Source: Toxorhynchites rutilus septentrionalis (taxonomy: Eukaryota; Arthropoda; Insecta; Diptera; Culicidae). From it: DNA of 64,000 nucleotides. The DNA is taken from positions 298,475,614-298,539,613 of the forward strand of contig NC_073746.1 in assembly GCF_029784135.1 (NCBI RefSeq), given 5' to 3'. A program made the translations under genes and the position numbers. The stretch's first letter is position 1, and every line of letters begins with the position of its first letter. Shown one piece after another: positions 1 through 64,000 of this stretch. The notes below the pieces were generated by a model. That model was given only the letters and a program-made list of their open reading frames with translations. It did not search any database and was not told where the DNA came from.

Positions 1-3000
1 CGTCTGGATTAAGCACTCAAAATTTCTCGTATTCTCTCAAGGAAGTACGGCGAGTGCTTTTCCGGCCTCACTGAACGGATAGCTTCGACAGAGCTAAGAC
101 TACCCGTTACAATGTAATAGTGTTCAACAGGTCGTGAGGCGACGCGGTCCAGCGCTCAGTGTATTGCTGCCAATTCAGCAATATACACTGAGCAAGGATT
201 CGGAAGACTGTGTGAGGTGCTAAAAAATTCGTTGAACACTCCATATCCTGTGGACTCGTTTATAGTGGACCCATCAGTTAAGTACATATTATTACAATTG
301 ATACCCCCATACTTTGCATCGAAGATCGTTGGAGCGATCCTCGATCGTTGGTAATCTGAATATCCATGGATATCTTGCTTCATGGACAGATCAAAATGCA
401 CAGAGGAATTGATGTAGTCAGGGAAACAAACACGGTTGGGAATATACGAAGAAGGATCAACCTGCATGGAGATGAATTCATGATATGAACTCATGAATCC
501 GGAGTGAAAATTTAGCTCGATCAGCTGCTCAAAATTTCCGATCACCAATGGGTTCATGACCTTACACCGGATGAAGAACCGAAGAGATAATAAATTGAAG
601 CGATCTTTTAGTGGGAGTAGGCCTGCCAAAACCTCGAGACTCATGGTATGCGTTGAGGGCATACATCCCAACGCGATACGGAGACAAAGATACTGAATTC
701 GCTCGAGTTTAATGAGGTGTGTTTTGGCAGCTGATTGAAAACAGAAACTGCCATACTCCATCACTGAGAGAATAGTTGTTCGATACAACATTATAAGATC
801 TTCTGGGTGGGCTCCCCACCAGGTGCCGGTAATTGTACGGAGAAAGTTTATTCTTTGTTGACATTTTTTACTCAGATACCTAATATGGGCCCCCCAAGTA
901 CATTTGGAGTCGAACCAGACTCCAAGATACTTGAATGACATAGCATGAGTGATCGGTTTACCCAAAAGTTAAAGCTTTGGTTTTGCTGGTCTATGCTTCC
1001 TAGAAAAAAACACCATCTCTGTTTTCTCCGTGGAGAATTCGATCCCTAGCCCAATGGCCCAAGTTGAAAAATTGTTCAATGGTTCTTTCAGGTCGGATTC
1101 GTTTGATCCTACGACAGACACCACTTCATCATCTGCAAGTTGTCTTAGGCTGCAATTTTGTGTAAGGCAATTGTCGATGTCGCTTACATAGAAGTTGTAC
1201 AAAAGGGGGCTTAAACATTAGCCCTGGGGGAGGCCCATGTAAGAGACCCGACTTACTGCCGAATCTCCGTGAGAAAAGTTCAAATGTTTCTCACAAAGCA
1301 AGTTATATAACATATTATTCAATAGAGGCGGCAGACCCCGAGAGTGTAATTTGTCCGACAAAACCTCTATTGAAACAGAATCGAAGTCCCCCTTTATGTC
1401 CAAGAATACTGAAGCCATTTGTTTTTTTTCGGCGTAAGCCATTTGAATTTCTGAAGAAAGCAACGCAAGACAATCATTCGTCCCCTTGCCCCTGCGGAAC
1501 CCATATTGTGTATCTGAGAGTAGGCCATTCGTTTAAACCCATCGATCAAGGCGAAACAAGATCATTTTCTCCAACAATTTCCGTATACAAGACAGCATTG
1601 CTATTGGGCGGTACGAATTGAAGTCGGACGCGGGTTTTCCGAGTTTTTGAATAGCTATAACTCGTACTTTCTCCAATCATCTGGAACAACATTATGCTCC
1701 AGAAACCGATTGAATAAATTCAACAAGCGATGTTTCGCCACATCAGGGAGGTTTTTCAGCAAGTTGAACTTAATTCTATCCGATCCCGGAGCAGAATTGT
1801 TACATGAAAGCAGAGCAAGAGAGAATTCTACCATCGAAAACTCGGAATCAAGATCGCCCCTACCTTGTGGTATATCTCGAACAATTTTTTGCACAGGAGC
1901 GGAATCAGGACAAACCTTCCGTGCAAAATTAAAAATCCATCGATGTGAATATTCTTCGCTTTCATTCGTTGAAGAGCGATTTCTCATGTTTCGAGCCACT
2001 TTCCATCATTTTTTCATTGACGTTTCTCGTGACAAACCTCCCACGAAATTTCGCCAATAAGCACTTTTTTTCCCTTTGATTAAGTTTTTAAATTGATCTT
2101 CAAGGGCTAAATATGTTTGAAAATTTTCAGGGGTTCCACGTTTCCGAAAAGCTTTAAATGCATTCGATTTTTCTACATAAAGCTTGGAACACTGGCTATT
2201 CCACCATAGATTGGGAGGCCTTCGACGAATAGTGGAACCTGGGATGGGTTTCGTTTGAGCGCGAACCGCGCTGTCATAGATCAAACGAGAAAGGAAGTTA
2301 TACTCCTCCAATGGAGGTAAACCATCTCTGGAATTGATGGCTAAAGCAATCGCGTCCGCATATTTTTTCCAGTCAATGTGTCTTGTGAGGTCATATACCA
2401 TGTTTATAGATTCAGAAGAATTCGACCCAATGGTGATGGAAATTTTGATTGGCAATTGATCACTACCGTTGGGGTTCTGGATTACATTCCACTTGCACCA
2501 CTTGCACAATCTAACGATAGTGAATTCGAGCAAAGCGAGAGGTCAAGAGCACTTGGGTTAGCAGGAGGTTTAGGTACACGTGTTGTTTCCCCAGTGTTCA
2601 AAACGGTCATATTGAAGCTGTTACAAAGGTCATATATCAACGATGAACGATTGTCGTCGTACTGTTCCCCCCAGGCAGTTCCGTGAGAGTTGAAGTCTCC
2701 CAAGATCAATCGTGGCTCAGGAAGGAGTGAGCACATGTCAACAAGTTGTTTGCGGCTAACCGCAGCTCTCGGAGGCCAATACAAGCTGACAATACAGAGG
2801 TCTTTGCCTCTGATGTTTGCATGACAAGCAACAGCTTCGATCCCTCCAATAGGTGGAAGGTCAATTCTAAAAAATGAGTGGCACTTATTGATCCCCAAAA
2901 GCACCCCTCCGTATCTATCATCACGGTCCAAGCGTATAATATTAAAATCGTGGAAAAAGATATCATCTCGCGAAGAAAGCCAAGTTTCGGACAGAGCAAA

Positions 3001-3117
3001 AACATCACAATTGAAGTAATGAATTAAAAATTTGAATGTATCCAATTTAGGAATAAGACTACGACAATTCCACTGTAAAACAGTGATATCTCCGACCTCT
3101 CTATTTGAATTAGACAT
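1..3117 (-). pseudogene. LINE ORF2: endonuclease - reverse transcriptase - RNase H, broken
   Basis: Starts at ATG 3117-3115, overlapping the end of ORF1 by a few bases. Domains in order: an apurinic-type endonuclease (about 3090-2500; visible motifs WNCRS, SETW and LGDFNSHG), then RT (about 2000-970) with LDIKGDFDS as motif A, GLPQG, and LADDEVV as the catalytic YADD block, then RNase H (about 290-10). Lesions: a short duplication of the type tgcaagtg near 2505-2520 shifts the frame at the end of the endonuclease; stops lie at 2006-2008 (a TGG-like position turned TGA), 1218-1220, 969-971 and 156-158; one base is lost near 1655; another stop lies at about 1510 inside the RT. In RNase H the expected T-D-S catalytic Asp reads T-G-S. 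It is non-functional as it stands. Confidence 0.85.
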
Positions 3118-4701
3118 CAAGAGAGATAATCATCGTAAGGAGGGGCCATGTTTGCATCAATTGTTGCAAAATTGTCTTTAATACTGGAAGCATTGAGATG
3201 ACAATGGTTCTGATGGAGTCGGAAACATTAAAACACTTGAAGATTTGATCCAAAAGGTCAGACAACTTTATAAATCCCGATTGGGAAGTTGAACTGGATG
3301 GAAAAATAGGGACAGTTGGGGTTTTTGATGTCCCCTCGAGTGCTGGGTCGTTCGAAGATGAAATATTCCCACGAAAACCAGGAGGAACCTGATTTTGCTT
3401 GTCCGCTGCACTTGATTTTTTAGGCAAGCTAACAGAGGATATAACCGTGGGGACTTGTTCTTGAACTTTGGGAGTGGTCACATTTTTGCCCCGGGGATTC
3501 CCTTTGAAAATAAACGGTGTGCCCCCGCTAGCTGTGTCCGCTTCCATTTCAACAACTGGCAACGTGGAAAAGGTATTGTGTGTTGAGATTGGTTGTTCTT
3601 GTTGTTGGGTCAGTGGCGAAGCGCCCTTTAAAATTTCCGCAAATGTGCGCTTCGAGCATTCCTTTAAAGAACGCTTCTGTTTCTCCCAGCGACTCTTGTA
3701 AGTTTCACAAACTGAGAGCTCGTGTGGGGATCCCCCGCAATATGGACATTTATGCTCAGTCGCACTGCAGGATTTCCCCTCATGTTGCTCTCCGCAAGTG
3801 GCACAGCGCTCCTTGTTGGCTCAATAATCCGAAGTGTGACCAACTGACTTGCATTTGTTGCAAGTCATGGGCTTTGGCACGAAGAGTCGCACAGGTAGTC
3901 TCAATTTGTCCACCATAACGTAGTCAGGGAGGGCGGCACCAGCAAAGGTGACTCGAAACGAGTCGGACGGCGTAAATTTAGTTTGGTTCCCATCATGGGA
4001 AAGTTTCCCGAGTTGGCGACAGTCCAAGATTTTAACTTCCATTGAGGGGAGCTTCTTGAACTTGCCTTTTCCTTCTGCTTTTATTTGTTCGCTCGTCAGA
4101 CCCGTTTCAGTTATCACCCCCTCAATTTCTACGTTATGGGAGGGTATAAATGTTCGATATTCGAGAGTGAAATGTTGATCAGCAACAATCTCGTTTGCGT
4201 GTTTCCGGTCATTCACGACAACTCGCAATTTGTTCGGTCTAACCCTGCGAATTTCAGATACAGAAGTGTATCTGGCCAGATCTTTCATGATCTGAATCAC
4301 GTTAAGGTTTTTCCCTTTCGGTTTTGGCCGGAGGAAAACAACCCACGGGCCAGTTCCAGGTGCATCTTCTGGATAAACTCTGACACGTGGAGCGGTGACA
4401 ACAGAGGGGGAAGACGAGGACGAGGACGAGGATGAGGATGAGGACGAGGACGAGGATTGGGTTGGATCGGAAGCATCAGAAGGGGGAAGCGAAATCGATG
4501 ATGGGAGAGGGGAGTGGAAGTAACAGTGGGTTGAGAAGGAAGGCTTGCAATTTTCTTAGAGGGGGGCTTGGTAGGATGAGCGGATTCGTCCCCAGAAGAA
4601 TTATCTTCCTTATGAGGGACTCGTTTATGTTTTTTCCCAGATCTTATATGAGATTCATTATCGGAGATCTCCATCTCTGGAGATCCTCCACTATTCTCCA
4701 T
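3110..4701 (-). pseudogene. LINE ORF1: gag-like nucleic-acid-binding protein, broken
   Basis: Starts at ATG 4701-4699 and ends at 3110-3112. The N-terminal part is charged and followed by a Ser-rich tract coded by a (tcctcg)n-like stretch at about 4395-4460. A gag domain follows, with the recognisable blocks PWVVFLRP and LNVIQIMKDL, then zinc knuckles. The first knuckle reads C-x2-C-x4-H-x4 and its last Cys is replaced by TGA at 3821-3823, which splits the frame; a second Cys-rich knuckle (C-P-Y-C-G-G) follows directly. A one-base indel near 4510 shifts the frame just before the Ser tract. Related gags bind the element RNA; this copy cannot make the full protein. Confidence 0.8.
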
Positions 4702-5201
4702 TTTACAAAAATTTCTGTCTTATTTCTAATTTATTATTGATTTTAACAATAATCTAAAAAAAAATAGCAAAAAAAAATATAATAATAATATTAAATGAAT
4801 TGAATAATAATATTAATGAATTGAAATGAATTGAATAATAATATTAATAATAAATATGTGTACCTTAATATAAAAGTTGTTCCAATAATGCGCTCTACTG
4901 CCCTAATCAGGGAGAGACAGAGGCTACGCGCTACGGAGACAACACAATAGCGCAAGAATAGCTTACGGAGCCACGTGATGATGAATCCCGTTTGCGACAG
5001 TCACGCGCTGGCGATCCCGTTAAGCCGAATCAGTTCAACAGCCGCAATCCGGCTCGCTGCAAGAGCGCTGCTTCCTTTGTTCCTTCGTTCCACTTCACAA
5101 AAGGTCAGTTTGAAAGCGGACAGCAATGACCTTCACTCGTACACGATTCACTCGTACCAATAGCACAATAGCAAAAGTGGCAACGCACAATACCGACACT
5201 G
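4702..5201 (-). other. Probable 5' UTR of the LINE plus an A/T-rich insert
   Basis: Between the ORF1 start and the putative 5' end lies an AT-only stretch (about 4765-4860) of repeated aataata and gaattgaa units, then about 340 bases of mixed composition with no long reading frame. Its position suggests the LINE 5' UTR with its internal promoter, but I see no decisive motif. Confidence 0.4.
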
Positions 5202-5587
5202 AACTTTACTCTTCAAGAGTTGGATAGCGAATGAACACATTGTTGATATTGATTGTTTTTTTGCATATCGGGCCATGGGTGTGGCTTCCTTCCACCTTCA
5301 CCTCGAACCGTTTACACACCAAGGGATTATAATATATAGCATAACAAAAAAATCTTAGGGAATTTCCGATTCGTTTGGTATGTAAATCGTCAAAATCGGA
5401 TCGCGGCAAAAATGGTTATAGAATTAAAATTTTTCCTTTTTCTAATGAAAATTTTTTCAATAATGCGAGTATTCCCAAATCAGAGGGTGATTTGAAAACT
5501 CCAATAAATTTTGTACAAGGTTCATTATTTATTCATATTATCATTATTCATTATTCGGCAATTTGTGCTGAACTCTTGAAAAGGTCT
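5202..5587. other. Nothing recognised
   Basis: A/T-rich sequence with only short random frames. No TIR, tandem repeat or domain was seen. Confidence 0.5.
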
Positions 5588-5710
5588 TAGGGGCTGTCCA
5601 CATACCACGTGGATAGAAAAACTACGATTTCAGACACCCCCCCTCCCCCACCGTGGACAAACATGGACATTGTCTATACCCCTCCCCCTGTTGTCCACGT
5701 GGACATTTCT
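5588..5710 (+). repeat. CCACGTGG repeat family, copy 1 of 4
   Basis: A roughly 120-bp module starting TTAGGGGCTGTCCACATACC and ending TTGTCCACGTGGACATTT, with two C-rich runs (accccccctcccc and acccctccccctg). Close copies lie at 9494-9616 (+), 13887-13999 (-) and 45264-45382 (+). The two ends each carry the CCACGTGG palindrome. Confidence 0.85.
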
Positions 5711-7079
5711 CTATTTCTTGGAAAAAATAATCGTAAAAATAGCTGAATTGCGCCTAAATTTAAGTTTATGTTTGTTTCTATTCTCTATTATATGTATGTA
5801 CATTATAAACATGTGAACATAATTAACAGAGGCAATTTCTTCTCAATTCTTTGACAGCTTTGAGGGGCAACAATTCGTGAAGCTATTTGTATTGCTGTTT
5901 GTTTACTTCCAAATATCATTTATCATGTGATCACGTTATAAAACATAATATTTACGTTATAGCAAAACATCACATGTAAATCTAATCTCGGACATTTTCT
6001 ATCATAAACCGACGCAAGCTAAACTGTGAGTTTTCAAGAGAATAAGAATATGATTTATCTCCTGGTAATGAGAAAATTTTGTCTTTTTTTTCTCTCTAAT
6101 ATCCGGTATCCGGCCGGATAGCAAATATTGGCTGGATGAGCAGGATACCGGATAGTTACCCGAATATCCGTTTCACCTCTGGATTAGACTCTTGTTGAGT
6201 GCTTCCCGGTTGGAAAATAACCTGTTCCTCGTTGCTAGGCCTCCCTGCTAGCTGACAGAAAAATCACAAAAAGGTGAGGGCTGTGATGCAGTTTTCGCTT
6301 TTTTTCAGGCACTGAACAAAGGACATCAACTCTTTATAAGGTCGTTGAAATTAGGCAAGAAATCGACTTCAATTTCAGAGAACATAATCCTTCCATGAGG
6401 AAAAACACATACATATTTACCTTTGGAAAAATTTAACTATTGAAATAGTTGAAAAAATTTGTGGGAATATAGTTGCAACTGCCTGTTAACCCCAAAAACA
6501 CTGTTGCCACTGCCTTGTTAAATCACAATATTTTTAGTGCAGCGAGAAAGTGTTTTTTATATGAAATTACAAATAAAAAATAAAAAATTTGAATTTTTCA
6601 TCAAATCTATCATTCATTTTTTTGAAAAACTGCATGACCTTACACAGTAGATCCCAAATAAAACGTTTCCAGTGAAAAATTATGAACTTGTTGCATTTTC
6701 AAAGAGTACAAACAGAATTTTCTGCCGGCGCTCTAAAGTCGTGTTTTTTGTATAAAAATGACTCCCAAATTAATGTCGTACATTTTTAGCAGCCCAAAAA
6801 ATGCAGTATGGATACCTTTAGAAGTTTTTGGTTAGGTAAAATTTTGAAAAAGTATTCCAAGTGCAGCGAAAAAAATATTTTTCGTGGGTGGCAACGAAAG
6901 ATTAAAAGATTTTTGCGCATAATGCTATTTCACTGCACTGTTGTGCGTTCAAACACGAGAAAACGTGAGGTTTTCGTATTGCTTCGAGGTTATTCGTATT
7001 GATGTAAAATTGTACCAATTATGGTAATACAAAGATACAAGTTTATTTCGATAAAATCGTGTAAATTTGTCTAATCACA
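5711..7079. other. A/T-rich intergenic DNA
   Basis: No coding domain seen. The only structure is at about 6098-6175, a cluster of tatccgg/ccggata words (tatccggtatccggccggata and later gataccggata), which can fold back on itself. The rest is low-complexity A/T sequence. Confidence 0.5.
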
Positions 7080-7232
7080 ACATAAACCATCAAGATCATG
7101 TATGTGAAAACCATGACCAAAACAAAAAGGCATGAGACTAGCACTCACGGACAAATTCCGGGAAGGTTTATGGATTTACTATGGAACTCGCTGTCGCGCA
7201 TAATCCGCTCGCGGATAATCGGGGTTCCACTG
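7080..7232 (+). mobile_element. pogo-like MITE, right half only
   Basis: Matches the right half of the elements at 7276-7587 and 15671-16003 (shared words: ccatgaccaaaacaa, atggaactcgct) and ends in the same terminal repeat, ataatcggggttccactg, followed by TA at 7233-7234. The left terminus is missing. Confidence 0.7.
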
Positions 7233-7275
7233 TATTTGTACCAAAACAGCCTTTTATGGCATAAAAATCCTATTA

Positions 7276-7587
7276 CAGTAGAACCCCGATTATCCCAGAA
7301 ATAGTCTGGCTAAGTCACCGCAGATCACGAAAATCGCGGATAATGCAATAAATGACTAAAAAAAGAGATGCAAACGCAAAAAAAAGAAGATTTTTCATCA
7401 TGATAACTATGTTTTATCAATACAGAAATGGTCAAATAGTGTGAAAGCCATGATCAAAATAAAAGCGCAGCCAAGCCCACCACTCTCTTATAAATTCGGG
7501 GAATGTCCATAGAAATACTATGGATCTTGCTATCGTTGATAAACCGCACCGCGGATCATCCGCTCGTGGATAATCGGGGTTCCACTG
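7276..7587. mobile_element. pogo-like MITE with TA target duplication, complete
   Basis: Terminal inverted repeats cagtagaaccccgattatcc at the left and ggataatcggggttccactg at the right; TA flanks at 7274-7275 and 7588-7589. Length 312 bp with no coding capacity. TIRs of the form CAGT-A-ACC-CGATTATCCG and TA duplications are typical of pogo/Tigger-type Tc1/mariner derivatives (known); the family assignment here is inference. Confidence 0.8.
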
Positions 7588-8683
7588 TATTTTGATCCTT
7601 AACAAAATGCTAAGCAGCAATCTTCAATGAAATACACTATTTTCAAACTAGATTTTTCAACAACAAAAATAATAAAAAAAACTCACAACAACAAAATCAT
7701 ATAAGAATTAGTCTTATAGCATACGATTTATTACTCGCTAATAATCTTTACACAGTAATTGTAGATATACAATGACGTGAGAAAAAAACGTTACAATCAA
7801 GATTTTGTATGAGTGTCTTTGTCGTATCCCGTGTCTGACTAACCGCTTGTCGAAATACGCTTCATTTAATTTCTGCTCCGATGGCGAACACGTGACACAC
7901 CGGGTAGAAACTCTCCGTTGTTCTTCGTATTTGACTCCTCACTGTTATATCGCCTTCTTTCATTCGTTCATGGTCACATCGTTCTACGATTTAAATTTTT
8001 CACAACAAAACGAAGCCGAATGATCTTAATATAACGATGTGTAAACAGTACGACAATTGTTTATTAACATTTTTTTTGTTACGTAACAAGGAATGCACAG
8101 TAGCTTGTCCTTGACTGAAGCGTCGATGGTACAGTTAGTAAATCGAGGGACGAAACGAAATAACTTAATATCTTTGGACCCGTGTAATTCATCGTGTATG
8201 GGAGCTTACGGCGTCATGGAGCATGGAACTTAGTACGGTATGTACAAAAACTAAGAATGCGACCTGTCCCACTGTAGTCATTTCAGTTGTTGTTTTTGTG
8301 TGTAACATTCAAATGGCAGCTTTCATGATGGGTATGGTATGTTGCTTGCGCGAGAGTGGTGAGACGAGATTCACTAGAAAGCAGAAAGTTTTGATTCAAT
8401 ATTCATCCTGCGATGTATACTTCCAAATTGCATCGACCTGATGCTATCTAAAAACAGAAATAGTCAATTTATCTCGTTCGTTGTATCACAGTTATCAATG
8501 GTATTGTCTGAATGTACCTCTTAGAAATTGTTGCGGGTATTCCTGTATCTTATACATGGCTAATATTGCGTAATATGGAATAAATTGTCAATAGTATGAA
8601 GTGCCGCGTTTTGCACTTCATTAAACAATATAGCTTAGAATACGGTGGTGGCCGTTTAAGGGTCCCCCAGCTTGAGTGCTTTT
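7588..8683 (-). other. 3' flank and probable 3' UTR of AP-2 sigma
   Basis: No other gene recognised. On the minus strand, AATAAA-type signals occur near 8058 and 7727, so the AP-2 sigma transcript could end at either. The region has moderate complexity with no TIR-bounded element seen. Confidence 0.4.
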
Positions 8684-9193
8684 TTACTCGAGCGAGTTCA
8701 ACGTTAGCAGCTGTTTCAGTACTTTGGTTTGAGACGTCTCCCGGATCTCGCCTGCAAGGAACATCTCATCCACCACGGTGTACACCTTGTAGAAATTGAA
8801 TACTAAATCCAGCTCGCACACATTGTGGAAGTATTCATTCAGCACCTCGACAAAATTGTGGATAGCCTCCAGATAGCACAAATTGTTGTCGTTCACGTCC
8901 ACACAAATGCAAAAATATAAACCCGCATACCGTCGATAAACGATCTTGAAGTTGCGGAATTCGACGAAGTTCGTGTGTTTGGCATCGCGGACCGTTACAA
9001 CGGCATGCACCTCCTCGATCAGTTTCTGCTTCTCGTCGTCGTCGAAATTCATATACCACTTCGCCAGACGGGTTTTCCCCGCACGGTTCTGAATAAGGAT
9101 GAAACGAATCTACAACGAAACGATTGTATCAAATTTTTATTCCACCTTCTTCGCCTAATCACTAGTTGAGTCTTCACGATCTGGACTCACCAT
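8684..9193 (-). CDS. AP2S1: AP-2 clathrin adaptor complex sigma subunit, complete
   Basis: The small sigma chain of the AP-2 heterotetramer, which links clathrin to cargo at the plasma membrane; sigma helps bind acidic dileucine signals (known). The protein is 142 residues, exactly the family length. Coding exons: ATG alone at 9193-9191, intron 9190-9110 (81 bp, GTGAGT...TTGTAG), then 9109-8684 ending in TAA. The second exon begins [20 protein letters not shown] and ends in [10 protein letters not shown], and R15 of the signal-binding surface is present. The sequence is near-identical to animal sigma-2 throughout ([32 protein letters not shown]), so this is clearly sigma-2 and not sigma-1 or sigma-3. 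No lesion is visible. Codons are more G/C-rich than the surrounding DNA. It stands alone between repeats; the neighbour on its 5' side is a dispersed repeat at 9494. Confidence 0.96.
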
Positions 9194-9493
9194 ATTTGAC
9201 GTCTGGATGGCTTGTTTCGGTTGTACTTTCACGAAAATATGATGATTCGAGCCCAAATCGGCAGATTTTGTGAAGTTTTTCGTCAAACGATTGAGCAGAA
9301 ATTGATTATCAGCCTTGATACGTATTCTTCTTCTTCCTTTTCCAGTGGAAAAGAGTGATAAACAGTGACAGTTGAATGACACCCATTTTCAGTTGCCAAC
9401 ATGACATACGAAAAACAAAACAAAATAGAAAAGGGGGAATGGGACGCTGATGGACCATTCGTTTTGAACTGGGGCGTTTTTAATACTTGGTCG
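9194..9493 (-). promoter_or_regulatory. AP-2 sigma 5' UTR and probable promoter region
   Basis: Directly upstream of the ATG, the minus strand reads cagacgtcaaatATG with A at -3. About 300 bases separate the ATG from the repeat at 9494. No TATA box is evident and no transcription start can be fixed by eye. Confidence 0.45.
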
Positions 9494-9616
9494 TTAGGGG
9501 TTGTCCACATACCACGTGGACAGAAAAAGCATGATTTTAGACACCCCCCTCCCCCTCCGTGGATAAGCGTGGACATTCCTTATACCCCTCCCCCTGTTGT
9601 CCACGTGGACATTCCT
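9494..9616 (+). repeat. CCACGTGG repeat family, copy 2
   Basis: Same module and orientation as 5588-5710: starts TAGGGGTTGTCCACATACC, contains the two C-runs, and ends GTTGTCCACGTGGACATTCC. Confidence 0.85.
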
Positions 9617-11093
9617 TCGGTTTTGAGGAAAAAATCAAGAAATTCTATTTTTTCGCTTAAATTCTATTTCAAGTTTGTTTCTATTTTCTATTCCATATGT
9701 TTATTGATAAAAATTATAGCCTTACCAATGCTAACGATTTGTTTCGAAATCTTCGATTTTTTCCAACATTGTCCGGGAGCTGATTATTTTCTTCCCAATT
9801 CCATTTACGTTATCTCCATATCCATTCTAAAATATCCTTTGTGAGCTTATTTTCGAGTATTTTTATTAAAGCTGGCTGGCTGTTTGAGTTCTCAAAAAAT
9901 CAGACAATGAAATCAAGCACTTTGTTTGAAAACAGGTGTCATCGTGATCGATGATTCCGTTGACCTACAACCCTTAATTGTTAAATAATGCTAATTATTG
10001 ACCTAAAAAATTCGTGCCGATTCTAAGGAGAAAACCAAAAGCATATTTTTGTAGGCATACATCTTTTCGATCATAGATGCACCGTTTTTTCCTGAATATT
10101 TCAGCATCCTTCATGCAACTTGAGAATTCCATCCTCTCAGAACTTATGCTATGCAGTAGGTTGAAGTTCTTACAAGAATCTTAACAGTTAATAATCTGAA
10201 GATGCAATATCTGGTGAGTAAGGCGTGTGGAGTTTTAGAAGTGCCCTAGAGGCGTTCTGGATCGTTGATTTTCATACGTTCAGCTGCTAGCAGTACTTGT
10301 TGGAATTCATCGAAACTAGTTGCTTGGTAGATGCTCATGATACAGATTTTCTTCCAGTCCTACCAGACCCAGCCATAACTTTCTTCACGCGAAAACCTGC
10401 TTCGGGGTTCCATTCACTTGCTAAGATTTTTTTTAACTCAACTTTCTTATAAATGATTTACCCTTTACAATTCCCTACAAATATGTATTTTCATCGCTTC
10501 TATGAAACGAATTGCAAATTGAGATAAGTCCCTTCAAGTGTTTTTCGGTAAAATAAACCCTTATTCCGGAATCCGGTCGGATTTGAAATTAACACAATGT
10601 TGTGTTCTTTGAGAGGGTATTATAGTCTAGAAATTTGAAAAAAAAACATTTTTTTTCTTCATATTTCTCTAATTCATACATTTCAGAATATACCATAGAA
10701 AAGATTTTTCGAAAATCTCATTATTTACCAAGTTATAGCCATTTTAGTGATGCGATATCTTATCTAGTACGGTCATAACAATTAACTACAAACGCGTTTT
10801 TCTCGAAACATGTTTTTGACGTGGGACTACGTCTAACCGGAGTATATGTGGGGTAAAATGAAAACCTAAACACAGAACATGAAGGAAAAAATGAAAGATT
10901 CCGAATGCTTTTAACTCGATCATTTCTTAGTGGATCGGAAAGATGTTTGCATCAGTTGATAGGGAATATTTCTACGCTTCTATCGCAATTCATAAAATGT
11001 TATTTTTCATAAGATAAACAATTGAATAACTGTAAAATGTTAAGCGTTATCTAAACGCCCCAACTGCCTCGTTTTGATTGGCCCGATTTACGG
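9617..11093. other. Intergenic DNA with an Aedes-type dispersed repeat
   Basis: No gene recognised. From about 10800 there is a dispersed repeat beginning tttttgacgtgggactacgt, whose GACGTGG/CTACGTC core is a near-palindrome. Related cores appear near 22709 and 24659 inside the tandem elements. The 9700-10780 stretch gave no motif. Confidence 0.45.
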
Positions 11094-11600
11094 TTTCCCT
11101 AACACAGCCATCAAAACCAAGCAGCCTTGGGGAAATCGGCATTGCAAATACATGAAAGTAGGGGGTATTATTGTTCCGACTGAAATGTGTTTCCCTAACA
11201 CAGACTTTAAATTCAAGGAGCGTGAGGAAAGTGGTATTGCGAATACATGTAAGTCGGGGGACTTTTGTTCTTCCAAAAATGTGTTCCCCAACACAAACTT
11301 CAAAACCAAGCAGAGCTGAAGAAATCGGCATTGCAAATACATAAAGGTCGGAGGTATTTTTGTTCAGACTGAAGTGTGTTTCCCTAACACAGACTTCAAA
11401 TCCATGGAGCGTGGGGAGATTGGCATTGCCAATTCATGCAGGTCGGGAGTATTTTTGTTCCGACTGAAGTGTGTTTACTTAATACAGACTTCTAAACCAA
11501 GAGGAAATGGGGAAATCAACATTCCAAATACATGTAAATCGGGGGCATTTTTGTTCCGACTGAAATGTGTTTTCCTAACACAGACTTCAAAACCAAGATG
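11094..11600 (+). repeat. 95-bp tandem repeat, about 5.3 copies
   Basis: Units start with tttccctaacacagactt-like words at 11094, 11190, 11284, 11379, 11474 and 11570, with spacings of 94-96 bp. Each unit carries ccaagcag, ggggaaatcggcattgcaaa, tacatg, gtcggggg and tttttgttccgactgaaatg in order. Copies differ by about 10-20 percent by eye, so the array is not recent. Frames open on both strands across it are by-products of the repeat. Confidence 0.9.
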
Positions 11601-13886
11601 TCATCATACCAATCGTAAAAGGAGTGTCATTAAATTTACTTGTAACGAAGAACACAATCTATCACAATACATAAATTGACCTTACATGGCATTATACAAT
11701 ATTTTTACTCACAAATCAAATATATTGAATTCAATTGAATTCGGAAATTGTATCATTCAATCAAAACTTTAATCAATACAAACAAATGATTGCTGAGCCG
11801 AGGTAGTCTCACGTCAACCTTGCGGTTATATCTTAGATGTAACCCACCCATTTTTTTCAAACTGGCTTACACGATATCTCAAGTTCTACTTATCCGATCT
11901 ATGTTTATATGAATACAATCTGTATGCAAGTATGGAAAAGTTCATTCGCTCATTTCTCCACTCCTGATTATAAATCACTCTTGTATCTGCTTGGAACAAT
12001 CATGGCAAAAAGAATGCAGCAAACAATCGTGAGATTGCACGATGAATTATTTTACACTCCCCGACCATCTTCATTCGTGACTGATAGAAAACATAACAAA
12101 ACAAAGAGTGGAAAACAACATTCAATGAATGAATAATCCTTTGGAAGGATCGCACGAAACGAAATAACAAGTGAGTCAAAATAAATTGAATCTGCGTGTA
12201 TGTATGATTTTATTTTCCCTTGTATTCTTTTCCTTGTCAGCATTCAAGTGCACACGAAATCCACCTTCCCGCTCATCAATAATTTGCGTTAATATGGTCT
12301 TTTGCGTTGGCTTAGATCGTTTCATACTAGAAACAAAAAATGTCATTGCAATAGTGCACAGGAAACAACTCGATTTCAACTATCTACCTATATTTTACTG
12401 TCACGATCGAGGCTCAATGATTGCTATTTGAGTGAAAAACGAATGATTTTACAGAGACACTCGCTGACTCAAGCAAAAGTTTTCAGTTTGATTCTATCAC
12501 CATCATTCCGAGAGGCAAATGAGGGAATGCAAAAAATTCTGAGAATAGATGAGCGGAATCGAGACAGCATTTTTCCGTTCTAATCGAGAACGAGCTTTGC
12601 GAAGAGGATAGGTGAATGTTTTCTGTCTCAAATAAAGTGAGGCATAAACGGAGAATAGAAGGGTGAGTTTTATCAGTGAATGAGTGTTGTTGAACGAATT
12701 CCGATGCGATTTTGCCCATACCTGTCTGTATGTATCTTTCTATCGCATGAACCTATAAAAAATCATAATTTCGTAACTTTACTATTTTACTATTTTACAG
12801 CATTTTATTTGTTCAAATTTCCGCCATTTTATTAAAAAACACGTTTTTGACTTGTCCGCCATGGCACAACTTTTTTTTGAACCCCCTCACTCGATCAGCT
12901 TCTAATTATGGATGTATATTTTTCCGTTCAATTTTTGTTTTATTGTTGAAACATAAATAAACAAATAATGATGTAATGGATGGTAAAAATATTCTTTGTC
13001 TTACATTTTCGGAGCTCGAACAAACGTCCGAAATTCGTGTCTCTATCCCCCTTAATCTGATCGAGTCAAATCCTATCGGATTGTACAAATATTGCAACCT
13101 TGGAATGCAGAATGCAAAAGTTTGTTTCGTTCGAATTGCGATATGTCAAATCCGATCGGGTTCCGTAATATGGGTTAATATGTAGTCCATGCATTGTTGC
13201 ATGTTTCATGCATGTTTTTCGTGATGTTTCGTTTCTGTGATTTTGGTGATTTTCGACATCACTAATTCATGTGCATGAAAGATTAATCTTTCCTTTTAAT
13301 TAATCAGCAGTAGCAGCATGAACTTTCCAGACAACTCAAAAGAAGCGTATTACAAAAATTACCAGACATCAATGAAGAACAACATCATTGTAAGAAATAG
13401 ATCTGCAGAGATATGGCCTGTACACTCATGGAAGAATATGTTTTTCGTTTCAATGTTCAGAAATCCTTGGGAGTTCTCGGAAACAAACCAAACAGTTTTG
13501 TCATCAAGAGCAGAAACTGAATTCAACTCGCACTTAAGTCGTGATTTTTAATACTACAAAAAATCCAACATTCTTTGTGTAATTGGGTGTCTTTATCCTG
13601 GCGGATTTAATGGCCCTCTATTACCGATTGGAATAAATTTGATCCTAGTTCATGTGCGTTACTCTCAGAATATACATTTCAGGAAAGAGGTTCAGTCATA
13701 TGAAAAAAATATGGATGTTTGACCGAGCAGCACTCTCAAGCAGTTCAGTATTTTTATTGATGAATGCTGAGTACTCAGGGCGGGCGTGAAGTTCAAAAAA
13801 TCGTGTAAATACAAAATGGATCTCATTCAATTTTGACGTCTAAATGTTCTTGACTTGAATGTTTTACTTTAAAAAATACTTAACGT
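11601..13886. other. Intergenic DNA, nothing recognised
   Basis: A/T-rich, with only short frames of no recognisable family (the longest is under 95 codons). No terminal or tandem repeat was found by eye. Confidence 0.45.
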
Positions 13887-13999
13887 GTCTACGTGGACAT
13901 TATCAAAACCCCCTCCCCCCTCACCGTGGACAAGCGTGGACATTTTCGTAACCCCTACCCCCCTAAAGTTGTCCACGTGGTATGTGGACAGCCCCTTAG
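13887..13999 (-). repeat. CCACGTGG repeat family, copy 3
   Basis: Reverse-orientation copy: starts gtctacgtggacattatc and ends gttgtccacgtggtatgtgg then acagccccttaga. The Tc1 derivative at 14005 begins 5 bp after its edge. Confidence 0.85.
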
Positions 14000-14421
14000 A
14001 TGTACAGTGACTCAAATCCGTAATCGTACTCCACCATGCCGATCTCTTTTCCTTACTTTTGGAAGTCCAAAACAAGCTTTCGGAACATTTTATTTAGATA
14101 AAGACATAGTGTCATATGAGAGTTAAAAGGTTTGCTATCTGTTTTCAGAATAATTGTTTTTATTTCTCTAAAAATGGCGAATGTATGAAAATAGACTCAA
14201 ACTCACAATCGTACTCTGGTTGAAATCTCAACTCCATTTCGAAGGCGTTGACCAAATTCCGAATTCCATAATTAGTATGGTATCCCTTGTTCATTGCAAC
14301 TATCTTTAGCTGTCTTTAGCCTTATCTACGAATTTTTGGGTGTATTAGGAAGGAATATTTAGCAATTTTTTCAGGGTTTCTAAAATCATGATTTTTAGAA
14401 ATTTGATGGTTTCTAAATTTC

Positions 14422-14820
14422 CTACACAGACAATTTCCTTACTTTTTTACTGGGATTGATGCTGGAAGATTGTGGAGGAATATCAATAACTTTTGAGCAA
14501 TTGTAATGTAACCATGTGCGAACTTTATATGTCTTGAGCTCTGGGTCATTGTCTTGGCAAAACTTGAATCCCATTTTGTTGACACTTTGCTTCATAGTTT
14601 CCTTCAGTATGTTCAAATAAACATTCTGATCCAATACACCATCGATGAAAACCAAATCGCCCATACATGCACCACCCATCTACCACCACCACGTTTAAAC
14701 GTTGCTTCCAGATTTTTTACTTTTAATTCATTGTTGGCTTCCTCCATACGGAACGATAACTATCGGAGCCAAAAATATTAAATTTGGACCCATGTACGGA
14801 AATAACATCTTACCAGTAAG
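14422..14820 (-). pseudogene. Tc1-like transposase C-terminal half, left arm
   Basis: Reading on the minus strand, a KFNIFGSDSYRSVWRKP-like block, then, after frame breaks, LVFIDGVLDQNVYLNILKE, CQDNDPELKTYKVRTWLHYN and IDIPPQSSSINP. These match the second-Asp region and the closing D-N-D-P/PPQSPDLNP region of Tc1 transposases (known). A stop after WRKPTMN and the altered NP end show decay. The N-terminal DNA-binding half is absent. Confidence 0.8.
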
Positions 14821-14949
14821 ACATTGATGTGTTTCATGCTGTTTGGAAAAATCAAGTTGGAGTTACTGATTTTGTTGTTGTTGAGAAACGGTTTTCCCTC
14901 TTTGCTCGGGCATTCAAGTTGCCCTTCCTAGGCACATCATCATTTTTTT

Positions 14950-15177
14950 TTGCTCAATTTGATTTTTCTCGATGGTGTAATGAATCAGAATGTATACTTG
15001 AACATTCTGAAGGAAAATATGAAGCAAAGTGTTAACAGAATGGAATGGAATCGAGGATTCAAGACAATAGCCCAGAGCTCAAGACAAGGAAAGTTCGCAC
15101 ATGGTTACATTATAATTGCTCAAAAGTTATTGATATTCCTCCACAATCTTCCAGCATCAATCCCAGTAAAAAAGTAA
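14950..15177 (+). pseudogene. Tc1-like transposase C-terminal piece, right arm
   Basis: Plus-strand copy of the left-arm gene: FLDGVMNQNVYLNILKENMK followed by frameshifted remnants that run parallel to the left arm up to SINPSKKV. It reads outward to the right end of the element, mirror-image to 14422-14820. Confidence 0.75.
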
Positions 15178-15670
15178 GGAAGTTGTCCGTGTAGGAAATT
15201 TAGAAACCATCAAATTTCTAAAAATAATAATTTTAGAAACCACTTGATAAAAAAATTGCTAAAAATTCCTTCCGAATACACCCAAAAATTCGTAGATAAG
15301 GCTAAAGGCTGCTAAAGATAGTTGCAATGAAATAGGAAATTGGCCAACGCCTTCGAAATCGAGTAGAGATTTCAACCAGCGTACGATTATGAGTTTGAGT
15401 CAATTTTCATACATTAGCACAAACATTTGCCATTTTTAGAGAAATAAAAACCATTATTCTGAAAACAGATAGCAAACATTTTAACTCTCATATGACACTA
15501 TGTCTTTATCTAAATAAAATGTTCCGAAAGATTGTTTTCGACTCTCAAAAGAAAGGAAAAAAGATCTGCATGGTAGGGTATGATTACGGATTTGAGTCAC
15601 TGTATGTTTTTCAACTGCAAGGGTATGTGCTCTGATTTCGAACCAGCGCTGGCTTGTATACTCCTAACTA

Positions 15671-16003
15671 CAGTACAACCTCGATTATCCGCGAAATAGT
15701 CTGGCAAGGTCACCGCAAATAACGAAAATCGCGGATAACGCGATAATGGACTAAAAATTCAAACACGAAACAGATTTTTCAGCATTAAAACTATGTTTTA
15801 TCAATACAGAAATCATTAAACTATCGATTTGTAAGGTCGTGTACACCAGTTGTCAGATAATGTGAAATCCATGACCAAAACAAGGAGCATGAGCCTAGCA
15901 CCCACTCACAAACCCCGAAAAGCCCTAGATTTATTATGGAACTCGCTTTCGTGGCTAATCCGAGCAGCGGATCAATCGCTCGCGGGTAATCGGAGTTCTA
16001 CTG
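15671..16003. mobile_element. pogo-like MITE with TA target duplication, complete
   Basis: TIRs cagtacaacctcgattatcc and gggtaatcggagttctactg, with TA at 15669-15670 and 16004-16005. Same family as 7276-7587 (shared gaaatagtctggcaaggtca-type and gaaaatcgcggataa words). Length 333 bp, non-coding. Confidence 0.8.
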
Positions 16004-16006
16004 TAG

Positions 16007-16073
16007 TTGGAATCTAGGTCGTGTGCTGGGTCATGCTTTATACGCATGACCCAGCACACGACCTAGATTCCAA
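16007..16073. repeat. Perfect 30-bp inverted repeat, 7-nt loop
   Basis: Bases 16007-16036 are the exact reverse complement of 16044-16073, with tttatac between them. The arms contain ctgggtcatgc and gcatgacccag next to the loop. It begins 3 bp after the pogo-like MITE ends. No mismatch was found in the arms. Confidence 0.95.
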
Positions 16074-16732
16074 TCAAATTGAATTTCAAAACGAAACCAA
16101 TAGAAATGTCAAAAGAGATCCAATAATCAGGAAATTGCATCTTGCTTGAAAGAATTATTTTTCTTGCACCTTTTTCCTCCATGCACTATCGAGTGTTTCT
16201 TCTATCAAAGGAACAAATGTGTTCTTGACTCGGGCTTAATTTAGTTTAGTATGTAAAGTTCAATTAATATAGTTCTAGTTTTCAGAATCATTATTATGAC
16301 ATTTTTCAATCATTAGTCGAGAAGTAAAATTGAACTGAATTTAAATTTAGAACATCTCATCTCAATTTATATTTCTGCCAAAATTTTAGTTGAGCACTAA
16401 AGACTTGGAACGTTAGCATTAATTGATTCAAAAACATAGTTCATTCATTTTTATTAATTCGAACATTTTTGTCTTTCTCTGTATAGAGGATCATTTTGAC
16501 TGTTTTTTTAAACCTCTATGAGGTTCAACATAGGATCTAAAAAACGTAGTTTTTAATTTTTTGCACGCTATTCTCGATAGTTTTGAGATAAAAATTTGAA
16601 AAAAAATACTGAAAATGCATTTTACGATGGTGTATCCAGAAATATTATCAAAAGGAAATTTTCATCTAAAATTTAGGTACTAAAAATTTTAGGTACTAAA
16701 AAAAATAAAACTAGCTGCCATTATTATATTTT
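16074..16732. other. Intergenic DNA, nothing recognised
   Basis: A/T-rich DNA without visible repeats or frames of note. Confidence 0.5.
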
Positions 16733-16959
16733 TATAGACGGATGCAAGACGAATCTACGGTACAAGGTATACCTGTTTGGACAGTAAACGTATTAGAGGG
16801 GCGGTATATGAAGACAAAATGGTGGAAAACGGAAGAGGGAATGTTTACCTGCGCGAGAGGGAGAGAGAAGTTGATCAATGGAATTCAAGGATCCGCTGCT
16901 ACATGACCGCAGAGTGGTTTTCATGTATTGGCTCACCTGATGGTACATTCATTATTGCC
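16733..16959 (+). repeat. Dispersed repeat X, copy 1, split by the Harbinger element
   Basis: Matches the reverse complement of 21055-21335 (shared tttatagacgg, ttggacagtaaacg, gaggggcggtatat, gttcatgtattggctcacct-like words). The copy stops at attgcct, and its continuation ctttatgtgcacctttcgaa resumes at 19890, directly after the Harbinger element. This gives the empty-site sequence for that insertion. Confidence 0.8.
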
Positions 16960-16962
16960 TTA

Positions 16963-19886
16963 AGCCGGGTTCAGACGGTGCGAGTAAGCATACGAGTCGG
17001 TCTAGTCAGTTACTGCAGTACAGCTACTCACACCGTGTGAACACATCATGCCAGTTAGTGTCATGTGTGATTCGGCGTGCGAGCTACTTCAAATTTTTTT
17101 GAATTTACTCGCACTCGCATCCCTCAAAACGTCAAAAACAGAATTTAGCGCTCGAATCAGGGAGGCCAAATCTTTACATTGTCTTTACATGTCCCTATTT
17201 TTAAGATATTTGAAAATATGCGAAGATTATTATAGACTTGAAAATTATTGAAAAAACAAATAAAACCCTCATAGTTTCTAAGCGGAATCGTTGTTATTAA
17301 ACGGTTTTATTTAGCTTGCCCTGTAATCTGTTTGTATGTTTGTAACATGTCCCACATTAGTAGAAATTTGACCCCCTTCTTGTTGACCGATTGATCTGAA
17401 ATTTGGAACACACCTTTATCTCTGTAGTCATTACAAAACTGCGTATTTCATTATCTTGTAAATCCAAGATAGAGGCCGCTACAAAATGGCGGATCCCTTT
17501 CTTCCTCAAAACCTCATCAATGTGGGTTTTCCAAAACCCCATCAATATGGGTATCAAATGAAAGGGCTTGACTAGCAGAATACAGTTATTTAAGAAAAAT
17601 GCAAATCCAAGATGGCTGCCACTACTAAATGGCGGACTACATAGTTTCCCAAAACTTCATTAATATGGGTGTTGGGGGGAAGCAAACTACGCCACTGATG
17701 ACTTGATCTGAACCTGCGCATCCGGACGGTGCCACTCCATGACGCACCCAGACAATCATTGACAGCTAGCTGTCATCACTGTCATTCTGAAAACTTCTCT
17801 CGTACCACACATTCTTTGCTAATCACAAAAAAGGAGTAGAGATAGAACCCAAAATAAAGTTGAATTCCCAAATTGTTAAATAATTGAATCATCCTGTCGT
17901 GCTTTGAATTTAAAACGAGGAGATCAAATGTAGGTAAAACCTAATAATGTAAAGTTCTTGTTTAATTATTGTTTCTCTTAATAAATACAGCTTTGAGCTC
18001 GCTATACATTGATAAAAACGCGTGCTGAATAGAACCTCCGAAACCCCCGTAACAATGGGTATCAAATGAAAGGGATTGACTAGCAGAACACGGTTATTTG
18101 TGAAAAATGCAAATCCATCAAAATTCTACCAAATGGCGGACTACATATTATGTCAAAACACCATTAATATGGGTATCAAATGAAAGGGCTTGAATAGTAG
18201 ATCACAGTAGATCATGAAAAATTAAAATCCAAGATGGCCGCAATCACAAAATAGCAATATACTTTATTAAACGGTTTTATTTAGCTTGAACTGTTCGTAT
18301 GTATGTATGTATGTCTGTAGGATTGTCCCACAGTAATAGAAATTTGACCAATAGGAACTGACCGGATAGGAACTGCTGTCATTTTAAAACTGCTTATCTT
18401 GAAAAATCCAATTTGGCCTCCGCTCAAAATCGCTGATTCCATATCATCTCAAAAAAAAGGTTGATTGAGATATGTGTATCAAACCAACGAACTTGACTTG
18501 GAGAACACACTATGTATTTTCTGCAATCTACTCAATATCGGTATCAAATGAAATTTTTTGACTGATAGAATACAGTACAATGCCTTTATTGTAGAGAAAT
18601 ATTCTAATGAAACAGATAATGTACTAAAAACTAGAAAATAAAATGAGTAAACAAAAACTTTTTAAATTATAAAATCCATTCATTTTCATTATCCACAATT
18701 AGTGATTTCATCATATGTCCCACTATTTTATTTTAGTCTTATCAATGCCCTAGACTAATGAAGGAGAGGTGTGATAACTACTAACTGCAACTTGCCTAAT
18801 TATTTTCTCTAGCTTTTAGTACATTATTATGTTTAATCACAAATAAACCGTTTAACTTAAAAAGTTTTTTTACTCATTTTATTTTGTTTTGCACGCTGGT
18901 GGGGCACGTTTTCTTTTTGAGATAGTTTTCTTGGGATTCTAAATATAAAATCATTATCGGGCACAATTTTCATTCGAAATTCACTCACAACTTCCAAAAA
19001 AAGTATTGTTCTAAAAAACAGAATACATATTCCATTTAAAAAAGTAGATTTTTATTCATTATTTTAGTTTTTGAGGCGTATTTATTCCTCCTGCAAATCT
19101 ACTATCATTTTCATTTCACAAATTGGTACACGAAGCTGCTGTCAAGGCGAAATAATTCAAAATTTGAAAAATCTTTTAGACTGCCATTTGTAGCACTACA
19201 TACTTTCGGAATTATTTTAGCTATGGATGCTTTCGAGATTCTAAAAAAATATCGACAATAATCTGAACGATATTCCAGAAGAAAGGTACAACATTTCTAG
19301 TTTCACTTATGTAGGTATAGCATCCCTCATGAGTGTATCTTGCGTTGTATTTGTGGAGCAATTAAATCCAACAGTTTTTTCACTTTTTCAGGTGTTATTC
19401 TCAACACTGCTCTGTACTCTCGGGGATCATCATCGTAGAGTTACTTCAATATTGTATTTGTTGCTCCTTTTTTTTGCATCCAATTCCTGGACCGAATCCT
19501 TTTTTCTTTCTGCTTTTTCCGGATAGTACCTTCAGTTCAAAGAAATTCAGCACAAAGTATTTTTAAACACGGCCAGTGTGTGTTTAGCGATAAAATTGTG
19601 TAATGATAAATTCAACTGAAAATCTAAGACGAAAACTGCCAATAAAGAAGTCGATTTCGGATCAATCATCTGACAAATTCGGATCTGATTGCTGTTTCTG
19701 ACGATTTGATGGACATTTGAAAAACCGCCTGGCATCTCTGGAAAACCTGTGCCGTAGTATCTAGTTTCTTGCCAGCAGCTCACATTGTGTGAACGGACAA
19801 GGCGAGTCAACCATTTGTCAAGCGAGTTCACCGGGTCAGTAGCTGCTCATTGTGAAGCCAGCTACTAGCAACGTATAAATGGGCCT
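16963..19886 (+). mobile_element. Non-autonomous PIF/Harbinger element, copy 1, TSD TTA
   Basis: Left end AGCCGGGTTCAGACGGTGCG, right end ...TATAAATGGGCCT, flanked by TTA at 16960-16962 and 19887-19889. The 3-bp TTA/TAA duplication and the transposase remnant identify PIF/Harbinger (known hallmark). The body holds a degenerate minisatellite (about 17400-18250) of units with gggtatcaaatgaaagggc, caaatccaagatggc and atggcggactacat. A roughly 370-bp stretch, 17675-18045, is absent from the related copy at 27748. Near the right end, on the minus strand, lies a broken transposase start. Confidence 0.85.
19165..19525 (-). pseudogene. Harbinger transposase N-terminal remnant
   Basis: Reverse-strand counterpart of the better-preserved frame at 32802-33143, with matching sequence such as gagttacttcaatattgtat and gtttttcactttttcaggtg. 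Several frameshifts make it unreadable as one frame. The nuclease region is missing. Confidence 0.65.
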
Positions 19887-19931
19887 TTACTTTATGTGCA
19901 CCTTTCGAAAGCGCATAAACACTAAGCGTAA

Positions 19932-20111
19932 GGCTGATGTCACATTATATTGCGGATATTGCGACGGTTTTTTTTCTCGATATGAATTCGCTTCCAAAAC
20001 CGCTCCGCTCTGTGTGTTAATTGTGGCTAATTCACAATACACTGTAGATCCTCCGCTGCGGTTTTACTCGCGGAATCCGCGGCGGCGAATCCGCCTAATG
20101 TGACATCAGCC
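19932..20111. mobile_element. 180-bp MITE, TAA target duplication
   Basis: TIRs GGCTGATGTCACATTA and TAATGTGACATCAGCC, perfect over 16 bp; TAA at 19929-19931 and 20112-20114. It interrupts the terminal part of repeat Y (TAAGCG^TAAGAACAC). The inside is G/C-rich near its right end. Confidence 0.85.
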
Positions 20112-20114
20112 TAA

Positions 20115-20448
20115 AGGCGCGTCCACATTATGGCGAATGATGCCGATCGGTCTGTACCAGGCGACATATTCGGTTCGTTATAAAATGTGGACGCCACATC
20201 GGGTGCACGAAGCCGAAGCACCATCGGATGTACGAAGCCGTCACGAACACACGAAGCACAATGTCGTCAACGCTGATTTACTTCGTTTTGTTTTGGTTCG
20301 ACTTTCTCGAACCGGACCCACTTGTTTCGGGCTGGGTTCGGTTTGTTTCGAGTCGGTTTTCGGCACGACGGCAAGCCCGGGCGGTACGTCCACATTTAGT
20401 TGGCTTTACCGGGCGGCCAAGGCCGCTCGGCGTAATGTGGACGCGTCT
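20115..20448. mobile_element. 334-bp MITE abutting the previous one, TAA target duplication
   Basis: TIRs AGGCGCGTCCACATTA and TAATGTGGACGCGTCT; TAA at 20112-20114 (shared with the previous element) and 20449-20451. The TIR resembles that of the neighbour, suggesting related Harbinger-type families. The inside is G/C-rich and non-coding. Confidence 0.75.
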
Positions 20449-20639
20449 TAAGAACACACTGGACGGCTCTCCCGCGCGAATTTTGCAATGACAGACAATG
20501 CAATGAAAACACACAGGACGGGGCAGGTGTGTACGGTTCCAAAATCACTGTTGTACGGTTCCCCATTCGCTGCGGTGGCTCGATGGAGATGATGCGCCGC
20601 AACGGTTTTGTGAGAGTGTTAGTGTTTAAGTGCTTTTTT

Positions 20640-20900
20640 TTTATCCCTTTTGTTTTTATTTTAGGCTCATTAGCTTTAGCTGTAACAGAGCCGAATTTCA
20701 ATCGTGTACATGTCACATGTTTATCATAATTAGCACATTACACAGTTGCCATGTTTTCGGCGTTAGAGTATTCCCTTCTATACCATTGCATATGGTACAC
20801 ATTTACACAGTTGCCATATAGGCGTAAGAGTTTTCGTTCTGTTCTTCCATTATCCAGTTAGACCGGACAGCGGAGACAGTTGATTGATCATTGTTGCGTT
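20640..20900 (+). repeat. Dispersed repeat V, copy 1
   Basis: Matches the reverse complement of 46150-46425: shared taggctcattagct, acatgtcacatgtttatca, attgcatatggtaca and ccggacagcggagacagttg. Confidence 0.8.
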
Positions 20901-21054
20901 ATTTATAGAACAGCAGCCCGATGTGTCTTGCAGAGCAGAGCAGTTGTATGGATGAATCGATCTTAATTCGACCGTGGATCGATCTCCATCACTGATGATT
21001 GTTGCGTGGACGTAGTTATTCTGTAACAACACAAAGATGGTCAATGAGGGCCCT

Positions 21055-21335
21055 GAGTTTTTGAACACATTTATGTGCTTTTGAAAGGTGATAATAAAGC
21101 AAGGCAATAATAAATGTACTCTCAGGTGAGCCAATACATGAAATCCACTCTGTGGTCATGTAGCTGCGGATAATCGTATTCCATCCAAATTGTCGAGAAA
21201 TGCAATATTTTAGACGTTTGTGATCAAGTTCTCTCTCCGTGTCGTTCAGGTAAACATCCCCTCCTCCATTTTACATCATTCTGTCTTTATATACCGCCCC
21301 TCTAATCCGTTTACTGTCCAAACCGTCTATAAACA
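21055..21335 (-). repeat. Dispersed repeat X, copy 2 (uninterrupted)
   Basis: Inverted, unbroken relative of 16733-16959 plus 19890-19919; it shows the sequence that existed before the Harbinger insertion (attgccttgctttattatca). Confidence 0.8.
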
Positions 21336-21463
21336 TATGATAATGATAATGGCAGATAGTGAAACTGTCGAAAGCCGCTGAATGTGTTTTACATCAAGCT
21401 CCTGCTGCGACTTGTCATTGTAAAAATCGCGCGGTAGAGCCGTCTAGTGTGTCTCCACGCTAA

Positions 21464-21640
21464 GAGCCCCCGCACACTACAGACTTTTTTTCAGCCGACA
21501 GTTTGGTCAGATCGGCCTACTGGTGCAAAAACTGACCCAACTGAATCGGTGTAATGTGCACACATGCATACCTCTCCGTACTGATTAAGAAGCCGACCGA
21601 ACTATCGGTCGACAAGTCAGTCTGCAGTCTGCGGGGGCTC
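21464..21640. mobile_element. 177-bp MITE, TAA target duplication
   Basis: TIRs GAGCCCCCGCA and TGCGGGGGCTC; TAA at 21461-21463 and 21641-21643. It is inserted at the end of a repeat Y terminus. Non-coding. Confidence 0.8.
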
Positions 21641-21845
21641 TAATTCTATACAAAACCGTTGCGGCGTATCATCTCCATAGAGCCACTGCAGAGAATGAGA
21701 AACCTTACAACAGTGACTTTAGAACCGTACACACAGGCGGAGCTTGTGTGTTTTATCTCATTCACATTCCATTATCGAGGCCCCGTGGCGGCCTGTCATT
21801 GCAAAATCCGCGCGGGAGAGCCGTCCAGTATGTTCTTACGCTAAG

Positions 21846-22503
21846 TACTTATTGGACCGCCCTCGTATTCTTGTTTTCCATTATTTGTGCATATCAAGGC
21901 ATACTCATGCATTGTATTGCACATCATAAAAGCGTTGCCGGTAGAATCGCAAAGAAAATAAGCGCAACGGAAATAACCGCAGAGAGAAAAGGTGCAACGA
22001 GAAAAAACCTCTTAAAAAACACAAACGGAAAAACGCGCAGGTTTCATTCACCTCTATTCCGGTAGACGAACGGGTTTGAAATTAGCAAAATGATGCATTT
22101 TGTAACCCGTTCGACTTCGAATAAGCACTTTTATCAATCCGTTCGACTTCGAATTATTTCGAAATTTGTTTTTCATCAATGCAAGGATGCCAAATTCGCA
22201 GACTTGTTCGCAATTTTACTGATATTTAATTTTTGTCGCAAGCTCTATTCTGTTGCAGACTTATATTTTCAGTTGCAGACTGCAGGGATATGGTATTTCT
22301 TTTCTTTATGGTTTGGTTCAGTTTCCTGCGCTAACAACCTCTTTTTTAGACATCACTTTGCGATTCTAACGGTTAAAAAGGTAGCTGGCAGATATTTATA
22401 CACATCAACATTTTCGTAGCAGACCTAAAAAAAATCATCTGGCATCTCTGGAGGCGATGACGTTTCTCTGGCAAAACCCAAAACGAAAACATATTTCTCA
22501 ATG
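21846..22503. other. DNA upstream of the tandem elements, no gene seen
   Basis: No recognisable coding sequence. A short direct repeat, ccgttcgacttcgaat, occurs twice near 22100-22155. Taking out all insertions, this DNA would join the Hsp83 promoter at 26619. Confidence 0.45.
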
Positions 22504-23144
22504 GTTTTCATCTGAGAGAGAGGAGCCAGCTGAATGACAGATAGTTTGTTTTCTTCTTATTATATTTACGCATTCTCATCAAGAAAATTCCAAACTGACA
22601 ATTTCAATCAAGCAAGTTGTTGTCATTCATTTATGAGAAAAGTGTTCAAACTTGACGTGAAGTTTTGTTAGTGAGTACATTTGTGCGTTTTATCCCCGAT
22701 TAGATTTTTGACATAGGACTGCGTCCAACAGGAATATATGGGGGGTAAAAATTTGAACACTGATCATGTAGGAAATAATAAAAGATGTACCAGGTCAGCC
22801 CACATCATGGCTTCTAGCGGCATCGGCCCATTCAAACATTTTTTACTTTTGATAATTTCGATATAGTTGTCCTAAAGAATTATTTCGATGATTTCTAAAA
22901 CAAAATCCGAAATTAGAAGCAAACCGACTTTTATGATTTGTTTGTTGGTGGAGATCTTGTGTGAATTTATGGGTGTTTTGGGCCCATTTGTGACTTTTTC
23001 CGATCGTTCATTCAGTTTTCGCGAATTCTTGTATTCTTTCACTGGTTCCAGGTTGATCTATTGCTGCAAGCTCGACGAATCGATTTTTGCAATGTGGGCG
23101 ATGATTGTCTATCTCCGATGCAATTTGAATATGCAGCGTTCTTC

Positions 23145-23234
23145 CAGGTTTTTTTACGCGGTTTTTTTTACGCGGATTTTCCAATTAACGCGGTTTTTTT
23201 ACGAGATACGTATCCCCCGCGTAAAAAAAACCTG
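23145..23234. mobile_element. 90-bp MITE of CAGGTTTTTTTACGCGG type
   Basis: Ends caggtttttttacgcgg and ccgcgtaaaaaaaacctg, inside copy A. Copy B has no such sequence at the matching place (gaatatgcagcgtatgtggaa), so B shows the empty site. Similar gcggttttttt words occur in the larger element at 59444. Confidence 0.7.
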
Positions 23235-23859
23235 TGTGTGTGTGGAATACATAAAATAAGAGCTAATCTTCCAATGGAAATAGCCAACATTGATTTCTCT
23301 CAGGTGCATTTTGAGGAAATTTTGTTTGTGTCCGATGGAAATAATACTAGGTTGACTAAAAAGGATGCTGAGTCTGCATTTTTAACAGGCATTCGGATGA
23401 AGATGAGAATTATACTACCAGTCTCTCATCATCTTTGCCATGATATTCCTGCCCATCACTAATGGACCATTCATATGCAATATTTAAATTTGACATGCAG
23501 GTTTAATCAAGGCAATAGTATCACTGAAGATCCAATCGAATTGACCGATAGTGAAGGTGAACCAATAGTCTTGTCCAAAAAACTAAAAGGGTCAAGATTC
23601 TTTCTCCCCTTTATGTGTGATATAATTTGTATACCACTTCCCATATACAACATATCTGTCGCTTCCAATCAGTCTGCGTAAATGTTGCGCTCACTCTGCC
23701 CTCCCTCACAACACCCACTTCCCGTTTGTGACATTGATGAGTGAACATTTTTTGTGCGAGTTTCGAGCAGGAATGAATTGTCTTTCTCAAGATTCATTGT
23801 ACTCCTAATAAGTGCTCGAAAGATGTAATCTTACGTTGATCGCACTTGATCGAAGAAAT

Positions 23860-24050
23860 TACAAAAAGAATATATTTGACCGCAGTATTTTGCTTTCGGG
23901 CAGCCACACCAGCAGTAGCAGCAGCTTTCTTCTTGCTGGTCGCCTTCTTCACAGCAGCAAGTTTGTTTTTGTTTTTTGCAGCAGTAACTGTTCCAAAATG
24001 ATCTAACCGCTGTACGATTATAATTGAGTGGAGCTGGCACCTACTTATAT
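23860..24050 (-). pseudogene. Histone H1 tail fragment, copy A
   Basis: Minus-strand frame reading VTAAKNKNKLAAV then KKATSKKKAAATAGVAARKQ, the Lys/Ala-rich style of an H1 C-terminal tail, and parallel to the fragment at 25440-25690. A TATA-like word, tgtatataagtagg, lies about 20 bp upstream on the same strand. The globular domain is missing here. Identification rests mainly on the better copy B. Confidence 0.55.
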
Positions 24051-25439
24051 ACAGATTTTTGTGATTTCAATAGCTAGCTTTCAAAACAATTTTTGAGCTG
24101 TTGAAACAAGTTTTTGGATCAATAAGTAACACACATATAACGCGTAGACATTTTATCTTTTGAATGAAGCGGTTATCATACCATTTTTTTTCATCCGGCG
24201 AAGAGGGTTTATTGCTCAAAATCCTGTTTCTCCAATGTAACACTCTCGTTCTCGAAGCTTTGAACTTACACCCCAGTATAGAAATGAAAGATGTAGTCCG
24301 ACGTCAACATTATTTTCACATAAAACGTCTTGCAAAAAAATGTCATGTTGAAATTTTCTACATATTTCAATACTTCCCCTTGGTTCACCGTGACTGGTTC
24401 GCGCTGACATAAGTGTGATCACAACAAACGCGAGCTGGCTCCTCTCTCTCAGGTTTTCATCTGAGAGAGAGGAGCCAGCTGAATGACAGATAGTTTGTTT
24501 TCTTCTTATTCTTTTTACGAATTCTCATCAAGAAAATTCAAATCGGACAATTTCAATCAAGCAAGTTGTTGTCATTCATTTATAAGAAATGTGTTGAAAC
24601 TTGACGTGAACTTTTGTTTGTGAGATCATTTGTGCGTTTTTATCCGCGATTTTATTTTTGACTTAGGACTACGCCTAACAGGAATATATGGGGATAAAAA
24701 TTTGAGCACTTACATGATCAGGAAATAATAAAATATGTACCAGGTCATTTTACTTTTGATAATTCCGATATAGTTGTCTAAAAGAACTATTTCGATGATT
24801 TCTAAAAAATATCCGAAATAAGAAGTAAACTGATTTTTATGATTTGCTTACCGGTGGAGTTCTTGTGTGAATTAATGGGTGTTTTGCGCTCATTTGTGAC
24901 TTTTTCCGATCGTTCATTCAATTTTCGTGAATTCTTTCATTCTTTAACTGGTTCCAGTTTGATTTATTGCTGCAAGCTCGGTGAATCGATTTTTGCAATG
25001 TGAGCCATAATTGTATATTTTCCGATACAATTTGAATATGCAGCGTATGTGGAATATACAAAATAAGCGCTAATCTCCCAATGAAAAGAGTCAACATTGA
25101 TTTCTCCCAGGTGCATTTTGAGGGAATTTTGTTTGTGTCCGATGGAAATAAGAATAGGTTGACTCAAAATGATGCTGTGTCTGCATTCTTAATAAGCACT
25201 CTGCCCTTCCTCACAATACCCACTTCCCGTTTGTTTTTCTCAAGATTCATTGTACCCCTTATAAGTTCTCGAAAGATGTAATTTTACGTTGATCGCACTT
25301 GATCGAAGAAATTACGAAAAGAATGTATTTGAGCGCAGTATTTGATATACTCTTTCTGAAAAGAACTGGATTTGATTTGCTGAAAACACTCTCGTGTTGT
25401 GCGTTATGTGTGGCGACGGTAGTTTTTAACGAAGCTGCT

Positions 25440-25690
25440 TCTGATTTCTATGGCTTCGGCTTGTATGCAGCGATGTTCGAGGATTTGTTTGACTTTTGCT
25501 TCCGGGCAGCCACACCAGCTCGATGCTGACGCTTTCTTGGTCGCCTTCTTAGCGATACTATTCTTCTCTTCGGTGGACTCCTTTTTGGCCATGCTTGAAC
25601 GAACACGATGCTCCAGTGCCCTTCATTTGCACAAACATGCTCTTGGTGGTGACTCCATTCATCAGGATTTCGGAGCTGCTACCTGCTTAT
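25440..25690 (-). pseudogene. Histone H1 fragment, copy B, globular end plus tail
   Basis: Minus-strand reading gives MNGVTTKSMFVQMKGTGAS then SFK, followed in a shifted frame by AKKESTEEKNSIAKKATKKA and GVAARKQKSNKSSNIAAYKP. The (V)Q-K-G-T-G-A-S-G-S-F-K block closes the winged-helix domain of linker histone H1 (known); here Gly is Cys. The N-terminal part of the gene is missing: a TATA-like tgtatataagcagg lies only about 30 bp before the start of the match, so promoter and mid-domain have been fused by deletion. One frameshift sits just after SFK. It cannot make H1. The fragment lies inside a TIR element, so it was probably captured by it. Confidence 0.75.
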
Positions 25691-25789
25691 ATACAGATTT
25701 TTGTGATTTCAATAGCTTGCTTTCAAAGCAATTTTTGAGCTTTGGAAACAAATTTTTGGATCAATAAGTAACACACACCCGAGAATTAA

Positions 25790-25975
25790 TCAAGCAAATT
25801 AAACCAAATTAGGCATATGGAAACTTGAGGGTGCAATGAATGTTTCTATGGTGGTTAGATACCCCTCCCCCCTCTCTTAGGGGTGGCTGCCATACAAATA
25901 AAACACAAATTTCTGCATTACTCGAGAATTAATCAAGTAAATGGGCGGGACGAAGTTTGCCGGGTTAGCTAGTTT
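25790..25975 (+). repeat. Widespread arthropod-type repeat ending in cgggttagctagt
   Basis: Contains the twice-occurring gagaattaatcaa phrase, tggtggttagatacccctcc and the end gggcgggacgaagtttgccg then ggttagctagt. I know this kind of end from many mosquito repeats; its class is uncertain. It is absent from copy A. Confidence 0.6.
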
Positions 25976-26102
25976 TCTTATAAAATGTTTTGCGAAGAAA
26001 TATCATGTTAAAATTTTCTACATATTCCAATACTTCCCCTTGGTTCACCGTGACTGGTTCGCGCTGACATAAGGGCGATCACAACAAACGCGAGCTGGCT
26101 CC

Positions 26103-26592
26103 TAGTGATCCCCGATTTTTTAAATTAATCGTTCATCAGCTAATCGAATACTTTTCAGCAGTTTGTTATTCGATACGATTAATCGCCCCAAATAATCGAT
26201 TAATCGATTCATCGTCACACTGAGCGAAATAATTAGTTAGACTAATGTTCCTCATTTGCTAGAAAGCCATCTTGAATCAAAAAAGTGTTCATTCCGCCTG
26301 AATATCAATTATTATTTTTTACGCTCCCCTAAACTCGTTAACGAAGCTCAATTCGCATTGACGCCATTGAGCTTTGTTTACGATCCCAGAGGAGCGTCAA
26401 AGATAATGATTGAATTTCAGTAAAAAACTGCAGCGGCCATACGTTTTTTTTCTCTGGGTTTGGATCGATTAATCGACGTAAACTATTCGTTCGCTTCGAT
26501 TATTGGTTGCGCAGTATTCGTTCGATTAATAATCGATTTCTGTAGGAAGTATTCGATTAATCGATTAATCGAACGATTATCGGGGATCACTA
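26103..26592. mobile_element. hAT-type MITE, 490 bp, perfect 8-bp TSD
   Basis: TIRs TAGTGATCCCCGAT and ATCGGGGATCACTA; CTGGCTCC at 26095-26102 and 26593-26600. It splits the right TIR of tandem copy B. The inside is rich in attaatcgattaatcga words. Confidence 0.9.
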
Positions 26593-26624
26593 CTGGCTCC
26601 TCTCTCTAAGGTTTTCATTAGCTG

Positions 26625-27375
26625 TAGAGGTGTGCAAATCAGCTCATCATGATGAACAGCTCTGATCATATCAGCTCATCTAAATGAGCTGTTCTTTATG
26701 AACAGCTCTTCAGCTCAGTTGTCAGTGCCGACTTTCAATTTGGGTCCCAAACTCGATAGCCACGAAGCCAGTTTGAAAATGTTAAAATTCAAATGAAATT
26801 TTTCACACCATATTATTAATTACTTGAAACACGTATTCCAGACTATTATTTACAACAGACTCGGCGAGTACAACATTTCCGACATTTTTACTGAGGCTTT
26901 ACATTACAATAGAAAGTTTTCTTCAAAAAAAAAAAAATCTTATGAGATTTTTGCACCGCTTGCAAACAAAGTGTTTTTCATTGAAATAGAATACTCATTT
27001 GATACACAGAAGTTAATTTTCATTAATAATTTGAATTTTAAAAACGTGTTCATTCTGCCTGAGAGCCAATTATTATTTTTGGCGCCCCCTAAACTGGTAA
27101 ACAAAGCTCAATGCCGTCTACGCAAATATAACAGTTGAAAAGACGAGGGACAAATGAAACTAAACTGATGTCTTAACACGAAGAGCGAGAGACGGTCAGT
27201 TCATTTGAATCTTACAGCTCACACACTCTCTTCAATTCTACAGCTCTTTTCTCTCCTTCATCATCATCAAAGTGAGCTGAAGAGCTGTTTGATTTTTTTT
27301 GCGAGCTGTTCCGCGTCAACTCACTTCAAAGAGTCGATTCTTCGGAACAGCTCATGAGCGGATGGCACATCTCTA
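26625..27375. mobile_element. hAT-type MITE, 751 bp, perfect 8-bp TSD, in Hsp83 promoter
   Basis: TIRs TAGAGGTGTGC and GCACATCTCTA; ATTAGCTG at 26617-26624 and 27376-27383. Internal ends are full of agctcatc/gaacagctc words. It contains dispersed repeat W at 26735-27130. It lies between the Hsp83 start region and everything upstream. Confidence 0.9.
26735..27130 (+). repeat. Dispersed repeat W, copy 1
   Basis: Starts ttgggtcccaaactcgatag and ends cctaaactggtaaacaaagc then tcaatgccgtc. Copies lie at 45688-46080 (+) and partly at 58200-58380 (-). A fragment with the same tail also occurs inside the hAT MITE near 26330-26400. Confidence 0.8.
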
Positions 27376-27747
27376 ATTAGCTGATAGTTCTAGATTTTTG
27401 CAGTGCAGACTTTTCCAGAGCGTGTTTTTGAAAAGCTTAACTTTTACAGTAAAACTTTTGAATATTTTACAAAAAGATCAAAAGGACTCGAAGGTATGTA
27501 TATTTCCTATTCTCAATATCGATTATTTGCGATGTGAAATACGAAATTTTCTTACATTTGAAAATGTAAAGTATTGCGTAATTTCGGTTGATTTTATAAT
27601 ATAGTTTTACTATCATTTTTCAGATGCCACAACCAACCGGAGATGTGGGAACCTTTGCCTTAAGGCTGAGATCTCTCAGCTGATGTCGCTTATCATCAAC
27701 ACGTTCTACCCGAACAAAGAAATATTCTTGCGTGAATTGATCACTAA
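27376..27747 (+). pseudogene. Hsp83: Hsp83 (Hsp90) gene copy, 5' part with 5'UTR intron
   Basis: Hsp90 is the cytosolic ATP-dependent chaperone. Seen here: a promoter-proximal tagttctagattttt (a partial heat-shock-element word) at 27384, a leader, an intron 27494-27623 (130 bp, donor GTATGT, acceptor tttttcag), then ATG 27624-27626 followed by [12 protein letters not shown] and, after a one-base loss, [20 protein letters not shown] then FLRELIT. A 5'UTR intron just before the ATG is known for dipteran Hsp83. The frame breaks at the Harbinger insertion at 27748 inside the ACT-AAC codons and resumes at 33685. Because the intron is kept, this is a DNA-level copy or the ruined original, not a processed pseudogene. 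Confidence 0.88.
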
Positions 27748-28220
27748 AGCCGGGTTCAGACGGTGCGAGTAAGCATACGAGTCGGTCTAGTCAGTTACTG
27801 CAGTACAGCTACTCACACCGTGTGAACACATCATGCCAGTTAGTGTCATGTGTGATCCGGCGTGCGAGCTACTTCAAAGTTTTTTGAATTTACTCACACT
27901 CGCATCCCTCAAAACGTCAAAAACAGAATTTAGCGCTCGAATCAGAGATGCCAAATCTTTACATTTTCTTTACATAGAGACATTTTTAAGATATTTGAAA
28001 ATAAGCGAAGATATTTATAGACTTGAAAATTATTGTAAAACAAATAAAACCCTCATAGTTTCTAAGCGGAATCGTTGTTATTAAACGGTTTTATTTAGCT
28101 TGCCCAGTAATCTGTTTGTATGTTTGTGACATGTTTGTCTGTAGCGCTGACCCACATTAATAGAAATTTGACCCCCTTCCTGTTGACCGATTGATCAGAA
28201 ATTTGGAACACACCTTTATC

Positions 28221-29039
28221 TCTGTAGTCATTACAAAACTGCGTATTTCATGATCTTGAAAATCCAAGATGGCGGCTGCTACAAAATGGCGGACTCCTTT
28301 CTTCTTCAAAACCTCATCAATGTGGGTTTTCCAAAACCCCATCAATATGGGTATCAAATGAAAGGGCTTGACTAGCAGAATACGGTTATTTAAGAAAAAT
28401 GCAAATCCAAGATGGCTGCCACTACAAAATGGCGGACTACATATTTCATCATAACTTCATTAATATGGGTATCAAATGGAAGGGACTGACTAGCAGAATA
28501 AAGTTATTTATGATAAATGTAAATCCAAGATGGCTGCCACTACAAAATGGCGGACTACATATTTTCTAAAAACCCTATTATTATGGGTATCAAATGAAGT
28601 AGTAGAACACGGTTATTTATGAGAAATGCAAATCCATCTAAATTCTACCAAATGGCGGACTACATATTATGTCAAAACACCATTAATATGGCTCTCAAAT
28701 GAAAGGGCTTGAATAGTAGTTCACAGTAGATCATGAAAAATTAAAATCCAAGATGGCCGTAATCACAAAATAGCAAATTACTTTATTAAACGGTTTTATT
28801 TAGCTTGAGCTGTTCGTATGTCTGTAGGATTGTCCCACATTAATAGAAATTTGACCAATAGAAACTGACCGAATTTCTAAAATACCTTTTTCTCTGCTGT
28901 CATTTTAAAACTGCTTATCTTGAAAAATCCAATTTGGCTACAAAATAGCTGATTCCATATCATCTCAAAACAAGAGGTTGATTGAGATATGTGTATCAAA
29001 CCAACGAACTTGACTTGGAGAACACACTGTGTATTTTCT
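28221..29039 (+). repeat. 819-bp direct duplication, left copy
   Basis: Nearly identical to 30175-30993; only a handful of differences were seen (for example ggactcc versus ggatccc, tttcatcat versus tttcctcat). Both are Harbinger body sequence, present once in the element at 16963. It contains the atggcggactacat minisatellite. Confidence 0.9.
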
Positions 29040-30174
29040 TTTATTTTTTTTGTATTTTTTTTAAAGTAACTAATACTACTAACCCTAAGTGTTACAGGTG
29101 TGGTAGTGAAGCGCATCTGGCTAATGCATGTTCACATAAGAACTCAGTTTGTAATCACTGTAAGAAAATCGGTCATTTGCAAAGGGTGTGTCTCAGCTTT
29201 CCGGGCCACAACATTAAAAACAATATTAATTCGAGTAAGCAATACAAATATAAGACAAATTTGGTTGAGGAGGGTAATGAGTCAGACTCAGAAGAAGAGA
29301 TTGATGAAATATGTGTAGTTGATGTTGGTAAACTTGATGATTCTAGAGCAGAACCTCTTTCGAAAATATTTTTGAAACTTAAAGTGAACGACGTATTGAT
29401 GAAATTTGAGGTAGACAGTGGTTCACCAGTTTCCTTGATTGGGCTTGCTGACAGAGTAAAATGGTTTAACGACATTACGCTTAATGAGACAAAAGTTGAA
29501 TTGCGTAGTTACTGCGGCAGTAAAATAAAGGTTTTCGGTACCATTGATGTAGATGTGGCGTGTAACGGGAAAATACAAGTCTTGCGATTGTTCGTGGTCG
29601 ATTCGAAAAGGCAACCGTTGCTGGGGCGGGAGTGGATGCGTGCGTTGCAGTTCAATTGGAACGATGTCATGAAAAACTATCTTTCTAGTGTCAACAAAAT
29701 AACGCTGCGTACACCGTTATCCGGAACGGTGAGAAATGTACTCGAAGAGTTCCCTTCAGTTTTCGATGATTCTATTGGAGAGATCACCAAAGTTCAAGCT
29801 TCGCTAACCCTGAAACCGAATAGCAAACCTGTATTTTTGAAATCTCGTTCAATACCTTTTTCTATTCAAGATGTTGTGGAAAACGAAATCAATCGGATGG
29901 TGGAAAAGGGGATCTTGTTGAAAGTTAACCACAGTGAATGGGCGACTCCGATAGTGCCTGTGATGAAGTCCGCCAACAAGGTGCGTCTGTGTGGGGATTT
30001 CAAGCTGACCGTTAACAAGAATCTGTTAGTGGACGAACATCCTTTACCGACCATAGATGAATTATTCGCCAACATGGCCGGTGGCGAGAAATTTTCTAAA
30101 CTGGATTTAGCACAAGCATATCTCCAAATGGTTGTTAGACAGGAAGATCAACCAATACTCACATTAAACACACA
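29040..30174 (+). pseudogene. Ty3/gypsy-type gag-pol fragment: zinc knuckles, protease, start of RT
   Basis: One open frame through about 370 codons. Two zinc knuckles, CYRCGSEAHLANAC and CNHCKKIGHLQRVC, both fit C-x2-C-x4-H-x4-C. After an acidic spacer comes the retroviral-type aspartic protease with VDSGSPVSLIG, then RT from KPVFLKSRSIPF to LDLAQAYLQM (motif A). The sequence stops before the YxDD box, integrase and LTRs. Gag and pol are in one frame, as in several gypsy groups such as Mag (assignment is inference). Both ends are abrupt and the flanks are the 819-bp duplications, so this is a captured fragment and not an intact element. The open frame suggests recent origin. Confidence 0.88.
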
Positions 30175-30993
30175 TCTGTAGTCATTACAAAACTGCGTAT
30201 TTCATGATCTTGAAAATCCAAGATGGCGGCTGCTACAAAATGGCGGATCCCTTTCTTCTTCAAAACCTCATCAATGTGGGTTTTCCAAAACCCCATCAAT
30301 ATGGGTATCAAATGAAAGGGCTTGACTAGCAGAATACGGTTATTTAAGAAAAATGCAAATCCAAGATGGCTGCCACTACAAAATGGCGGACTACATATTT
30401 CCTCATAACTTCATTAATATGGGTATCAAATGGAAGGGACTGACTAGCAGAATACAGTTATTTATGATAAATGTAAATCCAAGATGGCTGCCACTACAAA
30501 ATGGCGGACTACATATTTTCTAAAAACCCTATTATTATGGGTATCAAATGAAGTAGTAGAACACGGTTATTTATGAAAAATGCAAATCCATCAAAATTCT
30601 ACCAAATGGCGGACTACATATTATGTCAAAACACCATTAATATGGCTCTCAAATGAAAGGGCTTGAATAGTAGTTCACAGTAGATCATGAAAAATTAAAA
30701 TCCAAGATGGCCGTAATCACAAAATAGCAAATTACTTTATTAAACGGTTTTATTTAGCTTGAACTGTTCGTATGTCTGTAGGATTGTCCCACATTAATAG
30801 AAATTTGACCAATAGAAACTGACCGAATTTCTAAAATACCTTTTTCTCTGCTGTCATTTTAAAACTGCTTATCTTGAAAAATCCAATTTGGCTACAAAAT
30901 AGCTGATTCCATATCATCTCAAAACAAGAGGTTGATTGAGATATGTGTATCAAACCAACGAACTTGACTTGGAGAACACACTATGTATTTTCT
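30175..30993 (+). repeat. 819-bp direct duplication, right copy
   Basis: Second copy of 28221-29039; on its right the normal Harbinger sequence continues (tgcaatccactcaatatcgg), as in 16963-19886. Confidence 0.9.
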
Positions 30994-31126
30994 GCAATCC
31001 ACTCAATATCGGTATCAAATGAAATTTTTTGACTGATAGAATACAGTACAATGGCTTTATTGTAGAGAAATATTCTAATGAAACAGATAATGTACTAAAA
31101 ACTAGAAAATAAAATGAGTAAAAAAA

Positions 31127-31460
31127 CTTTTTAAGTTGAACTGTTTATTCGTGATTAAACATAATAATGTACTAAAAGCTAGAAAATAATTAGGAAAGTA
31201 GCAGTTAGAAGTTATCACACCTCTCCTTCATTAGTCTAGGGCATTGATAAGACTAAAATGAAATCGTGGGGCACGTTGGATTTCCATTATCCACAATTAG
31301 TGACTTCATCATATGTCCCACGATTTTATTTTAGTCTTATCAATGCCCTAAACTAATGAAGGAGAGGTGTGATAACTTCTAACTGCTACTTGCCTAATTA
31401 TTTTCTAGCTTTTAGTACATTATTATGTTTAATCACAAATAAACCGTTTAACTTAAAAAG
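31127..31460. repeat. Long inverted repeat, arms about 144 bp, loop 47 bp
   Basis: 31127-31270 matches the reverse complement of 31318-31460 with only about half a dozen mismatches. Arms contain cacctctccttcattagt and its complement. The Harbinger copy at 16963 has mainly the right arm, so the left arm arose by inverted duplication. Confidence 0.9.
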
Positions 31461-31759
31461 TTTTTTTACTCATTTTATTTTGTTTTGCGCGCTGGTGGGA
31501 CACGTTTTCTTTTTGAGATAGTTTTCTTGGGATTCTAAATATAAAATCATTATCGGGCACAATTTTCATTCAAAATTCACTCACAACTTGCAAAAAAAGT
31601 ATTGTTCTAAGAAACAGAATACATATTCGATTTTTTTTACATATTCGATTTTAGTTTTTGAGGCGTATTTATTCCTCCTGCAAATTTACTATCATTTTCA
31701 TTTCACAAATTGGTACACGAAGCTGTTGTCAAGGCGAAATAAATCAAATTTTGAAAAAT

Positions 31760-32115
31760 CTTTTAGACTGCCATTTGTAGCACCACATACTTTCGGAACT
31801 ATTTTAGCTATGGATGTTTTCGTGATTCTAAAAAAATATCGACAATAATCTGAACGATATTCCAGAAGAAAGGCACACCATTTCTAGTTTCACTCATGTA
31901 GGTATAGCATTCCTCATGAGTGTATATTGCGTTGTATTTGTGGAGCAATTAAATCCAACAGTTTTTTCACTTTTTCCGGTGTTATTCTCAACACGGCTCT
32001 GTACTCTCGGGGATCATCATCGTAGAGTTACTTCAATATTGTATTTGTTGCTTCTTTTCTTTGCATCCAATTCCTGGCCCGAATCCTTTTTTCTTTCGTC
32101 TTTTTCCGGATAGTA
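31760..32115 (-). pseudogene. Harbinger transposase N-terminal remnant, forward element
   Basis: Same remnant as 19165-19525, on the minus strand near the right end of the forward element, with frameshifts. Its sequence corresponds to the inverse of 32780-33130. Confidence 0.65.
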
Positions 32116-32801
32116 CCTTCAGTTAAAAAAAAATCAGCACAAAGTATTTTTAAACACGGCCAGCGTGTGTTTCGCGATAAAATTGTGTAATGATAAATTC
32201 AACTGAAAACCAAAGACGAAAACTGCCAATAAAGAAGTCGATTTCGCATCAATCATCTGACAAATTCGGATCTGTTTGCTGTTTCTGACTATTTGATGGA
32301 CATTTGAAGAATCGCCTGGCATCTCTGGTAAACCTGTGTCATAGTATCTAGTTTCTTGCCAGCAGCTCACATTGTGTGAACGGACAAGGCGAGGCCCATT
32401 TATACGTTGCTAGTAGCTGACTTGACAATGAGCAGCTACTGACCCGGTGGACTCGCTTGACAATTGGTTGACTCGCCTTGTCCGTTCACACAGTGTGAGC
32501 TGCTGGCGAGAAACTAGATACTACGGCACGGGTTTACCAGGGATGCCAGGCGACTTTTCAAATGTCCATCAAATAGTCAGAAACAGCAATCAGGTCCGAA
32601 TTTGTCAAATGATTGGTCCAAAATCGACTTCTTTATTGGCAGTTTTCATCTTAGGTTTTCAGTTGAATGTATCATCACACAATTTTATAGCAAAACAAAC
32701 GCTGATCGTGTTTAAAAATACATACTTTGTGCTGAATTTCTTTGAACTGAAGGTACTATCCGAAAAAGCAGAAAGAGAAAAGGATTCGGGCCAGGAATTA
32801 G

Positions 32802-33143
32802 ATGCAAAGAAAAGGAGCAACAAATACAATATTGAAGGAACTCTACGATGAGGATCCCCGAGATTACAGAGCAGTGTTGATAATAACACCTGAACAAGTG
32901 AAAAAACTGTTGGATTTAATTGCTCCACGAATACAACGCCAAGATACAGTCATGAGGGATGCTGTACCTGCAAGAGTTAAATTAGAAATGACATTGATGT
33001 GCCTTTGTTTTGGAATATCGTTGGGATTGTTGTCGATATTTTTTAGAATCTCGAAAACATCCATAGCTCAGATAATTCCGAAAGGATGTGATGTTATAAA
33101 TGGTAGTCTAAAAGATTTTTTTTTAATTTTATTTATTTTGTGA
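32802..33143 (+). pseudogene. PIF/Harbinger transposase, N-terminal part only
   Basis: An open stretch encoding LIAPRIQRQDTVMRDAVPAR and LEMTLMCLCFGISLGLLSI then FFRISKTSIAQIIPKGCDVI. This matches the segment of HARBI1-like transposases that precedes the DDE nuclease (I-x-K-Q-D-T-x-M-R, then F-R-I-x-x-S-T-I, known). The catalytic D/D/E residues are missing, because the frame runs into A/T-rich non-coding DNA after GSLKDFF. An upstream frame (KRSNKYNIEGTLR) adds a charged lead-in. Non-autonomous. Confidence 0.8.
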
Positions 33144-33684
33144 AATGAAAATGATAGTCGATTTGCAGGTGCAATAAATACGCTTCAAAAATTTTAATAA
33201 TGAATGAAAATGTACTTTTTTAAATCGAATATGTATTCTGTTTCTTAGAACAATACTTTTTTTTGTAAGTTGTGATCTGATAATGATTCTATATTAGAGA
33301 TTCTCAAGAAAACTATCTCAAAAAGAAAGCGTGCCCCGCCAGCGTGCAAAACGAAATAACAATTATTTCGTTTAGAAACTATGAGGGTTTTATTTGTTTT
33401 TCCAATAATTTTGAAGTCTATAAATATCTTCACATATTTTCAAATATCTTAAAAATAGAGACATTTCATTACATTTGGCATCACTGATTCGAACGCTAAA
33501 TTCTGTTTTTGACGTTGTGAAGCATGCAAGTGCGAGTAAATTCAAAAAACTTTGAAGTAGCTCGCACGCCGGATCACACATGACAATAACTGGCATGATG
33601 TGTTCACACGGTGTGAGTAGCTGCACTGCAGTAACTGACTAGACCGACTCGTATGCTTACTCGCACCGTCTGAACCCGGCTTAA

Positions 33685-33935
33685 CTCTTCGTATGCTCTC
33701 GACAAAATTCGTTATAAATCGCTCATCGAACCCTTAAAATTGGACAGCGAACAACGAGCTGTTTATCAAGCTCATTTTTAACAAGGAAGCTGCAACTCTG
33801 ACTAACATCGATACTTGTATCGGAATGACCAAAACCGATCTGGTCCATAACCTTGGTACGATCGCCAAGACCGGAACGAAAGCATTAATGCAAGCTTTGC
33901 AAGCCGGAGTCAACATATGGAAGATTGCTAGCAAC
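33685..33935 (+). pseudogene. Hsp83: Hsp83 (Hsp90) gene copy, second part
   Basis: Picks up in the same codon where the first part stops: [20 protein letters not shown], then [13 protein letters not shown] and [20 protein letters not shown], the ATP-binding N-terminal domain of Hsp90. The usual I-D-T-G-I-G-M motif reads C for the first G. The match ends near GVNIWKI, short of the GQFGVGFYS loop, so over 80 percent of the gene is missing. A short indel near 33760 breaks the frame. Confidence 0.88.
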
Positions 33936-34024
33936 TGTTTCCATTTACAGCATGCTATCTTTAAAGATTTTTATAATTAAATTGACTATTTGATAGATGT
34001 AAGCGTTAATATTTTTTATTTTTT

Positions 34025-34434
34025 TTATTGTTTATTCGATTTTTTACTCTTCGGCTCATCTTCATAGACAGATATTGCCCTAGGTTGCATTTTAGAGTAG
34101 ACTGGAACAATCCAATAAGAATTTTCTTCTACATCCTTAGCATATTTGAGAAGTGTCTCACGAGGATCTTGATCATCTTCTACTCTCTTGTTCAGACCAA
34201 GATTCCTAATTACATACGACGTCAAGGTGCCTCCGGAACTGGTGACACGCCCCCTTTGTTCACTGGTAGTGGGAAAATTTGGTTATTTGGATTCCGATCA
34301 CTTCCGCATCTTTTCCGGCGATAGGCACGATCCGAGCAGAGCTTGACTCCTCTCATACTTCGCTTCTCATCGCACAATCCACAGATAATTCCATTTCCAC
34401 ACCCAAGGAAAATCTGGTTCAACTTGCCAACGAG
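34025..34434 (-). pseudogene. WDR70-like gene 3' end, broken and shortened
   Basis: The minus strand gives NQIFLGCGNGIICGLCDEKR then SMRGVKLCSDRAYRRKR, a gap, GRVTSSGGTLTSYVIRNLG, and DDQDPRETLLKYAKDVEENS then YWIVPVYSKMQP. This is the C-terminal region of WD-repeat protein 70 (the G-T-G-N-G, R-G-A-K-L-C and G-G-T-L-S-S-Y blocks, known). Between the two blocks the ITPHALPMF region is lost, and a frameshift lies at about 34245. The tail ends in A-rich sequence with AATAAA around 34030. It could be a retrocopy end or the remains of a duplicated gene. It lies tail to tail with the Hsp83 piece. Confidence 0.75.
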
Positions 34435-34804
34435 TTCGAATTACATGTGAATCAGTAAATGGAATAATCGTTCCGAAAGTGGCTTGCGGAAAAAACGTTT
34501 GTTTTTGTTTTGATTTCACAGTTGTATGACAGCTGCGATGAAAGTTCGAAAATCACCGCCCTTTAGGATTAGTGGCGAACGGGCAGAATGCAAAATATTC
34601 GAACTCGTTCGGATTGTGAAATCCAATCAATCCAATCGCCGATCGTGAGCCGGAATGAGGGTGATTATTAATTTCTTTTAACAAATGTAATGTGGGTTTG
34701 GGCATGAAAGTGATTTTCTTTATGGAAAGAAATGTTTAACGCGTAATCTTAATATTAAAAACAAAAGTAACATGCATAACATGAATGTATAGTGAAATTT
34801 ACTC
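34435..34804. other. Nothing recognised
   Basis: Moderately complex DNA next to the WDR70-like fragment. It may include more of that fragment's upstream sequence, but no frame supports it. Confidence 0.4.
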
Positions 34805-35535
34805 TGGGGTCAATGTAATGGGGGGCGATGTTCCCTTCTAACGAGGATAATACTTATGACAGACATACAGCTGTGCTTGCGTTGTACTTCGAAAATTGTA
34901 TGTCTGTCACCATGTACAGCGCTAGAACCATGCAAGCAACTCGGTACAATCGCTGTACCTGTACCGACCTATTTTACCGCTGTACATGGCTACAGTTGTA
35001 CTGTGCGCAGCGCCATAGACGGTTAGTGGTGGGTAGCATGAACAAAACGAATCAAAACATTTGGTATACATTCTTTTCATTGACTTTCTCTTGAGTTAAT
35101 AACTTAGATTGGAAACATATTTGTTGTGTTCGATAGTTTAGACGCTAAATAAAGACCTTTTTCATTGAAATATTGGTGAAAATACAATGCAATAAATTCA
35201 AACTTCTGATTGTCAGTCTGACATGCGGTACAATGTACAACCAAAGTATGTGTGTCATGCTATCGTGGTACCTGTACAACGCTGTACACGTACAGCGCTA
35301 GTACAGTTGTATGTCTGTCCATGGTATAAGGAACCGAAACGGTCCAATGTTGCCGCTGTGACGCAATCCGTGTCAGCCGCCGAACCGTCATCGGAAACAG
35401 CGGCTTTTCGCAAGTAAAACTGTGTTTGCTCGGTTAGTTTGAAAATTTAGGAGGCGATCCTTTAGTAAGATCCGACCGAGCCATAGCGAGCGTCGGACGG
35501 CACACGTTTGCCTGGTGCATTACGTTAGCCCGGTT
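34805..35535 (+). repeat. Structured repeat Z, copy 1, interrupted
   Basis: Matches 53640-53945: gtcaatgtaatgggg...acgaggata on the left of the insert and ataaggaaccg, tgacgcaatccg, gatccgaccgagc-tagcgagcgtcggacgg and gcccggttaatt on the right. The hairpin-forming words are kept in both copies. Confidence 0.75.
34850..35327. mobile_element. TIR element inside repeat Z copy 1
   Basis: Ends atacttatgacagacataca and tgtatgtctgtccatggtat are inverted with a few differences, continuing into cgttgtac/gtacagcg. The inside has more gtacagcgctag words. The target duplication is unclear (ATAA or TA). Confidence 0.6.
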
Positions 35536-37060
35536 AATTTTTGCATTGAAATATATCATTCATTGCAATTCAAAACTATTGTACCATGATTTGAAGAAAT
35601 TTCCACACCTAAAGGTGTTTTGGTTTGGGCATTCAGTAATTTTTGGATATATAAGGTTCATAAAAAACATAAAAAACAAAAAAAACATTTACCGTGTGCG
35701 CATTTATACTCATGGAGTTTTATTCCATGTGCCCAGTTTTCGATTGCGCCTTTCCCTACGCTTATTTCCTTTGCGATTTTTCTGGAAATCTATGAAAGAA
35801 TACAACAAACTCAAGCACGAATTACGAATGCTGAAAATGAGCAGCAACAGCCAAAGAAAGGCGAATGAAGCTTGACAGATAGTAAAAATAATAAATTTAA
35901 TGTACTGTACTGTGTTAAATCAAATACAAAAGTCTCGAATTGGTTTTAAGTATATCAGTGAATATAGTCTTGACCAGTACTCTGCATAGTCATAATCAAC
36001 TGAGGATAGTCAGCTGACTATCTGACTGACTATATCCGTATTCAGTTAGAAATGACGCTTGGCTTCTTCACGCAGTTTCTCCGCCAAAACGACTCAACAG
36101 TCAGTCGGGCGTTTAGTCGCTATCTCCCTCTACCGACTCGACTATATCAATTCATTCTTCCAAATTGTCAAATTGTCCTCATTGCATTTCGAAGTGACTT
36201 CCCCCAAAACAAATTCGCTCCTCTCTCTCTTTCCCATGTATCTTTATGCATACATCGATGTTCGAGTTCAACGTGGTTTGAAATACGCTACAGGTGAGCT
36301 AGATTCTTTTGTACCGCACACGAAAATTACTCACACGTATAAAATAGCGTGCAGTTTGTGTGCGCTATTTTGCACGCTATTTACTGATACTAACGTGAGG
36401 ACCTTATAGCATACGTGATAAATTCCTAAGTTCGTTGGTTTGAGTTCACGATGGGTAGACAATAAACCGTCCATTGATGAGGTAACTTCTTTCTTGCATC
36501 AGGAATCATGTTTCCGTTCCTCTTTATATGGACGTAAAAATAAGATTGCGTACGCGGGTATAAATTTCGTTCCTAGGGGAGTATAAATGTGTATTGAAGT
36601 CAGTTGAATGAAGGGACAGATTTGTATTCATTAGTCGAGTCAGTTAAAATAACCACTGACTGGACTAGTTCACCAGTCATCCTCGCTAGTCAACGCTAGT
36701 CAATTCTTTTTCTAGTCAAGTCACTTTTTTTTTGTGGGCGACTGCCGAAGCAGTTCTAGTCGAAGCGAAGCTAGTGAGAGTAGAGTCGGTCTTCATTTTT
36801 CACCTTCGAAAATTTCGAAAATTTCTTGACTGTAATAAAAAAAAGGCTTTTCAAAATGCGATTTCAAGTTTATAGTATCAACATTGGCCATCTATTCGTC
36901 CGTTTTCCGCGTTGAAAATATTTTTTAATAAAGTATTTAAAAATATAACGAATGGCACTAACATGATGATCACCAAACATAGAAAATACTAAAATAGTAT
37001 TCGTCGCTTTTTGTGGCCACAAATGATTTTTAAACTGGAAAGAAAGGATTGAAATCTGAA
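35536..37060. other. Intergenic DNA with scattered repeats
   Basis: No gene recognised. About 36060-36150 (cagtcgggcgtttagtcgct, actcgactat) recurs at 41385-41465. The 35970-36030 and 36640-36730 segments are rich in gactag/tagtca words, as in ends of hAT-type MITEs, but I could not define TIRs. Confidence 0.45.
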
Positions 37061-37335
37061 GATGTTTGAAATAAAAATATCTTTATTTCATATGGTTTTA
37101 AATTAAATACACAAAGGGGTAAAATTCTGATATCACTGCAAGTTACAATAAATTTAAGGAAAAAATTGATCTAGAATTCACACACTCAATATGGATTTCC
37201 GCTTGCCTCCTTCTTGTCTATTTTTTTTCTACAGAACTAACAACGGAAATTTATGTTTGCTTGTATGCAAATTTGAAACATACGAATAAAAGTGTCCAGC
37301 ATATACGTGATACTAACGTCTGTATCGATCTGCTC

Positions 37336-40300
37336 CTATCTTTGTCTTTCTCCTGAGTGGCGACGGCCGTGGTTGCGCCACTTGTCCTCTTCGTGACGTT
37401 TGTTCCAGCGTTCGTCTTCATGGTGATGGTGATTTTCTCGGTTTTCACTCCAACGTTGGTGGTGCTTATGCTGATCACTTCTTTTGCGATCATGCCCTCG
37501 TTTATCGGGATGACGATGCTTATAGTGTTCGTCATTGTCGTCATCGTCATCGTCATCGTTATCGCTATTCCTCCGATTGTTATCACTGTAATTCTCTTTC
37601 GATTGCTTGTAGTGTTTTTTATGGTCTCCGTTGGGGTATGGCTTCGTTTGATGTCGTTCATCGGAAGATTTTCTATCTCTCTCCTCGTGATTTCTGAACG
37701 TTGTCTCACCACGATCACTCTCGTGATCCTTTCCCTTCCAATCCTTATAATCATCTTTCTTCATTTTGTCGTCCTCCCAGTATTTATCGCTGTCCTCTCC
37801 AGAGGGACGTTCATGATTGCTGTAATCCTTCTTGAAGTTCTTCTGTTTGTATTCGTGCTCATCTGAAGAATCTTTCTCTGTCCATTCTTTCTGGTGGTGT
37901 TTTCTCTCATCCTCATCGGAACGTTTGCCGCCGTCCTGACGCTGCTTCGAGTAAGCCTCGCCATCTGATGAGAACAAACCATTGCTCTTGATATGCTTTT
38001 TATTTTTCCCGTTCTCTCCGTGATGCTTGGGATGATTTTTCCTGTCGTAGTTCGGATGCTCTGGTTTTCTATAACGATCGTGCGATTCCTTATATCCACT
38101 GCCCATTTCTTCAGGGGTTCTGTAGAATATAGAGGTAATGGTATTTGAGTTTACATCGATAATTATTTGAAGTACATTCTGTCAAATATATAACGGGAAT
38201 TTGTAATTTTAAATTTTAAATTTTACCATTTTTAAAATTCTTTTCTGAATTGGTACTACTGTCAGTGGGTAATATCAATTTTGAGTGCGATCTGTCATTT
38301 AGTTACGTCATTGAAACAGTTTAACTTTTTTTTGCTCGTTATTTTTGATATGGATAATTCTATTAGTCGAAGATATCGTATAAAATTTTGCAAACAAAAA
38401 ACACGAAAACGAAAACACCATGAATACAACTATAAGACATTTGAAAAAGGCCGATTTTCTGTTTTGGGCGTCAAAAAAGTCGCAGCACGACTAGTGCCAA
38501 AAGAGCTCTGCCTGAACGATCAAATTGTATGTTCACCCAACTCATAATTACTGGCAACGACACAGGGGTGTGACTTTTTCCTTTTTTCGAAACTCATATT
38601 ACCGCTGCGTGGACCCGTTTTGACAGCATCGAAAACATAAAAACCAGCCGGGTGCTATGATTGATGCTAGGATCGTTAGCAAAATCTCAAGCAGAACTGT
38701 CAGTGGGATACTCAATTCATATGAAAACAAAGGGAAAATGTCAGTGGGATACCCAATATGTTGGCTCCTGTCAGTTCAATGGGGGTTCTCTAAAGACGTC
38801 ACCCGGCTGATAAAAACGAATTCGAATTAATCCTGATAAGCGTTATGAAAATGATAATATTTATACATTGAGTGGTATCCAAAAACTCGTATATTGCGTG
38901 GGTAGAGCAAAAACGAGAAAATGCGGCGTTGCATACTATATTTTCCAAAGTTATGAAAAATATATATAGTTTTATTATTTTGTATGAAGGATGGACTTTC
39001 AAATACGATTATAAACATTATCCAGCCACTTGAGTCACGTAACCCATACACGTAGAAGAGAGTTGTCAGTTTCAGGAAGTCGACATAAAATTCATAGAAT
39101 GAGATAATGAGATCTGTTAAAAAAGAAAAAAAGACAGATAATGTGACAGAGAACAGAGACAGAGAAGCTCAAAGTCAAAGAAGGAATCATTTTCGTAATT
39201 ATTAAATTAAGATATTTACGTATATATATATATTTTTCTGTACTTACGTATCAACGCCACCGCAGCGTGATTTTTATTATAAGTTTATTATTTTTAATGA
39301 AATTAATTCTGAGGAAGTTCCTATCAAGTGTAGACAAGAGATTGAGGTGGCCCCAAGCCACTGAGGTGATGCAGTCCAAGTCGGACGACGACCCGATTAC
39401 TCTTTACTCGAAAGCTTTAGTGGCCCTGAAAGGACTTGGCTTTGCGTTGTTTTGTAGACGCAGCTGAAGATGGTTGATTAATGATTCATTCTTGTTCTCG
39501 CGAGAACAATATACGTAATGTAAACATTCTTCCCGTACTCCAAACAGTGCGGCTCCAGGCGATTATATATTTATCCCCCATTACCGTTATCTATTTGATA
39601 ACAATCTCCACGTACGTCCTATTCAGTATTTCTCTTCTGCTTTTATTCTGCTCTGCACTATGCTTGCTTCTTGCATATTTTGAAGATGCATTCTGTGGCG
39701 AAAAGCAAAACCACTTAGGTGTGACATCAGCATTGAAAAAGACTACTGTCTGACAGCTGGAGCGAGACAACTTGAATGGTGATGATGATAATGGTGTTTT
39801 GAATTATAGAGGCTTTGAAAATCATCGGTTCATTCGGTTCTAGCTTTGACAGAGACCAATTTGGAAAACTAAACTGAACACTCAAAAAGATAATTTCGAA
39901 AGCCTTGCTGCCGTCTGGTCGCAGCTAGATGACTGATGAATTGAGAATACTGTAATTTGGAATAGCGAACGGCTTGTTTATACTCAATGAAAAGAATATG
40001 GTGGAGCTGAGATTATTTACGCTGGGTATTTTCGAGGAGGAATAGATGCCTCGTTCGAGCATTAATAACTCTTTTCCGACTAAACGTAGCGGTATGATAA
40101 TTACTTTATCCAAAAATATCTTGTGATTGGAGAATGGTCTCGCTCACTCACCTACGCACTATGCTCTTCTCTCCCAATCCCATTTCTTTTCTGCTTTCGG
40201 ACTAAACGGAGGCTTTGGCGAAAATTGCCTACAAAAAGTAATGTGGCTATTGATTCCATAGCGGATAATACGAAATGTTCGATATGGGGTAGATAATATT

Positions 40301-43300
40301 TCACCTTATCAAAGAAACCGCATTATTTGGTGAAAGCAGCAATTCTGCAATCGATCGATGATTTCAATTGTCGGGAAGGGGAGTGTTTGAAATGCGAAAT
40401 AAGAATTTTATTGGAAACTGCGACATGTGATTTTATCACTCAGAATTTATTCTAAGAAAACTGAAGGTTTGAATTCAATATCGATCAACGGCTATCTCGG
40501 TTGAAGATTTATTTGTAACTGACTCGAAATATATCTCATCTCCTGTTATTTATCTCTTGTCTTCGACTCTAGCGATCGATCGTTTATGAGCTGACCATTT
40601 GTGTCCTAGTTACTGACGAATATAATGATTGAACTCACCATTCCTCTTTTCTAAGCAGCTATACTAGTTTGGGCTCAGGTTCAGGCCAGTGGTTCAACAG
40701 GGAGTATTATTTGCGCTGGGTATTCTTCCTTTCCTTCCTTTGAGCATTAATAATTCTTTTCCGGCTGAACGAAGTGGAATGATAATCACTTGGTAAAGAT
40801 AAAATGTCTAAGAGTTATATGCTTGTTACTTATTCATCGGAAAACTTTTTGCAATAGATTGAAAACTGTTTTGAGAGTAGGTTATTGAAACTATTACTGT
40901 CTAACTCATTGAAGATGCTTGCATTTATGTGACTATATGTTCCCGAACAAGGACACATGATCAAGTCTTCTGGGGAAATCGTCTGCAGATACATGCTGCG
41001 AGTGTTTTTTACTCGCTCGACGCAAAATCAAACCACCCCGTATTTTTTAGGACCACCAACAAAGTTCAAATGAGTTGAATTTCATGTGTATCCCTGTATA
41101 AATAATTCCATATCCATTCACACACTAACAATCAGGGCTCGGGCAAAGTCATAATTCAACTGATTTTTTCTCTATTATAGTAACTTTCAACACATTTTGG
41201 CTGGTTCGTCACTTTTTACTTCCATTTTTGGAAGAATTTCGAGAGCGAGAATTAACTCGTGACCTTTAGCGTGAGAGGCATGGATGTTACCACTACGCCA
41301 GATCGCCGTCGATTCAACTGAGGATCTATGACGGACTATGAAGAATGTCGCCTTCGTATTCAATTGGAAATGAGTTTTGGATTCTTCCAACAGTTTCTCC
41401 GTCAGTCGGGCGTTTAGTTGCTATCTCTCTCTACGACTCGACTATCGCGTTTCATTCTTCCCCGTCAAATGGACTTCAACGAAGTTTTTCAGAAGAACAG
41501 GAAAGCATCAATGATTTTTGTTTTTCTGCTTCAAATATCTAATTAATGGCAAACAGTATTGATATTGTTCTTCTCAATTTCTTTCAAAGTTTTTCAAATC
41601 TTCTTTCTCGTTTATTTATCTGCGAAGACTTAAAATTTTGTTTTTCATGGCGTACTTATTCTGAAAGCACAAAAATTAGTGAGATTCTCGTTTACTGATC
41701 TCTTCGAGAAAAATCAATTCAGATCGATTGACAATCTTGGACAATTTCGGACGAACTATTGCAGGTCTTATAAACGTGACGATCCGGCAACGGAATGCCA
41801 TAAACATATTCCGTCTTCCAAAAATGAACCTGTTTTTATTTCTAATCTCTTGTTTTTTTTCTGTATGTTTCCTGTCGACGAAACTCATTGTTAATTTCGT
41901 AAATTCGCTACTCACGCTTGTCATTCACACCATCACTCTATCACTTAACTTTCCGACTTTATCAATTCTAAATATTCTTCATATTTCCTAGAGGCTAGCC
42001 AGTGGACAACAACCTAATCGGAATTGAGGTATTACAGCTTGGGGACTTTATGAGCAATTTTTGTCTTGAGCTGATAGCAAAAGGTATCAAATCACTTCGA
42101 AATGTTTCGTTCTATTATGTTACATCTTTATTGTTCCTTCCAAATGCGCTCCCGATTTAAGATGTTGTCGCTCTTAACCAATATCATAACTTTTTATTTA
42201 TAGTCTAGTTTATGTCATTTGAGATAATTCAACCATACCGTATACTGATGCTTTGGTCTGTATAATGTCATTTTGGTTATTTTGGAAATATTATTTGAGA
42301 ATGAGGAAATCGTAAAACCGTTTGTTTGAGATCACACCACCAAATTTAATACAGATAAAAACAGTAGACGAAGGCGCACTGTGCAAAAAATCATGTTCAA
42401 GTAATGCTCCGGAATTAATTGAATTCATGCCTTCCGGATAACCATGGTGTTAAGCAAATTTGTTGTATTTGAATCGATTACCCAATATGAGTGTGTTAAT
42501 TAGAGATTTCAGAATATCAAGCAAACTTGTAGTGAACACAAATATACTCACATCTCCCTTGGATGCTTCTTCATTTTGTAGTGTGCTTGTTTACGCTGCT
42601 GGAGTTCCTCCTCTGGGATCGATTGTACATCCTCTAGATTGTCCACTCCCAGTTCTCCAAGAAGTCTGTTTTTAACCTTTTCCCAATTCCATAGCATGCT
42701 AGCCTTGCGTTTCAACTTATTGTGTATCTCCGGTTGATTTTCGTACTTTCCGCGCACCCACGGAGGATAATCGACCCAGTTTATTCCGGCTTCGGAGCAT
42801 GTGCTGCTTCCTTCATCATCCGCTGAGTAGCCCTGCTGCTCGCACAATGATTTCTCTGGTTTCGGATCTAGATCCAAAATAGCGGCGAGACTTTCAAGAA
42901 CTACGGAGGCTTCCTCTTTGATCGTTTGGAACGCTTTCCCAAACTGATACTTCAGATGGGGAGCCTTTGGAGGAGTAGTCGATGCTCGTTTCTGCTCCTC
43001 GGCGATCTCATCCTCGGTCGGATAGATATATTTTTTGTAGTCGATTGGATCTTTGTACTTCTTATGCTTACTCAAGTATTTAGCGCGGTGTAATTTGGCG
43101 TCGATCTTACGCCGGCTAATATCACAGTACTTACTAGCGTACTCATTGTACATTCCATCTTTGAGAGCAGTTTTGTCCCTGCAGAAGTGAGGAAGAACGA
43201 ATTCTTTGTCGATGATAAGCATAGGTTCCTCTTCGTCTCCTGACCAAACCACCTTTCGCGGTACAAAGTCTTCCTCAGGCTGTACGATTCTCACCGGTGG

Positions 43301-44365
43301 CGATTTCGAGGGATCTAGATCGGGATGTGCTTCCAGTTCCGCTTGGGCGTCTTCCTCTATTTTCGCCAATGTTTCCTTAAAATTTAGGTTTGCTTGATTG
43401 ACCTGATCTTCCAAATCACCGCGCGAATATACGCGTAAATAATTATTTAGTTCTGCTCGCAACATCTCATTTTCAATGCTCAACTCGAGGATTTGCTGTG
43501 TGTGTTGAACGTCGTTTTCGGTCATGCGGTTATGCAGTACCCGCATATTACCCACCAAAATAGCAATAATAGCAGTCAGAATAATACTGAAGGTCACTCC
43601 TGCGTAGAGTGGTTGTCTTTCTTGCGATGCGTCTTCATCTGGAACTAATGCTTGTTCGATGTGTTCCTCTTGGATTAGGGCATGCTTATCATCGTCTTCG
43701 GATTCCTCCTCCGCCTCATCCAAATTTTGTGCGAGATGCTGTGAGTTGTACCATTGCATACAAGGTTGTTTTCCGAAAGCGCAGGTGCTGTAAAAGATCA
43801 AGAGAACATTTGTTTATTTGGACATTATTGACCAAATCGTCATAAAAATAACTTACTCGACGTCACATTCACCAGATATTGATTCTTTTTCACCATCTTC
43901 CTCAACTTCGCTATCATTTTCTTTAACATCTTCTGTTCTTGCTGGAACATCTTCGTCGAAGCGATTACCGCCCTTATCGTAGGGGATTTCCGTGCAATCA
44001 CTTTCCACTTTTTTTCTGCGCTTGCCTTCTTTCTTAGCTCCAGTTGGGGGTGTTGCTTCCTGGGGTTCAATTTTGTTTTCCACCGAGGTGACCATATCAG
44101 GCTGGTTGCTTTTGCTTCCACCTTGGGCCTGCTCTGCCGCCTGGAGTTCCATTTCACTATTCAAGTTTTCGCTTCGACCTTCCGCACGAACCGCATCAGG
44201 TTGATTCCCTTTCTCTACACGTTCCGGCAGGGTCGTTTCCGGGAGTTCAATTTCTTCCTCCGAGTTTGTATCCTTTACCATAATCCACGTGTCGCCATCG
44301 TCTTCATCGGAGGGAGCATGATCTCGCACTGGGACCTGCTTCGGATCGGACCCTTGTTCGTCCAT
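37336..44365 (-). CDS. Single-pass membrane protein, CCPG1/PBXIP1-like candidate ER-phagy receptor
   Basis: Three coding exons joined in phase: 44365-43857, 43787-42552 and 38119-37336; introns 43788-43856 (GTAAGT...TTTTACAG) and 38120-42551 (GTGAGT...TTCTACAG). A splice acceptor (tttttctcag) two bases before the ATG means a 5'UTR exon upstream. Product about 842 residues. Residues 1-230 are acidic and carry D-T-W27-I-M-V30 after an acidic run, a canonical LC3-interacting motif (W-x-x-V). One membrane segment lies at about 231-250 (AGVTFSIILTAIIAILVGN), then a coiled coil (about 253-300), a mid-region with conserved-looking Cys, Trp and Tyr, and from 583 a tail of Lys, Asp, His and Arg with D- and H-runs. 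Membrane orientation and the CCPG1/PBXIP1 comparison are inference from layout and the LIR, not from clear sequence identity. A 3' AATAAA lies near 37080. Confidence 0.85.
38120..42551 (-). other. 4.4-kb intron of the membrane-protein gene
   Basis: Holds no second gene that I recognise. Contents: gtcagtgggatac repeated at 38699 and 38742, a short tatatata run at 39222, a repeat Z relative at 39262-39440, a direct repeat of about 90 bp (40020-40110 and 40710-40790: gagcattaataa-tcttttccg, gaatgataat), and a segment at 41165-41235 that is inverted at 49252-49340. Confidence 0.7.
39262..39440 (+). repeat. Repeat Z, possible degenerate copy 2
   Basis: Parallels 53615-53745 in order: tattataagtttatt, attctgagga, gcggccc-like gtggcccc, gatgcagtccaagtc. 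Similarity is weak. Confidence 0.4.
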
Positions 44366-45263
44366 CGCTGAGAAAAACAAAACCAAACCAAAAAGATATT
44401 AGTGAAACAACGTGTAATAATTCATTATGTATGTGCTTGTTTCACTAGCGCGGCATTTGAGAGTTTCTAGACTCACGAGCGAATAGTGGTGTTTGTAGTA
44501 ATGTTCTGGTTAACTTTGTAGACAGTATAGTCCACAAAGTAGCATCAACCTTTCTAAGATATGTCACAAATTGTGCTCTTCTATATTCGCCGTCGCTTTC
44601 CCGTTACACTTTGTGATACATTTTTATAAATAACTCAAGCAGTCAAATTTTCCTCACCTCTCATATAGAATGTTATGGAACAGTCTCTTTGGTATGGGGG
44701 ATGTGCTCGCCAGGGAGCACGAGGATACACTGCGAATTTCAATCGCAGATTGACGCTGGAATGCGCTTGGAGGAAAGGACAAAAAGAATGCTGCCTGGCG
44801 ATGTTAAGCAGCCGGTTCAGTTGAATTGCCCTTCGCGTAGAAAATATGGGAAGGGATTACTCACACATTTGTAAGCGCTGTGTGTGGTGTGGATGAGGGA
44901 AACGCAAATGTAGTGAGGGTGATTCGGAAACAAAGATAGTGAATTGGTATTCCGAAGTGGTGTTTGTTTACTACCTGCATGTTGTCCTTTTTTCTGTATA
45001 TCCATGGCTTAGTGCTTGTTGAGTTAGGTTCAGCGCACTCAGGTATTCGCGCTATCCCGTTTTCATTTTTCCTTAAATCGCATTTTTTAAATATTCAAAA
45101 ACGTTCCGTCTGGAGGATGCTGAAGGCAGATTCTCTGTTTTGTTGTTTGTTTGGTAGATTGAGATGTGCACATCAGAAGGACTTTCATTGCATTTACTGT
45201 ACACAATTTTACAATCGAGAATCGACGACATTGTAGATTACTTCGTTTCACTTTAGAATATCC
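44366..45263 (-). promoter_or_regulatory. Upstream region of the membrane-protein gene
   Basis: Should hold the non-coding first exon implied by the acceptor at 44368. A donor-like gag/gtgagg on the minus strand near 44656 is a candidate end of that exon. No TATA box is clear. Confidence 0.4.
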
Positions 45264-45382
45264 TAAGGACTATCCACATACCACGTGGTCAGTAAAAGCA
45301 CGATTTTAGACCCTCCTTCCCTCTCTGTGGACGAGCGTGGACATTTGTTATACCCCTCCATTTGTTCCCCACGTGGACATTT
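45264..45382 (+). repeat. CCACGTGG repeat family, copy 4
   Basis: Diverged copy: taaggactatccacatacc at its start and ccccacgtggacatttt at its end, with weakened C-runs. Confidence 0.8.
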
Positions 45383-45687
45383 TAAATTGAAAAATCAAGG
45401 AAATTATTCTATCTATATAAAAAGTAAATTAATTTTAAGTTTAGAGGAAAATACTTAGTCGACGTGCTTTTTTCTAGGTAACGCAACATTGCTTAGCTTT
45501 TGGAGCCTATAATAAAAATCATGAGCTGAACCTCAGGTTGTAAATGGGTATTTTGGATCTTCTCCTAACTAGTTGAAATGACTTCCCAATCCAGAGTTTG
45601 AAGATGCTCTGATGTGAGGCAATCAGGTGTATGGTACGTTTCTCGCATTGTGTCGACGTCTGGTGGCGACTTCGAATTAGGGCCATA

Positions 45688-46080
45688 ATTTGGGTCCCAA
45701 ACTCAGATTAGAAGACGCGAAGCCGGTTTTTAAATTTTAAAATTTGAATGAAAATTTTCACATCATGTTATTTAATTACTTGAAACATGTATTTCTGACT
45801 TTCATTCAACCATATGGCTATACAATTCCAACATTGTAACTGAATTTTTTTTATTATAATATAAAGTTATCTTCACAAACAATTTTCGTATGAGACCTTT
45901 TCCCCACCTGCAATTCAAGTGTTTTTAATTTAAATAGAATACTAATTTGATATAGAAAAACTTATTTTCATTCATAATTTTAATTCTGAAAACGTTCATT
46001 CCGACTGAAAATCAGCTATTCTTTGACGCTCCCCTAAACTAGTAAATAAAGCTCAATGCCGTCAACGCGGATCGCTGTTT
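45688..46080 (+). repeat. Dispersed repeat W, copy 2
   Basis: Same order of words as 26735-27130 (ttgggtcccaaactcagatt, tacttgaaacatgtatt, cctaaactagtaaataaagc, tcaatgccgtcaacgc). Confidence 0.8.
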
Positions 46081-46149
46081 TGAAGAATACTTTTGACGTT
46101 GGAGATGTTGGCATGATGTTGGGGGCTAGGGCTCCCTGTACAACACAAC

Positions 46150-46425
46150 AATGAAATAACACAACAATGATCATATCAACTGTCTCCGCTGTCCGGTCAA
46201 CTGAACAATGGAAGAACAGAAAGAATACCCTTACGCCTAAATGGCTACTACTGTGTAATGTACCATATGCAATGGTATAGAAGGAACGCCGAAACGCCGA
46301 AAAATTGCAGCTGTGTAATGTGCTTTTTATAGAAATGATAAACATGTGACATGTAAACGATTAAAATTTGTCTCTGTCACAGCTAGAATGCTAATGAGCC
46401 TAAATAAACAAATGGAATAAAAAAA
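46150..46425 (-). repeat. Dispersed repeat V, copy 2
   Basis: Inverse of 20640-20900, directly after repeat W. Confidence 0.8.
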
Positions 46426-48099
46426 ATTTAAGGGCTGGGTGAAACTCACGCAATGATAAGTATATTATATTGTTTCGAAGAATCTTTAATATTCTGAATG
46501 AACGTCACTCTTCAGCATTTGATGACGATATTCAGTTACAAACTCCATGATGGAAAGTTCATGTAAAATAATCTTTCTGGTGTTTTTCGTTTTAAAAGGG
46601 AAAAAGGTTGCTGATTTGAGTAACGGTTCCCCTAATTGAAATGGATGGCGGTTTAAATTACATGAAGTGCCGTTCACGATCTTTCGACAACGCTCGAACC
46701 ATGTCAAGGCCCACCGGAAGAGTTCACATTTAGTAGAGAAGGCTAAACAAAGTAGCCGTAGTCATAGGGTTTGTAGACCACTCTTTGAATTTCTAAGGAC
46801 ATCAAGGACAATTTGTTGAATCTGTTTAGGCGTGGTACACAAATTACTTAACGCTAAGAATGCGGTTTTTGGATCATAAAAATGCGGTTTTTGGATTTAT
46901 ACGGAAGTTCCTTATATGCAAGTAGAAACTTCGGAAAAACTTTCGACAAGTTCATAGAAGTTAGAACAGAGACGGAAAGTTAATGCTCACATCTGTTGGG
47001 ATTGGTGCTTTCAAACCATCTGGCGTTTAGCTGAGCGGAACATGGGCTGATATAAATAGATGTTGATTTACACAAAAGTAACTTCTCCTTGGTTAAATGC
47101 AGCAGTTCCTGTCGTTACATTTCACTACTTACAAAAGGTACTGAGAAGTCCTTACGTGGCGGGTAAACCACTCGGGTTAATATCGTACTAATTCCGCTTC
47201 ATCGATTTGGGAGTTTGCGGATTCAATATATGACGAATTTCATGCCAACTCGACTGGCAGCAACATCTCAGATTGTAGTGAAACGTTGTGGATGTAAAGG
47301 CATTGGTCATTCATGCAACTTTGCATACTTGAAATCAGTGTCTTAGAATATCAACAAATATTCACGAGTAACGAATATGATTTTGTTTCAGCTTGAAACA
47401 CTCTGCCCTCATTATATTGATGACAATAACAAACGAGTTCATTTTGTTCATATCGCTGATGCATGAACAAATTTGCTGTAATGAATGAATGCGGCATGGA
47501 GTGGGATTCATAACATTGCTGTTATTTATACTTTGAATATCAAAAGCAACAAATTCATATTCATCACATTCGAAACTATATTCGTTTTGGCAGTGAATTT
47601 GAGTCAAAATCCAAAAATAAAAAAAATTGTCAGGCTGGACCATTTAGAGAACAAAAACGCCAGAGTTCGATGAAACGAACTATGCAAGAAATTGCGTAGA
47701 ATTTCATTTGGCGAGATGGTAACAATAGCATATGCAGAACGGATACAACGAGTGGTTGTAGCTACCGTCAAATGATTTGCAATTGATAAACAAATGCTTC
47801 TAGACTCGATGGTCAAATGGATTACGTATCATAATCTTCCTTTTGCCTGTGTTGATTGAGAAGGAGCAGCAGTACAATAAAAGCCCGAACTAAATAAAAA
47901 CCAATCGCACACATCAGCCTCAGGTTGAAAGTAGACAACAGCTGATATTCATTTGGCTAAAATAAAATTTAATTCTGGCGTCTTCAATAATCAATACGAA
48001 GATGACACTGAGTGGAAAAATAAGCTTCAAAATATATTGAAGAACAAAAAGTTCATCAGTTCTGTCATTTTGATCCTCGTTTGGAATATATAGGTTTTC
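46426..48099. other. Intergenic DNA, nothing coding recognised
   Basis: Only short frames. The 47230-47260 words catgccaactcgactggcag recur near 63548, pointing to a shared decayed element in both places. Confidence 0.45.
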
Positions 48100-50460
48100 G
48101 ATGCAACCTAGCTCGAAAAACTATGCACTTGAGCTTAGCGAAGATAATTTTTTTCAACACTGCTTGAATCTTCGAAAAAGAATTTGACTACTTTTCGAAA
48201 AGAGCCGAAATTTCTTTTTATTTTTTACAAAAAATTATAATTTAAAAACAATAATATCTACAAAATTATGATCAAAGTATGAAATGTAAGAAATTGTTTA
48301 GATTTTCATAAAAAATCACCCAAATTTTTTTAAAGGAAAAATTACTCTGAAAAAAATATTTCAAAAAATTAAAATCATTTTTCTCAAAAACGTGTTTCTT
48401 TAAAATTCTAAAAAAAAGTGAAAAGCCCTTGCAATTTCCAACAAGTCATCCATACATCGGAAGGGCATTTTTTTTTATTAGAGGTTCGTGTTTCATGTTT
48501 TTCATGTTTTCTTTGAAAAAATTACTACTAATCCTAATTTTGTTTAAAGTCATTGTTATCTTGACTTTAAACAAAATTAACGTATTCGATAAAGTTTTAG
48601 ATCTTGTTAAAATATTACCTTGTGTCAAAGACATTAACATATAGTTTATAGTTCTTTTATAGTTTCTGGAATACAGGGTAACTTCGATATAACGTACATT
48701 TTACTTTCAAAATTGTACGTTATATCGAAGCATAATGAAGAACTCTGAAACGTAGCTTATATTACATTATTGTGTTGCTGTTTGAGTAAGGTTTATGAAT
48801 AAAATCAATAATAAGACGAAACCAACTTTTCTCATGATGTTTCCCTTCGTTCTGTTGATTGAAGTTTGATTCATTTAGAATCCGGTTGTATTTCGGGATT
48901 GGTTAAAGTTAAAATACAAGCTTTAGTATCAAAATACAGATGATTTATTGTTCTTTCAGAAAAACATTTAAAAAATATTTTTTTGGACTTCGATAATGTG
49001 TATGTTATATCGAGGTAAAATGTACGTTATATCGAGGGTACGTTATATCGAAGTTTTCCTGTACATGGTATTTTTGTATGGAGATTTCTGAAAAAGTAAT
49101 CTTTTACTCGTAATATTTTTGTTACGAGACATGTTTCTGAATAGATAATAGTTTGCCGAACATGTAAATCGCAATGATTTATACATAAAAATGTTACGAG
49201 TTAAACATTAATAGTAATTTATCGAAGAAAAATTGTAGAGGCGATCTAGCGTACCTCTTCCGACATTCTTCCAAAAATGGAAGTAAAAATGACGAACCAG
49301 CTGAAGTGTGTTGAAAGTCCCTTTAATAGAGAAAAAAAATATCGAAGAAAACATGAACAAGTTGTTCTTGGAAAAACTCTTTCCCTGTAGAAGTGCCCAT
49401 CTTCCGATGTATGAGTGAATTGTTGAAAATGATAAGGGCTATTCACATCTTATTTTTTCAGAATTAAATAAAATACATTTTTGAGAAAAATTAATTTTAA
49501 TTTTCAAAATTGAAAAAAAAAGTTTATATAAAACTTTTTTTTATGTTTTTTAATGAAAACATAAATAATTTTCTACAATTCATTCACTAATTTTGTATTT
49601 GAAAAAATATCGAAAAAAAAATTTAAAACAAAATTTCATTGAAAAAACAATTTTTCAAATTAAAATTCATTTTTCTCAAAAATATGTTTTTTTTAAATTC
49701 TGAAAAAATAGATGTAAATAGCTCTTAAAATTTCCAACAAGTCACCCATACATCGGAAAAAGGGAAAAAGTTTTTCCAACAACAACTTTTTCATATTTTT
49801 TAAAAATTACTATAGATGTTCAACTCGTAACATTTTCATGTATAATTTTTTTTCAAACTTTTTTCTATTTAGAAACCTTCAAGCACATGTCAAACGCGAG
49901 TATTTACAAACAAAATTGTTATGAGAATGATCTTGCTTTTTCAGGAATCTACATACAAAATTATCATGTTTCATACCATACCATATTCTAGAAATCATAA
50001 AAAGTAGAAAGTTGATATCTTCGACAAAAGTTCATATTCTAATGAGATCTAAAACTTTGTTGAATACGCTATATCGCTAGCTTGACTTTGAACAAAATAA
50101 AATTAGTAGTAATTTTTTCGAAGAAAAATGGAAAAAAATGGTTAGAAAAACTTTTTCCCTGTAAAAGTGCCCATCTTCCGATGTATAGAAGACTTGTTGG
50201 AAATTTTTGAGGGCTATTCACATTTTTTTTGAGTATGTACAAAAAAAAGGTTTTGAAAAAAAAGAATTTTAATTTTTTAATTTGTTTTTCAAATCAACTT
50301 TTCTTCAAAAAAATTTTTGGCACTTTTTTATGAAAATTTAACAATTTATTATATTTCATACTTTGATCATAATTTTGTAGATATTCTAGTTTTTGAGTTA
50401 TATTTTTTAAAAAGATAAATTTAAAATTTGCTAGCCCTTTTCAAAACGTGGTCTAATTCT
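48100..50460. repeat. A/T-rich dispersed repeat family, several fragments in both orientations
   Basis: A recurring order of words (aatttccaacaagtc, cccatacatcgga, agggaaaaagtttttc, attttgtttaaagtc, aaagttttagatct) appears at about 48430-48620 (+), 49250-49470 (-), 49690-49870 (+), 49990-50240 (-) and again at 63740-63920 (+). There is no coding content. Confidence 0.75.
48674..49061. mobile_element. pogo-like MITE (cgatataacgtac type), TA duplication
   Basis: TIRs cagggtaacttcgatataac and gttatatcgaagttttcctg; TA at 48672-48673 and 49062-49063. Subterminal acgttatatcga words repeat on both sides. 388 bp, non-coding. Confidence 0.85.
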
Positions 50461-50472
50461 TTTTCGAAGATT

Positions 50473-51275
50473 TCAAGTATGCAAAGTTGCTGAATTGACC
50501 AATGGCTTTACACTGAAATGACCAATGGCTTTACACATTTCACCATCATATTCCGCTTTGATGGGATATCCGTCGATCGCTAGGTTATTCCACACATCAG
50601 ATAACGATTCCCCATACTCAAAGTGTTTCGTTTCCAGTTGCGGGTCCCTTGTTTTGAGTTTTTCATTCGAGCGAGATCCCTCACGATCATGAGGAAGTTT
50701 TGAACCTGCTACCTTCCGAGAAAGAGGAGCCATTCGACGTTCAACTCGGTTGAAAGCCTTGCGTCCTGGAGCATTTGTAGTAAAGAATATTGCATCAATA
50801 TTCAATTGATTCAAATGATAATATTTATGGCCCTCTTAAAACGAGGGCTCTCGTCTGGTCCTCCATCCACATCAAGTAGCATTACTGGTTCGATTATTCC
50901 TTGATACCGAATAAGCTCGAATTCAGGCAGTTCGGGCACCCTTTCAAAATCGAGCCCATGAGGAAATGCGTTCGAAGAACAGTGCCTTCCTGAACGAACT
51001 GCAACGTACATTGGACCACTGTATTGAATGGCTTCAGCATGACCAAGGTGCTCTAGCTACATTTTGCTTCCAGTGATAACAGACGGAATGCTTTATCATC
51101 TCGGCTCAGGAAACACGCCTCTTTCGGCACCAGAATCGAAGTTAGCTGCTCAAGCATATAGGGACGCGTGAATTTATTTAGGAATAAAAATGGAATTTTG
51201 TTACGTAACGGAGTTCTCTCTTCAACACAAGCAGAGGCTCCGGTTAGCACTTTTTGATACACAATCATGCGAACT
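50473..51275 (-). pseudogene. Transposase-like gene with VDGGPDE motif, fragmented
   Basis: Minus-strand pieces in order, in shifting frames: PLRNKIPFLFLNKFTRPYML with LSRDDKAFRL; a short gap; FERVPELPEFELIRYQGI with LLDVDGGPDESPRFKR; then DAIFFTTNAPGRKAFNRVER then RMAPLSRKVAG and ESLSDVWNNLAIDGYPIKAE. These blocks recur as multi-copy genes in many animals and look like a DDE-type transposase (inference); I cannot name the superfamily. Frameshifts lie at about 50813 and 51015-51060, and both ends are missing. Confidence 0.65.
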
Positions 51276-51658
51276 AGAAGGTCATGATCGCTTTTGGTGC
51301 GGAATCAAATCAAATCTCGCTGGCGCCGAAAATATGTTTATGTTAAATAATAAGCTAGTAAAAACATTTTGACAACAGTTAGGCTGAAACTCGGGCGAAC
51401 CTGCGAACCGAACGAACCTACGCCACTGATGTGAGGTTATTTTGGCGATCTATGTGCAGTCCCTTCCTTATTCAAATACTTTTATATGCAGCAACATGTA
51501 AAATTCCTCGAATATAAGGAGAGGTCGAAACGATTTTTTTTGTTATTTCGTTTTGATTCGTAGTGAAGTAAGTGTATCCTCTCTCGGATTATCATTCCTG
51601 AAGACAGTTCTTAGTTCTTCAATCTTGAATTCAAACAATTGATGGATGTTCTTTGCAT
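51276..51658. other. Nothing recognised
   Basis: Short spacer. The phrase ctacgccactgatg near 51420 also occurs at 17693, inside the stretch special to the Harbinger copy 1. Confidence 0.45.
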
Positions 51659-51690
51659 ACCGTTTTGTCTCATATTCCGAACAGTCTTAA

Positions 51691-54343
51691 CACTTTGCGG
51701 ACCGCTCACGAGATTTCTCGTGTTTCGCGTCCTATCCGTTGCGGACCGCTCACGAGATTTCTCGTTTTCGCGTTCCTTCTTTACGGACTTGTGTGAAATT
51801 GGCGGATAAATGTTTTTGTGTTGTGTGTAAGTTTCTGTTCAACGTCTTGCTGGATTTAGTGAATAATGAATTATTCACAAACCTTCACAATCATGCTCAT
51901 TAGATAGAGAATTGAATCATTCATCCTTCCACGTAATTCATTTTTTTCATGATGGTGACAGAGAAAAGTTATAGACTGAAACGTGAGCATGGGTCAATAT
52001 AGGAAAATTTACAGAATTTTTAAAATCAAAAAAAGATGTTCGAATAGAGTTATCGAAGTTATTCGATAGAGAAATATTTTACCTATCCTCCAGCCACAAT
52101 TTTATTAATCGAAAAAGGGTAAAGTTATAAGCCAAGTTGTATGGAAGAAATTAATTATGTTGAAAAAATGGAAAAAGTTGTTTGAAAGGACCCGAAACAC
52201 ATTCTCGAGATAGTACTTATTCAATATAGAATATTTTTATCTATCTTTAGCAAAATTTCCATTGGTCGGGAAAGGGTCTAAGAAAAGTTATAGCCCAAAA
52301 CCTATTAAACTTAATTAATTAATTTAAAGAAAATTTAAAAAAGTTATTTGAAAGGACCCAAAACACATTTTTGAGATAATACTCATTGGATAGAGAATAC
52401 TTTTATCCATCTACAGCCAAACTTTCGTTGGACGAAAAAAAGTTTGAGAAAAGATATTCGCCAAAATGTATGCAAGTTGTAGGGGGGAAATTAATAAATT
52501 TATCGAAAATGGAAATAGAACTTAATTTATTTATTTTTTGATTATATTTTTCGATATAGCATAGTATGATGCACTTTCATAATTTTTTTAATTTTTTATC
52601 TCAAAGCTATTGAGAATGGCGTGCCAAAAATTGAAAGGTACGTTTTTCACCATAAATCCTATGGATAGGGATTCGAAAAATAGTCAAAATTTCTATACAA
52701 TAAAAATTTTTACTTCCTTTTTACTTTTTACTTCCTTACTCAGCCAGACCCTTTCCCCGTACAACTCGTGAACGTTTTGGCTAATATCTTTTCTCATACC
52801 CTTTTCGGACCAATTAAAATGTGGCTAGAGATAAATATAAATATTCTTTATCGAGTGAGTACTATCTCGAAAATGTGTTTTGGGTCCTTTCAAATAACTT
52901 TATTTAATTTTCTTTAAATTAATTCATTTCACCCATACAAGTTGTACAGGTTTTGGCCTATAACTTTTCTCAGACCCTTTTCCGACCAATGAAAATTTCG
53001 CTATAGATAAATAAAAATATTCTTTATCGAATGTGTACTATCTCGAGAATGTGTTTTCGGTCCTTTCAAATAACTTTTTTCAATTTTCTTCAAAATAATT
53101 AATTTTTCCCATACAGCTTATTTTTTATTAATTCGTTTATTTTACAGGCTCAGTTTCATAAGTTTCAAAGAATTCTTAACTATATTTTTAGAACTATATA
53201 TGAACAATTTCCTAATTCTATGGTTAGTAAGGTAGAAAACCGATTACTCGCGGTTGACTCGCTCCCATACAACTTGGCCTATAACTTATATCAGACTCTT
53301 TTCTGATTAATCAAATTGTGGCTGGAAGATAGGTGAAATATTTCTCAATCGAATAACTTCGATAGCACTATTCGAACAACTTTTTCTGATTTTCAAAATT
53401 CTGTACATTTTCCTATATTGACCCATGCTCACGTTTCAGTCTATAACTTTTCTCTGTCACGATCAAGAAAAAAATTAATTATGTGGAAAGATGGGTGACC
53501 GGAATAAATCGCCACAGTAAACAACTGCAACAGAAACAACCGCTTAGAAAAAGTGTAGTAGGCTAGAAATATTTGGCGCGGGAAAAACATCATGTGCCTC
53601 ACATTTCTATTATAAATTTATTCTCTTGTTCTCGTTTTTCGAAATTTATTCTGAGGACAATGTAATGGGGACGAAGTCCCCATTTGGCGAGGATAAGGAA
53701 TCGAGGCGGCCCATGCCGCCAAGATGACGCAATCCGAGTCCACCGCCGACCCGCCGTCGGAAGCGGCGGTGTCTCGCACGCAAACCTGGGATCCACTGAT
53801 TGCCCGGTTAGTTTGAAACATAGGATACGATCCTTTAGCAATGTCCGACCGAGCTCTAGCGAGCGTCGGACGGTATACGTCTGCCCGGGGCGTTACGTTT
53901 GCCTGGGGCGATACGTTTGCCCGGTTAATTCTTGTTTTGAAATACAATACCGCGCCACAATATTTATAGCCTACTACACATTTTATAAGCGGTGGTTTCT
54001 GTTGCAGTCGTTTTCTGTGGCGATTTATTCCGGGAACCGGAAAGATGAATGATTCAATTCTCTATCTAATGAGCATGATTTTGAAGGTTGTTACTTGATA
54101 AGCAATCAATCTATTTCAACTGAAATAATTAATTATTCATTAAATCTAGCAAGACGTTGAACAGAAACTTGCACGCAACAAAAACTTTTATCCGCTGAAC
54201 ATTCAACTTCACACATAGAGGCGAATGAACTGCAAAGTTTAAAGCCTCTTAAAAACTTGCAAGCAAAGCAAGTAACTTCACACAAGTCAAAACGTGCGGT
54301 CCCAGGCGTATGTCTTACATATTTCTTCACGATCCTTAAAGTG
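51691..54343. mobile_element. TTAA-flanked giant palindrome (piggyBac-like ends)
   Basis: TTAA at 51687-51690 and 54344-54347. Ends CACTTTGCGGACCG and (inverted) CACTTTAAGGATCG. The left arm (about 51691-52540) is mirrored by the right arm (about 52780-53493 plus 54048-54343), over 600 bp of near-complementary sequence (gcatgggtcaatatagg, cagagaaaagttatagact). Each arm contains three loose repeats of about 145 bp (aaaggacccaaaacacat, tatcca-tctacagcc). TTAA duplications are the piggyBac hallmark; superfamily assignment is inference. Confidence 0.8.
53494..54038. mobile_element. MULE-like MITE, 9-bp TSD, with repeat Z core
   Basis: GGAAAGATG at 53485-53493 and 54039-54047. TIRs of about 85-90 bp, beginning ggtgaccggaataaatcgcc and (inverted) ggttcccggaataaatcgcc, then acag, ctgcaacagaaac and gtgtagtaggcta in both. 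A 9-bp duplication with long TIRs suggests Mutator-like. The core 53640-53945 is G/C-rich repeat Z, with fold-back words ggggacgaagtcccc, ggcggcccatgccgcc and gtccgac...gtcggac (53848-53876). Confidence 0.8.
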
Positions 54344-54348
54344 TTAAA

Positions 54349-55270
54349 TTCCGAACACTTCATTTTTGAATGTAAATTTACTAAACTTTTATATTATAAA
54401 TAATTGAATAATGACAACACAGACATTATTTGTGGTATAGGCTTCATCTTGACATCATTTACAGGTATCGACACAGCCTATAATTTATAATATTAGACAT
54501 TTGCGAAAAAGTGACAGTCAAATCCAATGATAAAATGTTTGCCTTAGCAAATTCCGCAAGAACAAGCATCGTTCATTTTTCAGTTTTTGTAGTTGTATCA
54601 ACTATTTTGTTTGTTGTTTTCGTGTTAAGTGCTAGAGAATGTATGAACCTACAATAAATCGGTGAAAAAAAATTATATTTTATGCAGAAATCTTCATTGA
54701 AATTAATATTGAAGTAGTGTTCGGAATATGAATCAAGTTTCTACGCATGATTCAAATTCCGAACACTTCATTTTCAAATGTAAATTTACTGAACTTCAAT
54801 GTTAAAAATAATTGGATAATCTCAACCCTAAAATTCTTCGGGTTATAGCTTTCATTTTAACATCATTTACAGGTATCGATACGGTTATAATTTATAATAT
54901 TAAGCATTCGCAAAAAAGTGACAGTCAAAACCAATGACAAATTGTTTGCGTTAGCAAATTCTGTAAAAAACAAACATCATAACTATAACGTAACGTTTTT
55001 TAAACTTTTTTTTTTCAACTATTCATGTTAAGTGCTAGAGAATGTATGAACCTACAATAAATGGGTGAAAAAAAATATATTTTATGCAGAAATCTTCATT
55101 AAAATTAATATTGAAGTAGTGTTTGGAATATGAATTAAGTTTCTACGCATGATTCAAATTGCGAACACTTCATTTTTAAATGTGAATTTACTTAACTTTA
55201 ATGTTTTAAATAATTTAATATTCAAAACCCTGACATTAATGGCCATCAAAGCTTAAGTGTTCGGAATATG
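54349..55270 (+). repeat. 405-bp tandem repeat, two units and part of a third
   Basis: Units begin ttccgaacacttcattt at 54349 and 54757, and ttgcgaacacttcattt at 55159. Shared inside: catttacaggtatcga, aaaagtgacagtcaaa, agtgctagagaatgtatgaa, tttatgcagaaatcttcatt. About 10-15 percent divergence by eye. Confidence 0.88.
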
Positions 55271-55281
55271 AGACAAAACGG

Positions 55282-58199
55282 TGAATTCGTAGTCCTTACT
55301 CTTACTCGTCCAGTTATTAAATGATTTCAATATATCTACAAAAATCTCACCATTGTAGTAAAAAATCCTTATCAGAACAAAATCTATTCAAGTTCTTTGC
55401 AGAAAACATTTATCCTGTATTAAAGAATATTAATTCTAATCGGAAAATTTAACGATCGGTCATTATTTTTATGTAAAAATGTGCCTATCTCTTTCTAAAA
55501 CTGTAATCCTTCATTTGCTTCATGAACACATGTAGTTTCTCCCAGTTTCAAATAAAGAGCAGAATATCCGGAATCCCGTATCCGGCCAAACCGCTATACG
55601 TTTCATCATGAATCAAATCGTAACGGCATCGATTAGAACAAATGTAAGGTTAACGATATGCTTTACTTCCCTGAGTTCCTATATTGTGCTTCATCCTGGT
55701 TGAGAAAAAACAATATGTATATTTTTACGGCATTTGCATTTTTGGTTTTCTTCCATTCTATTCTACTCCCAAACGCCCCCCAGAAATGTGCCATTCTGTT
55801 TATCGCATTGAGAAAAACATTGCAACAGAGACCGAAAATTTGCCTGCCTTTTTACAGTAGAACTAATTTCTATGAGCGTTTTCCTTGACCCGGTGTTTTT
55901 GGGTTACGAAGAGAGGAATCAAAAGCATATGGCTCACAAAAAATGGTGATGCTACTGATCATCTGTGCTGTTTGTCTCGGGTCTCAACAATTTCTCCTGC
56001 AAGCATTCTAGATTAGATACTCAATGTTTAGGTCCCCTTGGGAATGTGATTCATTGTCGTTATCAGCTCTGATAATGAATAAATTACATCTTAAATTTGT
56101 TCAAACCACTTTAGAACGAACTATGTGTTTGACATCTACGCCAAAGTTCGTCGATGAGTATCAACTAGTACAGTTCTGTGAGATTTCATGTAATTCGGTT
56201 TCTAGCGTCGAGAGCAGATAAAACAAATTTCCCAATAAAGAATCGCTACAAACGATAGTTTATGAAGAGGCGCGCAATTAGGAGTAAGTTCTGTTTGATT
56301 AACATGGTTGAACAGACGCGTGCACCGCCGTTTGTTTAGTACAGGAATAAGGAATAACTACTTGAACGCTTGACATGCTAAATATTTTGATATGATAATC
56401 TATCAAAAATCTACAGATTTGGGAAGCGGTAGGCTGTACCCGTTATCATTTTATATACAATACATGATAGGAAATCATTGAATATATATTCAGTGTGGGA
56501 TGCTGTTATGATCTGAAACGGGAAATGGGCATCAGGGCCAATCGCTTATGTTGGGCACTATGTCGAATGAAGAAACAATATCTTTTCACAATTGAGGCCA
56601 AATCATATTTCGAATCCTACCGCCGAAAATATTCGAGTTGACTGAGGATGTGTATGTTAGGATAGGTCAAGTACCTTTTCGCATTTTCAAACCTAATTTC
56701 CTAACCATAAGATACTCTATCCACATTGAGAAGTACTGCACCTCCGCCATTTTTGCTTTCAACAGACAAAACGCATACATTTAGCATGATAAGTCGTAAT
56801 TGACAAACATCTTATCAACATTCAGATGCTTTTCACCGATGCAAGACTCCTACGCGTTACTATCGAAACATTATTTCTTACGTTTACAAAACTTACATAT
56901 GTTGCCTTATCTGTCGATGAATGAATGAATTTGCACTTGAACTTGAATTCCCACCACAGAAAAACACTAGAATTTTGATCGATCACTGCGCGGCCGAGAA
57001 CAAATTTCACCAGATTTTTGTCCAAGTCTTACGCTGACATTGAGCACCCCGTTTGCTTGGATCCGATGCGAACTTTCATTTTCCTTCCGATTGTGCCAGA
57101 ACGATTGCAACTCATTTGCGAATTGGTAATTTGCTGTAAATACGCTATTTGTGTTCTCAAATGACAAACTGGCGTGACTCAATCTAGCGAATATAGCGAC
57201 GTAAAATACGCTGCCCCGCGGGGTGTACCATGCTATACTGGATGCGCGTGTTTCGCGCGACTGTGGCCACAAACAAGGAGAAAAGAGGCTACCCTAGATG
57301 CCGTTATATTCGTAAAACTTTTTTGTCATGTTAACTAGAAGAACGTGTTTACTTTTACCGACGAAAAACTGTCGAAAAAAGGGTTTTAAATTTGTATGAT
57401 ATGTCGTCGTTTGTGGACGCACATCGAACAGATGTGTGTCTCACATGAGATGAAAATGTACGGAAAAGCGTTTATGCTTTGTTTACATATACATTAGTGG
57501 TAGTGCATAATTTTTAGCGAATAATAGTAAGTGTGCGTGAAACAGCCTTTATGCCAAAGATGCTGAATATATGTTATAACAAAGAACAGAGAAAAACATA
57601 CCATGCATATGATCTGTGACAACTGTACAAAATTAATACAAATAAACACTACCCGAAAATTTCGGGTAGAAGAAAATTGATGCTAAACAGCGCTTCAAAC
57701 AAGAAGTTGAAAATACGTTTAGTCATGGTGCATGTATAGCAGAGTAGCCTAGCGGGTAATAGTTTCATAATTTATTAGAGCTATGACTCGTTTGAAATGG
57801 ATGTAGGGATGTCATGTCTGTTCGTATACTTGTTAATCTAATTTCAAAGATTGACTTGATTCATATTTACTACAATTTATTTATTTTCCAACGAGACAAC
57901 GCTTTTGATTCTAGTTTTGTTTGTAATGTTTGTAAATTATAGAACTAAGTTCATTTGGACGTTTTGACGTATGTTGTCACGTCACAAAAATATTGCACTA
58001 TAATAAGCGAATTTAACTATACAATATTCTTCAACTGATGATTCTTGTAAGAAAATTTACTCAATCTTACTATGGAGCAATCCCGTCATCAGCCGGCCGC
58101 TAATCCGACCTTCTGTGTTTTTGAACCATTGTACATAACTACATAAAATCATAATTTTCATTACCATATGACCAATGTTTATTGTGATTGATTTTTTAT
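55282..58199. other. Intergenic DNA, no gene recognised
   Basis: Longest frames are under 110 codons with no family resemblance. A small palindrome ctacccgaaaatttcgggta lies at 57649-57669. No TIR-bounded element was found by eye. Confidence 0.45.
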
Positions 58200-58380
58200 A
58201 AAGTCAAATCCGCGTTGACGGTATTGATCTTGGTGTTCCGTGCTGTTAAGTGAAAATGATAATGGATTTTTTAATGGAATAAACATATTTTTTCAAATGA
58301 AAATTATTAATCAAATGTGTATTCTATGTTATATAGAAACACGATTCTTTTGCAAGTGGTGGGAAAATCTTTAACGAAAA
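58200..58380 (-). repeat. Dispersed repeat W, partial copy 3
   Basis: Inverse and shortened relative of the W tail (ccgcgttgacgg, aaatgtgtattctatgttat, gcaagtggtgggaaa). Confidence 0.5.
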
Positions 58381-58544
58381 TTATGTAAAACTAGCTGTAC
58401 CCTGCCACGCTTTGCTGTGGCACAGCGACCCAGACCGAGAAAGATATATTCTCGTTCATGTTCTTCTTTATCCGCTTAGAAAACACTTTCCAACTTCATT
58501 TTAAGATGAGGTGTAATATTATCACGCTACTATATAGCTGCACT

Positions 58545-58632
58545 GGCAGATATATGGTTACCGTGGTCGTGTGAAATACCTTTGCATTTCAGTCGGCCTT
58601 GGTTCGATCCCCATTGACGTCCTATGGACTTT
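58545..58632 (+). repeat. tRNA-related sequence (SINE-like), first
   Basis: Contains a good Pol III B box, GGTTCGATCCC (58599-58609), with a weak A-box region (tatggttaccgtgg) about 50 bp before it, and a T-run (58628-58635) after it. The stems do not close as a tRNA. Probably a tRNA-derived SINE or tRNA relic. Confidence 0.45.
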
Positions 58633-58920
58633 TTTTTGCACAATCCCAAATGAAATGAGAAAAGAAAACAAAAAGAGATGCTTGCTCGCATACATACAAA
58701 CCTTTTTTTTTAAGCTTTTAAAACAGCTCATTATTTGCGCATTTGACGCTCTAGCACACGAAATGGCATATTTGTTTTCTGCCAACGCTAGTTTGGCTGT
58801 AGAACCAGATAAAAAACTATCACTCTATTACAAAATTATCAGCAATTTATTATGAATTACAACATGTTTATAATTATACATCTCCCAAACTTTTTGTTAG
58901 CTGTATCTACTTTTTTTAGT

Positions 58921-58993
58921 GCTGTCGTGGCCAAGTGGTTAGCGTCACACATTATCATGCCAGGGGTACGGGTTCGATTCCCGTTCTGGCCGG
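58921..58993 (+). repeat. tRNA-like sequence with Pol III boxes and T9 terminator
   Basis: A box TGGCCAAGTGG (58928-58938) and B box GGTTCGATTCC (58971-58981) match the tRNA promoter, and T9 follows at 58995. The 5' part resembles Ser/Leu tRNAs (gtggccaagtggttagcg). The T-stem closes (cgggttcgattcccg), but the acceptor stem pairs at only about five of seven positions (with wobble) and the anticodon stem does not close. So it is a tRNA pseudogene or SINE head, not a working tRNA. Confidence 0.6.
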
Positions 58994-59000
58994 GTTTTTT

Positions 59001-59443
59001 TTTTATTTAAGAGCTTTCTTCCGATTTGCACTGAGGTCACGCTTATTCTAATTATTCTTGCCACTCCAGAATACATTCAAGGCGTTTTGTTCGGCATAGA
59101 AATCTCAACTAAGTACTTCTAATAAAATTGACGCAAGTAATACCTAAGCTGAGTGGCCAAAAACTACGCTGGGAACGTTAGTGTCATCTAAGAAGATCTA
59201 CTTTTCGTAAGATCACTTCCGAAGCTAGCTATTCTAGAATCTGAATTTGAATCAGGGATCATTAAACCATGTTATGGCCGTCCGACTTTTATGAACTGAT
59301 TTGTTATCCTGTTGAAAAATCCAATCATCACAGTGGATTCGGTGCAAAAATTGCTGTAAATGATTTTGAAGTAATTCGTTGTACTCCTGGCTGTTCATCA
59401 GAGTTGATGGAAAAGTTTCGCTTGTCGAAAGTTCCCCTTATAC
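59001..59443. other. Possible SINE body and intergenic DNA
   Basis: Follows the tRNA-like unit. No recognisable SINE tail or domain. Confidence 0.4.
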
Positions 59444-59976
59444 AGTAAAACCTGTTTTTTGTGCGATTTTCTGTTCTTGTGCGGTTTTTTTGTGCGGTGT
59501 ATGAAAAGAAGCATATTTGACGAAGTTATCGTCCATTTAGTTTTTTTCGATGGTTTATATACATTTCAGTGCGAAAAAAGCAGATTTGGGTCTCAATTAT
59601 CCACTTCTGAAATCATTCCCCACCTCTCATCAAATGCTGTAAGTTTTTCTAAGTTTTTGCATGACATGATTTCTAACAGCAACACGTTTCGACATGCAAC
59701 TAAAAGCACAAAATAGCCACGCGCAACCGAAAAGGCAAAGTGTCCCATCGCAAAGCAGGGAAACAAAAGGAAATTGAACGGTGAATGGCGCGGATTTGAG
59801 CTATTTTCTTGGGGGTAACTTTTTTATGTGTTCCCTATCTACCGCACATAAAAAGTTTTTTTTTCAAAATATGTACCGAACACGATTTTTTAAAGCTGCT
59901 GGTGAAGTTTTGCACGATTTTTTTATGCGACTTTTTTGTGCGGCCCCTATTCCCCGCACGTAAAAAGGTTTGCCTG
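59444..59976. mobile_element. TA-flanked MITE (cagtaaaacctgttttttgt type)
   Basis: Ends cagtaaaacctgttttttgt and acgtaaaaaggtttgcctg; TA at 59442-59443 and 59977-59978. Internal tgtgcggttttttt and ccgcacataaaaag words extend the fold-back. 533 bp, non-coding. Confidence 0.7.
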
Positions 59977-60436
59977 TACAAACAAACTTGCGGCTCTGAT
60001 GTTGCGTGTTGATGAAAATATTGACTGTGGTGTTGAAATTCGTGAGCATTTTGTGAATTTTATCCAAAATGTTGTGGCGCTTTTTTTGCTCTGAAGGAGT
60101 CATCATCGAACACGATCTTGTATGAATCCTCGGAGGATGAAATAGGTGAAAAAAACTTATTCTTACATCAAATGAGGGGCTTAGAATGAAAAGGGTGTAA
60201 GTGATTTGATCGATTTCTCTACATCGACTCTCTCTTTGGGTCATAACTTAGTTGCAAATACATTCCCAGCTGTATTTACCAGCGTGGAAAATAGATCAGA
60301 ACCTCATCTATCGGATTCTATAGCAAACTTAAATTGGAAAGTTTTTGCAGTTGAGTTATTAACTAAATAAAATGTTGATGAAGAGAAAACGATCAAGTCA
60401 CTTACACCCCTTGCATTCTGAGCCTCAAATATGATA
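59977..60436. other. Spacer between two MITEs
   Basis: No feature seen. Confidence 0.45.
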
Positions 60437-61313
60437 CAGCGCGGACTCGATTATATACAGTTTTTGTTTCTTTTCACTGTATATAATCGATTCCTGTATT
60501 TAATCGAGTCAATTTTTTTTTCTTTATTTGTTTTATTTTGCATATATTTATCGTTTTTTGAAAATAAAAGAAGAATTTGATTTTTGATTCATCCCCTTTA
60601 AGTCAGAAAACACCGTCCTCACATGAAAAAAAATCTATCCAGATTCTCTCAGGAGGTTATAGACGATCATATTTGATGAAAAAAATCCTCCTACGCATAT
60701 GTTCGAATTTCAACAATGACAGAGTTATAGAACTTTTTTTTGTTTCGGACTTTGTTGCCTCAAACTGGCTTAACATTAAAAAGTATGCTATGGAAGTCGA
60801 TTCTGATGCTTTCATTTGAAAGATGAGAAAATTTACTACAGGATATAGTAGTGGAACAACTAAATTAGTGGATTTTAATCACATTTTGGAAGCGAAACAC
60901 TTAAAAGTTAATAATGTTTAATGTGTTATTATTAATTTTATCCTAAATATTTATATTAAACTAGGTTGTTTCTATCAATTAAATTAAACTTCTTTAAACA
61001 CTCTACAATTTGTTCTTTGACGCACAACTTCTATCTTTCTTAATATGGCTGCAATATCGATATAATTAATTCCTGGTGAAAATCCAAGCAAAATATTCAA
61101 AAATCACGATTTTTACCCCACTGTACATGTAATAGCCACTTAAACTTCACCTTAACGTTGAAAGGTTACATTTCTTCATGAAAAAGGCCATATTTGAAAT
61201 ATAAAAAAAATTGTTTTCCAAACTGTATATAATCGAATCCAAAATTGTATACAATCGAATCACATAATCAAGTCTGTATAAAATCGAATCTATATATAAT
61301 GGAGTCCGACCTG
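60437..61313. mobile_element. TA-flanked element (ggactcgattatatacag type), 877 bp
   Basis: Ends cagcgcggactcgattatat and tatataatggagtccgacct then g; TA at 60435-60436 and 61314-61315. Several subterminal ctgtatataatcga words lie near both ends. It contains a frame of 80 codons with no recognised family. Confidence 0.75.
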
Positions 61314-62511
61314 TACTTTCAAGAAGCTATACATTCCTGTTCTCAATTTTGATATTCATCTGCCGATACTAATGCGAATACCTACAATTACACACGTGTG
61401 TAGCAGCCTTTGTACGTTGGGCGGATACTGTGCCATCCATGTATTTTGCTATTCGAAATCAAAACTCTGTAAAATGAAACTGAATCAGAGAGCTCTTGTG
61501 AAGGATAGAGAAACTAACGTTTCCCACTACTGCTACCCATATTATCTTGGCGTTGCACAGTGGGGCCGTTCCTACAATAGACGGTCAAAAATATTTCTCG
61601 CTTAACCTCACATTTTAGAGGTTGGGTGTCTTCAAAGAAATTGTTCAGAATGTTGATCCAAATAATTGTACGTTTTCATTTAAACTTTTACTAAGTTAGA
61701 ATAATACTTAGAAAAACTAACTTTTTGTACTTGCGAGATAGTTGAGGTTAGTCTTCAGAAAAATAGTAGACCTAATAATTTTATGAAGTTTTTCTGAAGT
61801 TACATAATTTCTATCTTTTAGTACTGCAAAGATATAACTGGGTTTCTAAGAAGAGTACCTTAAAACTAGTTGTTCAACTTAAATGGCATCTAAATAACAT
61901 CATGTCAACTCAATATGTTTCACAAAGTTACAGGTGGTATTAAAATACATAACTTCGCCGAAAACACTAATAGTTTTTAATGACCATTTCGGTGTACAGG
62001 CGTTACAAAGAAAATAAATATGTCACTTTTTCTTACTGAGTTATTCAAAAAAGGGGCACGTCTATGCATCCATACCAAACGTCATTTTTTCGTCAATGCT
62101 TGAAGTATAACACATACTACTTTTCGAACCCGGGAACATTCGGCAACATAATTTTTTTTTAATTTTGAAGCGCTATTTATACCTTTTTACTTCATATTTT
62201 AATGATGTTCATCTACAATATATTGATTCACAATTCGATTTCTATTTCTAGTGCGCTATCAAAGCTCAAATCTGAGTTATTTTGCAAAAGTTTCACTGCT
62301 GTTGGTGAAAGTAAATGGATTTTCTTCGATCTTCGACTTCGCGAGCTGCTCATCAGACCATCGAGTGTCATAAGCAATCTTGCGGAAACATTCTGATTGA
62401 CGGCTTGTAATACAGATTTGTTAGATTTTTTTGGAAGACCGTTTTCAAAGCTTTTATTTCTGACAGCCCACGCGAACAACGATAAATAAGTAAAAATTTA
62501 CAGTGTTTATT
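61314..62511. other. Intergenic DNA, no gene recognised
   Basis: A/T-rich with short frames only. No terminal repeats found. Confidence 0.45.
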
Positions 62512-62830
62512 GACATGGGAAGAAAGCAATATTTACAAGCTCTTGAAATTTACTATCAAAATTCGTACTCTGTGAAAAACGTGCTTCGCAAACTAAGATC
62601 ATTTTATTTTATTCAGCGAAGCAGCCCATTTTGTTGTTGGATAGATGCTCGATCAAATAAAATTGTTACTTTCGGTGTGATGAGCAGCTACAAGCAATAC
62701 AAGATCTGTCAACGCATCTAGAAAAATGGACAGTTCGGTGCGGTTTTTATTCCGGTGGATTTATTGGTCCTCATTTTTTTAAAAATGAAGATACTATTGG
62801 AGCCTATTCGAAATACTATCTTTTTTGTAT
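62512..62830 (+). pseudogene. Mariner-family transposase remnant
   Basis: MGRKQYLQALEIYYQNSYSV then KNVLRKLRSFY resembles the helix-turn-helix start of one insect mariner lineage; after a large loss and frameshift, KWTVRCGFYSGGFIGPHFFK resembles its V-T-V-W-C-G-x-x-x-G-G-I-I-G-P-Y-F-F block. The rest of the catalytic domain is missing. No TIRs seen. Confidence 0.55.
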
Positions 62831-63699
62831 TGGATCCGATCAATGTGCGGATTTAACAACCCCACTCAGCACGCGGAACAATCCATTTTTACCATTGTTT
62901 CTTACGTTCGGGTCGACATTATTTTCGAAGGAAAATGGACGGATGAATCCACAGACTCATCGAGTGTCCCAAACAGTGACATTCTAATTGAACCGTGGTT
63001 TAACGTGACAGCACAATTTGCAGGCGTTGGCGGGTGTTGGTCTATTCGGAATGAAATGGCGAATCAAACTGAATACGAAACTAGTTCTTATTAAAAAATG
63101 TTGCGAACTAAAAGATCCATATTATCTTTATAAAAACACACATTATTTAACAGGAATACCTCCTCGAGGCGTCATCATGTACCATTTGTGTCCTTGTATC
63201 TGCTCGAAGTCGTCCTTTTTGTAGGTTTCATGGACGATAAGAAGGCACCCCTTGAATTCGGACAGCACCTGGTCCTACAACTTTCGGGCTTGGATTCAGG
63301 TCACATTGTTTTGTTCGGAAGATCGCTATGGATGTTCGTTGACACGGTGGGAGTGGTCTTCCTGAATCGAATGTTATGCATTATTGTTCTGCGGTTGTCA
63401 TGGAAATTTCGACCCAAATATAGTTTCGAAATGAAAATTGGCGTAGATGCAGAGCACGTTTCCTTCCAAACGAATCCATGTCTAAAACTTTTGATTCTTC
63501 TGAAACTAATGCTTTTTTCGAGTCTCATGAAGTTATTGATGAACTCCATGCCAACTCGACTAGCAATTGGCAGCACCATATCAAACTCAAAAACTTTGAG
63601 ACCTAAAAATGTTGATCAAGGTATGAAATGTTGGAAATCGTTTAGATTATCTTTAAAAAATATCAAGCAAATTTGAATGAATTACACTAAAAAAAGTTA
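62831..63699. other. Decayed repeat or transposon DNA, unidentified
   Basis: Many short frames interrupted by stops. The phrase catgccaactcgact at about 63550 is shared with 47250. Confidence 0.4.
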
Positions 63700-64000
63700 T
63701 GTCAAAAATAAGAGAAATATATACGAAAAGTCCACGCAATAACCAACAAGTTATCCATACATTGGAAGATAGGCACTTCTTCAGGAAAAAAGTTTTTCTT
63801 ATGACATGTTTTTTATGTCTTATTAGTTATGACAACTTTTTCATGTTTTCTTTGAGAAAAATTACAATTAATCATAATTTTGTTCAAGTTCAAGTGGTAT
63901 ATTCGGCAAAGTTTAAAATAATATCAAAATATGGACTTTCTTCAAGGACGTCAACTTTATATCTCTTATAGATTCTTAAATATATGAATTTTTTGCATGC
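63700..64000 (+). repeat. A/T-rich dispersed repeat, copy at right edge
   Basis: Same word order as 48430-48620 (aaccaacaagttatccatac, tttttcatgttttctttgag). Runs toward the edge of the window. Confidence 0.65.

Follow-up and report, generated by a model that had tools for sequence, protein, structure and literature searches.

An Hsp83 pseudogene fragment split within an asparagine codon by an inverted pair of PIF/Harbinger elements in the mosquito Toxorhynchites rutilus septentrionalis

A stretch of 64,000 nucleotides from Toxorhynchites rutilus septentrionalis (contig NC_073746.1, positions 298,475,614 to 298,539,613; hereafter, the window) contains the beginning of an Hsp83 gene, interrupted inside an asparagine codon by two PIF/Harbinger transposons that lie in opposite orientation between duplicated TAA triplets. 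We consider it very probable that the locus is a decayed duplicate of Hsp83, copied at the DNA level and represented by its first sixth, which was later split at a TAA by the transposon pair. In the course of events that we propose, all that was kept of a duplicate of the mosquito gene would be its leader with the leader intron and some 119 codons; this piece would have drifted without selection, acquiring two frameshifts, and would later have received a PIF/Harbinger insertion at a TAA that overlaps the Asn codon in ELISN, with duplication of this TAA. The site is now occupied by two non-autonomous members of one family, inverted to each other, overlapping by AG and with their left termini facing outward.

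On the forward strand, Hsp90 can be read in frame (KAEISQ...RELIT) up to 27745, where the AA of the next codon follows, and again from 33685. The insert between the two parts occupies positions 27748-33681 (5,934 bases), and TAA is found on either side of it, at 27745..27747 (after ATC AC) and at 33682..33684 (before CTCTTCG), both read in the forward strand of the sequence itself. Removal of the insert together with one TAA gives ATC ACT AAC TCT TCG, i.e. I-T-N-S-S in a single open frame, and the translation across the joint, ITNSSYALDKIRY, is uninterrupted. The mosquito Hsp83 protein P0132 reads ELIS-N42-SSDALDKIRY at this point, so the joint is located inside the codon for N42, an asparagine which we take to be part of the Hsp90 ATP site. 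According to protein alignments and tblastn, the left piece (27624..27747, +) covers codons 1 to approximately 42, the Asn codon being represented by its first two bases, and the right piece (33685..33917, +) the rest of codon 42 to approximately codon 119. The pieces abut at consecutive residues of P0132, with none lost and none doubled. The sequence-only reading, which had the Hsp90 frame stopping at 27747 and resuming at 33685, TAA duplicated and the frame restored upon removal of 27748-33681 and one TAA, is thus borne out by the joined sequence, as is its description of a copy split within a codon by a transposon pair, the codon being Asn and the pair two inverted PIF/Harbinger elements. 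It had also named non-abutting pieces or different paralogues as grounds for doubt, and the comparison with P0132 showed exact abutment and one and the same gene.

The joined and frame-corrected peptide was compared with the PDB and with a protein database, in the latter case by scoring the 7,997 candidates with most shared words. In the PDB, it produced one continuous alignment to Hsp83 8u1l (E=3.2e-45), starting at query residue 4 and covering the fragment from there on; at a threshold of 1e-3, matches were obtained with 151 out of 177,635 distinct sequences, the best 60 of which all bear the name Hsp90 or Hsp83. Among database proteins of ordinary length, the top score went to a mosquito Hsp83, that of Topomyia yanbarensis, with 76% identity across all 118 residues (100%). 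Eleven entries outscored it, with lengths of 446-1218 aa and identities of 67-74%, and a few entries with lower scores showed 77-78% identity over 95-97%. These PDB and protein-database matches place sequence of the N-terminal (ATPase) domain of Hsp90 in the fragment; the Pfam scan of the joined 126-aa peptide returned 0 families. It should be added that Topomyia yanbarensis and Toxorhynchites rutilus, the sources of the best Hsp83 match and of the transposase match described below, both belong to Culicidae.

The fragment comprises about 119 of 717 codons, i.e. approximately 17% of the gene, with some 83% lost. When the whole window was searched by tblastn with P0132 at full length (E up to 10), 12 matches were obtained: three within the fragment (residues 14-119), of which the first runs slightly into the insert, and nine at chance level (E >= 1.3). 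Recognisable similarity stops near residue 119, at 33917, and not at 33935, to which the Hsp83 part had originally been extended. The first 12 codons are in another frame; as deduced from frame offsets, one base was lost at ~27660 and one extra base is present at ~33749. Both frameshifts lie outside the insert and neither was caused by it, and the frame opened by the ATG meets a stop after 19 codons. The originally proposed Hsp90 reading frame is continuous across the joint but, given these shifts, differs there from the one set by the ATG. With these frameshifts, and with the middle and C-terminal domains absent from the window (tblastn recovered residues 14-119 of 717), the locus does not qualify as a functional gene.

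Upstream of the ATG, a putative leader and leader intron were recognised. The putative exon 1 of the 5' leader (27376..27493, +), whose first bases are possibly flank, was positioned in the sequence by analogy with fly hsp83, and the putative intron (27494..27623, +; GTATGT...TTTTTCAG) was called from the sequence and its blowfly-like layout: GTATGT is located 130 bases 5' of the ATG and TTTTTCAG immediately 5' of it. The same layout of the leader intron is given for blowfly hsp83 in the available part of the report (PMC4804476). Since the candidate intron is retained, the analogy suggests that the fragment was likely copied at the DNA level. The intron-like 27494-27623, kept just before the ATG, would speak against a processed retrocopy. 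The sequence-only reading had left the choice between DNA duplication and the original locus. A genome devoid of working Hsp83 is implausible, and for that reason we consider the original locus unlikely.

The insert consists of two elements of one family, E1 and E2, in opposite orientation. Its outer ends are perfect 24-base inverted repeats (24/24), both representing the family's 'left' terminus, and the ends are 96% complementary over 210 bases. A second locus of the family, at 16963-19886, is flanked by TTA on both sides. E1 (27748..32393, +), defined by alignment and by its matches to 16959-19816 in order, has an intact left end and lacks about 70 bases of the right end; tblastn with the transposase P0241 placed a transposase remnant at 32150-31749 (-). 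E2 (32392..33681, -), defined by repeat matches, alignment and tblastn, is inverted, 1.29 kb long and intact at both termini, with an N-terminal transposase remnant detected with P0241 at 32763-33119 and readable on the + strand. At the inner junction, E2 has kept its terminus down to the last base; it shares 2 bases (AG) with E1 there, and no TWA triplet separates the elements. An internal segment is common to E1 and the 16963-19886 copy, and E2 is without it. Over 1,200 ungapped sites, E1 carried 38 private changes, E2 83 and the 16963-19886 copy 20; six of these sites, at which all three copies differed, were assigned to no copy. A single element was ruled out as a description of the insert, as its halves are inverted copies of each other.

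Within E1, repeat comparison revealed an 819-base direct repeat (28221..30993, +) with arms at 28221-29039 and 30175-30993 that differ by 8 mismatches and enclose a retroelement fragment at 29040-30174. The latter contains a CCHC zinc knuckle (E=5e-4, just below the Pfam curated cut-off), and no LTR was recognised by eye at its borders. A reading of the two arms as the LTRs of a retrotransposon making up the insert was also considered and rejected, as the repeat continues the surrounding element and is present as a single copy in 16963-19886.

The sole transposase relative found at E up to 1e-3, among 449 candidates, was P0241 from Toxorhynchites rutilus (412 aa), which matched the read-through of the E2 remnant with E=5.9e-47, 76% of residues being identical along 88% of the stretch used for searching. 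This protein contains PF04827 and PF13359, the second of which we take to be DDE_Tnp_4, and thereby provides the homology to a Harbinger-type DDE transposase. All three arms (E1, E2 and 16963-19886) carry remnants corresponding to about residues 20-155 of P0241 only; with most of the transposase absent from each arm, the elements are to be regarded as non-autonomous, and tblastn with P0241 found no copy of a complete transposase in the window. Direct searches with the piece at 32802-33140 gave no family in Pfam and four weak Crp/Fnr matches only in the PDB. The ends of the 16963-19886 copy agreed at 16 of 24 end-anchored positions as terminal inverted repeats (binomial P=2e-5), whereas an unanchored local alignment of the left and right ends of the family was no better than chance (161 of 1,000 shuffles were as good). 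In the part of the PIF/Harbinger literature available to us, target duplications of 3 bp, TWA, are typical, TAA is the preferred target and a second ORF is present in most candidate autonomous elements (PMC4482050). With TAA around the insert and TTA around 16963-19886, and with the transposase relative, the sequence evidence fits an assignment of the insert to PIF/Harbinger. The terminal inverted repeats are a further likeness to this group; what differs from the usual PIF/Harbinger is the presence of two inverted copies in a single target site, both with their left ends facing out.

The locus had been taken to show a heat-shock gene destroyed by the insertion, and this was not supported. Six reference Hsp83 proteins from Diptera (four mosquitoes, Hermetia and Bradysia) were used to define invariant residues, with columns containing gaps and positions that vary between these proteins left out; the fragment is changed at 22 of 105 such residues. 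Had decay set in only at the insertion, about 7.5 changes would be expected from the 38 private changes of E1 per 1,200 sites (P=1.2e-5; P=1e-3 at the upper 95% rate), and the ratio of rates per site between the fragment and E1 was 2.9 (P=1.3e-4 in a conditional test). The calculation is based on three copies of the element and presupposes 0.75 nonsynonymous sites and neutral rates that are equal. Omission of the first 12 codons left 19 of 97 changed against 6.9 expected (P=1.1e-4, conditional 6e-4, ratio ~2.7), distributed as 4/27 to the left of the joint (residues 13-40) and 15/70 to the right (41-118). Private changes of E1 are an upper bound on change since the insertion, as part of them may predate it. 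The core alignment of E1 extends ~8 bases past the inner junction, which can account for no more than one or two of its 38 changes, and with 36 the result stands and is slightly stronger. The excess of changes at invariant residues, the truncation and the fragment's own two frameshifts together indicate that what the transposons split was most likely a relic already in decay, not a gene that they killed.

The alternative, that the pair hit an intact Hsp83 and that truncation, frameshifts and substitutions all came later, would be in keeping with the TAA duplication and the frame across the joint, both still perfect; against an expectation that is itself an upper bound, the 22 changed residues, together with the two frameshifts and the loss of ~83% of the gene, make it very unlikely in our opinion. 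Another explanation involves the surroundings of the point where Hsp83 breaks off. About 110 bases from it, at 34028-34440 (-), there is a decayed C-terminal piece of WDR70, for which a Pfam scan was of no use and gave no family support. The proximity of this piece invites the reading that an Hsp83 head and a WDR70 tail were captured by a larger mobile element of Helitron or Pack type, with a later Harbinger insertion, and an inverted repeat (24065-24160 / 40795-40890, 80%) indeed brackets both fragments. Its left arm, however, falls within the tandem elements upstream and resembles a dispersed repeat, and no other closely bracketing pair was seen among 25 of the 54 inverted pairs of the window or among the 17 listed for 26500-35000; we regard such a capture as unlikely. 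An assembly misjoin of an Hsp83 copy with transposon reads may come to mind in a region so rich in repeats, yet the exact TAA duplication, the intact outer termini and the matching frame are marks of a real insertion, unexpected from a misjoin, which renders this exceedingly improbable. A decayed DNA-level duplicate, split later, is accordingly preferred among these readings.

As for the origin of the pair, we infer either that it came as a single composite or that another insertion entered a flanking TAA, after which ~70 bases were lost. The second of these, to which we give an even chance, has the pair built in place and never moved as a unit: E1 would have inserted first at the TAA, E2 then, inverted, into the right-hand TAA, and a deletion or abortive excision would finally have removed ~70 bases of E1 and the middle TAA up to the E2 terminus. 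TAA itself is the preferred target, as far as covered by the source (PMC4482050); moreover, the inner terminus of E2 is intact, the overlap is of 2 bases with no TWA between the elements, and E1 and E2 belong to different lineages (in the 1,200 sites, 38 vs 83 private changes, as against 20 for the copy at 16963-19886). On the other hand, two insertions at one triplet are needed, along with a deletion ending exactly at a transposon end. More tentatively, two divergent Harbinger elements may have moved as a composite unit by means of their two identical left ends, which, if true, would be a eukaryotic counterpart of bacterial composite transposons. A unit of this kind would have carried ~5.9 kb, including the retroelement fragment, with the inner end of one element damaged. 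Under either origin, the intact inner terminus of E2 would suit a transposase cut and end joining. Paired or composite cut-and-paste elements are known, e.g. the 'double Ds' of maize. As in that case, two inverted family members are situated here between one pair of target duplications; unlike in maize, the copies are divergent, one is truncated at the inner junction and movement as a unit is a candidate reading.

In the accessible portion of a study on mosquito hsp90 (PMC3774752), every mosquito species studied is described as having multiple copies, several of them flanked by transposon remnants. The present locus resembles those duplicates, to the extent covered by that portion, in being an extra Hsp83 copy with transposon remnants around, and differs from them in being a 5' fragment that is itself interrupted. 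No earlier account of it was found in our partial coverage of the literature on mosquito Hsp83 pseudogenes and on paired or composite Harbinger elements. The locus is a new example of a known and common process. As the empty site can be read exactly from the protein frame, it offers a cleanly defined insertion site of a mosquito Harbinger family. It also illustrates how comparing relative rates can set right the tempting idea of a visible transposon as gene killer; neither point is unexpected.

The region upstream of the fragment is crowded with other transposons. The original suggestion that promoter-proximal sequence had been kept is weak, as just a few bases lie between a transposon end at 27375 and the putative leader. 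The element in question, at 26625-27375, has an 8-bp duplication (ATTAGCTG), and another element (CTGGCTCC) occupies 26103-26592. Aligned with mafft, two tandem copies of a third element type further to the left were identical at 1143 of 1628 aligned bases, a figure not relied on, since the ends taken for the second copy were slightly wrong; GTTTTCAT is present at all three borders of these copies.

The recognisable similarity of the decayed Hsp83 fragment is closely followed at its 3' end by a decayed WDR70 C-terminal piece (34028-34440, minus strand), convergent in orientation with the fragment and matched to PDB 6zym in two parts (E=8.5e-13 and 1.2e-3). Upstream of the fragment, another element with ends CTGAGAGAGAGGAGCC is present as two tandem copies at 22512-26610, and GTTTTCAT was found at all three borders of these copies. 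They carry a Lys-rich reading frame (25407-25622, minus strand), which by eye resembles a histone tail and to which the stretch 23888-23949 is related. Nested within the second tandem copy is an element at 26103-26592 flanked by the perfect 8-bp duplication CTGGCTCC; another, at 26625-27375, has the perfect 8-bp duplication ATTAGCTG. Both are hAT-like, as judged only from the length of these duplications.

The left Harbinger element of the insert splitting the Hsp83 fragment contains, within 28221-30993, an 819-base direct repeat (99%) with a retroelement fragment between its copies; this is a large duplication that arose along with, or around, captured DNA. It also contains a 168-base inverted repeat (arms 31106-31273 and 31314-31481, 96%), of which a single arm only is present in the second family member (16963-19886, TTA on both sides). 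The latter possesses a private extra segment at approximately 17671-18040, with no counterpart in the insert.

Elsewhere in the window, two adjacent long minus-strand reading frames (421 and 181 aa; 42548-44398), for which the Pfam scan returned no family above cut-off, are probably exons of a host gene. A non-LTR retrotransposon-like minus-strand frame (2482-3129, inside 156-4555) matched the Pfam endonuclease-reverse transcriptase family PF14529 (E=1.7e-14), and a long imperfect palindrome occupies 14003-15604, its arms being 87-95% complementary among those listed.
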